A stretch of 64,000 nucleotides of DNA from Crossaster papposus (Eukaryota > Echinodermata > Asteroidea > Velatida > Solasteridae): assembly GCA_037893245.1 (NCBI GenBank), contig JBAIAA010000441.1:496001-560000 (forward strand). Reading direction: 5' to 3'. Positions 1 through 64,000 of the stretch are shown piece by piece; position 1 is the first letter of the stretch; each line of letters opens with the position of its first letter. The position numbers were made by a program, and so were the translations under genes. Under the pieces are notes generated by a model. It saw nothing but the letters and a program-made list of their open reading frames with translations, was not told the DNA's origin and made no database searches.

Positions 1-379
1 GCTCACGTGAATTAGAGGGGGCAATCGGTCTACTAAGAAAGCAGTGAAGTTGCACATTGGGTTGCAGTACTGTACCAGAAGCTAACACTAAAATTAGAGT
101 GGTTTTCACTCTTCTTTTCACATTTATTACATTTAGAGAAGAAAGTTTGCCTAAGAATATCGTTTCAAGTGCAAACATAAATTAAAAACCACTTTCTCTT
201 GATATACCGGTACATGTAAGTAAAAACGAATTCTCCTAGTTTCTTTTCTCAAGTTTACAGCGACATGGGTACTTTGGATGACTTCTTGCTTTCATTCTCA
301 GAAACAAACAACAGAAAATGTTCTTGCACCATACACAAGTAAGCCTTGTCTTGACAAAACAACACAACTTGGGGGCGAT
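1..379. other. No gene seen
   Basis: AT-rich sequence with scattered TACATGTA-type octamers. I see no coding frame, RNA gene or element end that I can support. Confidence 0.4.
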
Positions 380-399
380 CTTTTCTTACAGAAACCCTC

Positions 400-1010
400 T
401 TTATGTTTAACCCTAACCATCCCAAATCTTCCATATTCCTCCTTGCAAAATGCAGGATTTTGCAGGATTGAGGTCACTTGGTAGTTGATACAGGTACATG
501 TACATCTCAGGATTTTGCAGGATTGAGGGCCTTTGGGGTTTTTGCCACTGGAGGACAATGAAGAATCCAGGTCATAAGGTCTATGGTATACTGCTGGATG
601 ATTTTGCAGGATTGAGGTTACTTGGGGTTTCATGCAAATAAGGATTTTGCAGGATTGAGGTTACTTGTTACTTTGTACTTTCACACTGCTCTTTCTCTAT
701 GCTTCATAGAGCTTCAGTCAAGGTGTAAGTTATGTGTCAAGGAAACATTTGCATACCAAGGGTCATGTGTACATGTACATAAATATATACCCTTGTTGTA
801 ATAGGGCACTAATTAGCAGCTGTTTGTTCCATGTTTGGCTGCTTTATAGCTCAATGGTAAACCCACTGCAGGATTTTGCAGGATTCAGGTAGTGGTCACC
901 ATGCAGCAATAAATATTGTAGGATTTTGCAGGATTCAGGTTACATGGAGTTTTAACACTTTGGAATTACAGGATTTGGCAGGATTCTGGTTAAATATGCA
1001 AGACAAATAG
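400..1010. repeat. Dispersed repeat rich in GCAGGATTTTGCAGGATT
   Basis: The motif GCAGGATTTTGCAGGATTGAGGT, whole or trimmed, recurs roughly eight times between about 450 and 985, spaced by unrelated sequence. The whole segment, including the stretches around TACTTTGTACTTTCACACTG and ACATTTGCATACCAAG, is recognisably homologous to 54680-55100, and a short part recurs at 60920-61010. It is therefore a dispersed repeat or an old duplicated segment, not just a local tandem array. No coding potential is visible and the class is unknown. Confidence 0.6.
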
Positions 1011-1640
1011 GGTAGGGATTTAGAGGGTTAAACGAATCAATGACAAACGGCTGGTTGAGGCCTTGTTTCACTTTCTAACCGGTAAATAGTGTTTCCTGCA
1101 AGTTTCAATTAGCAAGGACAGACAAGATTCTCAATGGACTATGAGTAGGGGTGGGTTTTAATGGAGATAAAGGAGGCAAGGATTGGCTGTCAGGCTATGG
1201 GGATTTGAGTTTCAGGGTAAACAGGTTATTGGCAAAAATTTAAGTAATACTTTTCTAAAAAACAATTTAATAGCTGTGGGACGGATCCACAGCTGTACAT
1301 GTATGCACACAACAAATTTTTTTTTTAATTTTTTTTTTTTATAGTTTTGTTAACATACATACACGCCTCATTTATATTTAGTCTTGAATGCCATAACACA
1401 TAACTCTCAAAGTCCCAAAGGTTTGTGGGCTTTCGCTATTTCTTTTTAAGCAATCGTTGAGTAATTGATCTTTTTTAGATGTTTGTTTTAGAACAATTTC
1501 CTGGCCCCTCCAGTGGCAAAAACTTCTAACGCCTTCAATCCTGCAAAATCATCCGATGCATCAACTTCTAATTCCCCTTTATCTTCCGAATTCCTTCCTT
1601 TGGCAAAAATAATTTGAGGATTTGGGATGGTTTAGGGTTT
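1011..1640. other. No gene seen; poly-T tracts
   Basis: Contains T-rich runs near 1318-1340 and, near 1535-1560, a reverse-oriented fragment of the GCAGGATT motif. No supported gene. Confidence 0.4.
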
Positions 1641-1810
1641 AATATTTTCTAATTTAGCCCTCCTATGATTTTACCTTTCAAAATCTGCTTACTGGACAAA
1701 ATAGCTGTAAATAAGTATGAACCTTTCAAAACGCTTCGGAATTTGTTGCTACTGCACTACTACACCTTTCAAAACCTTTTGGAAGGTATTGTTTTTTTCA
1801 CACCAGTGAC

Positions 1811-2056
1811 CAGTTTGTTCAGAAAGTTGTTTTACCTTACAAAATCTTTCACAGGTTTCTTTTGTCAGACATTTTTTTCGCCTTTCAAAACATTTCAGTC
1901 CAAGAAACTTGAAAGGTATTTTTTTTCTTAAACCAGTTTGTTCAGAGAGTTGTTTAACCTTTCAAAATCTTTCATAAGTCCCTTTTGTCAGACAGTTTTC
2001 TCACCTTTCAAAGCATTTCAGTCCAGGAAACTTGAAAGGTTTTGAAAGGTCAGACA
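1811..2056. repeat. Two tandem copies of a ~123-bp unit
   Basis: CAGTTTGTTCAGA occurs at 1811 and 1934. Each copy continues through CTTTCAAAATCTTTCA, TTTTGTCAGACA and ATTTCAGTCCARGAAACTTG, giving a period of about 123 bp. ACCTTTCAAAA and its complement TTGAAAGGT occur repeatedly from 1672 onward, so the unit may derive from the end of a small inverted-repeat element. Any open frame here is low-complexity. Confidence 0.6.
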
Positions 2057-2059
2057 ATT

Positions 2060-4150
2060 CTATGGCAACTGCCCTATATATAGGAGGGTTAGAATAACCT
2101 ACCATGACTTCTACCATGATCATGACTCTGGGCTCCCCGTCCGAAGAGGGTGCGTTGATCGCTTGGATGCACACCTCAAGGCTTTTGCTCCTCATGATGA
2201 CACTTCGACACAAATTTCTCCTCCGACAAAAACTTATACGCAGACAATGTGAAGGAAGGCAAACAGCTAAGGGTTTCTTAGAGAACCAAAAACACCTTAC
2301 AGTAAGTTTTGTTGATGACAATACATTCCGAAAATTAAAGATTCCTCTTCTGTTGAACAGATAATCTTTTGCTTCCACGTGATGGCATCACCAATTTGGC
2401 TTTCCATTACTTGTTCTTGCCTCTCGCTATAATCTGTCCCGAAGTATAAAGATTGAACGTCAAAACATGTTACTCAGGGAAGTAGGGGCGGTCCCTGGTG
2501 AACTGGTCATCTTGAATCCATCACGTTTGAGCTTCCTACAGTATATTGCACGGTGGGTATGATGTGATTTTGCTTTTAAAGCGACACAGCCAGTAGCAGG
2601 ATGTGATTTCTCACAAAAGATTTCAAAAACACATCCAAATGCTCCAAATTCACAGCTTCTTCCAAATTCACATCCTGGATAAGGTCATCAAAATGCAAAT
2701 TCACATCCAGTGGATTTTGACTTTGATAACAACTTAACGATGCTCACTGAGAAAAAGACAATCTTTAGTCTCAGCATCTGAAAATCAGAAACCGAAGAGA
2801 CTGCGAACCTTTCCAAGTTTAGTCTAGACGGATCAAGGTGAAAGCATGTCAACACACCCAGTAGTAGACACAGTCTCTGTGTCATAACTGTTTTTGGAGG
2901 AAGACGAATAGGCAAACCTTGTCTCTGCGTAGCAAAAGCAAGGCAGCACCTATACAGCAAATGCCTTTATAATATTTCCTTGAGGTTTAGCACAGTCCTT
3001 GACATACTGCAGTAGGATGTTTCAATCTCTGCTTAATTAAAGATTGAGCCCTGGTTTACACCGAAAAAGAAGTAACTTTGCTCTCAGAAAAAGGCAGCTT
3101 TGGGAAAGTCATCCGGAAAGTAACGGCAACGACCACTCGTATTCTAGTTTGCATTCCTTGTCGATGTGTATCTTTAGAAAGACTTGCAGATGCCAAATAA
3201 AGGTTGCAACCGTCACAATCAGTGTTGGCTGATACGTTGTCAAACGGCAGAAAGTTGCTGTGGTGTCTAATTTTGGAGCTCCAGCTGAAAACAGAAATAT
3301 GTAGGGTTCTGGCATCGGTCCAGAAAACATTTGCCAACATACGATGGAGTTCCCGTAGGCTATTCCTGATGCATGTACCGGTAGAGTAAAGTTATCTTGG
3401 AGCCGTCATAAGGCAAAGTCTTGATCAACTGAAGAACAACAATTTGCTGTCCAGAGAAGAACGGAAGTCGCAGAAGACGGAAGTCAAATACAAAAATATG
3501 AACAAACTTCAAGTAATCACAGCGAAATCACAGCAAAAAACCCAAACAGCCGATGGCCAACTTAGCGTATAGGTGAATCCAGCAACTCAGACGAGCAATA
3601 TGATTACTCAGCAAAACGCAACAGACAACTAGCTGACCAGTGACCACACCGTTGGGTCAAAACAGGAAACCATTGAGAACACTGGCTGCAGAGACTAATC
3701 CCGACAGACCTTCGGCGCGACGTCACTAATTTGGGCACTTAAATCACGTCTTGTTATCATTTGGCAAAGAGTTTTTCTAAGAGTACAGAATTTCTAGTGC
3801 TAATACAAATTGAGCTGCATTAAACATGTGACACTTTCACATAACTGTATGAGCCTCAACTACCGTACGTCCGTCCGTCCGTAAAGCTCTCCGAAACGAA
3901 AAACTAAATAACAACACTATACACAACAACAGAGGTCCGGACTATCTTGGGGCCGGACTTGGCTCAACGCAGTGACTTGTAAAAACCCTTCAAGGAACGG
4001 TAATCGCTAAGCTACAGACGTGGATCCCCTTCCTGTCTATACCAAGATGCTAACCTGAGCCAGCAAGACCAACGTGAGGAGGGAAAAGGGAGGGGGGAGG
4101 GGGAGGCTGGCCAAACAAAAACAGTAACTTGTTTTGTGAGCTAAATCACT
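2060..4150. other. No recognisable gene
   Basis: About 2 kb with several overlapping short open frames on both strands, none over about 125 codons and none resembling a known family. Base composition is less AT-rich than the flanks, so a weak or untranslated exon cannot be excluded. A G-rich run lies at about 4078-4110. Confidence 0.35.
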
Positions 4151-4214
4151 TCATACATCAATCTTAATTTGTTAGGGGTGTGGGGAGGTAGTTGGAGAAG
4201 AGAGTGCAGACTTG

Positions 4215-4298
4215 GGGGTGGAGGAGGTAAACCGCTCGGCTGCTAAGACATCTGTCCTGGAAAACAGAAGGTCCTGGGTTCGAGTCCTACCAGCACCC
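4215..4298 (+). ncRNA. tRNA-like head of a possible SINE
   Basis: An internal Pol III B-box match, GGTTCGAGTCC, lies at 4277-4287 in a plausible T arm. GGGTG near 4215 can pair with CACCC at 4294-4298 as an acceptor stem. A putative anticodon arm lies around CTGTCCTGGAAAACAG. The D arm and A box are poor and the variable region does not suit a serine tRNA, so this is unlikely to be a functional tRNA. It fits a tRNA-derived SINE head or a tRNA pseudogene. A tail of about 100 bp may follow (to about 4400), but I see no clear 3' repeat. Confidence 0.45.
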
Positions 4299-4671
4299 GA
4301 GTGATATTTTCCAAAAATCTCCCTGGGACAACACTGAGTATAGTGTTTATAAATTACGATGGTGTAGGGCAATCCAAGGATTGAATCACCGACACAAATT
4401 CAGTGTTGTAGTCGAGTACTTTCCAAGTACTTTGTTTACTACCAAACATTGAGTTGTTTGTTGCGAACAAAGTGAGAGGTCGGTGTTAACTTGGGACTTT
4501 GGATGAATAAAGATACTTTTTAATCAACAGAAATACTTAGGAAAGTACTCAAAAATCACTCGGTTGACTACTTTATCGAATGCTTTTGTCTTAAAAGCTT
4601 AATTCATTCAAGATTCTGATTGTCCAAAGTTTTTAGCTTCTTTAGCAAAGCTTTATGCCAAACCATCCTAA

Positions 4672-4913
4672 CCAGTTCGCGCTGGGATTATTTTAACATC
4701 ACCGAGCCGACGTGCGGGTTTATTATTTAACGAAACTCGATCCGAGGCGGGTTGAGGCCGATGGTACTGGGAAGCACACCCACGCATTTCCAGCCTTGCT
4801 TGCTGCTGACAGTCATTTCCGGCCTTGCTTGTGACGTGTTTATTCTTCATCCGTTTTGAATCTGGGGAAAACTTTGCCTGGTACATGTATGTACGTCCTC
4901 CTGCGCGAACTGG
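4672..4913. mobile_element. Family B MITE, copy 1 (TTAA type)
   Basis: The inverted termini are CCAGTTCGCGC and GCGCGAACTGG. The right flank is TTAA and the left is a degenerate CTAA. The interior (AATAATCCCG-like ends, a CACACCCACGCATTTCC block, CGATCCGAGGCGGGTT) matches copies at 15879, 37628 and 61778. Length and TTAA flanks fit a piggyBac-like non-autonomous element; no transposase is present. The classification is inference from the duplication alone. Confidence 0.8.
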
Positions 4914-5429
4914 TTAATACCGGTATAATATCTACATGTAGTAATTAAGCTGGTACTCAGAAAATACTCGACAACAACTCTGCGCCAATTCCATCTTATA
5001 AATGAAACATTATGTAGGGTTAATAAATAAATGAAAAAAAAAAATGAAATGATTGTGAACACTTTTTGTTGTGGACATACATTGTACAATACAAGTTATT
5101 TGGGATTTTGGAGCAACCACTTTCTGTAAACACCACTTTTTTTTTTGTCACAGCCCGGCGATGACTCAGGTCCTAATTAAATTACTGAATTGGGGGGTGG
5201 GGCTTGTTTTGGCCAGACTGGGGAGGAGGGGGGAAGAGGAGGATGCAGGAACTTATTCTTAGGAGGCTAGGGTTGCTGTATAAATGCTCAGTTGACCCTG
5301 ACCGTGACCCATATGCGGACATGTGCAAAAATTAGAATCCGGGCCAATGTGTGACCGACATCCTGGGATGAGCAACTCTGACCTCATTCTATTTAGTTTA
5401 AAGATGTGTTGGACGTAAAGATTTTATAA

Positions 5430-5955
5430 AGAGGTATGACCATTTGCAAATATTGTAAAAATTTACTACCAAATTATTAAGAAATATCTTACTTATTTTA
5501 AAGTAAATAACGATTGTAGGCATCCAGCAAAATGATTGCGCTAGATATCCGGGCGGCGATCGCAAACCGGCGATTGCAAAAAACAAAACAAGAACAACTA
5601 GAACAACTGCCCACCGCCGGTTAAAAACGAAGGCTGTTTTCTCGGTACATCCATGATTGTAAAACATCGGACCGGTCAGTTAAACCTAGGAATGTAGTCA
5701 AGTCCATCACAAGTCCCTGCAAGTCCATCACAAGTCCTCCAGTTACTTATGACTGGCTTTATGACTGGACTTGTGACTGAACTTGTGAAAGGACTTGTGA
5801 AAAGACTTGTGAAAAGACTTGTGAAAGGACTTGTGAAAAGACTTGTGCAAGGACTTGTGCAAGGACTTGTGCAAGGACTTGCAGGGACTCGAATACAACT
5901 CTGGTTAAACCATTTTTACTATACAAAACATCCCCTAAATCCACCCATCCCAGTC
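5430..5955. mobile_element. Family A MITE, interrupted by a hAT-type MITE
   Basis: The first part (5430-5686) matches the family A order: ACCATTTGC, AATTATTAAGAAATATCTTAC, GGCATCCAGCAAAATGATTGCG, the GCCGGTT block, then CATCCATGATTGTAAAAC and CAGTTAAAC. The remainder (5904-5955) resumes with GTTAAACCATTTTTACTAT and CCACCCAT. The gap is filled exactly by the hAT-type element at 5687-5903. The right terminus has decayed. Confidence 0.75.
5687..5903. mobile_element. hAT-type MITE copy 1 with expanded 12-bp repeat
   Basis: The element is flanked by an exact 8-bp duplication GTTAAACC (5679-5686 and 5904-5911). The inverted ends resemble TGTAGTCRAGTCC. Inside, a 12-bp unit (ACTTGTGAAAAG, drifting to ACTTGTGCAAGG) is repeated about ten times over 5770-5885. 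The 8-bp duplication and CAGRG-like ends fit the hAT superfamily. Related copies lie at 12437 and 28208. The 12-bp period keeps frames open on both strands, which explains small spurious ORFs here. Confidence 0.85.
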
Positions 5956-5992
5956 CAGGGACCAAGAGGAGAAAAGAGGGGAAAGAAGGAGA

Positions 5993-6013
5993 AGGGGGGG
6001 GGGGGGGGGAGGG
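5993..6013 (+). repeat. Poly-G tract
   Basis: A run of about 17 G residues followed by AGGGGG, preceded by purine-rich GAGGAGAAAAGAGG. It could form a G-quadruplex and is an assembly risk. Confidence 0.8.
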
Positions 6014-6572
6014 GGTCTATTGGGGTGTTTACTTCCCATAAAACACCCTTTTACTCACCCTATGAATATGATAATAAATTTATCAGAGACATTTCACCAC
6101 ATGGTGGATTACATGTACCAATGGATACCCCCGATAATCACTTAAATCATCACTTGGGGTGATATCATACATGTACATTGTACCATAGACCTTCTTATTC
6201 CTCCATGATTGTACCATCTCCTCGGATGTTGTAAGCCTAAAGGGCATTTTAAGTGGGCACTGCAGGAAGTTTACCAAATCCTCCAAAATCCTGTACGTGC
6301 AGTGCAGCTAGTGACGAGTACAAGCCAGCTAGACTGGGTTCTCTGACCGTACACTTCCCAGACATTTATAAATCGCTGTTTCATCTTTAGTGGGGTCAGA
6401 AAACTAGACTAAAAGAACATTGTTGTTTTTCTTGGGTTTTTTTCAGCATCTACAGTACCAACACAAACCTTTAAACACGTCAGTGTAAACAATATTTGCT
6501 AAAAACAATACTAACCGCCCAAATCCATCCTTTTCTAAAAATGTCAGCAAAAGCTAATGTTGTAAAAACTTG

Positions 6573-6795
6573 TATGTGAGGGGTTCTGGCAAAATGAGAC
6601 GGAACTGGGCAGAGGTTGAAATGAGGGTTCTCAGGTATTATAAAAAGAGGATAACATTCTCCTTACAAATGTTGTTTGTTGCACTTTAATCTGACATTCC
6701 ATTAACGAGTTATGGCTGTTTAAAATTCGCATCCATCTACATATTGCAAAAGTAAAATGTTGAGAAAAAGGCTTTTGAAGTTTGGAGTTTTGTAC
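6573..6795. repeat. Dispersed repeat F, copy 1
   Basis: About 220 bp, from GGGGTTCTGGCAAAATGAGA to GTTTTGTAC, that reappears inverted at 27214-27438. Shared blocks include GGAACTGGGCAGAGG, GATAACATTCTCCTTAC and AAAGTAAAATGTTGAGAAAA. The class is unknown; neither inverted ends nor a flanking duplication is obvious. Confidence 0.7.
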
Positions 6796-7004
6796 AAGTG
6801 AAATGAACCAATCGTCAATTGTTTTTAGTTCAAAACACTTTTATTACACAACTCGTACTTTTTTTCTCAACACAATATACATGTAGTTACATGTAGTAGG
6901 AATACAAATATCAAGATTACAAATATCAATGAATCTGAAAAAACGCCCATTATTAATTATTTTGCAGTTTCCTGAAATATGACAGTTTGCCAGATTGCCT
7001 CACA

Positions 7005-7439
7005 TGAGACCGGCTCTACAAAAAGGTGTCTTAAGTCACGCTATGCACTATCATGTAATGGCCTGCTCAACATTTAGAGGGTAAACATTTCGTCAAAATG
7101 TTTGTTTTATTTGTTGTCATAAATAAAATATTTAATAGCTACAGTTTAAGGTTTCATTAAAAGAAGAAATGTTGATTTTGATGAATAAAGTGGAAAAAAC
7201 GACCATTTTGTGTGCATCGTTTTGTTGTAGTACAGCAGAGCCGGCTATTTCAAAGCCGTTTTCTTAGTTGTGTAATTAGAACTCCGAAAAAGTAATCAAT
7301 ATAACACGTCGTGTCTCCGAAATGGAAGGGTCTGTGGATCTCTATTATATACTAAATGAAAGCTTACGTTGTGGCCTTTTTTACCATGTATAACTCAATT
7401 TTTCGCGACATAAAACACCTTTTTGTAGAGCCGGTCACA
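7005..7439. mobile_element. TGTGACC-type MITE, copy 1
   Basis: Inverted ends are TGAGACCGGCTCTACAAAAA and its right-hand complement ending GAGCCGGTCACA, with TA to the right. It shares GTCACGCTATGCA and AATGGCCTG, and its overall plan, with 31833-32292. The TA flank suggests a Tc1/mariner-related element, but that rests on two bases only. Confidence 0.65.
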
Positions 7440-7799
7440 TACAGTGTATATTCCCTTTTCAATAGGACTGTCACCCCGACTGCTCGGCGTTTAGCAGCTG
7501 AGCCGCTCTTAGCAGCTGATGAATTCTGCCAAGTCACTGCCACCGGCCGGTGGTGTCAAAGTCACACCACGCACAACCCATCTTTAGGTTGGTCTCTGGT
7601 TGTCAGTACACGTTACCCGCGTCCTAACCCACGGTGTATCGCACTTAGTAAGGACCAGGTGTTGAACGAATAACCGTTAGTCACGGATGAAGTCATCGGG
7701 GACAGAAGGGAAACTATAAAAACACATATGGCCAGGATGTATGTCGTGCATTTACTAGTTGTGGGAGAAATAAGTGATACCCAAATCCGGTTATCCTAA

Positions 7800-8030
7800 G
7801 TTTTGACAAACCGAATTAACGATCGCCGTACGCCGATCGCGAAAAAAACAAAAACATAAGAACAACTGCCCGTTTTACTTGCTTTTCTTAGCATCCATGA
7901 GTGTAAAACGATTGAATAACGATATTTACTATAAAATCCAACACCCAAATCCAACCATTCATGATTATTCAACCAATTACCAATGGTCTATCCTACAATG
8001 TACATACATACCCTTTAATGGAGAAAATCT
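7800..8030. mobile_element. Family A MITE, partial
   Basis: Starts inside the family A GC-rich hairpin (ACGATCGCCGTACGCCGATC). It then follows family A order through AGCATCCATGAGTGTAAAAC, ACGATATTTACTATAAAAT, CATTCATGATTATTC and ACCAATGGTCTATCCTAC. The left half is missing. Confidence 0.7.
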
Positions 8031-8311
8031 GTACTGCTCACAGCAAAAAAAGCTTTCCAATCTACCAGTGCCCTACTGGTATAAATTGCCCAAATAAGTA
8101 GAAAATAGGCAGACATTCTAGGATCAGTATATTTAGTTAAGCCTATATTATTTCCACTACAGAAACACCATTTCATCATCAGCACAGAAACATTTCAAGT
8201 ATGCACTTCACAGTGTACATGTACAAGTTTACATACTAGTGTTAGGCCCTCAAGAAAACAAGCAAATAGTTTTGATATCACTCCAGTGTATGCAAGCACA
8301 CGAGCATTTAA

Positions 8312-9197
8312 AGGTAATGTACAGTGTATCGAAAATATTTACTTCCGAATTCTTAGAAAATTTCTTACTTATTTGAAAGTAAATAATGATTCTCAACATC
8401 CAGCTAAATGATTGCGTTAGATATCCAGTAATTGTTCAGAAAAAAATAAAAAATAAAAAAAATCACGATCGCCGGATGGCGATCGCGAAAAAACCGAGAA
8501 CAACATAAGAACCACTGCCCGACGCCGTTTAAAAAACGAACCGCGTTTTTCTTCTTTCTCTAAGCATCCATGATTGTAAAACTTCAGACAGGTCAGTTAA
8601 AGGTAGTATACACCATTTGCAGATATCGAAAAAATTTACTACCGAATTATTAAGAAATATCTTACTTATTTAAAAGTAAATAATGATTGTAGGCATCCAG
8701 CAAAATAAGGGCCCTAGATATCCTGTAATTGTTTCAAAAAATTGAATTGTATAAACCAAAATTCATTCTCGCCGTCCGGCGAGCGCGAAAAAACAAAGAT
8801 AACATAAGAATAACTGCTCGACGCCGGTGGAAAACAAACGCTGTTTTTCATGCTTTTCTCGGCATCCATGAATGAAAAATTTCGGACAGGTCAGTTAAAC
8901 GATATTTACTATAAAATACAACCCCCCAAATCCACCCATTCCTGATAATTCAACAAATTACCAATGGTGTATACTACCTTTAAACGATATTTACTATTTG
9001 AAAGTAAATCATGATTTTAGGCATCCAGCAAAATGATTGCGAATACATGTACATATCCAATAAAATCGCCGGATGGCGATCGCGAAAAAAACAAGAACAA
9101 CATAAGAACACCCCAAATCCACCTATACATACCTGTACATTGTATTCATGATAATTCAAACAATTACCAATGGTGTAGTCAATGGTGTATTTCACCT
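8312..9197. mobile_element. Older family A MITE, split by a second copy
   Basis: The left end follows TTAA (8308-8311) with AGGTAATGTAC and the right end is CACCT before TTAA (9198-9201). The body is interrupted at its internal CAGTTAAACG site by another family A element (8601-8979). The right half is rearranged and repeats part of the left half (AAAGTAAATCATGATTTTAG). Confidence 0.7.
8601..8979 (+). mobile_element. Family A MITE, full length, nested
   Basis: A 379-bp element with ends AGGTAGTATACACCATT and CAATGGTGTATACTACCT, flanked by TTAA (8597-8600 and 8980-8983). The interior has the CGCCGTCCGGCGAGCGCG hairpin and the CATCCATGAATG block. It is the same length as the full copy at 17015-17393, so 379 bp is the likely intact size. 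It is inserted at the internal TTAA of the older copy. The TTAA duplication suggests piggyBac-like mobilisation (inference). Confidence 0.85.
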
Positions 9198-9204
9198 TTA
9201 ATTT

Positions 9205-9820
9205 CTGTACCAACATGAAGGTATGTGTGCACGCATTGTACGTACCACAATCCCCGAGTGATCTAAACTCCAGCATTTCTCGTATTTTTAGATACTCGGC
9301 TTTCTTTTTTCCTTTCATTGCTGTGTGTTTGTGTTATATAGCGGTGTAGGGGGGTTAATTGGGACGTGGGGTGGTCCCAGTAGGATCTGATAAAAAAGCT
9401 GCGGTTCTTTTAATAGTGAGAATATATATATAACGTCATTGCAGGCACTGAGCGCATACCATAGTATGCGCAGTGAATATATTTTCTAGATACCAGCGGT
9501 ATACAAGTTTTTATTATTATTTATTATTATAGTACTGTAAGGTACATGTACATGTATGTACCGTACGACTTGACTTGAAAATTTGCAAGTTTTATTTTGA
9601 AGATATTCAAAATTGAAGCTCCGTTAAAAAAAAGTGAAAGATATGATGCTACATGTAAGTAAGGCTTGAAAGAAAATACACTTTCTGGATATAGAAACAA
9701 AATTTTAGCAGAAGGATTAAACAGCCAACAGGGCCCTATTTCATGGCGCTACATGTACACGTACTTAACAGTTAACAGAAAAGTTGTGCTAACATCAGCA
9801 GAAAAATCTGTTAATTTTAA
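9205..9820. other. No gene seen; half of a GGGCC..TTTCAT element
   Basis: At about 9730-9830 GGGCCCTATTTCATGGCGCT begins what looks like one end of the GGGGCCAATTTCAT MITE type. A short inverted repeat GCGCATACCATAGTATGCGC lies at about 9453-9472. The rest is featureless to my reading. Confidence 0.4.
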
Positions 9821-9827
9821 CCCTTAA

Positions 9828-10031
9828 CCCTTTAAACTCAGGCCTGTTTTCGAAGATTTTGTACGTGTTGCTAGTTTGTATACAAATATCATTTACAGTG
9901 TACAAATCCCATATAACTATGTATCATTAGAAAGCTTACAAATAGGGCTATATTTTGGGGGAATATTTGGACCCCCAGGAGCTTTTAAGGGACTTATAAG
10001 TCAGATGTAGCGCGGGGCTGAGTGCAAAGGG
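9828..10031. mobile_element. CCCTTT-ended TTAA MITE
   Basis: A 204-bp element with ends CCCTTTAAACTCAGGCC and GGGGCTGAGTGCAAAGGG, flanked by TTAA at 9824-9827 and 10032-10035. Ends starting CCCTTT with TTAA duplications are the classical piggyBac signature. There is no coding capacity. It is unrelated in sequence to families A, B and C. Confidence 0.85.
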
Positions 10032-10035
10032 TTAA

Positions 10036-12428
10036 CCATCTCAATCCAGTCAAACTCCAACACCAGGTTTTGTTGGGATCTGTCAGGATGGGTACTGAAC
10101 CCTTAAACTGATTGTCTTTTTACACTGGGTTAGGTATACCTCCAGAATCAGAGTCCAACAGTTTGCGGTGGTGGTGGAATTTGCCAGGGAGGGTATAGAT
10201 GGTTCCTAGTAAATTACACTAGGGAGTTAGGGTTAAGCACCTTTTCACGGTGTGATTGTGCTAACGCATGCGCGTGCATGAGGATTTCTATTGTCATGGT
10301 TCTGCTAGGGTTGGGTTTAAGCATGCCTTGCGCAATACCGCACTGCTTAAGGTCTCCAAAAAATAGACAGAGGCTCTGTTAGCAGAAAATTTAGTACATT
10401 GTACTTCGGAAGCACCGTGAAATTAATATAGGCCCGGGGACTGTTAAACTGAAAAGGTCACAAAATGTACAAAGAAATTACAGAAATTCAAAATAACGTG
10501 ACTTTACATGTACATGTATGTAAATAATTTACATTACCCTAAATTCAAAAAATTTGATTTCAAAAGTGATTATCAATCTTACCTTGTTGCCATAGTGAGA
10601 TAACTGGTAGATGCACCATCCATCGGGAACCCCGTTTCCGTTTGTTCCAAACATTGTGTCTCCAAACCGAACAAAAAAACTTCCAGATGCGAAAAAAAAA
10701 AATCACGGCAGAACTGTTCAAAGTTGACTTGTTCTCGAGAAGAGTGGAAACTACATGTAATTTACAGAGTTGTACTCATTTGAAGTCCTTGGCTGCAAAA
10801 CTTACAAAAACTCATTCAGCTTTACTCAAAAAACGTACAAGAAGAAAAAACTCTGAAGACTGCTAGGGGATGCCGACAACAAAAATGTGAACAAAGACGC
10901 CGTCAATATCACTGAAAAAGCTCCTGGTCTATCATCATTCATACAATTCAGCATAAGAAGCTCAGAAGACGTGTAACTTGATTTGCTATCGATCCAAAAG
11001 ATCCTGAAGATTTGTGGAGTGACACAACTGGCGTTATCATCCACACGCTTTGCAGAAACCTTAATCAGATGGGCAATCACCAATTGCCAAACGACCTGGC
11101 GGGCACTCGTACGTCCGTCTTCGCCTCTGCCCCAAGTTCAAAGTCACTACAGCAAAGGACCGGTGATGTCTCGCAAGTCACCGCGATTGGATGGAGCATT
11201 CGGGGCCCCAGGAGACTTTTCAAAAGCCGGAGACGGCAAACTTGGTCAAAGGAAGACTGAACAACAATACTTCCTGTTCACTGGGGCTCTTGAGAGACAA
11301 CCTATAAGGACTCCCTTCCCCCCTTTTTTTTTCTTTCTTGCTGTTTAGTCATCAACATTCATCATCAAGAATTGTCACTGGGGTCTGTTTTTTTAATGCT
11401 GTAATCTTCCTCTCAAGTCATTCGCTCCGATCCTGGGAAGGGGACAATATTTACGGTATATCCACTCCCCTCATTTGTTGGCCATCTGGAATGTCATTAA
11501 GGAGTGTCCGAATGACGGCGGTTTTTTTGCAGGAATTTAGGGGAGTTCTTGAAGCAATTCAGAAACAATCAGCTTTCAACAAGGATAAAGATGTGAAGAC
11601 TGCTGTTACAGGAAAAACAAATGATTGATGATTTTGAACAAAACCGATGAACAAGGCGAAAAATATTTGGCGGGATCAATCTTCGCTGTTCCTTTGTAAC
11701 ATACCAACGAAAAAAAAAAAATTACAGATGATGAAAGTGAAAATATAAGAATTATTATATCTTCATGTACCTTCATTTATTGAGGAAATTAGGTTGACCG
11801 TCCACAAATCTACGGTTCGCTTTACAGTAAAATACATTCCTCCGAAAATGAAAACAAAAAAAACCTGATCATGGTTGCTGAAATGCAGGCAGGATCGGTG
11901 ACAAATGATTTAGGCTTGATCCACGTCTTTCCTTGATTAATGAAAAAATTCCTCAAAAGCAATACCAGTTTAGCAAGACAATTTCTGTTTTTTGTTGTCT
12001 TCACCGAAATGAGGCTTGTGTAGCAATGAATGAGCCTGGATGAACCCAAAACACTAGCCATACACACACGTTTGTTTATGGTGTAAATCCATGATTTATT
12101 TTGTTCCTCTCGACAATTTCCTTTGCTTGTACTTTAACAACTTTCCAACAACTCTCATTGGTTTTGTACACGAATCTCAATCGAGGACGTCCTCGGTTGC
12201 ACACCTAACCCGGATTTACCAAAATGGCATCAGGAATGTGTCTTCCATTTTACACCATACACAAACCCATACGTGTACGTACCAGTACGTAAACATCAGA
12301 CACAAATTACTCATGCTCAGAAAGTACCCGAGGTACCGCAGCTTATATCAGAACAGTTGTAGCACATGGTCATAATGACTGGTTGAATTTGAACTTTCTG
12401 AACTGAAAGGAACTCTTTGTAAGTTCTT
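10036..12428. other. No recognisable gene
   Basis: Several small open frames occur, for example 10642-10866 and 10983-11348 on +, but none resembles a known domain, and they overlap frames on the other strand. A transcribed or untranslated region is possible around 10.6-11.6 kb, where composition is less AT-rich. I see no element ends. Confidence 0.35.
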
Positions 12429-12436
12429 CCAAAAAG

Positions 12437-12650
12437 CAGGGTTGTAGTCGAGTCCCTGCAAGTACGTTCACAAGTCCTTTTGTGAAGCCAGTCACAAGTC
12501 CCTTCATAAAGGCAGTCGCCAGTAACTGGATGAACAATGACAAAGGAATGCTTTTGTCAAAGCTGATTTGAATAGCTTGTGATTTGAATTAGAACTGAAG
12601 GACTTGTGATGGACTCGCAGGGACTTGTGGTGAACTCGACTACATCCCTG
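12437..12650. mobile_element. hAT-type MITE copy 2
   Basis: A 214-bp element with ends CAGGGTTGTAGTCGAGTCC and GAACTCGACTACATCCCTG, flanked by an exact 8-bp duplication CCAAAAAG (12429-12436 and 12651-12658). CAGGG ends with 8-bp duplications are typical of hAT elements. The interior carries ACTTGTG and its complement CACAAGTCC near each end. It lacks the 12-bp expansion of copy 1. Confidence 0.9.
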
Positions 12651-12830
12651 CCAAAAAGATACCACAGGAAGTACATGTAGTGGACCCTGAAGACTTAGAA
12701 AAAAAGCTTCACAGACATTTATGACGATTCCAACGTCTTTGGAGCCACAACAGCAGTAGGTACATGTATCCCTCGACATCATTTCTCCTCATAGCACTGC
12801 ACATGTGCAATGTTTCTACAACTAAGGTAC

Positions 12831-13431
12831 ATGTGTCATCTTTTTTAGCAGTCTGCCTTTTATATATATCAACACTGGACGAAATACATACAGGGACAAT
12901 GTACATGTCTATCATCATTGGAGGAGGGGGATTTTGAGGAGAGGGGAAGGGAGGACATTTGGCGGATATTCGGGAGCTGAATTCATTACATTATCCTGGC
13001 AACAAAGGAAGTGTGGCGGGGGGGGGGGGGGGGGACAACGTTAACCCAATACTCTAAAGTGAACATGGCATTTTTTCTTCCCTTCAAATGTACCGGTAGA
13101 GTATGTCTTCACTGGAGATTTGATGCACCGTTACAAACTGACAGAGTAGTATTGAACCTATCTGGTTAAATCTATCACTAAGCAAAACCAGCCAATTCGC
13201 TGTGATAAACCTGTTGTTGAATACGGTACATGTACCGGTACATGTGTCATCTTTTTTAGCAGTCTGCTTTTTATATCAACACTGGACAAAATACATACAG
13301 GGACAATGTATACATGTAGATCATATTGGAGGAGGGGGATTTTGAAGAGAGGGAAGGGAGGACATTTGGCGGATATCCGGGAGCTAAATCCATTACATTA
13401 TCCTGGCAACAAAGGAAGTGTGGCGTGGGCA

Positions 13432-13501
<70 letters not shown>

Positions 13502-14142
13502 GGGGGGGGGGGGGGGGGGGGCACGGGGGGGGGGGGGGGGGGGGCAACAACGTTAACCCAATACTCCAAAGTGAACATGGCATTTTTTCTTCCCTTCAAA
13601 TGTAGATAATGTCTTTACTGGAGATTTGATGCATTGTTACAAACTGACGGAGTAGTATTAAACCCATCTGGTTAAATCTATCACTCAGCAAAACCAGCCA
13701 ATTCGCTGTGATAAACCTGTTGTTGAATACAGTACATGTACATGTGTCATCTTTTTTAGCAGTCTGCCTTATATATCAACACTGGACGAAATACATACAG
13801 GGACAATGTACAATGTACACGTAGATTCATCTATCATCATTGGAGGAGGGGGATTTTTAGGAGAGGGAAGGGAGGACATTTGGCGGATATCCGGGAGCTG
13901 AATTCATTACATTATCCTGGCAACAAAGGAAGTGTGGGGGGGGGGGGGGGGAGGGGGAGGGCGCCAACGTTAACCCAATACTCCAAAGTGAACATGGCAT
14001 TTTTTTCTTCCCTTCAAATGTAGATAATGTCTTTACTGGAGATTTGATGCATCGTTACAAACTGAGTTAGTATTGAACCTGTCTGGTGGAATCTATCACT
14101 CAGCAAAACCAGCCAATTCGCTGTGATAAACCTGTTGTTGGT
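12831..14142. repeat. Three tandem copies of a ~400-500 bp unit with G tracts
   Basis: ATGTGTCATCTTTTTTAGCA begins units at 12831, 13242 and 13742. Each continues through ACATACAGGGACAATGTA, GGAGGACATTTGGCGGATA, AACAAAGGAAGTGTGG, a G tract, AACGTTAACCCAATACTC and GCTGTGATAAACCTGTTGTTG. Unit lengths are about 411, 500 and 401 bp. Most of the difference is the G tract, which in the middle unit becomes four long G runs split by CAC. Glycine- or proline-rich open frames here are products of the G tract, not genes. Confidence 0.9.
13430..13544 (+). repeat. Interrupted poly-G block
   Basis: Four G runs of roughly 17 to 33 bases are separated by CAC. Sister units have a single G run (13018-13034 and 13936-13951). 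It is a strong G-quadruplex candidate, and its exact length is the least reliable part of the assembly. Confidence 0.85.
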
Positions 14143-14154
14143 ACAGGCAATTTC

Positions 14155-14565
14155 AGCAAGTCAACTCGAAAAGTCAACTCGAAACTCGAAAAGTCAACTC
14201 GAACTCGAAAAGTCAAATCGAACCTCGAAAAGTCAACTCGAACCTCGAAAAGTCAGACTCGAACCTCAAAAAGTCAAACTAGAACCTCGAAAAGTCAAAC
14301 TCGAACCTCGAAAATCAAACTCGGAACTCAAAAAGTCAACTCAAAACTCAAAAAGTCGACTCGAAACTCAAAAAGTCGACTCAAAACTCAAAAAGTCGAC
14401 TCAAAACTCAAAAAGTCAACTCGAAACTCAAAAAGTCAAAGTCCTCAAAACTTGAAAAGTCAACTCAAAACTTGAAAAGTCAAACTCTAACCTCAAAAAG
14501 TCAAACTCAAAACTCGACTCAAAACGCCAACTCAAAACTTAAAAAGTCAACTCACAACTAAAAAA
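14155..14565. repeat. Degenerate ~19-20 bp minisatellite
   Basis: Repeats of AAAAGTCAACTCGAAACTCG with 1-2 bp length changes and T/C or G/A drift toward the right end, where CTCAAAA replaces CTCGAAA. It directly abuts the end of the 400-bp triplication. Open frames rich in K, S and T across it reflect the repeat. Confidence 0.85.
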
Positions 14566-14569
14566 AAGA

Positions 14570-14980
14570 AAACCCTCTATTCTACCAGTACGGTCAAATC
14601 TGCGATGGCCCTATAGCTAAATATCTTTTTCATGACATACTGCGACTCAGTGACTGTGTGCCGAATGTCATGCTTTTTTATCATCAAGTCAACAATTCTA
14701 TCATATTGTGCACCAATCTATGAGAAGCGAGTGCCCTTGGGACTCCGAATCCAAAAACAAGATGTTGACAAGATCTTCCTCAAGTAGTAAACCAGATTTT
14801 CTGCTTAAGAGCAGACAAAGAAGGGCAGTGACTTCTGTATCTAATCACTTGCCAGGAACCTCAAGACTGACATGAAGAATAAATCTTTGTTGAACTGAAA
14901 GGACTTGGAAGCCTGTCACAGACGTCTGACTCTTGTCGGCCAAACTAATAATAATAAGCAGTACTTACTGTATATTATTC
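14570..14980. other. No gene seen
   Basis: Ordinary AT-rich sequence without element ends or a coding signal I can support. Confidence 0.4.
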
Positions 14981-14982
14981 AG

Positions 14983-15175
14983 AGGCGTGTGCAGGAATTT
15001 TTCCTGCGGGGGGGGGGGGCTGAGTCAAATCATATTTTTTTTTTTCGTTTTTTCTTTCGTTTTTTCTTTTCTCCTTTCCTTCTTTTTTCTCTTTCATTTT
15101 TTATTGGGGGATCCGCGCGTGCGGGGGGCTTCAGCCCCCAAAGCCCCCCCCCCCCCCCCCCTGGACACGCCAATG
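14983..15175. mobile_element. Possible small element with G/C-tract ends
   Basis: Left end AGGCGTGTGCAGG then a G run; right end a long C run then CTGGACACGCCAATG. GGCGTGTGCAGG and CCTGGACACGCC form an imperfect inverted repeat. CTTCAGCCCCCAAAGCCCC lies near the right end, and a pyrimidine tract fills the middle. A related fragment with a C run and CATACGGGCCTG is at 53435-53485. The class is uncertain. Confidence 0.5.
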
Positions 15176-15825
15176 TTATTAGCGCACATATCTACCAAGA
15201 CTGGTACTCAAGGTGCTCTATGATGTTCAAAGACAGGTTAACCCTAACTACCCCAAACCCATCAAACTCCAACTGCAGCTTTTGGCAGGTTTGGTACCAA
15301 ACCGTAACAACTTGTTGTTAGACTTTGTTTGACTCAGTACCAAAGGCCCAGGGAGACCCTGTTGAATTCTGTGAGGTTCAGGACAGGCATGAGACTTGTC
15401 AAAATGTTAGAAATTTTGAGTCCTGGTCAACTGTAAGTGTATGTACACTTACACCTTGTATACATGTTTGTCCCCACTAAAACACATAATACCACTGGCC
15501 AGTTATCACTGTTCCAAGTCAATAAAACTTCAACTGTTGGAGTTTGGCAGGTTTAGTACTGTTAGGTTCAGTACCGTGTACCAAAAATTACTGAACATGT
15601 GTGAGCTGTTGAAGTTTGTTAGGTTTGGTCTGCTTCCTAGTGCGAGAGCCTAGGGGGTTAGGGTTAATTAAGTACGTTTATGAGAATATGAGACCTATTA
15701 TGTAGGTTTTTTTTACAAGGTGCTGCGACGCACTTTGCAGCCACTGACAGGAACACCAGGGCAAACCCCTCTTCTTAACGATAAGTGTTAATGGGGTCTT
15801 TAACGTGCAAATGCCATTTTCTTGG
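15176..15825. other. No gene seen
   Basis: Includes a short palindrome GTTTGGTACCAAAC near 15288 and several TAGGTTTGGTACTG-like stretches. No supported gene. Confidence 0.4.
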
Positions 15826-16200
15826 TTTTTTTTCTTGGCATCCATTATTGTAAAACTTCAGACAGGTCATGCAGTTAACCAGTTCACGCCGGGATTATTT
15901 TAACATCACCGAGCCGAGGGGTGGGATTGTTTTTAACAAAACTCGATCCGAAGCGGGTTTAGGCCGATAGTGCGGGGAAGCACACCCACGCATTTCCGGC
16001 CTTGCTAGCTGCTGACAGACAATTCCGAACTTGAACTTGGCGTGTTTATGCGTCATCCGTTTTGAATTTGGGGAAAACCTTGCGTTTATGTACGTCATCC
16101 AGCGCGAACTGGTTAAAGATATTTACTATAAAATATAACCCTACAAATCCATCCATTCATGATATTTAAAGCAATTACCAATGGTGTATCATACCATGGA
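15826..16200. mobile_element. Family A MITE, right part, hosting family B
   Basis: Family A sequence (GGCATCCATTATTGTAAAAC, ACAGGTCA) runs to CAGTTAA, is interrupted by a family B element (15879-16112), and resumes with AGATATTTACTATAAAATA, CATCCATTCATGAT and ACCAATGGTGTATCATACC. The left half of family A is absent. Confidence 0.8.
15879..16112. mobile_element. Family B MITE, copy 2
   Basis: Ends CCAGTTCACGCCGGG and GCGCGAACTGG with TTAA on both sides (15875-15878 and 16113-16116). The size of 234 bp equals that of copy 3. It is inserted at the internal CAGTTAAACG site of a family A element. Confidence 0.85.
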
Positions 16201-16493
16201 GGAATAAGAAGAACCTTCAAATGGCTGAATGACCATGCAGTACTGAAGCTCCATCGATTGATTTATCCCTCTCACTAACATTCTTAAACTCCCTAAAGAG
16301 AGAATGCTACCACTACCAGAGCCACACAAGTGGATACAAAGTCAGACAAGACAGGGCAGTATTTCAAGCAACTAATTAGAATAAATCCCTCTTACAACTC
16401 TCTGAACCAGACAATAAATTGTTCAGAATCATGAGACATCTTGGGTGACATTCAAATTAGGGGAAAAACCAGTCATGGCAATCAAATCTCCAC

Positions 16494-16745
16494 TGAGATA
16501 CAAGTGTGGATTTGGGAGGTTGTATTTTATAGTAAGTACATGTATTGTTTAACTGACCTTGTCGAAGAAAAATGGCTGCCGAAAAAAAAGCAAGAAAAAT
16601 GGCAACATGTTCGTTGTCAACCTGTGTCGGACAGTTGTACTGGTTGTTCTTGTTTTCTTTGCTATCGCCATCCGGCGATCGTGATTTTGTTTTTACAAAA
16701 TTTAGTTTTTATACATTTGCTTTTCAAGGGCCAAGATGTACATGA
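16494..16745 (-). mobile_element. Family A MITE, partial, inverted
   Basis: Family A in reverse: GTGTGGATTTGGGAGGTTGT, TTTAACTGACC, a GCCGAAAAAAAAGC block and CGCCATCCGGCGATCGTGAT. Both ends are missing or degraded. Confidence 0.7.
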
Positions 16746-17014
16746 TGGATAGACTTGGGAATTAGTATTTTATAGCAAGTGTTGTTACTGATTTATTTAA
16801 AGTACATGTTTTGTGTTCAAAGATGCCGGAAAAGGAAAGAAAAAAAAGTACAAATGCTTTTGTTTACCAATTATTCTGTAAACAAACATTGGCCTATTTT
16901 TGAAGTCGATAATGTCTCATTCAAAAGTAAATGACTTAGTACATTGTATGGTAGGAAAATCGCAGTTTAAGAGTTTTGGGGGTAACTTACACGTGTGACA
17001 AGTTTAACTATTAA

Positions 17015-17393
17015 AGGTAGTATACACCATTGGTAATTTGTTGAATTATCAGGAATGGGTGGATTTGGGGGGTTGTATTTTATAGTAAATATCGTTTAAC
17101 TGACCTGTCCGAATTTTTACATTCATGGATGCCGAGAAAAGCACGAAAAACGGCGTTTGTTTTCCACCGGAGTCGAGCAGTTATTCTTATGTTATCTTTG
17201 TTTTTTCGCGCTCGCCGGACGGCGAGAATGAATTTTGGTTTATACAATTAAATTTTTTGGAACAATTACAGGATATCTAGGGCCCTTATTTTGCTGGATG
17301 CCTACAATCATTATTTACTTTTAAATAAGTAAGATATTTCTTAATAATTCAGTAGTAATTTTTTTCGATATCTGCAAATGGTGTTTTCTACCT
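17015..17393 (-). mobile_element. Family A MITE, full length, inverted
   Basis: 379 bp, ends AGGTAGTATACACCATTGG and GCAAATGGTGTTTTCTACCT, flanked by TTAA (17011-17014 and 17394-17397). It is nearly collinear with 8601-8979 in reverse, including GGGCCCTTATTTTGCTGGAT, a variant also present in that copy. The two may therefore be close siblings. Confidence 0.85.
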
Positions 17394-17397
17394 TTAA

Positions 17398-20295
17398 AGT
17401 CTTAACCCTCCTAAACTGTCTGTTATACATACTAACACAACCTATAAAACTCTTCCTATTACACAGCGTACAAGTTACGACGAAAGGTGAATAATTGTTC
17501 GGATGGTTCTACTAGTATTTTTACCTTGCTTTTGACTATATCAATTTTACTCAAATGAAATTCAAACTTGTCAGCATGGTACATTGTAACTAAATACCAA
17601 TGTTTCTCAAAATAGAAAAATTTGCCGAACCGTACAGTACATGAAAGACAGGAGGTCAACCTACTTTCCTCAGAGCTACAAATACACTACAGTGATTTGC
17701 ACCACTAGAAAACATTTCATAATAATTAATAAATTCCTCTAATTACTACTTTCCAATATATTTCAGCACATTGATGCGCACACGTCACATTCCGCTCTGG
17801 TCATGTACCGTGGCCTCCAAAGCCGCGAGCTGATGTGGCATCGAATTAAAGAAGACATCTCAAAAATGCCCAGCATCCACACCACAGATATACAACACAC
17901 ACACAAAAATACGTCCGCTTATTGCACAAGACGCTGACAGCTTACGAACATTCTTCAACTCTCTGTCATGTCAAATTACACTCTTGGTTTAACCGAGACA
18001 TGGTCAGATTAAAGGCGCCCTATGAAATACATGTACCGGTAGGCTTCCCCCTTTTCCTGACGAGATTCTACCGTACGTTTGGCCGGAACACATTCATCTA
18101 AGCATCTGAGATGCCAATTCTGCCCAGTAGAGTAGATTCCGCGAGCTCTTTAAATCTGCCACATACTTCGGCACACATGCCTACACGTAAATACCGGTAG
18201 TTTCCTTTCTTCCATCACTGATTTCTGTAATCAGATGTAGACGACCAGGACCAGGACGACCAAATTTCCTCAGACAAAAGATTCCTACCAGATTGCAACA
18301 CGGCTCAACGGACCACTCCTGCTAAACATTCCACCTCCTTGTGTACATGTACAAAGTACATCTCCCGGCACTTTTCATTTAGCACTTTGACAGCACAGAT
18401 TCAGGCCGGTCATCAATGCCTCCTCATCGCCAAAAAAAAGATGCATCGCAAAAAAAAAAGATGCAGCGCATTAGTTACAGAGATGATAACAACACATCCG
18501 AGATGATAACAACTCCTCCAAGAGATTTTACAAGAAAAAAAAAAAAAAAATACAAAACACATCCATCCATGCATATTCGGCTTACAGTTTTTAAATTCCG
18601 TAACAGCAGTACTCTCCACATCCCAACACAGCAACACAGTACAGCTCCAGCCAGTCTCCTAAATAACAAACAAAATCCAGTTTCTTTCCAAAGTTCTGAT
18701 AAATAAAAAAAGAAATCTGGGAGCTTAGGACCAACTTCAACTTTACACAGCAGCTGAGGTCTATGATTCCAGTAGGCACTGCCAGGCAATCCCAATTTAT
18801 CAATCTAATCATATACCACATCAAGCCCTCAAGGGATGGGTCTGGTATTCTGTGGGGGGCCCCTGGCTGTGAAGCGATTGACTACTGACGTGTGCGGTTA
18901 CCAGTGTCAGAGATGGGGACCGCTTGTAATAAAATATAAAAATAACAGGACTGAAGTATAAAGTAATATTTATAAGGAGATTCCAGATGATGTCATGCCT
19001 AGTTGTAAACAGAAACTGGGATATGAATTCTATATGCAGAGTGATACATGTGGGTATTATGATGTCATAGAAACAGAAACCACACTACGGGGTGGTCTAT
19101 TGGATAACAACTCATGATGTCATCCAAACTGAAGAGAAAAAAATACCACAATTTTCTCCAGTGGGCCACTGAAGGTGAGTTAACTTTGGAAAAGTGACCT
19201 AGTCACACAAAATGAGTCACTCACTTCTGGGTAAAATCAGCTTTATTTTTTTCCAAATTGCCAAAATAATTCTCCTATTTTTTGGAGAATTCTGTGAATT
19301 TGCAGGCTTCGAGCACTAAAACTCTACATGTGTACATGTATGTCCAACATCATTGCTTATGAGAAAGATTTTTTTCTGAAACTCAATTTCCCCCTAAAAA
19401 ATCACACCTACGGGACAATTAATTTTTGCTTTAATTATTATATTTTAATGATCTTCCTGTATAAAACAAAGGCTGGATAAAAGGCCGGCTCAAAAGTGAA
19501 CGCAGATTATTCAAATTTGTGACATCAATTGGCAAGGTTTTCGCAGAACTTTACGAATTCACAAAAAATCAGGCAAATGTGATTTGTGAGGTCAACTTTG
19601 CTTCCCATTCGGATCATGGAGGCTTTATTCCTCCATGTTCGGATGAAGTATGAAATACTCCCTAACATGATCACATTTACTTCCTTTGAATGCAGTTGTT
19701 CACACACGTTTACCTTACATACGTACTGTGGACATTCCTTTGTCTTCGTGTAGTTAAGAAAACGTTGACTAAATACTCATTTTCTCGCTTCCCCAAAACA
19801 AATTTAACCTCCATTTTTGATTCTGGGCCTCTCAGCTGTTCCTCTTACCTTTTCTATAACCCTAACCTGTTTTTTCTCTAAAGCTCTTTTTCAGAGACGG
19901 CAAAACGGACTGTGGACCTGTCCAAGTCCACAAACCGTAACCTCTTCCCGCATCCTGTGGGCGTCAATTGTTCGGAGGTCCACAGTGCGTATGCAAGACT
20001 AACTCACCTTAATGTACAGGTACCTGGCAGAGTAATCAAAAGTTTCAGTTGTGAGATGAAAATAACAAACTCTGATTGATCAAAGGATTTGTAAAATTTC
20101 CTAATCTGATGGTTTCTAGCTGGCACCCAATCCGGACCACACACTAATAATTAAGGGAGGCACCCATTAGCATGGGTGACATGTTAAAACCCCTAGGGAG
20201 AGGGGATAAGGGGGAGAAGGGGGAGAAGGGGGAGGGAGTCACCAGTGGCTACCCTGCTGGCCAGCTAGGGTCAGCTGTACACCACTGACAGCCCT
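17398..20295. other. No recognisable gene
   Basis: Nearly 3 kb without a defended gene. Notable points are a good acceptor-like site at about 17766 followed by a 57-codon open stretch (listed under rejected), A-rich runs at 18434-18460 and 18535-18550, and a GGGGGAGAA 9-mer in tandem at about 20205-20240. Most of the short frames overlap one another on opposite strands. Confidence 0.35.
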
Positions 20296-20544
20296 GGGGC
20301 CAATTTCATAAAACGGTGTAAGCACAAAAATTTGCTTAGCATGAAAATTCCTCCTTGGAAAAAACAGGGTTCCAAACCAACATTTCAGTTGATGTTTATT
20401 GTTTGTGACTGGTATTCAGCTGTTTTTTTGCTTTGAATGAAAAGCACCTTGTACGTGTTTTGGCCGATAACCTGTTTTTACTGAGCAAGACTTTTTTCGT
20501 GCTAAGCACATTTTTGTGCTTACAGGTTTTATGAAATTGGCCCC
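20296..20544. mobile_element. GGGGCCAATTTCAT-type MITE, copy 1
   Basis: Inverted ends GGGGCCAATTTCATAAAAC and GTTTTATGAAATTGGCCCC enclose about 249 bp, with subterminal GTAAGCACAAAAAT near the left end and its complement near the right. A shorter relative lies at 61405-61544. The flanking duplication is not clear, so the superfamily is open. Confidence 0.8.
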
Positions 20545-23370
20545 TTTATGTGACCAACAATCTTTTTAACTCACAGTGATTTCATAATAATTTAGGACAA
20601 GTTTTTGGATGTTTGTAAATGGTGTACTACATGTACATGTCTTGTTTTGAAGGAAGGGGGTGTTAAATTAGTGGGAGTTGTTAAATTAGTGGGTGGTGGG
20701 TTCTAGGTGGTGGGTCCTGGGTGGTAGTGGGTGGCCTAAAGACTCCAATTCTGATCCTGTGCCTGAGGGGCCTCTTCTATAAATCCATCTACTTACTGCT
20801 ACATAATTGCCTGGGTCAGGTTCACAGCTCTGTTTGTGTGATAGGGAAGGATGTGGGAGACACACCCAAGCGCAAGTTCAAGATGGTGAGAGACCAGGCG
20901 CACAGTGCTTCTGTGATTTGGGCGGTTCACAAGAGACTCTGAAAACTTGGTTCACATGTTCAATTTTGAGTCTTGAAATCTCCTAGCCCAGTCCTCTTTA
21001 ACAGACATCTTTAACCATACATTTTGTAAATCCCTACTCCCTTTTGCCAAGTACATGCAGAGGACCACATCCATCAAAATCCATCACTCATTCGGCTTCT
21101 TGCACACCAGTATGACACAACAAGTTTCCCAGCAAGTCTTAAAGACAACAAGTGTTTTAGTCACTCTGTGTGTTTTGATCAGCATAGGCACTGCGTCTGT
21201 CTGTCTGTCGCGGCCGCAGTCCCAAAGTGATGACAACAATATTTGTCAGATGACAAATGCAGGAAATTGTCACCTCAGATAAACCCCTAAACACAGCTAA
21301 ACAGGAAGAAATCAATTTACTAATTCTGCCTGAGCAATACATGGATGTGCCATGTGGGGACCCTGTCATGAATTCTTGTTGAATTGAAACTACATGTACC
21401 AGTACAATACATGTACCTAAAGCCATACTTGTGTACATGTGTGTTTTTCTCAAGATTTTGACCTTTTTGCACACAGAGAATCCTAAACTTAGCATTCCAG
21501 AGGCATGACTCATGCTGGGCGCATTTTGTTGACAACAAGATTGGTGCCCTTTCAAACTTCAAGCCATCAAAACTTGAAGGATTATTAATGACTTTGGGGA
21601 GTTATGGGCTCCTCCACATGGGGATTACCCTGAACATGTACATATGTTCATGTATACTGTACAACCACTGAACAATGGTTGGCTGCCACTAGATTTGACA
21701 CTTGTTGTAAATCTCTGACCGAGACATTTCCCATATGAATTGGGTATTAATACAATCACCACATCACCCACACTTGGGAACCAGACTTTTTTTTTTCTCA
21801 TCAAGTTAAGGGGTCTTGTCAATCCCCTTCAGTGAAAGCATTCCTCCATGGTTCCACGTCCACTCAAGTGAACTTTGCCAACATTCACCAACTACGCGAA
21901 GAGTTTTCCAACAACCAACAATTGCTAAAGTTGGTGAACGCTTGCATTGTTCACTCATGAGTGGAACGAATTGTACCCAGGGCTGCTTTTATGCAACATG
22001 TACATGTAGGCAGGAAGCCCCAACTGTTAAAAACAGTCACTCGATTGATTTTGACTGCTGGGATATTCATGTACATAACTATGTATTATGTATTACATAA
22101 TCTCTAGCGAACAAGAGATCTTTTCACTTCTCGGTCGTTTGTCTTTTGGCGTTAGAGTGTATGCTAAGTCTATGGGGATACATGTACTGTACCGGTAGGT
22201 CAATACTATATACAAAAACAAAGGGAAACACAATGGGGTTTCCTCGTTCGTTATGGTAAAACCTGACAGGATGGCTTTGTTGAATTTGTCAGTCAGGAAA
22301 TCTACACGATTTGCCATCACGCCGTGTACACGTAAACGTTCTGCAACAACTCGTCTACGTGCAAATTGGGAAGACCGGCGCCACCGCGGTAGCCACAACA
22401 CCGCCTTTCCCGTATCATAATTTGAGTCCGGGAACCAGACAAATCCCCCCTTAAATCCACAGCAAAGCCAGACAATGCTGTCTGACTACAAAGCCATGCA
22501 CTGCGTCACAGCAACAAAACAGACAAACCTGACGAAAAACGTATTCAATTTCGACCCAATTTTTTATTTTTTTTTAACAAACACCGGTTTTGGGGGGTTT
22601 ATTTCTTCCGAAGTTCAGGTTTCCAACACTCCAGGGGGGGTGGAGATGGGGAGGTTATAAGTTGTCTGGGAGATTACTAATAAATTGTTTGCTTCCTGTG
22701 TCTAATTAAGGGCCCCCTCAGGATGCAGAGATAAGATGCAGTAGAAACAACAGAGGGCTCCCTACAATAAATGGACAAGGAGACAATGAAGGGTGCACAC
22801 CGCTATTAAAATAGACTTCCCTAGACCCCAATGAAAAATCGAAAATCAACGAAAAAATAAACAACTTTCAAAGGTGTTTGAGACACACACACAATTTAAA
22901 CTTATTTGTTTAATTTTTACAGGGGCTTGCTAAGGACTTTCAGGAGAAATGTATTCTTGTGGCCCATCGCCATCTTGAAAATTTACATCTTGATCCGCCC
23001 CATTTCAAAATAACGGATGATGTCATCTTACGATTTTTCGTGATTTTTTTAAAATATTATATGTACATAGTATACATGTATATTTTAAGCAACGGAACAT
23101 GATAACATAAAAAATAGGTTTGTTAAATACATTGTAGGTGATAATTGCACAAAAAGTTTGCAAATGTGTGACTTTTTCGTTTTAATCAATTCGAAGTCAA
23201 TAACAAATTCTTTTTGAATGGTTTTAAATGGTTGTGACTGTATAATAGTTAAATAAAAAATAAAAAACGAAATATGAAGAACTGCGAATGCGAAAATCCC
23301 TACAAATGCTCTGGTTCCTACTTAACAGACATAGTTCTAGTTTTCTTAAATTTTCTGTTCAATTTGTTTT
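20545..23370. other. No gene I can defend; one weak exon candidate
   Basis: The frame ending at 20942 reads IGKDVGDTPKRKFKMVRDQ.. and stops after VHKRL. It could be a terminal exon, but I recognise no family. Another open stretch at 22093-22401 on - starts in GC-rich sequence. The rest, including CTGTCTGTCTGTCGCGGCC near 21197, shows no element structure. Confidence 0.3.
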
Positions 23371-23396
23371 GGTGGGGGGGGGGGGGGGGGGGGGGT
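23371..23396 (+). repeat. Poly-G tract
   Basis: A run of about 24 G residues. Length is uncertain in any assembly. Confidence 0.85.
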
Positions 23397-23483
23397 GTTA
23401 TCTAATGACATGACATTGTTTGCATACTGGTAGATCGGGTTTTTCCGAAGCCGGCTGGGCAAGCTACTTAAAGTACAGCCTTA

Positions 23484-24045
23484 AGCCGTGTTCACACTGG
23501 ACTTTTTTGGGGGAAGGTTTTACTGAGACAATGGTAAAATAAAAAATGGTCAAATGTTACTACTGTTCGCACTTAGACTTTTGACACGGGAAAATTTTAC
23601 CGAGACCGTGGGAGAAGGAGCCGAGCTGTCATTATAATGACTCGTTAGGGCGCTTTGCGTGACCTTTCTGCATTGACCCCGGTGTACCCATTTGCGCGCG
23701 CGCGCTTTTTCCAATTCCCGATGCATCAGCGTGCCCGCACGTAAACAATGCAAAGAGCGCATGCGCGGTGTTTGTGTGTAGCATGAAATCGCAGTAGGGG
23801 GGCCGGATAAACGTTTTCCCGAGACGCTTTTACCGACTCGCGCTGTTCGCACTGGACTTATCGTCTAGGGAAAAGTGACCTGGGACGTTTTCCCGGGCAG
23901 CAGTTGGCCGGTAGAAGTACCCACTGGACTCGGGAGAAGTACCTGAGAGGAAAACGTCCTAGGCTGTCCGCACTGGACTTAAAATGGGAAAAGTACCCAT
24001 CGTCTAGGTATGTTTTATCATAATAAGTCCAGTGCGAACATGGCT
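23484..24045. mobile_element. Harbinger-like MITE, copy 1
   Basis: 562 bp with inverted ends AGCCGTGTTCACACTGGACT and AAGTCCAGTGCGAACATGGCT, flanked by TTA and ATA. GTCCAGTG-type motifs recur inside, such as GTTCGCACTGGACTTATCG and GTCCGCACTGGACTTAAA. The inverted copy at 30567-31078 has a clean TAA duplication. Trinucleotide TWA targets suggest the PIF/Harbinger superfamily. Confidence 0.8.
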
Positions 24046-24590
24046 ATAGAAAGCCTTACCTCAAGGCTACCGGTATGTCTATGGGAATTCATCCACCACT
24101 GCAGAAGGCTATAAATTGGACGCACATTCTGGACAAATGAGGGCTCTGTTTACTTTCTCAACACTTCCTTGCAATGCTAAAACTAGCCAACAGATGGCGC
24201 AATGACACTTTCAAGCGTCCCAATATATCATGCCGGGCCAGTCTCATTCCTGCGATACCATACAGCTCATGTCCCTCCCCCCCTAACCTTTTCCTATCCC
24301 AGCAGGGAGGTTTTTGTATTCCGCTTCTGTCCACAACGATGCCCAACATGCAGATGTGCCCTGCGACATGTTTAACATTGTCAAGATAATTGAATGTGAA
24401 TGCTAGAGACTGAAGGAAAAGGTCAGGCTTACAATGTACTGTACATGTATGCAGGATACAGATGGCTGAACAAATATTATTACTTCCAATCTGCAATCAC
24501 TAGGAATGGGCATAAATAGCAGAATAAAATATCCCAAATTCATTATAAATACAAATTAAATTTGAAACTTCATCCAAAAATGAATTTCAA
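24046..24590. other. No gene seen
   Basis: Between two MITEs. Short frames on both strands at 24158-24496 overlap each other and match nothing I know. Confidence 0.35.
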
Positions 24591-24987
24591 AGGAATCGTA
24601 TAATGCGTTTGGTAATTGGGACCCACTGTTTGTTTCAATCCTACATGTATATAGAAAAGTACCATAAAACTAACTTATAACAATTTCATTTCAAAAGGTG
24701 GTAGCGATTTTGAGATATTGCCGAAAATCTGGAGCGGTTATGTCCATGCAGGAAGAATAATCTGCATTGAAATACACAATCTGAGAAACGTCACTGCAGT
24801 AACGCTTCTGACTTCTCAGATTCAAATTTTTGGGGATAACAAGTGATATCTTTTTTTCATAACCACAGTACTTCGAAGTGAAAAGTTTCTAAAAATGCAT
24901 TACACTATCCAAAGCCGCTGTACTTTTTACCAAGTAAGTTTTTATTGCCATTAATTTTTGGAGTAATTACCAAACGTATACGATCCT
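24591..24987 (-). mobile_element. Family C MITE, copy 1
   Basis: Inverse counterpart of 33322-33707. It shares the ends AGGRATCGTATA.. and ..CGTATACGATCCT, and internal AAGGTGGTAGCGATTTTGAGA, GAAGAATAATCTGCATT, ACTTCGAAGTG and ATTAATTTTTGGAGTAATTAC. The left TTAA has decayed (TCAA) and the right reads TTTTAA. Confidence 0.8.
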
Positions 24988-25046
24988 TTTAAAAACATTC
25001 ATGACTATTCCGCTTGACCGAGCTGAAACATGAAAATTTTACTTAA

Positions 25047-25393
25047 AGGTCCGGTAGGATACACCACTTGCAGACATCAAAAACTTTTTACTACCGAATT
25101 ATTAAAAAATATCTTACTTATTTGAAAGTGAAATAGTGAATAATAATTGTAGGCATCCAGCAAAATGATTGCGCGAGATATCCTGTAATTGTTCCAACAA
25201 ATTGAATAAAAAAAAAAAAACTAAAAAAAAACCAGCCCGACGCTGGTTGAAAACAATCGCTGTTTTTCTGGCCTTTCTTAACATCCATGACTGTAAAACT
25301 TTGGACAGGCCAGGTAAACGACTATAAAATACAACCCCCAAAATCAACCTATTCATGATAATTCATGCAATTACCAATGGTGTATTAAGGTCT
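25047..25393 (+). mobile_element. Family A MITE, complete but degraded
   Basis: Starts AGGTCCGGTAGGATACACC after TTAA (25043-25046) and ends ACCAATGGTGTATTAAGGTCT before TTAA (25394-25397). The GC hairpin has been replaced by an A-rich stretch at 25205-25233. Confidence 0.75.
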
Positions 25394-25854
25394 TTAAATG
25401 TCAGATTTTTTGAAACAGACTTCTTGAAACATACATCCACATGTACCTCAAATAAATGCTCGTTGTTTATACATTACAGCAATACTAGAACCCAAATATT
25501 GCTATTTCAGCTGTGTTTGGTGCTATAGATTGGTTTCATAGATTGGTTCCATACTCTATTTGTCCTGTGTTACTCAATAATGTCTGGCTAATATTGCAGT
25601 CTTACAAGAGTATCTGCCAAGCTGGATAAGATTCAGTGATTGACTGCGAGATGAAAAAGGGACCGACTGGGTTAAGTTCACTGGGAGGGCAGTGTAATTG
25701 GCAGGATCCACTTCAACCAAAATGGCTGCTAAGAATGTACCATAACAAGCAGGACTTCTGGTCTGACTCAATTGAGCACACTGGCATGACTTTAAAATTT
25801 AACCTCCGTTGTTTTTAGTCAATTCACCTTTCAGGAAGATAAAACTAGTCGCCC

Positions 25855-25942
25855 CCCTCCACCCCCCCCCCCCCACTTCCCCCCCCCCCCCCATCCCTCT
25901 CCCCCCCCCCCACATCCCTCTCTCTCCCCCCCCCCCCTCCAG
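25855..25942 (+). repeat. C-rich (CCCCCATCCCTCTC)n tract
   Basis: C runs of 9 to 16 alternate with CATCCCTCTC and ACTTCC. It could form i-motif or G-quadruplex structures on the opposite strand. It abuts a family A fragment. Confidence 0.8.
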
Positions 25943-25947
25943 AAAAT

Positions 25948-26126
25948 TTAATTTAATAAAGAAAAATTTGCGATCGCCAAATGGCGATCGCCAAAAAACA
26001 TTTTAAAAAATAAGAATAACTGATCTACGCCGGTTGAAAACAAACGATGCTTTTCTCAGCATCCATGATTGTAAAACTTCGGACAAGCCACTTAAACGAT
26101 ATTTACTATAAAATACAACACCCCCA
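25948..26126 (+). mobile_element. Family A MITE, middle part
   Basis: Begins in the family A GC hairpin (GCGATCGCCAAATGGCGATCGC) and continues through GCATCCATGATTGTAAAAC and ACGATATTTACTATAAAATA. Its right end runs directly into the 54-bp array. Confidence 0.75.
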
Positions 26127-26505
26127 AATCCACCCATTCATGATAATTCAAGCAATTACCAATGGTGTGTCATACCTTTACATCCACCCATTCATGATAA
26201 TTCAAGCAATTACCAATGGTGTGTCCTACCTTAACATCCACCCATTCCTGATAATTCAAGCAATTACCAATGGTGTGTCCTACCTTTACATCCAACCATT
26301 CATGATAATTCAAACAATTACCAATGGTGTGTCCTACCTTTACATCCACCCATTCATGATAATTCAATTGATTACCAATGGTGTATCCTACCTTTACACC
26401 CACCCATTCCTGATAATTCAAGCAATTACCAATGGTGTGTCCTACCTTTACATCCACCCATTCCTGATAATTCAAGCAATTACCAATGGTGTATCCTACC
26501 TTTAA
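26127..26505 (+). repeat. Seven tandem copies of a 54-bp MITE end
   Basis: CATCCACCCATTCATGATAA begins at 26181, 26235, 26289, 26343, 26397 and 26451, exactly 54 bp apart, with one further copy to the left at 26127. Each unit holds AATTCAAGCAATTACCAATG and GTGTGTCCTACC, which is the right terminus of family A. Because 54 is divisible by 3, the array reads through as repetitive peptide on both strands. These are not genes. Confidence 0.95.
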
Positions 26506-26744
26506 GGCAACTTACCAAATTCTCTCCACCTCTTGATCGCTCAAGTACTTGTTTAATCAGTACTGGATGCAGTAACTCTCAGGCACTTGACCAATGACTG
26601 GCAGTGGTTGGTTTAATACACTTCAGCTGTGTAGGGTCATCGAGTCTCAAGCATGGTTATGCTATAACCAAAGGTCATTGCTGCAATGCTGGTCAAATCC
26701 TAATACACATACAAAAGTAAGAATTATGAATAAAATTATAAATA

Positions 26745-26990
26745 CCGTAAATAAATATCTAACTTATTTGAAAGCAAGGATTGCGCTAGATATCCTGTAA
26801 TTGTTCCATAAAATGTAAAATAAATTAATGCAAAAAAACCAATAACAACAAGAACCACTCTCCGACGGCGGTTGAAAACGATCGCCATATTTTTTGCTTT
26901 TCTTGGGACAGGTCAGTTAAACGATATTTACTATAAAATACAACCCGCCAAATCCACCCATTCATGATCATTCAAGTAAAAAACAATTGT
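26745..26990 (+). mobile_element. Family A MITE, degraded
   Basis: Recognisable blocks are ATATCTAACTTATTTGAAAG, GCGCTAGATATCCTGTAATT, ACGGCGGTTGAAAACGATCG, TCAGTTAAACGATATTTACT and CCACCCATTCATGATCATTC. Both termini are lost. Confidence 0.7.
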
Positions 26991-27213
26991 GTATATACAT
27001 CCTTATTACACAAGTACTGGTTCATGTAATGTACATTATAAAACTTCAAAGTACATGTAATGAATATTGATTAATTTGTGTAATTTTCAATTATATTGAT
27101 ATTTGGTATCAATCTTTGGTATGCCTACTAAAAACCTACTAAAGTAATAGTAAGGAAGTAGTAGAATAAAAGTGTTTTTAAGGAAAAACAATTCACATTT
27201 TGCCATATCAGAG

Positions 27214-27438
27214 TGTACAAAACTTCAAACTTCAAACACCTTTTTCTCAATATTTTACTTTTGCGATATGTTGAAAATTTATCCAAACTTCAAACAGCCA
27301 TAACTTGTTAATGGAATGTCCGATTGAAGCGCAACAAACAGCATTGTAAGGAGAATGTTATCCTCTTTTCTAATACCCGAGAACCCTCATTTTTACCTCT
27401 GCCCAGTTCCGTCTCATTTTGCCAGAAACCCTCACATA
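27214..27438. repeat. Dispersed repeat F, copy 2 (inverted)
   Basis: Reverse complement of 6573-6795 with the same block order and good similarity, from GTACAAAACTTCAAAC to GCCAGAAACCCTCAC. Confidence 0.7.
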
Positions 27439-27439
27439 T

Positions 27440-28199
27440 GTTCATGTAATGTGTGAAAACATGACATTTGTATGTACCGGTACTGTATGTTCTTTTCTTC
27501 TCGAGTCAAGGGGTCCAACCTGATTCCCTTATATGGTTTCAACAATTCAGACTGAAAAAAAACCCCGAAAAACATTTCAATTTTGATTTCAGGTATGCAA
27601 AGGGGATGACTGCACATTTCCCAGCATGTGATGGCTGCTAATTTATAACTCAATGCAATTACAGCTGTCAGGAAATTTACTGTCCCTGTCAGTCGGCTGA
27701 TAGGAAACTCAAGACAATGAAATAATATCTGATCATTTACCCAACACTGCTAGTATGAGTTCATGTACGAATATTCGGTATATTCGATACAGCTCTAATG
27801 TGTATTACATTACATTCATTCCTTGTCAAACAACTTTTTTTTCCTTCAAATGTACAAATGTATACAGTATATTTGATAACAATCTCAGAATAACACAACT
27901 CCCTTCATTTCTAAACACAAATATTGTCCACCACGGTACCACGCAATACCGTACCATGTATACAATTCCAAAATTCAAAGGAAACCAATGCCACAGAAAG
28001 AAGGCTGTTTTTTCTTTTTATAAACTTGAAGCTTTCATTCCAAACCAGTTTTCTTATTGTGAACTGCATGTAAGGCCTATTGGCATACGAGTACAGAAAG
28101 TTTGTAACAGTACCGGTTACGTGTTGAACCATGGTGAAAGGGCAAAACTGGCAGGTACGACATGTACGTACCTGTGGCAGCACATCTGCAAACAAAATA
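27440..28199. other. No recognisable gene
   Basis: The longest frame (27755-28273, +) is unlike any protein I know and runs into the hAT-type MITE, so I do not call it. Confidence 0.35.
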
Positions 28200-28207
28200 G
28201 CTGTTTG

Positions 28208-28416
28208 CAGAGTTGTATTCGAGACCCTGCAAGTCATTGCACAAGTCCTTTCACAAGCCAGTCACAAGTCTAGTCAAGTAACTGGTTGAACAATGACAAA
28301 GAAATGCTTTTGTCAAAGCTCATTTGAATAGCTTGTGATTTGAATTGGAACTGGAGGACTTGTGATGGACTTGCAGGGACTTACAGAGACTTGTGATGGA
28401 CTTGACTACATCCCTG
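28208..28416. mobile_element. hAT-type MITE copy 3
   Basis: 209 bp, ends CAGAGTTGTATTCGAGACC and GGACTTGACTACATCCCTG, flanked by an exact 8-bp duplication GCTGTTTG (28200-28207 and 28417-28424). The interior (GAACAATGACAAAGAAATGC, TTGAATAGCTTGTGATTTGA) matches copy 2. Confidence 0.9.
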
Positions 28417-28626
28417 GCTGTTTGTGTCTCCATGTATTGACAACAACTTGCATTACGAAGAGAACTGGGGCTGAAATACAGTGTGAAGTACAAATGTGTA
28501 TGTAGGATACACTATTTGCAGATATCAACAATCTTTATTACCAAATTATTAAGAAATATCTTACTTATTTGAAAGTAAATAATGATTCTAGACATCCAGC
28601 GAAATGATTGCGCTAGATATCCTGTA

Positions 28627-29608
28627 CCGTAATTTCCTGCGGTAAAGACGCGGCTTATCTGACTTTCTAGACCACAAAAACATCGCCGCGCCTTATCTTT
28701 CACTTCAGTGCGCCGTATATGATGCCGCTTGAGTTCAAAGTGATGGTCTTTGTGTGAAGAATTATTTGAACGCCGCAATCTTACTCAATAATGCGGTCAA
28801 CCAATTAGCCCAACTCTCCGGACATTGTGACCGTGTTTCCATTAACAATGAAGAAGAAGAAGAAGAATGCCGCGATGTGTTGATCCCCCTACGACCGTAC
28901 ATGTATGTGATTTAGCACTCGGCAGCGTGCGTAGTCTTGTTTGCAAGACGATCTTCGCGATGCGGGGCGCCCTCTAACGTACGCCGTAGACCACGCGCGA
29001 ATTACGGCATCGGCGGCCTACGCGCGCTGCATATACCGCGATTAAGATCGTCTTGCAAACAAGACTACAGCGTGCGCTGCATGACGCGTACAACAGCGAT
29101 AAAAAGCTGGCCCGTAGTACTATGTGGCCTTTTTAAAAAACTTTTTTTCGTCTACGTTCCGGCTTCATGCAATTCACCATCCGAACTACACAGCGCGGAG
29201 CATTCACAACGACTGGAAAAAAGACTAGGGGGTGTCGCAATTAGGGATACCATGCACGCGATCGCTGCATGTGGTGTACATGTGCATGTGCATGTACATG
29301 CAAGCAAAGTAAACCTCGTGCGATATTGTGACTACTGGTTTGAAGTTTTCATACATTGTTTGCGTGCCAGATAAACTCAAGTACTCAGCAAATTCTTGCT
29401 TGAAATAAAGTAGTGGGATCGTTCTAAGGCAACAAAATGACCCCTTTGTGGCGATGTACCTACACCGGCGCCTGGTGTTCTTCTGGGTGCGTTCAAGCAT
29501 GCGCCTTATTCGGCAGTGCGCTTTATCTGTTGACGTTTGAATTTTTTTTTGGTGATTTTAGGGACCTGCGTCCTAACCGCCGTGCGGCTTTACCGCAGGA
29601 AATTACGG
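28627..29608. mobile_element. TA-flanked inverted-repeat element, 982 bp
   Basis: Inverted ends CCGTAATTTCCTGCGGTAAA and TTTACCGCAGGAAATTACGG are flanked by TA (28625-28626 and 29609-29610), as in the Tc1/mariner group. The interior has no long frame, so it is non-autonomous. It is GC-richer than its surroundings, with many GCGC and CGCG words, and hosts a smaller element at 28932. A (GAA)n run lies near 28850. Confidence 0.85.
28932..29067. mobile_element. 136-bp element with 9-bp duplication
   Basis: The inverted ends TAGTCTTGTTTGCAAGACGA and TCGTCTTGCAAACAAGACTA are perfect. They are flanked by an exact 9-bp duplication CAGCGTGCG (28923-28931 and 29068-29076). A 9-bp duplication is typical of Mutator-like elements. 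The short GC-rich interior cannot encode anything. Confidence 0.9.
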
Positions 29609-29856
29609 TAATTATTCTGAAAAATTGAATTTTAAACCAAAAATAACATAAGAATAACTGCTTGACGCCAGTTGAAAACAAATGCTGTTTTTTGTGCTTT
29701 TCGCGGCATCAATGACTGTAAAACTTCGGACAGCTCAGTTTAAAAACGGTAATTTACTATGAAATACAACCCGCCAAATCTACCCATTCATGATAATTCA
29801 AGCAATTACCAATAGTGTACATGTACATGTATCATACCGGTACCTTTAAAGGTACT

Positions 29857-30150
29857 TTGTAGGATACACTATTTGCAGAAAAAAATCTTTATTACCAAAT
29901 TAATAAGAAAAATATCTTACTTATTTGAAAGTAAATAATTATTCTTGGCATTCAGCAAAGTAATTGGGCTAGATCTCCTGAAATTGTTCCGAAAATTGAA
30001 TTTATATAAAAAACAATTCCCGATCGTCAGACCGCGATAAGAACAACATACATGTATTAGATTAGAATCACTGCCCAACGCCGGTTGAAAGCGAACGCTG
30101 TTTTTCTTGCTTTTCTCAGCATCCATGATTGTAAAACTTTGGACAGGTCA
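29857..30150 (+). mobile_element. Family A MITE, 3'-truncated
   Basis: Starts AGGTACTTTGTAGGATACAC and follows family A to CATCCATGATTGTAAAACTT and GGACAGGTCA, then ends abruptly. Confidence 0.75.
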
Positions 30151-30566
30151 AATCTATGTGGGCCACTACCTATTGTACAAGATGAATCCCTGTTTAACCA
30201 AGCGGAAATCAATAAGTTCTGCCATAATAAACACGCCATGGTCAAATTCAAAATCGCTGGGGCTTGACTCGATGGGAATGGGCACACATGTATGGCTTTT
30301 AACAGCTGCTGTTGGGTAGCATTATGATGAATATAATGAAGTTGCTTTGTCAAAATAAGTCCATGGTCACAATAATACAATTGTGATTTTGGCATACTTT
30401 GTAAGTACTTTTCGTTCATTCCACTCAGTGGCTCCCGAGGTACCGTAAATCACCTGCATAGTAATCACCACTTTTTGACGTCCGACCTTTTATGGTCCAC
30501 GACTGACAGGGGTATAAAACTGCATATTTCACTGTTTTTTTATTAAAAAAAACATTCGGATACTAA

Positions 30567-31078
30567 AGCCCTGTTCGCACTGGACTTTTTTTTTGATAAA
30601 ACTTACCGAGACGATGGGTCCTTTTCCCATTTTAAGTCCAGTGCAGACAGCCTAGGACGTTTTCCTCTCAGTTACTTTTCCCGAGTCCAGTGGTTACTTT
30701 TACCGGCCAACTGCTGCCCGGGAAAACTTCCCAGGTAACTTTTCCCTAGACGATAATTCCAGCGCGAGTCGGTAAAAGCGTCTCAGGAAAACGTACCGGT
30801 ACATCCAGCCCCCTACTGCGATTTCATGCTACACAAGACACCGCGCATGCCCTCTTTGCATTGTTTACGTGCGCGCGCTGATGCGTGCACATCGCATTGT
30901 GATCACATCCGCCTTCATGAGTCATTATAATGACAGCTCGGCTACTTCTCCCGCGGTCTCGGTAAAATTTTCCCGTGTGGAAAGTCCAAGTGCGAACAGT
31001 GGTAACATTTGACCATTTTTTATTTCACCATCGTCGCAGTAAAACCTTCACCCAAAAAAGTTAAGTGCGAACACGGCT
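30567..31078 (-). mobile_element. Harbinger-like MITE, copy 2
   Basis: 512 bp, ends AGCCCTGTTCGCACTGGACT and TTAAGTGCGAACACGGCT, flanked by TAA (30564-30566 and 31079-31081). It is inverted relative to 23484-24045 and shares TTTTCCCATTTTAAGTCCAG, ACTGCTGCCCGGGAAAA and TCATTATAATGACAGCTCGG. Confidence 0.85.
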
Positions 31079-31081
31079 TAA

Positions 31082-31830
31082 GCCTGCAGCGGTTAAACGG
31101 TTACACAGTTAACCGATCGTTCAACGGTAACACTGTTACATTTTTCCGGTTCGGTTAACCTTAATCTAATTTTTTTAAATCGCCCTTCCATTTTTGGAGC
31201 ATATACACACGAAGAAGAAATAAATCAAAACAATACAAAGCTATTTTTGTTGGCGTTGTATAGGAGCAGGGAAATTTTGTTTACCTTTCTGGATACATGT
31301 ATCATTTTTGTTTGCGATTCCCATCTTTAAATTAGCGATGTTTTAAAAAAGATTGCTGTTTATGTGGTAACAAATAAGATTATGAACAAACTTCTGAGAC
31401 TTTTTGTTTTCTTTGTTTTTCTTTGAACGTCGGTTATGGTGAACCGTTACCGCAAAACTAGGTTACACGGATAATTGAAAAAAACGCAATTTTGCAGGCT
31501 TAGTCATCGCATACCAGTACATGTACATGTGTAAAAGTATAGCGAGCATACGTAAGGCACCACTGAAAACTGAAACACGCGATAAACATTGGTGTTGTTA
31601 TCAATACACAATGATCTATCTATAGATTGCGACGCAACCCACACAACAAAATTGAAACATTTGTCTGAAGGAGAAGGACCATGAAGTATTCGTTCATGAA
31701 AGAACAAAACATTGTTCACCAACATGTAGGTATAGGCACCAGTACTTTGCATAAATCACTGGCAGACTTAATATCCTTTTGTCAACAAACACTAGTCTAG
31801 AACCTGTACAATAGTTTCATACCTTAAACA
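31082..31830. other. No gene seen
   Basis: Contains GGTTAAACGGTTACACAGTTA, with a distant inverted echo near 31435-31470 (GAACCGTTACCGC, GGTTACACGG). This may be a decayed element, but I cannot place its ends. Confidence 0.35.
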
Positions 31831-31832
31831 TA

Positions 31833-32292
31833 TGTGACCCGCTCCAGGAAAAGGTGACATAAGTCGCGCTATGCATTTATGAGTAATGGCCTGTTAAAGT
31901 TAATAGAGTAAATATTTTTGTCAAAATTTGATTTTCATTTTTTTGTCTTAAATGACATCTGTAATACCCAAAGTTTTAGATTTAATTAACAAAAAGCTAG
32001 AATAAAAAAAAAAAGTGAAACAAACTTTTTTAAGAGTGCATGGTTTCAATGTAATGAAATGTATTTAATAGTTTTGTTGTGTTTCGAAGCCTGCTTTCTC
32101 AGTTGTGTATTTTGAATTCCATGGAATCCGATAATATGCAATAAACGTCATTAATATCACCGGAACGAGAGGGGCTATGGAGCTGTACTATGTACCAAAT
32201 GAAAGCTTATATCCTGGACTTTTCAATCATGTACTTTTAACTCTATTTTTATTTTTTGCGATTTATGTCACCATTTTCTGGTGCGGGTCACA
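31833..32292. mobile_element. TGTGACC-type MITE, copy 2
   Basis: 460 bp, ends TGTGACCCGCTCCAGGAAAA and TTTTCTGGTGCGGGTCACA, flanked by TA. It shares GTCGCGCTATGCA and AATGGCCTG with 7005-7439, and the end motif with the hairpin at 60188-60344. Confidence 0.8.
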
Positions 32293-32294
32293 TA

Positions 32295-33317
32295 CATCTA
32301 CAGTACCAGTACATGTACAGTACATTCATTACAACACCTCCCACACATGAGTGACTAATCTCTCTGCAGATCTAACCAAACACAGGTTTTTGAAACCTCA
32401 TTTTTGCTAACAATAGCAGCACACACCGCAGGTGTCATGACCCAATGACCCATGACTACAAGTCCAAGCATGGTCCCAGTCAGTGTGGCCAATACTACTG
32501 TCTTTACCAGGAGTTGGGCAAGATTACCGTGGGGGTCCCTGTGACTGAATCACCCACACAACAGGACCCACGCTGACCACCTCAAGGAAACCAGAGAGGA
32601 TCCTCTCTGCCATAATAATATACTGCAACTGGCAGCTCTAATTTTGTTTTGTAAATTAATGACATCGATTGGCCGATTAGAACCAAAATTTGAGTTTATC
32701 ATCAAGTTCGACTATTTTTTTTATTTTTTTTAAAGCAAAATAAAGATTTACAATTTTTTTTTCTTTTATTACGTTTCGCCCCTACTTTTACAATTAGGAT
32801 AATTACCGGTAGCACTGAATAAAAATTAAGCCCACACATTTCAAAGTTGAACGGAAACTTAATTTTTAATCTGCCAGTAAGGAAATCTTTGTAATTGAGT
32901 TTTTACGCAACTTTACATGTAGGGTAATAAAAAAACAAAAAGTACTATTTTTACTTTAAATTCCCTTGGTAAAAATGCAAAACAACAAATATGAAATCAT
33001 TTTTAACGTTTACCACTGACTCGACCAAAAAGTCTGCCATTTCAGACCATTTAACGCTACGACCATTTACAAACTACATGTACTACTGTATGTAGGTATC
33101 TGGGAATAAACTGAGCTCTCTCGGCACTAAAGCCTGTTGGACCATGGAGGAATTTCCTTCTTATTCCTCCATGGTCAGACTAGTTGGACAGCCAGTCTAT
33201 TTTCTTGTGTTGAATGTTTTCAATGCCTTAGGTTTTGGAACTCTCATAGTACACAATATTGGGAGTCCCAAATGTTCGGACTTGTACGCAACCAATATCA
33301 ACCCAATGGAAGTAACC
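32295..33317. other. No gene seen; one short hairpin
   Basis: Includes the hairpin at 33141-33175, ACCATGGAGGAAT with its complement 9 nt away, one of several such hairpins in the window. No coding frame is supported. Confidence 0.4.
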
Positions 33318-33321
33318 TTAA

Positions 33322-33707
33322 AGGGATCGTATACGTTTGGTAATTACTCCAAAAATTAATGGCAATAAAAACCTTACTTGGTAAGAAGTACAGCAGCTTT
33401 GAATAGTATAATGCATTTTTAGAAACTGTTCACTTCGAAGTACTGCGGTTATGGAAAAAGATATCACTTTTTATCCCCAAAAATTTGAATCTGAGAAGCG
33501 TTACTGCAGTGACGTTTCTCAGATTGTGTATTCCAAATGCAGATTATTCTTCCTACGTGGATATTATAACCGCTCCAGATTTTTGGCAATATCTCAAAAT
33601 CGCTACCACCTTTTGAAATAAAAATTTTACAGGTTAGTTTTATGGTATATGTGCTTATAGGATTGAAACAAACAGTGGGTTCCAGTTACCAAACGTACAC
33701 GATCCCT
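33322..33707 (+). mobile_element. Family C MITE, copy 2 (TTAA)
   Basis: 386 bp, ends AGGGATCGTATACGTTTGGT and ACCAAACGTACACGATCCCT, flanked by TTAA (33318-33321 and 33708-33711). It is the cleaner of two copies; the other is inverted at 24591. It is another TTAA-targeting family, unrelated to A or B. Confidence 0.9.
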
Positions 33708-34025
33708 TTAAATTCTTGGAGTGTTGAAAAGGAAAACACTAATTTGCAGATCTACTTACACAAACTTGTGTATTCCACTAAACACCCAGACCAAAAGGTG
33801 AGGCAGCTGCTATCAGTATCTCTGCTAACGAGCCACAATGCCTGGCTAATTAGACCCTGACACACCCCCCCCCCCCCACCATTTATACAGAGGTCACTGT
33901 CTAGTGACTTTGCGATCAGGGTCACCATGAACTGCATTTCATCCACAGTCTAGTGACACAAAAGGGTGCATTCCTGTATATTAACAATTCCCATACTAGA
34001 CACCAGTGATAAATGCCCATACACG

Positions 34026-34398
34026 TAGGATGTACACCATTTGTCTATATCGAAAATATTTACTACCAAATTATTAAGAAATATCTTACTCATCTGAAAG
34101 AAAATAATGATTTTAGGCATCCAGCAAAATGATTGCGCTAGATATCCTGTAATTATTTTGAAAAATTATTTTTTATAAAGAAAAATTCGCGATCGCCGGA
34201 CGGCGAATGCGAACAAACACAAATAACATAAGAATAACTGCTCGACGCCGGTTGAAAACAATCGCTGTTTTTCGTGCTTTTCTCGGCATCCATGATTGTA
34301 GAACTTCAGACAGGTCAGTTAAACGATATTTACTATATATACAACCCCCCAAATCCACCCATTAATGATAATTCAAGCAATTACCAATGGTGTATCCA
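34026..34398 (+). mobile_element. Family A MITE
   Basis: Runs from GTAGGATGTACACCATTTG to ACCAATGGTGTATCC with all internal blocks (GATCGCCGGACGGCGAATGC hairpin, GCATCCATGATTGTAGAAC, ACGATATTTACTAT). Its right terminus meets the next copy directly. Confidence 0.8.
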
Positions 34399-34611
34399 AT
34401 GGTGTATCGTTTACCTGACCTGCCCGAACTTTTACATTCATTTTTCAAGGATTCGAAGAAAAGCAAGAAAAACGGCGTTCTTTTTTTAACTGGCGTCAGG
34501 CACTGATTCTTATGTTGTTCTGGTTTTGTTCGCGATCGCCGTCCGGCTGGATGTCTACAATCATTATTTACTTTCAAATAAGTAAGATATTTCCTAATAT
34601 TTTGGTAGTAA
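34399..34611 (-). mobile_element. Family A MITE, left half, broken by the giant palindrome
   Basis: Inverted family A: AATGGTGTATCG, TTTACCTGACCTGCCCGAAC, GCGATCGCCGTCCGG, TCATTATTTACTTTCAAATA, ending TTTTGGTAGTAA. The rest resumes at 48668 as TAAATGTTTTAAATATC, then CAAATGGTGTATCCTA. Joined at the TAA, the two halves give normal family A order, so this copy is the target of the 14-kb element. Confidence 0.85.
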
Positions 34612-34820
34612 CACTATGAAGCCCGACTACGTGAAAACCTTTTGTTGGAACAAAAAACGTGAAAAGTAAACAATAGACTTATCTTTCACGTATTAAAAAA
34701 CGTGATAAGTCCACTTTTCACGTATGTCAAAGTATCACGTATTTGTGGAGCTAGCCTCGTTGCTAGGGTTGATCTTTCACGTACAAAATACGTGAAAACT
34801 TTGCCGAGCGCGTGCCCATT
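34612..34820 (+). promoter_or_regulatory. Left subterminal ACGTGAAA repeats
   Basis: ACGTGAAA, TTTCACGT, ACGTGATA and TATCACGT variants occur about nine times in the first 200 bp, in both orientations: near 34629, 34669, 34685, 34698, 34715, 34733, 34767, 34776 and 34790. In plant CACTA elements short subterminal repeats bind the element's own protein. The same role here is inference. Confidence 0.55.
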
Positions 34821-36648
34821 GTTGGCGGATTAGCGGAGTGTCTTTTGTTGCAATAGGCGCTCTCGGACAATGATTCTGCGGTGGCCCACATATTTGTAAG
34901 GATTTGAGACCGTTACCAAACCATCCTGGGTAAGTGTTTGACCTAATTAACTTACAAAGGTTAGTTGTAAACGATCAATGAATAACAACATTCCTATCAC
35001 AAAACAGCGCGGTCTAGTCAAAACCCTTTCCTAAGTAGTCCGGCGGTCTAGTGAAAAAAATGCCAAGATAAGCATAAGCGCACACGTCTTCAGAGTAGGC
35101 CTAAGCTTATACCGAAAATTGCAATACCAGTTCCTAAAAGATTACAATGACCCCACCGAGTTTCTTGAAAAGACCAACATCAAAGCCTCAGCACCGCTCA
35201 CCACTTCCCCAGTGAAAAGATTGTTATCCAATCCTGACTAGGTCCAGTTACAAAAATCTTCATTGTCATTGGGTGTTTACTTTCTTCTTTCATTCAGCAC
35301 AGATGTTCTCTCAACACAAAGTGCTACTCAAAGAATGTTGTCCAGGCCCGCTTATCTCCAACAAAGATACATTGTATTTACCTACGCCAACCCTTGCCAG
35401 GCAGACACAGATTTTATTTAATAGGCCCTGATCGGTTTATTCCTGGAGTGAATTTATTTATCTCTAGTCCCAACCGATGGTCATTAAGTTGGCTGTAAGT
35501 AATTTTGAAAAAAAGTTTGCCGTACCTATTTACAAAATGTATTAAGATGAACAAAAAAAGGTTATATTCCTAAGGTTAATTATGTTATTGTCTTTGTTTT
35601 TAAAGAAGAAAAAAAGAGAAAGGATACTTAAAGACTTATTTGGGCTACCTCCATGTTTGAATGAACTTCTAAAATTTTCCCAACCGATTCCAGGGGTAAA
35701 TAATAATACGATTTTATTCTTGGTTTTTCTGATATCTAAGAAAATCGACATACAGGTACACCTGACAACTACAAGGCTAGCGAAATCAATTCAAGGTTTA
35801 TTTAATAACATTTATTTCTGGTTTCATTGTTTTTAAAAAAGGAAGAATACAAACAATAAACGGAACCTTAACACCTAATATTTTGAGCTCCTAAACATTT
35901 TTCCAACAAATTTAAGGGTAAAATTTAATACGATTTATTTTCCGTTTTTCTTGTCTTTAACAAAAACGATCTATTTCGTGGAAATTGTAAGAGCTCGTTA
36001 CATTTTTTAATTTATAATGGTTCCGTGATGTAATTTTACATAATAAACGCTTTATAGTGCAAGAGAAATAAAGTAAAACCACAGGAGAAATATTCGGGAG
36101 TATTTTCCGAATATATTCCAAGTAGGGGCAAGCAATCCAGACAATGATTGACAGCTGACCTACAACATGTACTACATTGTATCAGCCAGTAGGCAAACAT
36201 GTGGCCTACCATTACTTTGGAATTTCAATAGGCTGGGAAATGTCACTTTGTGGCATATAATTTACACCCAAATCCTGGTACTACTGCCGATAAACGGCAA
36301 TCCGTTATGGTTATACAAAACGGTGCTGTATGCTGTATGGTTGGCTTAGAAAACGTCATCATCGGAAAGAGTATGCTGCTTACTTCGGGTCCGTTCGCGT
36401 ACAAAATCGACAACGGGTTCCAATTTTTGCGATCGAAAACAGTTTTTCACGGTCCTAAAGCGATCCATAATCAACAAGAATCACCAAACGACAAGGTATG
36501 TATACAAAAGTAGACATTAAACAATCCTACCATACTGACAAAAAGTCCGTAAGGCCTACCATTTGTCGAAAAAATGTACTTTTAGCCTTAGGGGGGCATG
36601 TTGAGTTGGAATCCGAGACTTCGCTCGCGCGACCACTTTCCACGCCGT

Positions 36649-36699
36649 GTTGGGACGGCAGTGCCAGTGGTGTGCACACCGTACCACCGCCGTCCCAAC
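36649..36699. repeat. 51-bp inverted repeat inside the arm
   Basis: GTTGGGACGGC pairs with GCCGTCCCAAC, and the centre is GGTGTGCACACC. The mirror copy in the right arm is 46597-46647. It is the most GC-rich point of the arm and could form a hairpin or cruciform. Its function is unknown. Confidence 0.7.
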
Positions 36700-37627
36700 A
36701 TAGTACACGATGATCTCGTAATTCCCGTGAAACAAGCGACGATGCAGCGTTAGAAAACCTGCGTTTTAACGTCAATCTGTGCAAAATTGTGTCCCAATTT
36801 CGTAACTGATGTTGAATTTATTAACATTCAAAGACAATACGTGATATCAGATACACCAATTAAACATTTTTAGTTGTGAATTTAAAGCAAAACCGTTCCC
36901 ATTTTACGAAAGACAACTTAAGCGAGCGTGTTGCCATTTTGGGCGATAACATTTACCTAAACAGGGGTTGTACATTTTGTGACGCTTATCTGGCGCGTTT
37001 TGCGCTTAAATAATTCATTTTAACGTGGCAATAATCCAATTAATAAACGTTTAGGGTAATAATTTTCTTCTGGCATATTATGTTTTTTATAATCGTGATT
37101 ATTTCTTCTGCCTCCATTTTTACAAATATTTTATCATTATGGACATCCCTATGTGAGGAGTGGAACATGATTTTACTACATGTACTAAAGTCTTTTTTAA
37201 ATAATAAGTATATTGTTTGATAATTTCTGTTTTATTGATTTTGAATAAGTTGTTATTGGTTCTTTAGTATTTCCTTTTGTTGTTATACTCCAATCAGTAA
37301 ATCGCATTTCCTTGGCTCTACACCTTCTCTTTGTAACAAATTAAGGCAAATAATTTGTTCAATTATTTTTGCAGCTTTTCTGTGGTCCTTCTCTTGTGGC
37401 AGTGATGTTCCAGTATGGATACCACCACCAGTGAGCCTGAAGATGAAAAAGGCTAGGACTACCTTGATGATGCAAAACTGTCATGCCCGTTGAGCCTCAT
37501 GCCCGTAGTAAATCCATCTATTTTTCAACATTAATTGGGGACAAATAAGGTTCCCTTAACAATCAACATTTTTGCATAAATTATGCAAATTAGGGGATTT
37601 CAATATAAACTAATTATCTGTAGTTAA

Positions 37628-37861
37628 CCAGTTCGCGCCGGATGACGTATATAAACGCAAAAATTTCCCCAAATTCAAAACGGATGACGAATAAATACGC
37701 CAAGTTCAAGTTCGGAAATGTATGTCAGCAGCGCGCAAGGCCGGAAATGCGTGGGTGTGCTACCCAGCACTATCGGCCTGAACACGCTTCGGATCGAGTT
37801 TCGTTAAAAATAATCCCGCCCGTCGGCTCGGCGATGTTAAAATAATCCCGGCGCGAACTGG
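37628..37861. mobile_element. Family B MITE, copy 3, with empty site in the other arm
   Basis: 234 bp, ends CCAGTTCGCGCCGG and CCGGCGCGAACTGG, flanked by TTAA (37624-37627 and 37862-37865). The right arm at about 45670 keeps the uninterrupted site CTGTAGTTAAGCAGG in reverse. This gives a direct empty-versus-filled comparison proving a TTAA duplication with precise boundaries. Confidence 0.95.
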
Positions 37862-37902
37862 TTAAGCAGGTTTGATTATTACAATTTCTTGCATCATTTA
37901 AT

Positions 37903-38070
37903 AAAGTTAATGCATATGATGTCACACGCGCTACGCGTACGCGCTAATCGCACGTACAACCGGGCGGAGCGGTGAGGTCAAACACACTTTGTTTGACCTC
38001 ACCGCTCGGCATGGTTGTACGTGCGATTAGCGCGTACGCGTAGCGCGCGTGACGTCAATGCAACCCCTTT
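37903..38070. mobile_element. 168-bp hairpin MITE in left arm only
   Basis: A long near-perfect hairpin: CGCTACGCGTACGCGCTAAT.. and its complement surround GTGAGGTCAAACA/TGTTTGACCTCAC. The outer ends are AAAGTTAATGCAT and ATGCAACCCCTTT. The right arm has the empty site CATTTAATTAAAG, so the duplication is AT, 2 bp. AT duplications are reported for ISL2EU-type Harbinger relatives, but the assignment is tentative. Confidence 0.8.
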
Positions 38071-38289
38071 ATTAAAGTAGTTGTCAAGATAAACTGGGGA
38101 AAAATGAGAAAAAAAAGCCGGGGGTTTGGAAAAGGCCCACATCCCTGCTGCGATCAAAGACGTTTTTCAAATCATTAAAATCGTCACTTAGTTTGGTTAA
38201 GTTTTCACGCAACAAGGTACTTAAATAAAGTGAATATTTCACTTGTATCTGTACGTACGAGCTTTACGTGCAATAGTTATGGTATTGTC

Positions 38290-38950
38290 CCCGACAACCA
38301 ACTGGCAATTCTTAACAAATTTGGGAATTTTATTGTGTAAAAAAAGGACGGAACTTTACCCTCCAAAATCCTCCAATATTAAACATTGCATTATTTGGAG
38401 GATTTAGAAAAATATACGGTAGACATGCAACCCAGCATTTATATGTCGATATGTAAAATATTCCCATAATTAATTTAGCGTTCTGGAATTGAGATTCAGT
38501 GTCGCAATTATTTCCGGTCTCCCAAAATTTAGTGGTCTTTTTGTGTTGAATTGGATAAATACTGTATTTTTGTATTCGAGAGGCGTATACAGGTAGATTC
38601 AATTTAACAAATTTGCGAATTTGATTGCGTAAAAAAGGACGAAATTTACCAAAATTTTCAGAGCACGAAAATATTCATCGTGCGATATCATACGCCAACT
38701 TTTGTAACAATTGGCGCGTTGTAACAGATTTCATGGGTACTTTACCATGTTTTTAGTCCAAAAAATGATAAATACACTGAAAATAATGTATAATTCCTCA
38801 ATTAATTTGGGTAAACATAATCCCTTTAGTCTGAAAGTTGTTGTACTGACATGAATCTACAATCTGCTCACTCAGTCCAAATTTTGTGTCGATTGCTCAT
38901 TCACAACTGATATTAGGGTGGATTTTGACAACTTCCATGCAAAAGGTTTC
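38290..38950. repeat. Edge units of the left-arm array (X1 and partial Y0)
   Basis: X1 (about 38290-38605) shares its first ~60 bp with the 370-bp units, then switches to a different body (CCTCCAAAATCCTCCAATAT .. GTATACAGGTAGATTCAATT). Y0 (about 38606-38950) is a 370-bp unit lacking its first part. A second X unit ends the array at about 41172-41480, so X units bracket it in direct orientation. Confidence 0.75.
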
Positions 38951-41171
38951 CCCCGACAACCAACTGGCAATTCTTAACAAATTTGGGAATTTGATTGTGT
39001 AAAAAGGGACGGAATTTACCGACATTTTCAGAGCACAAAAATATTCATCGTGCGATATCATACGCCAACTTTTGTAACAATTGGCGCGTTGTAACAGATT
39101 TCATGGGTACTTTACCATGTTTTTAGTCAAAAAAATGATAAATACACTGAAAATAATGTATAATTCCTCAATTAATTTGGGTAAACATAATCCCTTTTGT
39201 CTGAAAGTTGTTGTACTGACATGAATCTACAATCTGCTCACTCAGTCCAAATTTTGTGTCCATTGCTCATTCACAACTGATATTAGGGCGGATTTTGACA
39301 ACTTCCATGCAAAAGGTTTCCCCCGACAACCAACTGGCAATTCTTAACAAATTTGGAAATTTGATTGTGTAAAAAGGGACGGAATTTACCGAAATTTTCA
39401 GAGCACGAAAATATTCATCGTGCGATATCATACGCCAACTTTTGTAACAATTGGCGGGTTGTAACAGATTTCATGGGTACTTTACCATGTTTTTAGTCCA
39501 AAAAATGATAAATACACTGAAAATAATGTATAATTCCTCAATTAATTTGGGTAAACATAATCCCTTTTGTCTGAAAGTTGTTGTACTGACATGAATCTAC
39601 AATCTGCTCACTCAGTCCAAATTTTGTGTCCATTGCTCATTCACAACTGATATTAGGGCGGATTTTGACAACTTCCATGCAAAAGGTTTCCCCCGACAAC
39701 CAACTGGCAATTCTTAACAAATTTGGAAATTTGATTGTGTAAAAAGGGACGGAATTTACCGAAATTTTCAGAGCACGAAAATATTCATCGTGCGATATCA
39801 TACGCCAACTTTTGTAACAATTGGCGCGTTGTAACAGATTTCATGGGTACTTTACCATGTTTTTAGTCAAAAAAATGATAAATACACTGAAAATAATGTA
39901 TAATTCCTCAATTAATTTGGGTAAACATAATCCCTTTAGTCTGAAAGTTGTTGTACTGACATGAATCTACAATCTGCTCACTCAGTCCAAATTTTGTGTC
40001 GATTGCTCATTCACAACTGATATTAGGGTGGATTTTGACAACTTCCATGCAAAAGGTTTCCCCCGACAACCAACTGGCAATTCTTAACAAATTTGGGAAT
40101 TTGATTGTGTAAAAAGGGACGGAATTTACCGACATTTTCAGAGCACAAAAATATTCATCGTGCGATATCATACGCCAACTTTTGTAACAATTGGCGCGTT
40201 GTAACAGATTTCATGGGTACTTTACCATGTTTTTAGTCAAAAAAATGATAAATACACTGAAAATAATGTATAATTCCTCAATTAATTTGGGTAAACATAA
40301 TCCCTTTTGTCTGAAAGTTGTTGTACTGACATGAATCTACAATCTGCTCACTCAGTCCAAATTTTGTGTCCATTGCTCATTCACAACTGATATTAGGGCG
40401 GATTTTGACAACTTCCATGCAAAAGGTTTCCCCCGACAACCAACTGGCAATTCTTAACAAATTTGGGAATTTGATTGTGTAAAAAGGGACGGAATTTACC
40501 GAAATTTTCAGAGCACGAAAATATTCATCGTGCGATATCATACGCCAACTTTTGTAACAATTGGCGGGTTGTAACAGATTTCATGGGTACTTTACCATGT
40601 TTTTAGTCCAAAAAATGATAAATACACTGAAAATAATGTATAATTCCTCAATTAATTTGGGTAAACATAATCCCTTTTGTCTGAAAGTTGTTGTACTGAC
40701 ATGAATCTACAATCTGCTCACTCAGTCCAAATTTTGTGTCCATTGCTCATTCACAACTGATATTAGGGCGGATTTTGACAACTTCCATGCAAAAGGTTTC
40801 CCCCGACAACCAACTGGCAATTCTTAACAAATTTGGAAATTTGATTGTGTAAAAAGGGACGGAATTTACCGAAATTTTCAGAGCACGAAAATATTCATCG
40901 TGCGATATCATACGCCAACTTTTGTAACAATTGGCGCGTTGTAACAGATTTCATGGGTACTTTACCATGTTTTTAGTCCAAAAAATGATAAATACACTGA
41001 AAATAATGTATAATTCCTCAATTAATTTGGGTAAACATAATCCCTTTTGTCTGAAAGTTGTTGTACTGACATGAATCTACAATCTGCTCACTCAGTCCAA
41101 ATTTTGTGTCGATTGCTCATTCACAACTGATATTAGGGTGGATTTTGACAACTTCCATGCAAAAGGTTTTC
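38951..41171 (+). repeat. Six 370-bp units forming a 3-unit higher-order repeat
   Basis: CCCCGACAACCAACTGGCAA begins units at 38951, 39321, 39691, 40061, 40431 and 40801, and again at 41172. Period is exactly 370 bp. Diagnostic variants (GACATTTTC with CACAAAA, or GAAATTTTC with CACGAAA; GGCGCG or GGCGGG; GTCCATTG or GTCGATTG; GGGCGG or GGGTGG) follow order A-B-C-A-B-C. The array is thus a 1,110-bp block present twice. No frame spans the units. Confidence 0.9.
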
Positions 41172-41524
41172 CCCCGACAACCAACTGGCAATTCTTAACA
41201 AATTTGGGAATTTGATTGTGTAAAAAAGGACGGAATTTACCCTCCAAAATCCTCCAATATCAATCATTGCATTATTTGGAGGATTTAGGAAAATATAGAC
41301 ATGCAACCCAGCATTTATATGTCGATATGTAAAATATTCCCATAATTAATTTAGCGTTCTGGAATTGAGATTTAGTGTCGCAATTATTTCCAGTCTCCCA
41401 AAATTTAGTGGTCTTTATGTGTTGAATTAGATCTGTGTCAACTCGAGAAAAAAAAGAGGCACTGCTAATTAAATTCATTTTTACTGAAAATCTGGGCTAA
41501 TGCTAATAAGTACTTGGCCAGCAT

Positions 41525-41562
<38 letters not shown>
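41525..41562 (+). repeat. (CAAG)n microsatellite
   Basis: About nine CAAG/AAGC units. The mirror site in the right arm (about 42579-42600) has only about five, so it differs in length between arms. Confidence 0.9.
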
Positions 41563-41931
41563 TTTTGTTATTCAAATTTATGGGTAATAATCTTTCTATG
41601 TGCCAGGTATCCTGTGCAGTGTTCCCCTTCAAACTGTCCACCTTAACTCATGTACCAAGATGAGTGAGAGTGGAAGCTTTTGTTATTCAAATTTAAGGGT
41701 AATAAACCATCTTCTATATATGCCAGGTACATGTATCCTGTGCAATGTACACTATATGGTAAACTGTACATCCTCACTCTTGTAGATTATCTAGTAGATT
41801 ATATAGTTTTACTCTTAAATGTACATTTTGTACTTATATACCTCAAATACAAATTAAAAGCAGTAAAACAGTGATTTTCACAGCATTTCATTTAAGGCCT
41901 GCCAAACAATAATCGACGGCAATTTTTTATT

Positions 41932-42021
41932 TTATGCATAGACATACCATGGACATACCTACATGTATGGGTATAGACATACGCATACATGTAGGTATGT
42001 CCATGGTATGTCTATGCATAA
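41932..42021. repeat. 38-bp perfect hairpin in the palindrome spacer
   Basis: TTATGCATAGACATACCATG.. at 41932-41969 is the exact reverse complement of 41984-42021, with a 14-nt loop. It sits just inside the left arm boundary. It contains the palindromes ATGCAT, CCATGG and ACATGT. Confidence 0.9.
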
Positions 42022-42212
42022 AGTAAAAAATGCAAGTTAAACAAAACTATTTATGTGAAAACAAATGGTAAAACTGATGCCAAAAATTAATGTATACATT
42101 TTGAGTCTGCAGATACACACGGAAGTGTACGCTTAACACTTAAATGTAGGTGGTTCTTGATTCAACCCGGACAAACTTTTTTACAAAACCTATGAAAATC
42201 AATAGTTCCAGA

Positions 42213-45200
42213 GAAAAATTGTTGTCGATTATTGTTTGGCAGGCCTTAACTAAATGAAATGCTGTGAAAATCACTGTTTCACTGCTTTTAATTTGTATTT
42301 GAGGTATATAAGTACAAAATGTACATTTAAGAGTAAAACTATATAATCTAGATAATCTGCAAGAGTGAGGATGTACAGTTTACCATATAGTGTACATTGC
42401 ACAGGATACATGTACCTGGCACATATAGAAGATGGTTTATTACCCTTAAATTTGAATAACAAAAGCTTCCACTCTCACTCATCTTGGTACATGAGTTAAG
42501 GTGGACAGTTTGAAGGGGAACACTGCACAGGATACCTGGCACATAGAAGGATTATTACCCATAAATTTGAATAACAAAAGCTTGCTTGCTTGCTTGCTTG
42601 TATGCTGGCCAAGTACTTATTGCCCACCAAAATGGTCTGGGGTACAAGGCCCCTGTTATTATATGTTGCAAAAGTGGAACAAATGCTTGTGAATTCATGT
42701 AAAATGCTTGGACAAGGATATTTCACTGCAAATGATTAGGCCAAACTTTCAATTTTAATTTTCTTCAAAAATGATAATTGTTTTTATGGCGCAATTAAAA
42801 AAAGAAAACTATTTTGACACCTTCAAATATAATTTCCAAGGTTAAATTGAATCTACCTGTATACGCCTCTCGAATACAAAAATACAGTATTTATCGAAAG
42901 GGATCTTTAAAAAAAAATTATACATCGTTTATTAGCATTAGCCCAGATTTTCAGTAAAAATGAATTTAATTAGCAGTGCCTCTTTATTTTCTCAAGTTGA
43001 CACAGATTCAATTCAACACAAAAAGACCACTAAATTTTGGGAGACCGGAAATAATTGCGACACTGAATCTCAATTCCAGAACGCTAAATTAATTATGGGA
43101 ATATTTTACATATCGACATATAAATGCTGGGTTGCATGTCTATATTTTCCTAAATCCTCCAAATAATGCAATGATTGATATTGGAGGATTTTGGAGGGTA
43201 AATTCCGTCCTTTTTTACTCAATCAAATTCCCAAATTTGTTAAGAATTGCCAGTTGGTTGTCGGGGGAAAACCTTTTGCATGGAAGTTGTCAAAATCCGC
43301 CCTAATATCAGTTGTGAATGAGCAATCGACACAAAATTTGGACTGAGTGAGCAGATTGTAGATTCATGTCAGTACAACAACTTTTAGACAAAAGGGATCA
43401 TGTTTACCCAAATTAATTGAGGAATTATACATTATTTTCAGTGTATTTATCATTTTTTGGACTAAAAACATGGTAAAGTACCCATGAAATCTGTTACAAC
43501 GCGCCAATTGTTACAAAAGTTGGCGTATGATATCGCACGATGAATATTTTCGTGCTCTGAAAATTTCGGTAAATTCCGTCCCTTTTTACACAATCAAATT
43601 TCCAAATTTGTTAAGAATTGCCAGTTGGTTCAATGTCGGGGGAAACCTTTTGCATGGAAGTTGTCAAAATCCGCCCTAATATCAGTTGTGAATGAGCAAT
43701 CGACACAAAATTTGGACTGAGTGAGCAGATTGTAGATTCATGTCAGTACAACAACTTTCAGACAAAAGGGATTATGTTTACCCAAATTAATTGAGGAATT
43801 ATACATTATTTTCAGTGTATTTATCATTTTTCTGACTAAAAACATGGTAAAGTACCCATGAAATCTGTTACAACGCGCCAATTGTTACAAAAGTTGGCGT
43901 ATGATATCGCACGATGAATATTTTCGTGCTCTGAAAATTTTGGTAAATTCTGTCCCTTTTTACACAATCAAATTCCCAAATTTGTTAAGAATTGCCAGTT
44001 GGTTGTCGGGGGAAACCTTTTGCATGGAAGTTGTCAAAATCCGCCCTAATATCAGTTGTGAATGAGCAATCGACACAAAATTTGGACTGAGTGAGCAGAT
44101 TGTAGATTCATGTCAGTACAACAACTTTCAGACAAAAGGGATTATGTTTACCCAAATTAATTGAGGAATTATACATTATTTTCAGTGTATTTATCATTTT
44201 TCTGACTAAAAACATGGTAAAGTACCCATGAAATCTGTTACAACGCGCCAATTGTTACAAAAGTTGGCGTATGATATCGCACGATGAATATTTTCGTGCT
44301 CTGAAAATTTCGGTAAATTCCGTCCCTTTTTACACAATCAAATTCCCAAATTTGTTAAGAATTGCCAGTTGGTTGTCGGGGGAAACCTTTTGCATGGAAG
44401 TTGTCAAAATCCGCCCTAATATCAGTTGTGAATGAGCAATGGACACAAAATTTGGACTGAGTGAGCAGATTGTAGATTCATGTCAGTACAACAACTTTCA
44501 GACAAAAGGGATTATGTTTACCCAAATTAATTGAGGAATTATACATTATTTTCAGTGTATTTATCATTTTTTTGACTAAAAACATGGTAAAGTACCCATG
44601 AAATCTGTTACAACGCGCCAATTGTTACAAAAGTTGGCGTATGATATCGCACGATGAATATTTTCGTGCTCTGAAAATTTCGGTAAATTCCGTATCTTTT
44701 TACACAATCAAATTCCCAAATTTGTTAAGAATTGCCAGTTGGTTGTCGGGGGAAACCTTTTGCATGGAAGTTGTCAAAATCCGCCCTAATATCAGTTGTG
44801 AATGAGCAATGGACACAAAATTTGGACTGAGTGAGCAGATTGTAGATTCATGTCAGTACAACAACTTTCAGACAAAAGGGATTATGTTTACCCAAATTAA
44901 TTGAGGAATTATACATTATTTTCAGTGTATTTATCATTTTTTGGACTAAAAACATGGTAAAGTACCCATGAAATCTGTTACAACGCGCCAATTGTTACAA
45001 AAGTTGGCGTATGATATCGCACGATGAATATTTTCGTGCTCTGAAAATTTTGGTAAATTTCGTCCTTTTTTACGCAATCAAATTCGCAAATTTGTTAAAT
45101 TGAATCTACCTGTATACGCCTCTCGAATACAAAAATACAGTATTTATCCAATTCAACACAAAAAGACCACTAAATTTTGGGAGACCGGAAATAATTGCGA

Positions 45201-48200
45201 CACTGAATCTCAATTCCAGAACGCTAAATTAATTATGGGAATATTTTACATATCGACATATAAATGCTGGGTTGCATGTCTACCGTATATTTTTCTAAAT
45301 CCTCCAAATAATGCAATGTTTAATATTGGAGGATTTTGGAGGGTAAAGTTCCGTCCTTTTTTACACAATAAAATTCCCAAATTTGTTAAGAAATGCCAGT
45401 TGGTTGTCGGGGACAATACCATAACTATTGCACGTAAAGCTCGTACGTACAGATACAAGTGAAATATTCACTTTATTTAAGTACCTTGTTGCGTGAAAAT
45501 TTAACCAAACTAAGTGACGATTTTAATGATTTGAAAAACGTCTTTGATCGCAGCAGGGATGTGGGCCTTTTCCAAACCCCCGGCTTTTTTTTCTCATTTT
45601 TCCCCAGTTTATCTTGACAAATACTTTAATTAAATGATGCAAGAAATTGTAATAATCAAACCTGCTTAACTACAGATAATTAGTTTATATTGAAATCCCC
45701 TAATTTGCATAATTTATGCAAAAATGTTGATTGTTAAGGGAACCTTATTTGTCCCCAATTAATGTTGAAAAATAGATGGATGTACTACGGGCATGAGGCT
45801 CAACTATGGATGACAGTTTTGCATCATCAAGGTAGTCCTAGCCTTTTTCATCTTCAGGCTCACTGGTGGTGGTATCCATACTGGAACATCACTGCCACAA
45901 GAGGAGGACCACAGTAAAGCTGCAAAAATAATTGAACAAATTATTTGCCTTAATTTGTTACAAAGAGAAGGTGTAGAGCCAAGAAAATGCGATTTACTGA
46001 TTGGAGTATAACAACAAAAGGAAATACTAAAGAACCAATAACAACTTATTCAAAATCAATAAAACAGAAATTATCAAACAAAATATACTTATTATTTAAA
46101 AAAGACTTTAGTACATGTAGTAAAATCATGTTCCACTCCTCACATAGGGATGTCCATAATGATAAAATATTTGTAAAAATGGAGGCAGAAGAAATAATCA
46201 CGATTATAAAAAAAAAAATATGCCAGAAGAAAATTATTACCCTAAACGTTTATTAATTGGATTATTGCCACGTTAAAATGAATTATTTAAGCGCAAAACG
46301 CGCCAGATAAGCGTCACAAAATTTACAACCCCTGTTTAGGTAAATGTTATCGCCCAAAATGGCAACACGCTCGCTTAAGTTGTCTTTCGTAAAATGGGAA
46401 CGGTTTTGCTTTAAATTCACAACTAAAAATGTTTAATTGGTGTATCTGATATCACGTATTGTCTTTGAATGTTAATAAATTCAACATCAGTTACGAAATT
46501 GGGACACAATTTTGCACAGATTGACGTTAAAACGCAGGTTTTCTAACGCTGCATCGTCGCTTGTTTCACGGGAATTACGAGATCATCGTGTACTATGTTG
46601 GGACGGCGGTGGTACGGTGTGCACACCACTGGCACTGCCGTCCCAACACGGCGTGGAAAGTGGTCGCGCGAGCGAAGTCTCGGATTCCAACTCAACATGC
46701 CCCCCTAAGGCTAAAAGTACATTTTTTCGACAAATGGTAGGCCTTACGGACTTTTTGTCAGTATGGTAGGATTGTTTAATGTCTACTTTTGTATACATAC
46801 CTTGTCGTTTGGTGATTCTTGTTGATTATGGATCGCTTTAGGACCGTGAAAAACTGTTTTCGATCGCAAAAATTGGAACCCGTTGTCGATTTTGTACGCG
46901 AACGGACCCGAAGTAAGCAGCATACTCTTTCCGATGATGACGTTTTCTAAGCCAACCATACAGCATACAGCACCGTTTTGTATAACCATAACGGATTGCC
47001 GTTTATCGGCAGTAGTACCAGGATTTGGGTGTAAATTATATGCCACAAAGTGACATTTCCCAGCCTATTGAAATTCCAAAGTAATGGTAGGCCACATGTT
47101 TGCCTACTGGCTGATACAATGTAGTACATGTTGTAGGTCAGCTGTCAATCATTGTCTGGATTTCTTGCCCCTACTTGGAATATATTCGGAAAATACTCCC
47201 GAATATTTCTCCTGTGGTTTTACTTTATTTCTCTTGCACTATAAAGCGTTTATTATGTAAAATTACATCACGGAACCATTATAAATTAAAAAATGTAACG
47301 AGCTCTTACAATTTCCACGAAATAGATCGTTTTTGTTAAAGACAAGAAAAACGGAAAATAAATCGTATTAAATTTTACCCTTAAATTTGTTGGAAAAATG
47401 TTTAGGAGCTCAAAATATTAGGTGTTAAGGTTCCGTTTATTTTTTGTATTCTTCCTTTTTTAAAAACAATGAAACCAGAAATAAATGTTATTAAATAAAC
47501 CTTGAATTGATTTCGCTAGCCTTGTAGTTGTCAGGTGTACCTGTATGTCGATTTTCTTAGATATCAGAAAAACCAAGAATAAAATCGTATTATTATTTAC
47601 CCCTGGAATCGGTTGGGAAAATTTTAGAAGTTCATTCAAATAAGTCTTTAAGTATCCTTTCTCTTTTTTTCTTCTTTAAAAACAAAGACAATAACATAAT
47701 TAACCTTAGGAATATAACCTTTTTTTGTTCATCTTAATACATTTTGTAAATAGGTACGGCAAACTTTTTTTCAAAATTACTTACAGCCAACTTAATGACC
47801 ATCGGTTGGGACTAGAGATAAATAAATTCACTCCAGGAATAAACCGATCAGGGCCTATTAAATAAAATCTGTGTCTGCCTGGCAAGGGTTGGCGTAGGTA
47901 AATACAATGTATCTTTGTTGGAGATAAGCGGGCCTGGACAACATTCTTTGAGTAGCACTTTGTGTTGAGAGAACATCTGTGCTGAATGAAAGAAGAAAGT
48001 AAACACCCAATGACAATGAAGATTTTTGTAACTGGACCTAGTCAGGATTGGATAACAATCTTTTCACTGGGGAAGTGGTGAGCGGTGCTGAGGCTTTGAT
48101 GTTGGTCTTTTCAAGAAACTCGGTGGGGTCATTGTAATCTTTTAGGAACTGGTATTGCAATTTTCGGTATAAGCTTAGGCCTACTCTGAAGACGTGTGCG

Positions 48201-48667
48201 CTTATGCTTATCTTGGCATTTTTTTCACTAGACCGCCGGACTACTTAGGAAAGGGTTTTGACTAGACCGCGCTGTTTTGTGATAGGAATGTTGTTATTCA
48301 TTGATCGTTTACAACTAACCTTTGTAAGTTAATTAGGTCAAACACTTACCCAGGATGGTTTGGTAACGGTCTCAAATCCTTACAAATATGTGGGCCACCG
48401 CAGAATCATTGTCCGAGAGCGCCTATTGCAACAAAAGACACTCCGCTAATCCGCCAACAATGGGCACGCGCTCGGCAAAGTTTTCACGTATTTTGTACGT
48501 GAAAGATCAACCCTAGCAACGAGGCTAGCTCCACAAATACGTGATACTTTGACATACGTGAAAAGTGGACTTATCACGTTTTTTAATACGTGAAAGATAA
48601 GTCTATTGTTTACTTTTCACGTTTTTTGTTCCAACAAAAGGTTTTCACGTAGTCGGGCTTCATAGTG
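42213..48667 (-). repeat. Right arm of the giant palindrome
   Basis: 6,455 bp, the reverse complement of the left arm. It carries both MITE-free target sites, a 307-bp segment at 42622-42928 bounded by TTATT, and a shorter 370-bp array. Its outer end (48480-48667) repeats the subterminal TTTCACGT/ACGTGAAA cluster and the CACTATGAAG terminus. Confidence 0.85.
43251..45095 (-). repeat. Right-arm 370-bp array, four units plus a partial
   Basis: CAGTTGGTT landmarks at 43251, 43622, 43996, 44366 and 44736 give spacings of 371, 374, 370 and 370. The 374 interval includes an extra CAAT at about 43631. There are two fewer full units than on the left, and I see no A-B-C order here. Confidence 0.85.
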
Positions 48668-48715
48668 TAAATGTTTTAAATATCATATCTGCAGACTGCA
48701 AATGGTGTATCCTAG
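48668..48715 (-). mobile_element. Family A MITE, remaining half of the palindrome's target
   Basis: TAAATGTTTTAAATATCATA then TGCAAATGGTGTATCCTA completes the copy interrupted at 34611. Confidence 0.8.
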
Positions 48716-49284
48716 TCCTACCGGTAAACTGTGTCAATTTGTTCGTCAATTCGGCGCGTTCCAACTAGTACCGTAGTCTCCCCGGTCGAGTTGCCTAATT
48801 CGTCCTTTTATAGCTCCATGGCCCAATCATAGAGAAAGGAACAGTTCTTGCTATGGTCCAAGTTGTCCCATCCCACCGGTCATGCCGGTCGAGTTGTTAA
48901 GTTCAACATTCACACTATTCACAGAATCACAACCAGTATTGCACGTTACCGGTGGAGTTCAGTTGGGAATCGAATGCGGAATTGGTCAAAATAATCGTCT
49001 CCGGAAATACTTACCAATTAACTCCTTAACGACAGTGTCGATTAATCCAGTGTTTCAGTCTTCGTCGGGATCAAACGTTGAGGATTTATATGTATGTCAA
49101 ACAAGAGGAAAAAAGTTGGAATTTTATCAATCAGTAAAGTTCCAAACACCATTTCCGGTGCGTATGGGCGATGCCGAGTTTTGTGGTCGACTGTTCAGGA
49201 TTTTTTTGGCAAGAGAGGGCGCTATTGAAAATAAACAGGGTTGAACTTTACGTTGTTTTTCTACACTGTAGCACTACTTCGTCA
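48716..49284. other. No recognisable gene
   Basis: A 120-codon frame on + (48882-49244) starts in CCGGTCGAGTTG-rich sequence, but the peptide resembles nothing I know. It could be a decayed gene fragment. The related pair GTCTCCCCGGTCGAGTTG and CATGCCGGTCGAGTTG suggests a local duplication. Confidence 0.3.
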
Positions 49285-50613
49285 AAAATTTGGAAATTGG
49301 TGCTGAAAATAAAGTTTCTGCTCGGCGAAATGACATCACACTAGCAATTTTGTTCGTGAATATAAAAAATCACTTCAGCATAAAAAGAAACCAAAATGCC
49401 CTTAACAATTGCAAAACAAAAATTCAAAGTAAGGCCGAAAATTGGCAAGATGCATGCGTCATTTCTCCATGGTCATATATCATGGAGGTAGGAAATCCTA
49501 CCTCCATGCATATATCAAGAGAGAAAAAAAAACCTCGCATAGTGCATGGCCGAGGATAGAGCACCTCCATGCATAGTGTAACAATTACATTCATTGTTTC
49601 ACTTTCTTGAATAGTGCAGATCTGGATCCAGCAGTAATGAGCATTCTTTAAATTCTCCTCTTTTGTATGGCTGGGCAGTTGAGGCTTCATTCAGAGTTTT
49701 GTTGAATGTTTACACGGTTGGCTGCATAGTTAGTATAAAACCCAACTGCGTGATTGCCTAGCCTCACAGCACAGGGCCATTTCGCCATCGCGGTCGGTGG
49801 TTGCACTGGGGCCGGGGATGAGAAACTACGCCGGGCATGAGAAACTACGCCGGGCGGCGGCTTTTAGTTATGTTGTATTTGTTTATGAAACTATTTCTCT
49901 TTATTTTTTACACAAGTTGTCCAACGTACGCCTTGTCGTACGTTTTCCGTAAGTTTATTTTGTTTTGTATAAGTTCAATTTTTGTATATTGGAATACAAA
50001 TTCTTTGTTTCTCTGTAATATTTTATTTTGAGTTTGTGTAAATGCTTCCCTATAGCCGGCGTGGCCTCCACCGTCAGCTAGGGGCCCCAGTTACAAAAAC
50101 AATAGTAGGCCTATGTGCCATTTGAAATATGTATACATGTACATTAAATATTACAAATTGTCGATACAAAAGAAATCGACTCTACTTTTTTGTTTGAAAG
50201 CCTTGGCAGTTTGAAAATCTTTTTTTTGCCGCAATAAAGGGTGGACTCAGGGTGGACTCTTGAGTATATACGACCGAATTACGGCGCTATGGAAGAATAA
50301 GTTGTACAACTCCACGTGGTGTATACACTGACCTCTAGGTCAGTGGGTGTATATCATGATTTGTGATTGGTATTTAGCTGTTGTTAGCAATTAGCATAAC
50401 GATCACATAAAATGTTGGCTCGTAATTAACCTGATTTACCAAGCAAGGTTTTTTGTGCTTAATAAAAAAATATATTTTAAAGCAGCTCTAGGAAATTGGA
50501 CCCAGTTCAGTTGCTCTTTTAAAAAACAAATGTAAAAGTAGCCTAGTCTAGCTTTACCTTGCTATGGTTTTAAGAAAACAATTATTGCTCAACCAACGTC
50601 GTGTACATGATGT

Positions 50614-50652
50614 CATAGAGCTATATTAAATTACATGTAATATAGCTCTATG
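50614..50652. repeat. Short hairpin CATAGAGCTATATTA
   Basis: CATAGAGCTATATTA and its complement flank AATTACATG. The ends match those of the 447-bp element at 63100. The equivalent site upstream of the second Fic gene lacks it. Confidence 0.7.
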
Positions 50653-50681
50653 GTACATGTACAATGTACGTACATGTACAT

Positions 50682-50855
50682 TGTCCAATGGGGACCGATC
50701 GTTCAAACTCGAACGGTTGTGTGAACAGCCGCACTCGTTCTTTCAGCTCTACTCATTGGATCATTGGATTGCAACACGTGCACGACGCCGCTTGGTTTCC
50801 ACGGTTTAACCAATCGGCGAAGATATTACTGAAGCGCGATAACATTTCAAATACG
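50682..50855 (+). promoter_or_regulatory. Candidate promoter of Fic gene 1
   Basis: This block is strongly conserved upstream of both Fic genes. It contains GTCCAATGGGGACCGATCGT, inverted CCAAT (ATTGGAT) and TTAACCAATCGGCGAAGATA. No TATA box is obvious. Conservation plus three CCAAT-type boxes suggest a CCAAT-driven promoter; this is inference. Unlike copy 2, about 150 bp of extra sequence separates it from the start codon. Confidence 0.45.
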
Positions 50856-51037
50856 CGTTTCGATTTTTCCTCATCATACGTTACCTACACTTGCCCTGAA
50901 GGACACCCCACGTCCGAAAATTCGGCCCCTGCCAATAATACGGGTGAGCACTTTATTTACCTAAAATCTTCACGTTATATTGTGCTACGCAGCTCCCTAT
51001 TTTTCTTCGATATCGACACGCCGTCCGTGTACAAAAA

Positions 51038-52126
51038 ATGGCGTTACAAGGAGTTGGTAAAAAGCGGAGAAGGCACCACTCAACTGTGGGGGATTTATTA
51101 AAATTCGACCCCGAGGAAAATCCTCCCTGGCGAAAAAAAGAAGAAAATGTGCCTTCATTTAGTGACATGGTTAGAGATATCGTAGGATTCCAAGAATTAT
51201 GGAATTCCAAGAAGGAAAACTGCGATGCTCGTGCTGTGCAGAGACAATTTCTGGAAACATTTGTTTTACACTGCAACAAAGAGGAAGAGCACGGTTGTGG
51301 GACCGTGGAGGAGATACAAGAATGCCTCGCCTTGGGAAGAGAGGGGGACTATTCCGCGCTGTCTACGGAACAGAAAGAAACCGTGGACTTGAAAGAGGCC
51401 TACGAATACTTGCTGGAAATCAAAAATGAAGAAACGGATTCAAAATTTGATGGCCTAATTGCGGAATCCATGCTTCGAGGAGCTAACAAAATCATCCTCA
51501 AAAGTGCTAACATAAAATCAGGCCGCACGAAGGCCGGACAATACAGTGACAGACCCCGTATCACAGAGTTTGAAGGAGAGGAGTACGAGTATCAGCAACC
51601 AGATGATATGCCTACTGCTGTCAATAGTATTTTAGACAAGTTTAACTCCCTTCTTGAACATGTTAAAGAATCGCATAATCACACTTCCAGTTCCACAGAA
51701 CATGATGGACACCAAACTAACTTGAATGAACAGGAAGGTGAAGTGAAACGGATCTGTAATCTGTACAAGGCTGTTAGTTGGCTAGTGTTTGAGATGCTGG
51801 ACTTGCATCCGTTTGGAGACGGCAACGGGAGACTATGCCGGCTGCTTTGTAGCTACGTTCTCTCCATGTGTACTCCTTTCCCCACCCCCATCTACAACAT
51901 CTGGAGCTCGTCCAGCAAAATGGACTATAAGAAAGCACTCGTTCAGGCCAGAAAGTCGGAAAAACGGCATCCAAGGGCCTTAGCCACCATGATCATTGAA
52001 TGCAGCTGGCATGGCTGGAAAAAGTTCTTGGACAGTTTACAGGTTACAAATACAGAGTACTTCGGACTAAAAAAACGGCTCAGTTACCCACTTGCAAGTG
52101 GTATGTCATCAGTGAATGTCACATAA
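51038..52126 (+). CDS. Fic-domain protein 1 (putative AMP transferase), single exon
   Basis: 362 residues. The Fic signature HPFGDGNGR is at residues 257-265 and fits HPFx(D/E)GNxxR fully: catalytic His257, Asp261 and Asn263 (phosphate and metal contacts) and Arg265. Upstream, IAESMLRGANKIIL (about 141-154) and AGQYSDRPRITEF (166-178) fit the earlier Fic helix and the flap region. Fic enzymes usually transfer AMP from ATP to a hydroxyl of a target protein; the target here is unknown. There is no signal peptide or membrane segment. The N terminus is basic (KKRRRHH). A candidate inhibitory motif T110xxxE114 precedes the fold. A variable polar linker (about 211-235) sits just before the catalytic helix. 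The start is the ATG in AAAAAATGG, matching the start of copy 2. No intron is needed. This is not the usual animal FICD plan, as I see no TPR region. Confidence 0.85.
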   Translation: MALQGVGKKRRRHHSTVGDLLKFDPEENPPWRKKEENVPSFSDMVRDIVGFQELWNSKKENCDARAVQRQFLETFVLHCNKEEEHGCGTVEEIQECLALGREGDYSALSTEQKETVDLKEAYEYLLEIKNEETDSKFDGLIAESMLRGANKIILKSANIKSGRTKAGQYSDRPRITEFEGEEYEYQQPDDMPTAVNSILDKFNSLLEHVKESHNHTSSSTEHDGHQTNLNEQEGEVKRICNLYKAVSWLVFEMLDLHPFGDGNGRLCRLLCSYVLSMCTPFPTPIYNIWSSSSKMDYKKALVQARKSEKRHPRALATMIIECSWHGWKKFLDSLQVTNTEYFGLKKRLSYPLASGMSSVNVT

Positions 52127-54680
52127 GATGAAACTTAAGAAACCAAGTATAAACTGACCATGCAAAGGTGCAAATGCCCATGGACTGATTATATCAAAAT
52201 ATGCTTGGCATTTCAGTATTTTTCACATGGCCACATCTTAAACTTAGAATAGAAGGTGCCTCTATTGGCTTATCCGTAACACTACACAGTTGTTTTCAAA
52301 AAGCAGTCGTACCAAGTACATACCTAGTAGTGCACAACTGAGTAATGAGCAGCCCTGCCTGATCAACATCTCCGTATAACATTGGTTATGATGCAACAGA
52401 ATGTGCAAGTGTAAAAGGAGCAGAAATTAGTTAGTATTACTATAGAGAAATGGTATTAGCATGGAGGAATAAGAAGGAAGCTGCCATTCCAAGAATTTTT
52501 AAAAGAATACACCCCTCTTCTTCTGTTGTAAATTAAGTAGTGTGTCCCCCTGGTACAGTCCATATTAATTGGACCCTGAGACAATGGGCCCTTTTGATTT
52601 TAGGCCATTTGCTTGGCTCTGCTCAGACACCAAGGCAGACTGCAGGCTGGCAGAGAAGAGAACACACCACATTATTATCTTTCCACCTTTTACACATTTA
52701 TTTTGTTTAGTCTTTAACCCCTTCGTTGTCCTCATTTTCTTTCTTAATTATAATGTATTTAAATGTTTAAATTTGTATTCGTTCCAAAGTGACTTTAAAT
52801 GTAAATTTATCTTGAAAGTTAATTCTGGTTTTCTGTAGTCGATCATAAATAATTCCTTTTTGTGGTTTGAAGGGATTTTGTGGAAGAAATTAGTTAGTGT
52901 AGACATTTATTGTTTCGGTAGCTGTCTGTTCTCAGTTTATATAAATTTAAATCATGGTTGGAGTAAACCATTTACTGGATGTTGCCACAGGTTTTGTTTA
53001 TTTGTTTTGGCCATAAGGCTTATGCTGTCCAAAAAGAACTGTTTAATTACTAGGTGAAGAAAAGGAAAGTTAAACTTTGTTCAAAATATTTTGTCATTGT
53101 AATTGACTATATAACTTTGCGCTTTTTCCCGTTTTGCTCGGGTGTATATAACCCTTGGATGATGTTTAGCTTTCAGCTTTAGTTTTTAGAAGTACATGTA
53201 CATTTGATTTTTGCTTAAGAGCTGTTCGGATTTAGTATACTTTAAATGTCTTATGATGTGTAGCTGTGTAAGAATCTCTTTAGTTGCCCTGAGCCCACCC
53301 AAGTATCAGTTTGCATGATATTTACCCCCGACAATTTTTTTGGGTAAGTATTAGTATTTTGATGTAGAAATAACGGTACTTGGCACACGAAAATGGACCT
53401 GGCTTAGGCAATTATGTCAACTAAACAATGTGCACCACCCCCCCCCCCCCCCCCCCCCCATAACAAATCCTGCATACGGGCCTGAATGCATACATGATTT
53501 ATGCCTAGAGAACATGGAAAACCTTTCATTTCACAAGTAGAGGTACATGTACATGTACAAGACAAACTGACAATCTTTCTCTGAGACTGAGGGTGGCCAA
53601 GAAATAGAGCCTGCACAGCCTGCACTCAAGTTTTGCTATTTCTTGAACCATATGGAATAATTTGCCTATTCCAGGTCTGTTTTTTTAAACTAAGCAATTC
53701 GAATGCCCAATCGCTTAATTTATATTTTGTACATTTGTGAGTTTTGTTTTGTTTTTTTGTATACAGTGTAGTTCCTTGCATTTTTTTTTAAATAACAACT
53801 TTATTAATTCTTGTCTTTATTTTGACGGATAGTTTAATCTGTTGTATTGTTTGTTATTTTACATGTTTAATCACAGTCATTGTTTTTTCCGTATTTCTTT
53901 GTTTACCTATTTGTATTGTATGTACCTGTACATGTAGACACTTTTTAAAGTAATGTAATGGTTGTATTTTAACACACAAGGTTCAAATGGAAAGCATTCT
54001 TGTTACTGATTTGGTTTACCAAGGAAATAAATTGCTACTTGCACCACATTGACCAGGTTTTAAATGTAAAGTATACATGTACCTTTTGCAGCTATCCAAA
54101 ACGTAACAAACCATCTTTTACATGCTTCATCCTGTCGGTGATCATCCAGCATCCTCCATGTACCGTATGAAAGGTTGCGATAAACTTCATTGCTTCCAGG
54201 CTTCACCGTTGGAATCTCTCAGTCTCCTGACGACGAGCAGAGCCTACTGTCCGAAACATTGAGTTTCCGCCGGTTCTTTTTAGAACCACACATCTCATTA
54301 AAGAGTATTACCGCGGTGTTACCGCAAACTACTCATACACAAAATTATTGTTCAAAAGGCATGTGAAGATATTAATGACACTAAACTGTGATAATTTCTT
54401 TCCTCGGGTATGTTATTTTCAAGAAAATAATGAAAGATTGTCCTTTCTAAAAGTGCGTCTCAGAGATGCACTTTTGAAAATTTCCATTTAACTTCAACTT
54501 GGTTTGCACTCACGAATTGTGGCTGTAATTCAAATTGTAACTTGGCAAATTTTAAATTGAAATTAAAGTTTTAGAATATTATTTTCTTTAAAAAAAAAAC
54601 CAACAGCATTGACAGCTAAAACTTCACCAGGTTAGTTATAAATCAATTTCTTAGACTTTGATCACTTTTGCACCAAACAT
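52127..54680. other. 3' flank of Fic gene 1; no second gene seen
   Basis: The first 300 bp and the blocks at 53500-53640, 53860-54060 and 54170-54330 are shared with unit 2. A C run of about 25 lies at 53437-53460. AATAAA occurs at about 54025, far downstream. A CATGGAGGAATAAGAAGG copy is at 52459. A UTR or intergenic origin is likely. Confidence 0.4.
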
Positions 54681-55100
54681 CCCAAATCCTCCAAAATTTT
54701 CTTTGCAAAATTGAGGCCTAAACTAATGGATGATTTTGCAGGTTTGAGATCACTTGAAGTTGATCATGATTGACTAAGTAATGCAGGATCCAGGTCATGA
54801 GGTCCATAAAACTAATGCTGGAAGATTTTGCAAGATTGAGGTTACTATTTATCCAAATGAGGATTAAGGTTACTTTGTACTTTCACACTGCTCATGCTCT
54901 ATGCACATTCTCCTTAGAGCTTAGTCAAGGTGTACATGTAAAAATCTACAAGTACATTGTACATCATACATGTATTGTGTCAAAGAAGGATAGGAAACAT
55001 TTGCATACCAAGAATCATGTGTGCAGACCTTTGTTGTAATATGGCATTTGTTTGTTTCATGTTTGGCTGCAGAATTTTGCAGGATTCAGGCAGTAAAATT
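54680..55100. repeat. Dispersed repeat, second copy
   Basis: Homologous to 400-1010, with the same order of GATGATTTTGCAGG, TTACTTTGTACTTTCACACT, AGTCAAGGTGTA, ACATTTGCATACCAAG and TGTTTGGCTGC. It is less regular in GCAGGATT repeats. Confidence 0.65.
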
Positions 55101-55370
55101 CAAGCCAGTGAGTGGCAAGGAGGAACAGGTGTGGCGAACGAGAGCAACTACAACTTAGGCGGGAAAACAAAGTACCGTATTTAATACTGTCCAGTGTCTG
55201 TGTTCTGTAAGATATTTGTGGAAATTGTCAAAAATACAAACAAACAAACAATCCATACCAAAACATCTTAAAATTTATATCAGGGCGGCGTGGTAAATTA
55301 CTAATGTTGGATTCTAGATGCTCTCTGTAGTGCAATCTGAGTTGATTTACATACATCGATACGGATGTCA

Positions 55371-56517
55371 GACAAGTCGACCGTTGGGACATCTCGACCG
55401 TTGGGACATCTCGCCCGTTGAGACAACTCGCCCGTTGAGACAACTCGCCCGTTGAGACAACTCGCCCGTTGAGACAACTCGCCCGTTGAGACAACTCGCC
55501 CGTTGAGACAACTCGCCCGTTGAGACAACTCGCCCGTTGAGACAACTCGCCCGTTGAGACAACTCGCCCGTTGAGACAACTCGCCCGTTGAGACAACTCG
55601 CCCGTTGAGACAACTCGCCCGTTGAGACAACTCGCCCGTTGAGACAACTCGCCCGTTGAGACAACTCGCCCGTTGAGACAACTCGCCCGTTGAGACAACT
55701 CGCCCGTTGAGACAACTCGCCCGTTGAGACAACTCGCCCGTTGAGACAACTCGCCCGTTGAGACAACTCGCCCGTTGAGACAACTCGCCCGTTGAGACAA
55801 CTCGCCCGTTGAGACAACTCGCCCGTTGAGACAACTCGCCCGTTGAGACAACTCGCCCGTTGAGACAACTCGCCCGTTGAGACAACTCGCCCGTTGAGAC
55901 AACTCGCCCGTTGAGACAACTCGCCCGTTGAGACAACTCGCCCGTTGAGACAACTCGCCCGTTGAGACAACTCGCCCGTTGAGACAACTCGCCCGTTGAG
56001 ACAACTCGCCCGTTGAGACAACTCGCCCGTTGAGACAACTCGACCGTTGAGACAACTCGACCGTTGAGACAACTCGACCGTTGAGACAACTCGACCGTTG
56101 AGACAACTCGACCGTTGAGACAACTCGACCGTTGAGACAACTCGACCGTCGAGACAACTCGACCGTCGAGACAACTCGACCGTCGAGACAACTCGACCGT
56201 CGAGACAACTCGACCGTCGAGACAACTCGACCGTCGAGACAACTCGACCGTCGAGACAACTCGACCGTCGAGACAACTCGACCGTCGAGACAACTCGACC
56301 GTCGAGACAACTCGACCGTCGAGACAACTCGACCGTCGAGACAACTCGACCGTCGAGACAACTCGACCCTCGAGACAACTCGACCCTCGAGACAAGTCGA
56401 CCCTCGAGACAAGTCGACCCTCGAGACAAGTCGACCCTCGAGACAAGTCGACCCTCGAGACAAGTCGACCCTCGAGACAAGTCGACACTCGAGACAAGTC
56501 GACCGTTCAGACAACTC
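55371..56517 (+). repeat. 17-bp tandem array, about 67 copies, in variant blocks
   Basis: Unit GTTGAGACAACTCGCCC. From left to right: two CGACCGTTGGGACATCT, about 37 CGCCCGTTGAGACAACT, about 6 CGACCGTTGAGACAACT, about 13 CGACCGTCGAGACAACT, then CGACCCTCGAGACAACT/AAGT units. Stepwise blocks indicate local amplification. The unit has no stop in any minus-strand frame, and 17 is not a multiple of 3. All three minus frames therefore stay open and give long (about 400-490 codon) but meaningless ORFs with a 17-residue period. Confidence 0.95.
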
Positions 56518-56713
56518 GACTTTATAAAAATGTTTATGGAAAAATGTGCATAAATCTGTGGAAAGGACCGGTCCCGCGCGGCGTGGGCACACTCGATGCA
56601 CAGAAAATAACACGATATCAACCCGGCCCGAACAAAAAAACCACTTATGTAGCATAACTCCCAAACGGCGATCAGCCGCCGTCCAAATCCCCGCTACTAT
56701 CTTAAAAAACATG

Positions 56714-56780
56714 CGAGTCGACTTGTCTCAACGGTCGACTTGTCTCAACGGTCGACTTGTCTCAACGGTCGACTTGTCTC
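56714..56780 (-). repeat. Inverted 17-bp array, about four copies
   Basis: GTCGACTTGTCTCAACG repeated four times. Its complement, CGTTGAGACAAGTCGAC, matches the left-arm unit. It forms the short arm of the foldback element. Confidence 0.9.
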
Positions 56781-56908
56781 ACCCCCATCGATACTACCGA
56801 TTTTTTGCAATGAAATAAACTTTGCTTTAAATACTGTACATGTACATGTACTCGGAAAGTACATGTTCCGGTACATGTACATTGTACCATAGAGAAAGGT
56901 GATTGTAC

Positions 56909-56944
56909 CATGGAGGAATAAGAAGGCCTTCTTATTCCTCCATG
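56909..56944. repeat. 36-bp perfect palindrome
   Basis: CATGGAGGAATAAGAAGG directly followed by its exact reverse complement. Half-sites or imperfect versions occur at 6190, 16196, 33141 and 52459. Flanked by GATTGTAC on both sides. Confidence 0.9.
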
Positions 56945-57237
56945 ATTGTACATTGTACAACTCTGCAGAATATACAATGTAGATCCCGAATTCAAGCAAC
57001 TTTTTGTGCTGAAAATGAAGTTTCTGCTCGTCGAATGACATCACACTAGCAATTTTGTTTGTGAATATAACAATCAAAATACCCCTAAAAATTGCAAAAC
57101 GAAAATTTGAAGTACATAATTAAAGACCCAAATTTGCAAGATGCATCAAGGAAAAAATACCTTTAGTATGTGCTCTTTGAAATGTGTAATACATGTACAC
57201 ATTGAACAAATGTATTGCACAACCAACGTCGTGTGCA

Positions 57238-57393
57238 TTGTCCAATGGGGACCGATCGTTCAAGCTCAAACGGTTGTGTGAAAAGCCGCACTTGTTCTTT
57301 CAACTCTACTCATTGGATTACAACACACGCACCACGCCGCTTGGTTTCCACGGTTTAACCAATCAGCGAAGATATTACTAAAACGCGATAACA
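57238..57393 (+). promoter_or_regulatory. Candidate promoter of Fic gene 2
   Basis: Counterpart of 50682-50855: GTCCAATGGGGACCGATCGT, CATTGGATT and TTAACCAATCAGCGAAGATA in the same order and spacing class. The start codon follows about 40 bp downstream, much closer than in gene 1. Confidence 0.45.
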
Positions 57394-57432
57394 TTTCGAG
57401 CGTCGATAGGCGTCGTACAATTTTTGTGAAAA

Positions 57433-58563
57433 ATGGCGTCACAAGGAGTTGAAAAAAGGCGGAGAAGGCACCTCTCAACTGTGGGGGATTTATTAAAATT
57501 CGCCCCCGAGGAGAATCCTCCCTGGCGAAGAAACGGTAAAAAGGTGCCTCTATTTATTGACATGGTTAAAGATATCGTAGGATTCCAAAAAATATGGAAT
57601 TCCATGAAGGAAAACTGCGATGCTCGTGCCGTGCAGAGACAATTTATGGAAACATTTGTGTTTCACTGCAACAAGGAGGAAGAGCACGGTTGCGGGACTT
57701 TGGAGGAGACACAAACATGCCTTGCTTCGGGAAGAGAGGGGGACTATTCCGCGCTGTCTACGGAACAGAAAGAAACCGTGGACTTGAAAGAGGCCTACGA
57801 ATACTTGCTGGACATCAAAAATGAAGAAACGGATTCGAAATTCCACGGCCTAATTGCGGAATCCATGCTTCGAGGAGCTAACAAAATCATCCTCGAAAGT
57901 GCTACCATAAAATCAGGCTGCACGCAGGCCGGACAATACAGTGACAGACCCCGTATCACAGAGTTTAAAGGAGAGCGTTACGAGTATCAGCGACCAGCCG
58001 ATATGCTCAATGCTGTCAATAGTATTTTAGACAAGTTTAACTCTCTTCTTGAACTTGTTAAAGAATCACAGAATCACACTTCCACAGAAACACAATTCCA
58101 AGAACATGATGAAGCCTTTGAACAAGTTGAAGGACACCAAATTGAACAGGAAGATGAAGTGAGACGGCTCTGTAATCTGTACAAGGCTGTTAGTTGGCTA
58201 GTGTTTGAGATGCTGGACTTGCATCCGTTTGGAGACGGCAACGGGAGACTATGCCGGCTGCTTTGCAGCTACGTTCTCTCCATGTGTACTCCTTTCCCCA
58301 CCCCCATCTACAACATCTGGAGCTCGTCCAGGAAAATGGACTACAATGAAGCACTCGTTCAGGCCAGAAAGTCGGAAAAACGGCATCCAAGGGCCTTAGC
58401 CACCATGATCATTGAATGCAGCTGGCACGGCTGGAAAGAGTTCTTGGGTGCATTACGGGCTACAAATACAATGTACTTAGGACAAAAAGAACAGAGCTGC
58501 GTCCCAGCATGGAGCTGTACTAGCTCGATGATCACACAGACAGTGATTAGTGTCACAGGATGA
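57433..58563 (+). CDS. Fic-domain protein 2, tandem paralogue
   Basis: 376 residues, with the signature HPFGDGNGR at 264-272 intact. Over the 91 residues from NLYKAVSW through WHGWKEFL it differs from paralogue 1 at only four positions (S/R, K/N, K/E, K/E). The linker before the catalytic helix is seven residues longer and more acidic (QFQEHDEAFEQVEGHQIEQE). The C-terminal tail is rewritten by indels and uses a different stop (VISVTG then TGA, where paralogue 1 ends VNVT then TAA). The candidate inhibitory T110xxxE114 is retained. The start is ATG in AAAAATGGCG, homologous to copy 1. No intron. Both copies look functional, suggesting retained activity with changing tails and linkers. The cellular target is unknown. 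Confidence 0.85.
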   Translation: MASQGVEKRRRRHLSTVGDLLKFAPEENPPWRRNGKKVPLFIDMVKDIVGFQKIWNSMKENCDARAVQRQFMETFVFHCNKEEEHGCGTLEETQTCLASGREGDYSALSTEQKETVDLKEAYEYLLDIKNEETDSKFHGLIAESMLRGANKIILESATIKSGCTQAGQYSDRPRITEFKGERYEYQRPADMLNAVNSILDKFNSLLELVKESQNHTSTETQFQEHDEAFEQVEGHQIEQEDEVRRLCNLYKAVSWLVFEMLDLHPFGDGNGRLCRLLCSYVLSMCTPFPTPIYNIWSSSRKMDYNEALVQARKSEKRHPRALATMIIECSWHGWKEFLGALRATNTMYLGQKEQSCVPAWSCTSSMITQTVISVTG

Positions 58564-60187
58564 AACTTGAGAAACCAAGTATAAACTGACCACATCCAAG
58601 GGGCAAATGCTGATATGGACTGATTATATTTAAAAAGGCGTGGCTCTTCAGTCTTTTTCACATGGACATGTGTTCAAGTGAACTTCTCAAACTTAACGTA
58701 GAAGCCAACTAAGTTCTATTCCAGGTACATGTTAAGGTACATGTACATTGTTGTACATGTACATGTACCTGTACACAGGTGCCGTCTAGCAATTTTGGGC
58801 TGCCGTAACACTACACAAAGTTGTTTTCAAAAAGCAGTGTGTTGTGTTTAATTAGTACGTTACGTACCTAGTACACAATTGAGTAATGAGCAAATCATGA
58901 GCAGCCCTGCCTAATTAACATTTCTGTATCAATACAATGACATGCAACAGAATGTTCATGGACAAGGATAGATAAACTGGATGTACATCTACATGTACAT
59001 TTTGTAGATGACGTCAACATTCAGAATGCCAAAATTGTAATTTGACTACATGTGTATGTAGTAAGAAAAAACAGGAAAAGGAATTTATTTTCGGACATCT
59101 TATGTTTTATGCTGAGGATGTCCTAGCTTTACCAGAAAGGGTCAGATGCTTAAAATCCTAAGTTGATTTATGCACATACAACATGGAAAACCTTTTCTTT
59201 CATTTCACAAATAGCGGTACAACTTTCAACTTACAAGGCAAATTGACAATCTCTCTCTGAAGGTTCCTATATGGCCAAGAAAAAGAGCCGGTGCTCAAGT
59301 TTGGCCATTTCTGGACTCTGGAGCCAAAATATTGAATGATCTGCCTAATCATTTTTTCGAACCGAATATATTTGATTTCACCGGAAGTTATCATCCAGCT
59401 CACAATTATAACCAGCAAAAAGTAATGAGTGAGGTGCCACAAGAAATGCCCTCTCATTGACTGGTTATAGTTGGGAGGATTCAGTGACCACTGGGTCTTT
59501 ACAAAAACACCCCAGAGCTGTGAGGGAAAAGAAAATGAATGGGAACTCACAAATAAGTCAAATGAGCAGGCTAATAATGAAACCACTAGTACAATCGGAG
59601 ACCATTCTTCAACCTGTCTCACACCTGGTTGGTTTGGAATATTCTTTTTTTTAAATTGAAACCAAATTTTATCCCAGCACTAACTTTTATCTGCATTTTA
59701 TCTGTTGTATTGTTTGTTTCACATGTTTACAGAGTTATATTACTGTCATTTCCCCCCCCCCCCCTCCAGTCTTTGGTTTACCCATTTGTGTTGTTCTATA
59801 TTACTTTACACTTGTTGAAGTAATGTAATGGTTGTATTTTAACCCTAACCCCCACAGATTATTCTGTGAGCCCCCTTGCCAAATGCAACAGAATGCAACA
59901 CAGTGAAACAAAACCCTGCTCAGTGAAACAATTAACATGCAACTGTGGATTGTGTAGGGTTATGCTGGTACATGTAATATAGACCAGCAAGCCTGCTACA
60001 TATACCTGCGCAACAAAATGCATAATATCAACGTTTTACCATCGGTGCATTCTGTTGCATTTATCAGAGTTGGGGTAACACGCAGGGCCCAAATTGAAAC
60101 CGTTATTGTTGCTGATTTGGCTTACCCTTGGTAAATAAAGGAAATAAATCGCTAATTGTACCTCATTGACCATGTTATAAAAGTATA
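58564..60187. other. 3' flank of Fic gene 2
   Basis: Shared with unit 1 in blocks. It contains TACATGTA-rich stretches (58723-58770), a C run at about 59752-59764 and AATAAA sites at about 60131 and 60141. No further gene is seen. Confidence 0.4.
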
Positions 60188-60344
60188 TGTGACCCAGCAC
60201 GAGTAAATGAGACACTTTGAGGCAAAAATAAAATTTAAGATTTTGATTTCATCATTTAAAGCTAAACAAGCTTTAAATGATGAAATCAAAATCTTAATTT
60301 TTATTTTTGCCGCAAAGTGTCTCATTTACTCGTGCTGGTTCACA
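60188..60344. mobile_element. TGTGACC-type hairpin MITE
   Basis: 157 bp, almost wholly palindromic: TGTGACCCAGCACGAGTAAA at the left and TTTACTCGTGCTGGTTCACA at the right, centred on AAAGCTAAACAAGCTTT. The ends resemble those at 31833-32292. The unit 1 homologue lacks it, so it inserted after the duplication. Confidence 0.85.
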
Positions 60345-60554
60345 TCTATCGTTTTGCAGCTATCTACATGTACAAGTACAGTACATGTAAAATGTAACAA
60401 ACCATCTTCTACATGCTTCCTTGCCTCAGTGATCATTCAACATCATCCATGTGAAAGGTTACATACACTTTATTGCTTCCAGGCTCCATATAACCCCGCT
60501 TCACCGTTGGAATCTCTGTCTCCTGACGATTGCCAGAACCTACTGACCGAAAGA

Positions 60555-60730
60555 ATCATACATCTCGATCACCATGCGGCGAGCGTGATTTTTCTTAACA
60601 AATATAGTATATCTAGCGCAATCAGTTTGCAGGATACCTTCAATCATTATTTCCTTTCCAATAAGTAAGATATTTATTAATAATTCGGTAGTAAACATTT
60701 TCGATATCTGCAAATGGTGTATCCTATCTT
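60555..60730 (-). mobile_element. Family A MITE fragment, inverted
   Basis: TCGATCACCATGCGGCGAGC, then AGTTTGCAGGATACC, TCATTATTTCCTTTCC, TAAGTAAGATATTTATTAAT and GATATCTGCAAATGGTGTAT. Absent from the homologous place in unit 1. Confidence 0.7.
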
Positions 60731-61404
60731 CAACTTCAAATTGGTTTGCACTCCATGAATGGTGCACTAATGGCTGTAATTCAAATTGTAACTCTGCAAA
60801 CTTTAAATTGAAAAAAACACAAAACCAGCACTGACAGAGCGAAAACTTCACCAGGTTAGTTGTCAAACATCTTTCTTTAGATTTTGAGCACTTTTGCATC
60901 GACAAGTATACTGAAACCTTTTAACCCCAACCATCCTAAATCCTCTTTGCAAAATGCAGGATTCAGATTACATGGAGTTTTTGCAGGATTCAGGTTATGT
61001 GCCAGAAAAACCGGGTAGGTAGTTAGATATAAACTTAGCATTATATAAAGTGGCGTGCTGCTATTACTAGTATTAGAAAATAAAACACTTTTTTCATAAT
61101 ATAATTTAACTGAAAAATAACAAATTACAATTGTTCTTTTTATACACACAGATTTTTATTTGTACTCTGGTAATACATTTTGTACAGTGAAAACATGTAT
61201 CATACATGTATTGCAAACGAATTGCTGCTATTAGTGAAGAGTTTGTGCTGTTTTTCTAAACAAATAAGTTGCCAAAAACATTCGGAGTAAACTTCTATTT
61301 TGTAGAAATTAAAAACACATCAAAGCATACAGCCTGTGTGAACATCATGTGACGTCAACTTTAAACAAATTACATACATGTTTTTCCTCTGCATTGCATG
61401 TGAA

Positions 61405-61544
61405 GGGGCCAATTTCATAAAACATGCAAGCCCAAACTCCATGTACTTTTCGTGCTGGGCAAAAACCAGCGGAAAACCGGTCGCAAACAATATGCATCAC
61501 CTGAATATGTTTTGTGCTTTTCGCAGCTCCATCAAATTGGCCCC
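61405..61544. mobile_element. GGGGCCAATTTCAT-type MITE, copy 2
   Basis: 140 bp with ends GGGGCCAATTTCATAAAAC and CTCCATCAAATTGGCCCC. It is shorter than the copy at 20296 and the interior is different. Confidence 0.75.
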
Positions 61545-61777
61545 AGTTCATACTTTTCACAACATTTCTCATTATTTTCCAGGTTTTCACAGCGTTAGGC
61601 CGAAAATCCACGTGTCTGTTCTTGATCTTCGTATTGCGTTGTGCGTATTTCTCTGCACACTTGACCGACGTAAAAGCTCAAATAGTGAGCACGCAATAGT
61701 TTTGCAAGTAGAAAATTAAGTCTATCAAATTTGGATTAGCGTTGAAGTCTACATTTTAGATTTTAGCTTCTTATTAA

Positions 61778-61979
61778 CCAGTTCGCACCGGATGACGTAT
61801 ATAAATACAAAGTTTTCCCCAGATTCGAAATGGATGATGCATAAACACGCCACGAGCAAGGCCGGAAACGTCTGTCAGCAGCGAGCAAGCTCGAGAATGC
61901 GTGGGTGTGCTTTCCAACACTATCGGCCTGCACCCGCTTCGAATCGAGTTTTGTTAAAAATAATCCCGGCGCGAACTGG
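61778..61979. mobile_element. Family B MITE, copy 4
   Basis: 202 bp, ends CCAGTTCGCACCGGATGACG and CCCGGCGCGAACTGG, with TTAA at 61774-61777 and 61980-61983. It has a deletion near the right end relative to copies 2 and 3. Confidence 0.85.
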
Positions 61980-62428
61980 TTAAAGTACACGGGGAGTAAA
62001 TGTTCAAGGTTTTATTCACGAAAAACAAACATTTTTAACGAAGACAGATCCTACTTTAATTTGTTTCAATAAGATTCACATCCAAACTGCTTCCCTTTTA
62101 GGCCAACCAAAACTACGTATGTTTTTACCCCACTACTCTGTCGATTCTTGAAGTTACAGGCAATAAACCCCATGTGTATTGTACGTCATCCTTTTCAATT
62201 GCTACCTGAAGCGTAAACAAATCCAACATATGACGCAGTACGGATCTAGCGCAATGCACAATACGAACTTATGCGCGTTGATTTTTACACAAATGATTTT
62301 TGCGCATCAAGCAGTGGGCACTACGCTTACACAAGAAGTACATGTACACATGTTTTTTTTGGCCTTAGTTGTCATTTGAAATGTACACTACATCTATCTA
62401 CAAACGAACCAAAACAACCATTTAGATT

Positions 62429-62566
62429 TCAGAAAACTAATCTATCCGTATCATCCCCTCCAGCCCCTGAAGTTCCCCTGTAGTCATCCCCATCATCGTC
62501 ATCTGCCCCGCCCCGCTGCTTCAACTTGTTGTCCAGCTTGTTCTCTTCGGCTAGGCTCTTAAAGTG
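62429..62566 (-). CDS. IFT46: IFT46-like gene, terminal exon
   Basis: 45 codons plus TGA. It begins HFKSLAEENKLDNKLK and ends in an acidic glycine-rich tail (ADDDDGDDYRGTSGAGGDD) closing with DRLVF. The acceptor CTTTCAG lies at 62567-62573, and the phase 0 junction joins SEFKNSQ of the upstream exon to HFKSLAEE. That is the expected continuation of the IFT46 C-terminal region. An acidic tail after this motif is common in the family, though its length varies. Confidence 0.8.
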   Translation of the reverse strand, partial: HFKSLAEENKLDNKLKQRGGADDDDGDDYRGTSGAGGDDTDRLVF

Positions 62567-63824
62567 CTGAAAGGTTTCAAGACAGAAAGCAAAAAAACTT
62601 AATTGATTCAGAATAATGTTGTGTAAACCCGACCCTAAAAACCGACTTTGGGTCGGGTCGGTTTTTTCTTCATTACAGTCGGGTCTGGGGCTGGGCTCAG
62701 TTTCACGCTAACGGAGCCTCCGTCTATTTCATGGGGACCGTAAGCAGTAAGCACAGCAAAAGGCACGCTTAAATCAGTGACGTAACAATAGAATCTCCAT
62801 GCGTGCGCAAACGTTAGCACTAAAAAGCCGTGAAATAGCGCTTAACGTTAGCAAATTTTTCTGCTAAAGTTAGAACAACTTTTCCGCTAACTGTTGAGCA
62901 GCGCTGTGAAATTGGGTCCTGGTCAGTTTTGTGCTTGTGATTTTCGACTAAGTTTAGCCATCTTGTAAAAAAACGGAGATAAACTAAAACAGTTTAGAGA
63001 TTCATTTTGGTAACGGGCACAGAGACTCTGCAATACTCTGTGAACGTTATTGCGTTCGTAGTACCACTGCATCAACCCCTGTGCGGTTTGTGATACGACC
63101 ATAGAGCTATATTTTAATACTAGAGCGCTAACTCTTCATTCTCTGATACTTTGAATCCATGTGCGTGTTGTAGAACATAATAAAAATAGATGGATTTAAT
63201 TTTAAAAGTGTACCCTAAATGCAACGCGCGTGCAAGTAGAGCAGACGCAAACAACTTTACGCGCATCATAAAAGTTTTAAAAAGTTTTAAAAAGTCACGG
63301 CTAAATCAACTGCAGCGCGCAAATACGCACGCGCATTTGCGATGTTTGTGCTCATTTGCTGATCTTGTGTTTTGGTTTTGGGCTTATCGGCTTCGTTAAC
63401 GCACTGTATAGAATACAAACGCAGATATGCAAATAGTCGTACAAAATGTTGAGGTTTCCATAGGTTTGTGCATGAACATGGATGCGCCCAGCTCGCATCA
63501 CTTTGTACATCGAGCCAGAGCTCTAGAAATTTAATACAGCTCTATGGATACGACGCACAGTCTGGAACGAAAAAGGTCACATTATGGTGTTCCTCAAGGG
63601 TTTTCAAAAGATCATGTGATGCAGGTACCTTCTGGCAGAAAGAAAGTGGACACTGTGTTCGTGGAATATAGGATGATTTGCCCAAGCCAGATATTCATGT
63701 TTCCCATGATTTCATTATCTACATACATTAACCTATCTAAAAACACCATGATTAATTGCCTCCGAGATGGTGCCAATATTTGGTTTGACCAACTGATTGT
63801 AATAATAATAATAGCACATTTTAC
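62567..63824 (-). other. Last intron of the IFT46-like gene
   Basis: GT (63823-63824) to AG (62567-62568), read on the minus strand. It contains a hAT-like MITE (63100-63546) and, near 62690-62921, an imperfect element with ends like GGACCCAATTTCACAGCGCT. Short frames inside it are not genes. Confidence 0.75.
63100..63546. mobile_element. 447-bp element with exact 8-bp duplication (hAT-like)
   Basis: Ends CATAGAGCTATATTTTAATA and TTTAATACAGCTCTATG, with a near-terminal CTAGAGC inverted pair, are flanked by an exact GATACGAC duplication (63092-63099 and 63547-63554). The 8-bp size suggests hAT. The interior is GC-richer (ACGCGCATCAT, GCAGCGCGC) than the intron. No transposase frame. Confidence 0.85.
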
Positions 63825-64000
63825 CTGTGAATTTTTGAACTCTGAGTAGAGTGTGAAGAGCACGTGAAGAGCCTGCACCCTGCTCTGATAGACCGGGATA
63901 TCCAAGACGCCGCATACCATGTCCACGTACTGGTCCAGATCGCAGGAAATCTCGGCCGTCGGGAGACCCACGCGCTTCAGGAGCTCTTCAAACTCTGACG
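63825..64000 (-). CDS. IFT46: IFT46-like gene, penultimate exon (runs off window)
   Basis: The minus-strand frame reads SEFEELLKRVGLPTAEI.. (from the window edge), then DLDQYVDMVCGVLDIPVY and LHVLFTLYSEFKNSQ, with a donor GTAAAATG right after the last Gln. IFT46 is a subunit of the IFT-B complex that moves cargo along cilia. The DIPVY and LFTLYSEFKNSQ pattern is characteristic of its C-terminal domain. The 5' part of the exon and the rest of the gene lie beyond position 64000. Confidence 0.85.

Follow-up and report, generated by a model that had tools for sequence, protein, structure and literature searches.

The window, as we call the whole 64-kb stretch of DNA analysed here, harbours at positions 34612–48667 an element of 14,056 bp, which is built of a 7.3-kb arm, a 286-bp spacer and a 6.5-kb arm. 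From its self-match and from end matches in the genome it is very probably a non-autonomous foldback element of the CACTA/EnSpm type. Self-comparison of the window revealed arm-to-arm identities of mostly 98.5–98.9% over kilobases, in line with the near-perfect 14-kb palindrome described in the initial annotation. The outermost match joins 34611–37631 to 48668–45662 in inverted orientation (98.9% over 3,024 bp) and comprises the flanking domains of the left arm (34612–37631, plus strand) and the right arm (45662–48667, minus strand). A second inverted match pairs 38068–40500 with 45633–43197 (98.5%), and a third links the inner domains at 41505–41927 (plus strand) and 42621–42214 (minus strand; 93.2%). 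Both arms contain a tandem array of approximately 370-bp units, with seven units in the left arm (38604–41194, plus strand) versus five in the right arm (43244–45098, minus strand). In addition, a left-arm stretch of 436 bp (37632–38067), to which a dispersed repeat (37624–37874) and a self-inverted repeat of about 180 bp (37897–38076) contribute, is opposed by just 28 bp of the right arm (45634–45661). Long matching arms do make up most of the element, but, as a correction to the initial annotation, they are not symmetrical (7,316 bp on the left versus 6,454 bp on the right). The spacer (41928–42213, plus strand), whose left part lies inside a self-palindrome of 110 bp (41922–42031), agrees in length with the approximately 285 bp noted initially. 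The element therefore shows the structure of foldback elements, in which very long inverted repeats account for most of the length, tandem repeats lie inside them and the middle domain is small.

The longest stop-free frame within the element extends over 144 aa, in line with the lack of a transposase noted initially. Three open reading frames of the family (144, 100 and 127 aa) and one flanking frame (155 aa) yielded no Pfam match above the cut-off. The element begins with CACTATGAAG at 34612 and terminates with CTTCATAGTG at 48667; further copies of the terminal 10-mer CACTATGAAG are absent from the rest of the 64-kb window. The motif ACGTGA is present eight times in each 200-bp end, against a shuffle mean of 0.08, and twice in the 13.6 kb between the ends. 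In the left terminal region (34612–34811, plus strand) four of the eight motifs lie in each orientation; the right terminal region (48468–48667, minus strand) holds eight as well. These motifs resemble the subterminal repeats of CACTA elements. Directly outside the two ends a TAA is found (34609–34611 and 48668–48670), the right one being the second copy of the target site duplication.

Insertion sites and further copies in the genome

Alignment of the joined flanks identified the target as a dispersed repeat, of which the left half occupies 34546–34611 and the right half starts at 48668. Across the junction the joined flanks align to 8701–8604, 5528–5450, 28600–28503 and 17293–17372 of the window, and the first three of these alignments were inspected base by base. 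Uninterrupted, that is empty, copies of the target repeat are therefore present within the same 64 kb.

A genome search with the 28-bp end, allowing up to two mismatches, gave 119 matches (61 forward, 58 reverse), while the reversed sequence used as control gave none, which excludes chance. Family members share CACTA…TAGTG termini. Exact 3-bp duplications surround 23 of the 26 elements whose flanks were read; the exceptions are C165, which has also lost the last two bases on one side, C520 and C790a. Two of the elements (C162 and C217) may represent one insertion that was duplicated. Because 11 different triplets were seen, the TAA flanks noted initially hold for both sides of the window copy but not for the family, in which the duplications are 3 bp long without a fixed sequence.

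Eleven copies were read completely, the window copy included. Ten of them have arms of 2–5 kb running in from the ends and the remaining one has arms of 968 bp; the arms carry differences specific to each copy. The spacer is present at 98–100% identity in 9 of 11 elements. One arm of C471 is interrupted once, at 355 bp, and four larger copies (C1229a, C48, C599 and C429; 17–28 kb) may contain nested insertions. The pair C790a and C790b shows one difference in 7,700 bases, and their flanks differ.

Long near-perfect palindromes are a known problem in genome assembly, and such a structure could result if the assembler duplicated a stretch in inverted orientation or used a chimeric foldback read. 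Nevertheless an assembly inversion is very unlikely in view of the 119 end matches, the 23 duplications among 26 elements and the empty copies of the target repeat, and it is hardly expected to produce 10 of 11 fully read copies with multi-kilobase arms and copy-specific differences. The same architecture recurs at many loci, each with its own array sizes. A segmental inverted duplication that never moved has nothing in its favour beyond the shape of the locus, and we give it practically no credence, as it leaves the target duplications, the empty sites and the many dispersed copies unaccounted for. Duplications, empty sites and the replicated structure led us to reject both explanations and support the earlier proposal that the element moved as a unit.

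Normally built relatives and transposase parts

Two relatives without the palindromic architecture point to a source of transposase. C479 is 24,944 bp long, is flanked by a TTA duplication and has no giant palindrome. One of its ends matches the palindrome at 95% over 226 bp and the other at 97% over 183 bp, and no shared sequence was detectable between the two beyond about 226 bp. ACGTGA occurs eight and seven times in its ends and ten times in the 24.5 kb between them. Between both matching ends C479 encodes a DUF4218 domain (E 4.8e-10); the Transposase_21 exon is absent from it. The left end of C343 is the same as that of the palindrome (98% over 260 bp). From there C343 runs collinear with C479, on either side of a gap of about 28 kb, up to DUF4218 and Transposase_21 exons; its right end was not found in the sequence read on both sides of this interruption. 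The DUF4218 matches of C343, C251 and C479, in which introns are read through, contain one or two stops each. The search for a full-length relative with an EnSpm-type transposase was thus successful in part: the domains are there (DUF4218 in C479 and C343, Transposase_21 in C343), but no intact autonomous copy, with a complete transposase gene between two ends, was found in the sequence read.

The transposase parts of the relatives match EnSpm families, and together with the CACTA…TAGTG ends, the 3-bp duplications and the subterminal repeats they substantiate the original CACTA assignment. Mobilisation by another superfamily (e.g. Chapaev, Harbinger or a Mutator-type foldback), with a resemblance to CACTA at the ends only, is improbable. 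CA…TG termini and duplications of 2–5 bp are indeed shared by the wider CMCT group (PMC12730594); against such mobilisation stand 3-bp duplications of free sequence, the full CACTA…TAGTG termini with subterminal repeats, and the EnSpm domains in relatives with matching ends.

Other candidates were rejected. Open reading frames with PF02992 (844–846 aa; C103, C191 and C616) were considered as partner transposase. Two of the three copies were examined with their flanks (L039 and L040), and the stretch they share has no CACTA start or end; at L039 no CACTA lies at the borders of this stretch, and the palindrome is matched only once, over 22 bp. The alpha-kinase and integrase-like genes of C479 are not cargo of the family, since they sit in a nested element with inverted repeats of about 340 bp (86%). 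Copies of the end of this nested element exist at C124, C773, C119, C117 and C648. Where it inserted, about 7 bp of the C479 end are duplicated.

Variation between the arms

The two arms of one element are closely alike, with a divergence of 0.07–0.22% in 7 of 12 elements, and random pairing of arms from these 12 reached an equally low mean in 2 of 10,000 trials. Of 75 private alleles, 11 are present in both arms of their element and 64 in one arm only; in an earlier set of 10 elements, 10 such parallel hits were seen where about 0.03 were expected. Private variants shared by both arms point to gene conversion between the arms of one element, as judged from the sequence pattern. The pattern is patchy: the arms of C547 and C322 are alike at columns 2449/2451 and unlike at 2748/2759. 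Against conversion stand the 64 alleles confined to one arm and the arm tree, in which the two arms of an element group together in only 3 of 10 cases (C531, C547 and C790b). Part of the homogenisation could also be mimicked by reads that were assigned to the wrong arm in the assembly.

Both the low divergence and the shared private alleles would also result if the palindrome were rebuilt from one arm at every transposition (hairpin or copy-back), so that both arms always descend from the same one. We regard this as unlikely, because two arm types persist: of the 11 scorable elements, 4 have unlike arms at columns 2449/2451 and 8 at columns 2748/2759. Among the latter eight, the types keep the same side of the spacer in all six with known spacer orientation. 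Flipping of the spacer between copies was rejected as well. In C1229b spacer and arm types are both reversed, and therefore the whole element was inserted in the opposite orientation; in C531 the spacer is reversed, and its arms are alike at the diagnostic sites and hence uninformative on flipping.

Taken together, we are confident that the elements form a young non-autonomous foldback CACTA/EnSpm family, which is presumably moved in trans and inherits its palindrome as a unit, with arms probably patched by conversion. The ends and subterminal ACGTGA repeats are the putative sites at which an EnSpm transposase binds and cuts; larger relatives of normal build at other loci (C343/C479/C251 type) presumably supply it. 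Judging from ends, duplications and transposase parts, this enzyme would excise the element and reinsert it with 3-bp duplications. The palindrome is passed on as a whole: in the scorable elements its two arm types, which differ slightly, keep their sides of the spacer. Afterwards short gene-conversion tracts would patch the arms against each other, and the tandem arrays probably expand and contract. The palindrome itself probably originated through a template switch from one inverted end to the other while the gap left by an excision was being repaired.

Relation to known elements

With CACTA/EnSpm elements (En-1/Spm, soybean Tgmt*) the family has in common the CACTA…TAGTG ends, the 3-bp duplications, repeats in both orientations near the ends and a multi-exon transposase, here found in relatives with matching ends (PMC4158355, PMC2613891). 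Tgmt* has inverted repeats of 13 bp, whereas the palindrome is nearly all inverted repeat and holds no transposase. Tetris of Drosophila is likewise non-coding and shares the flanking domain, a tandem array of variable size, the inner domain and the middle domain; its arms do not exceed 1,735 bp (PMC4079207), whereas several-kilobase arms and the EnSpm superfamily distinguish the family described here. Copy 112 of Galileo from Drosophila (9,021 bp, arms of 4.2–4.7 kb) lacks a transposase as well. Galileo belongs to the P superfamily and makes duplications of 7 or 8 bp in D. willistoni, in contrast to EnSpm and 3 bp here, and strongly extended arms are described in only three copies of that species (PMC4168063). 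Tm1 Mutator/Foldback elements of root-knot nematodes also combine composite, variable inverted repeats with MITE-like and transposase-bearing members, but they have 9-bp duplications and a Mutator (Phantom-like) transposase (PMC3169594). A foldback element of sea urchin is cited in PMC4079207. The domain plan agrees with known foldback elements, and arms reaching 7 kb together with the EnSpm superfamily set the family apart. The mitochondrial code points to an echinoderm as the host of the family. The TU elements of sea urchin are foldback elements of an echinoderm too, with long arms but 8-bp duplications. Among the literature matches listed, no CACTA/EnSpm foldback element was named in titles or abstract openings, which is weak evidence of absence given that most subscription journals lie outside the coverage.

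Near-perfect palindromes of such size are expected to be unstable. Despite this, a giant palindrome appears to have been multiplied to many copies by transposition, and EnSpm/CACTA would join the superfamilies known to have produced foldback elements. More tentatively, giant palindromy may be a self-maintaining form of a CACTA element and no passive relic, its arms kept alike by ongoing conversion within the element or by copy-back at excision gaps, so that the family would spread through an echinoderm genome as intact palindromes of 10–15 kb. The many independent palindromes, of known relationship and each with its own variants, also lend themselves to testing gene conversion between arms in natural replicates.

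Structure of the palindrome and its insertion site

The element at 34612-48667 of the window (C441:496001-560000) is a non-autonomous foldback CACTA/EnSpm transposon of 14,056 bp, abutted on the outside by TAA at both ends, in a genome of 1.02 Gb (1,841 contigs). Self-comparison bore out the near-perfect palindrome described in the initial annotation: a left arm of 7,316 bp and a right arm of 6,454 bp enclose a spacer of 286 bp, and the arms match at 98.9% in the outer 3.0 kb, at 98.5% across 2.4 kb that take in most of a tandem array, and at 93.2% in the innermost 0.4 kb. The array of ~370-bp units comprises seven units on the left and five on the right (each match ≥200 bp was counted as a unit), and only 28 bp of the right arm lie opposite a left-arm stretch of 436 bp (37632-38067). 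The longest stop-free frame spans 144 aa, and its Pfam search gave no match above the cut-off. Elsewhere in the window, complex tandem repeats (12826-14565) show ~76-91% identity among copies.

The insertion site is the interior of a dispersed repeat, which has many copies in the window (including 5439-5550, 8327-8983, 17011-17397, 25053-25411, 34033-34611 and 60588-60735) and is also arrayed inside the non-palindromic relative C479. As an empty-site test, the flanks of the palindrome were joined with a single TAA and aligned to the window. Uninterrupted repeat copies span this junction at 8701-8604 (81%, 110 bp), 5528-5450 (90%, 79 bp), 28600-28503 and 17293-17372. The first three alignments were inspected base by base; the copies at 8701-8604 and 5528-5450 both have GTAGTAAAT at the junction. 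Flanks were examined for 26 elements (11, 3, 10 and 2 in successive sets), and an exact 3-bp duplication, with 11 distinct triplets overall, is present at 23 of them. It is missing at C165, which has an altered right end, C520 and C790a. Together, the duplications and the uninterrupted target-repeat copies support the earlier proposal that the palindrome moved as a unit.

The two elements on contig C790 (137850-153239 and 337197-352586; 15,390 bp each) lie 199 kb apart in opposite orientation with unlike flanks, and differ at one of the 7,700 bases compared. The first of them, C790a, is flanked by TAA on the left and TTA on the right, and because the duplication is missing, recombination is possible at this locus. 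C1090a and C1090b, each 15,743 bp long, have different duplications (ATA and TGA).

A family of foldback elements and its transposase-bearing relatives

A genome-wide search with the 28-bp terminal sequence of the window element yielded 119 matches with at most two mismatches (61 forward, 58 reverse), and the reversed control yielded none genome-wide at this threshold. At least 26 convergent end pairs, 2.2-28.3 kb apart, were found among the 100 of 119 matches listed. Further copies with the same ends, as looked for since the initial annotation, thus exist; a fixed TAA duplication did not hold for them, given the variety of triplets.

Eleven elements, including the window copy, were read end to end, and in ten of these the arms measure at least 2 kb. 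The C471 arm is interrupted once, at 355 bp, and the C137 arm stops at 2,077 bp; the exception is C131, with arms of 968 bp and a mostly different interior. Most sequence is common to all ten large elements, the window copy included, and each of their arms carries between 0 and 13 array units (13 + 1 in C531, 4 + 9 in C226, 0 + 6 in C119). The spacer was found in nine of the eleven elements at 98-100% identity and is absent from C119 and C131. In two small relatives, C162 and C217, the imperfect inverted repeats cover only ~250 bp; since their flanks look alike, they may represent one insertion, later duplicated.

The motif ACGTGA occurs eight times in the first and eight times in the last 200 bp of the window element; the intervening 13.6 kb contain two occurrences (mean for shuffled ends 0.08). 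Ends and subterminal motif are common to the palindrome and its transposase-bearing relatives. C479 (24,944 bp, TTA duplication) carries eight and seven motifs in its ends and lacks the giant palindrome structure; its match to the palindrome is confined to the ends (226 bp, 95%; 183 bp, 97%). It encodes DUF4218 (E 4.8e-10, exceeding the curated cut-off), and its positions 11645-12663 are 97.7-98.5% identical to the C343 and C251 loci, where the top two Transposase_21 matches of the genome lie. The left ends of C343 and C479 are 98% identical over 260 bp. C343 is collinear with C479 up to position 1101, minus 483-957, is then interrupted by ~28 kb, and resumes at position 1098 with 90-99% identity on through the DUF4218 exon. 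The interrupting ~28 kb (C343:3202688-3230864), with a 4-bp overlap at the junction, probably represents an insertion into the CACTA element at this locus. One or two stops lie in each of the DUF4218 matches (C343, C251, C479), as obtained by a search in which introns are translated along with the exons. From the shared ends and the C479/C343 collinearity through the DUF4218 exon, the palindrome ends are thus linked to an EnSpm transposase gene. The anticipated relative with such a transposase was found in part: C479 has matching ends and DUF4218, and no intact autonomous copy was found among the relatives examined.

The alpha-kinase and integrase-like genes of C479 (C479:1297238-1322181) were rejected as CACTA cargo; they belong to a transposon nested within it at element positions ~17400-24766. 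This transposon, with inverted repeats of ~340 bp and a duplication of ~7 bp, codes for the alpha-kinase (PF02816, E 5.4e-31) and the integrase-like protein (rva_4, E 0.015, under the cut-off), and its end is also present at C124, C773, C119, C117 and C648. A second EnSpm-like transposase (C103, C191, C616; L034, L035, L036, L039, L040) has an uninterrupted ORF of 844-846 aa in three near-identical copies. No CACTA was found at the borders of the shared stretch in the two copies read together with their flanks; at these borders L039 has unusual inverted repeats (146, 56 and 44 bp). As to the host, a cox1 segment of 660 bases on contig C1841 (16.3 kb) has an open frame under genetic codes 4, 5, 9 and 13; translation with table 9, the code of echinoderms and flatworms (AAA Asn, AGA Ser, ATA Ile), yields residues conserved in animal cox1 and suggests an echinoderm, perhaps a sea cucumber. 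Contig C8, more than 5.2 Mb long, harbors a cox1-like gene (C8:5208663-5210009, L073) whose open frame spans 682 aa, together with more cox1 pieces; as a guess, it may be the chromosome of a bacterial symbiont or a contaminant within the assembly.

Evolution of the arms and comparison with known elements

For 12 elements, both arms entered an alignment of their outermost 2.8 kb (24 arms, 2,769 columns), which excluded C131 and had the C137 right arm trimmed to 2,074 bases. The two arms of an element diverge by 0.07-0.80% (mean 0.315%), and the mean divergence between arms from different elements is 0.402%; random arm pairing reached an equally low mean in 2 of 10,000 trials. Eleven of the 75 element-private alleles are present in both arms and 64 in a single arm. 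In an earlier ten-element set, ten such both-arm coincidences were observed versus ~0.03 expected from parallel mutation. Conversion probably accounts for these both-arm alleles; the main alternative is that assembly polishing produced them. An element's own two arms cluster in the tree for just three elements of the ten-element set (C531, C547, C790b).

Two arm types exist in the family. One type on each arm is seen in 4 of 11 scorable elements at columns 2449/2451 and in 8 of 11 at columns 2748/2759. Six of these eight have a known spacer orientation, and in all six the arm types keep their side; therefore, the palindrome, unlike arms included, is passed on as one piece. In C547 and C322 the arms are alike at 2449/2451 and unlike at 2748/2759, 300 columns apart, a pattern that short conversion tracts fit better than wholesale arm rebuilding.

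An enzyme of the C343 type acting in trans probably performs cut-and-paste transposition of the palindrome, which itself probably originated by template switching in gap repair. In the literature, foldback evolution via transposase loss and inverted-repeat elongation has been proposed, and Tetris exemplifies foldback elements composed of flanking, tandem, inner and middle domains (PMC4079207); one Galileo copy has arms of 4.2-4.7 kb (PMC4168063); CACTA ends, 3-bp duplications and subterminal repeats are known in CACTA elements (PMC4158355, PMC2613891); and EnSpm families of a red alga are enlarged to 16-20 kb (PMC6431247). Our literature search, covering titles and abstract openings among the matches listed, found no CACTA foldback element. 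What appears new is the combination of CACTA and foldback structure, the size of the arms and the recurrence over many young copies.
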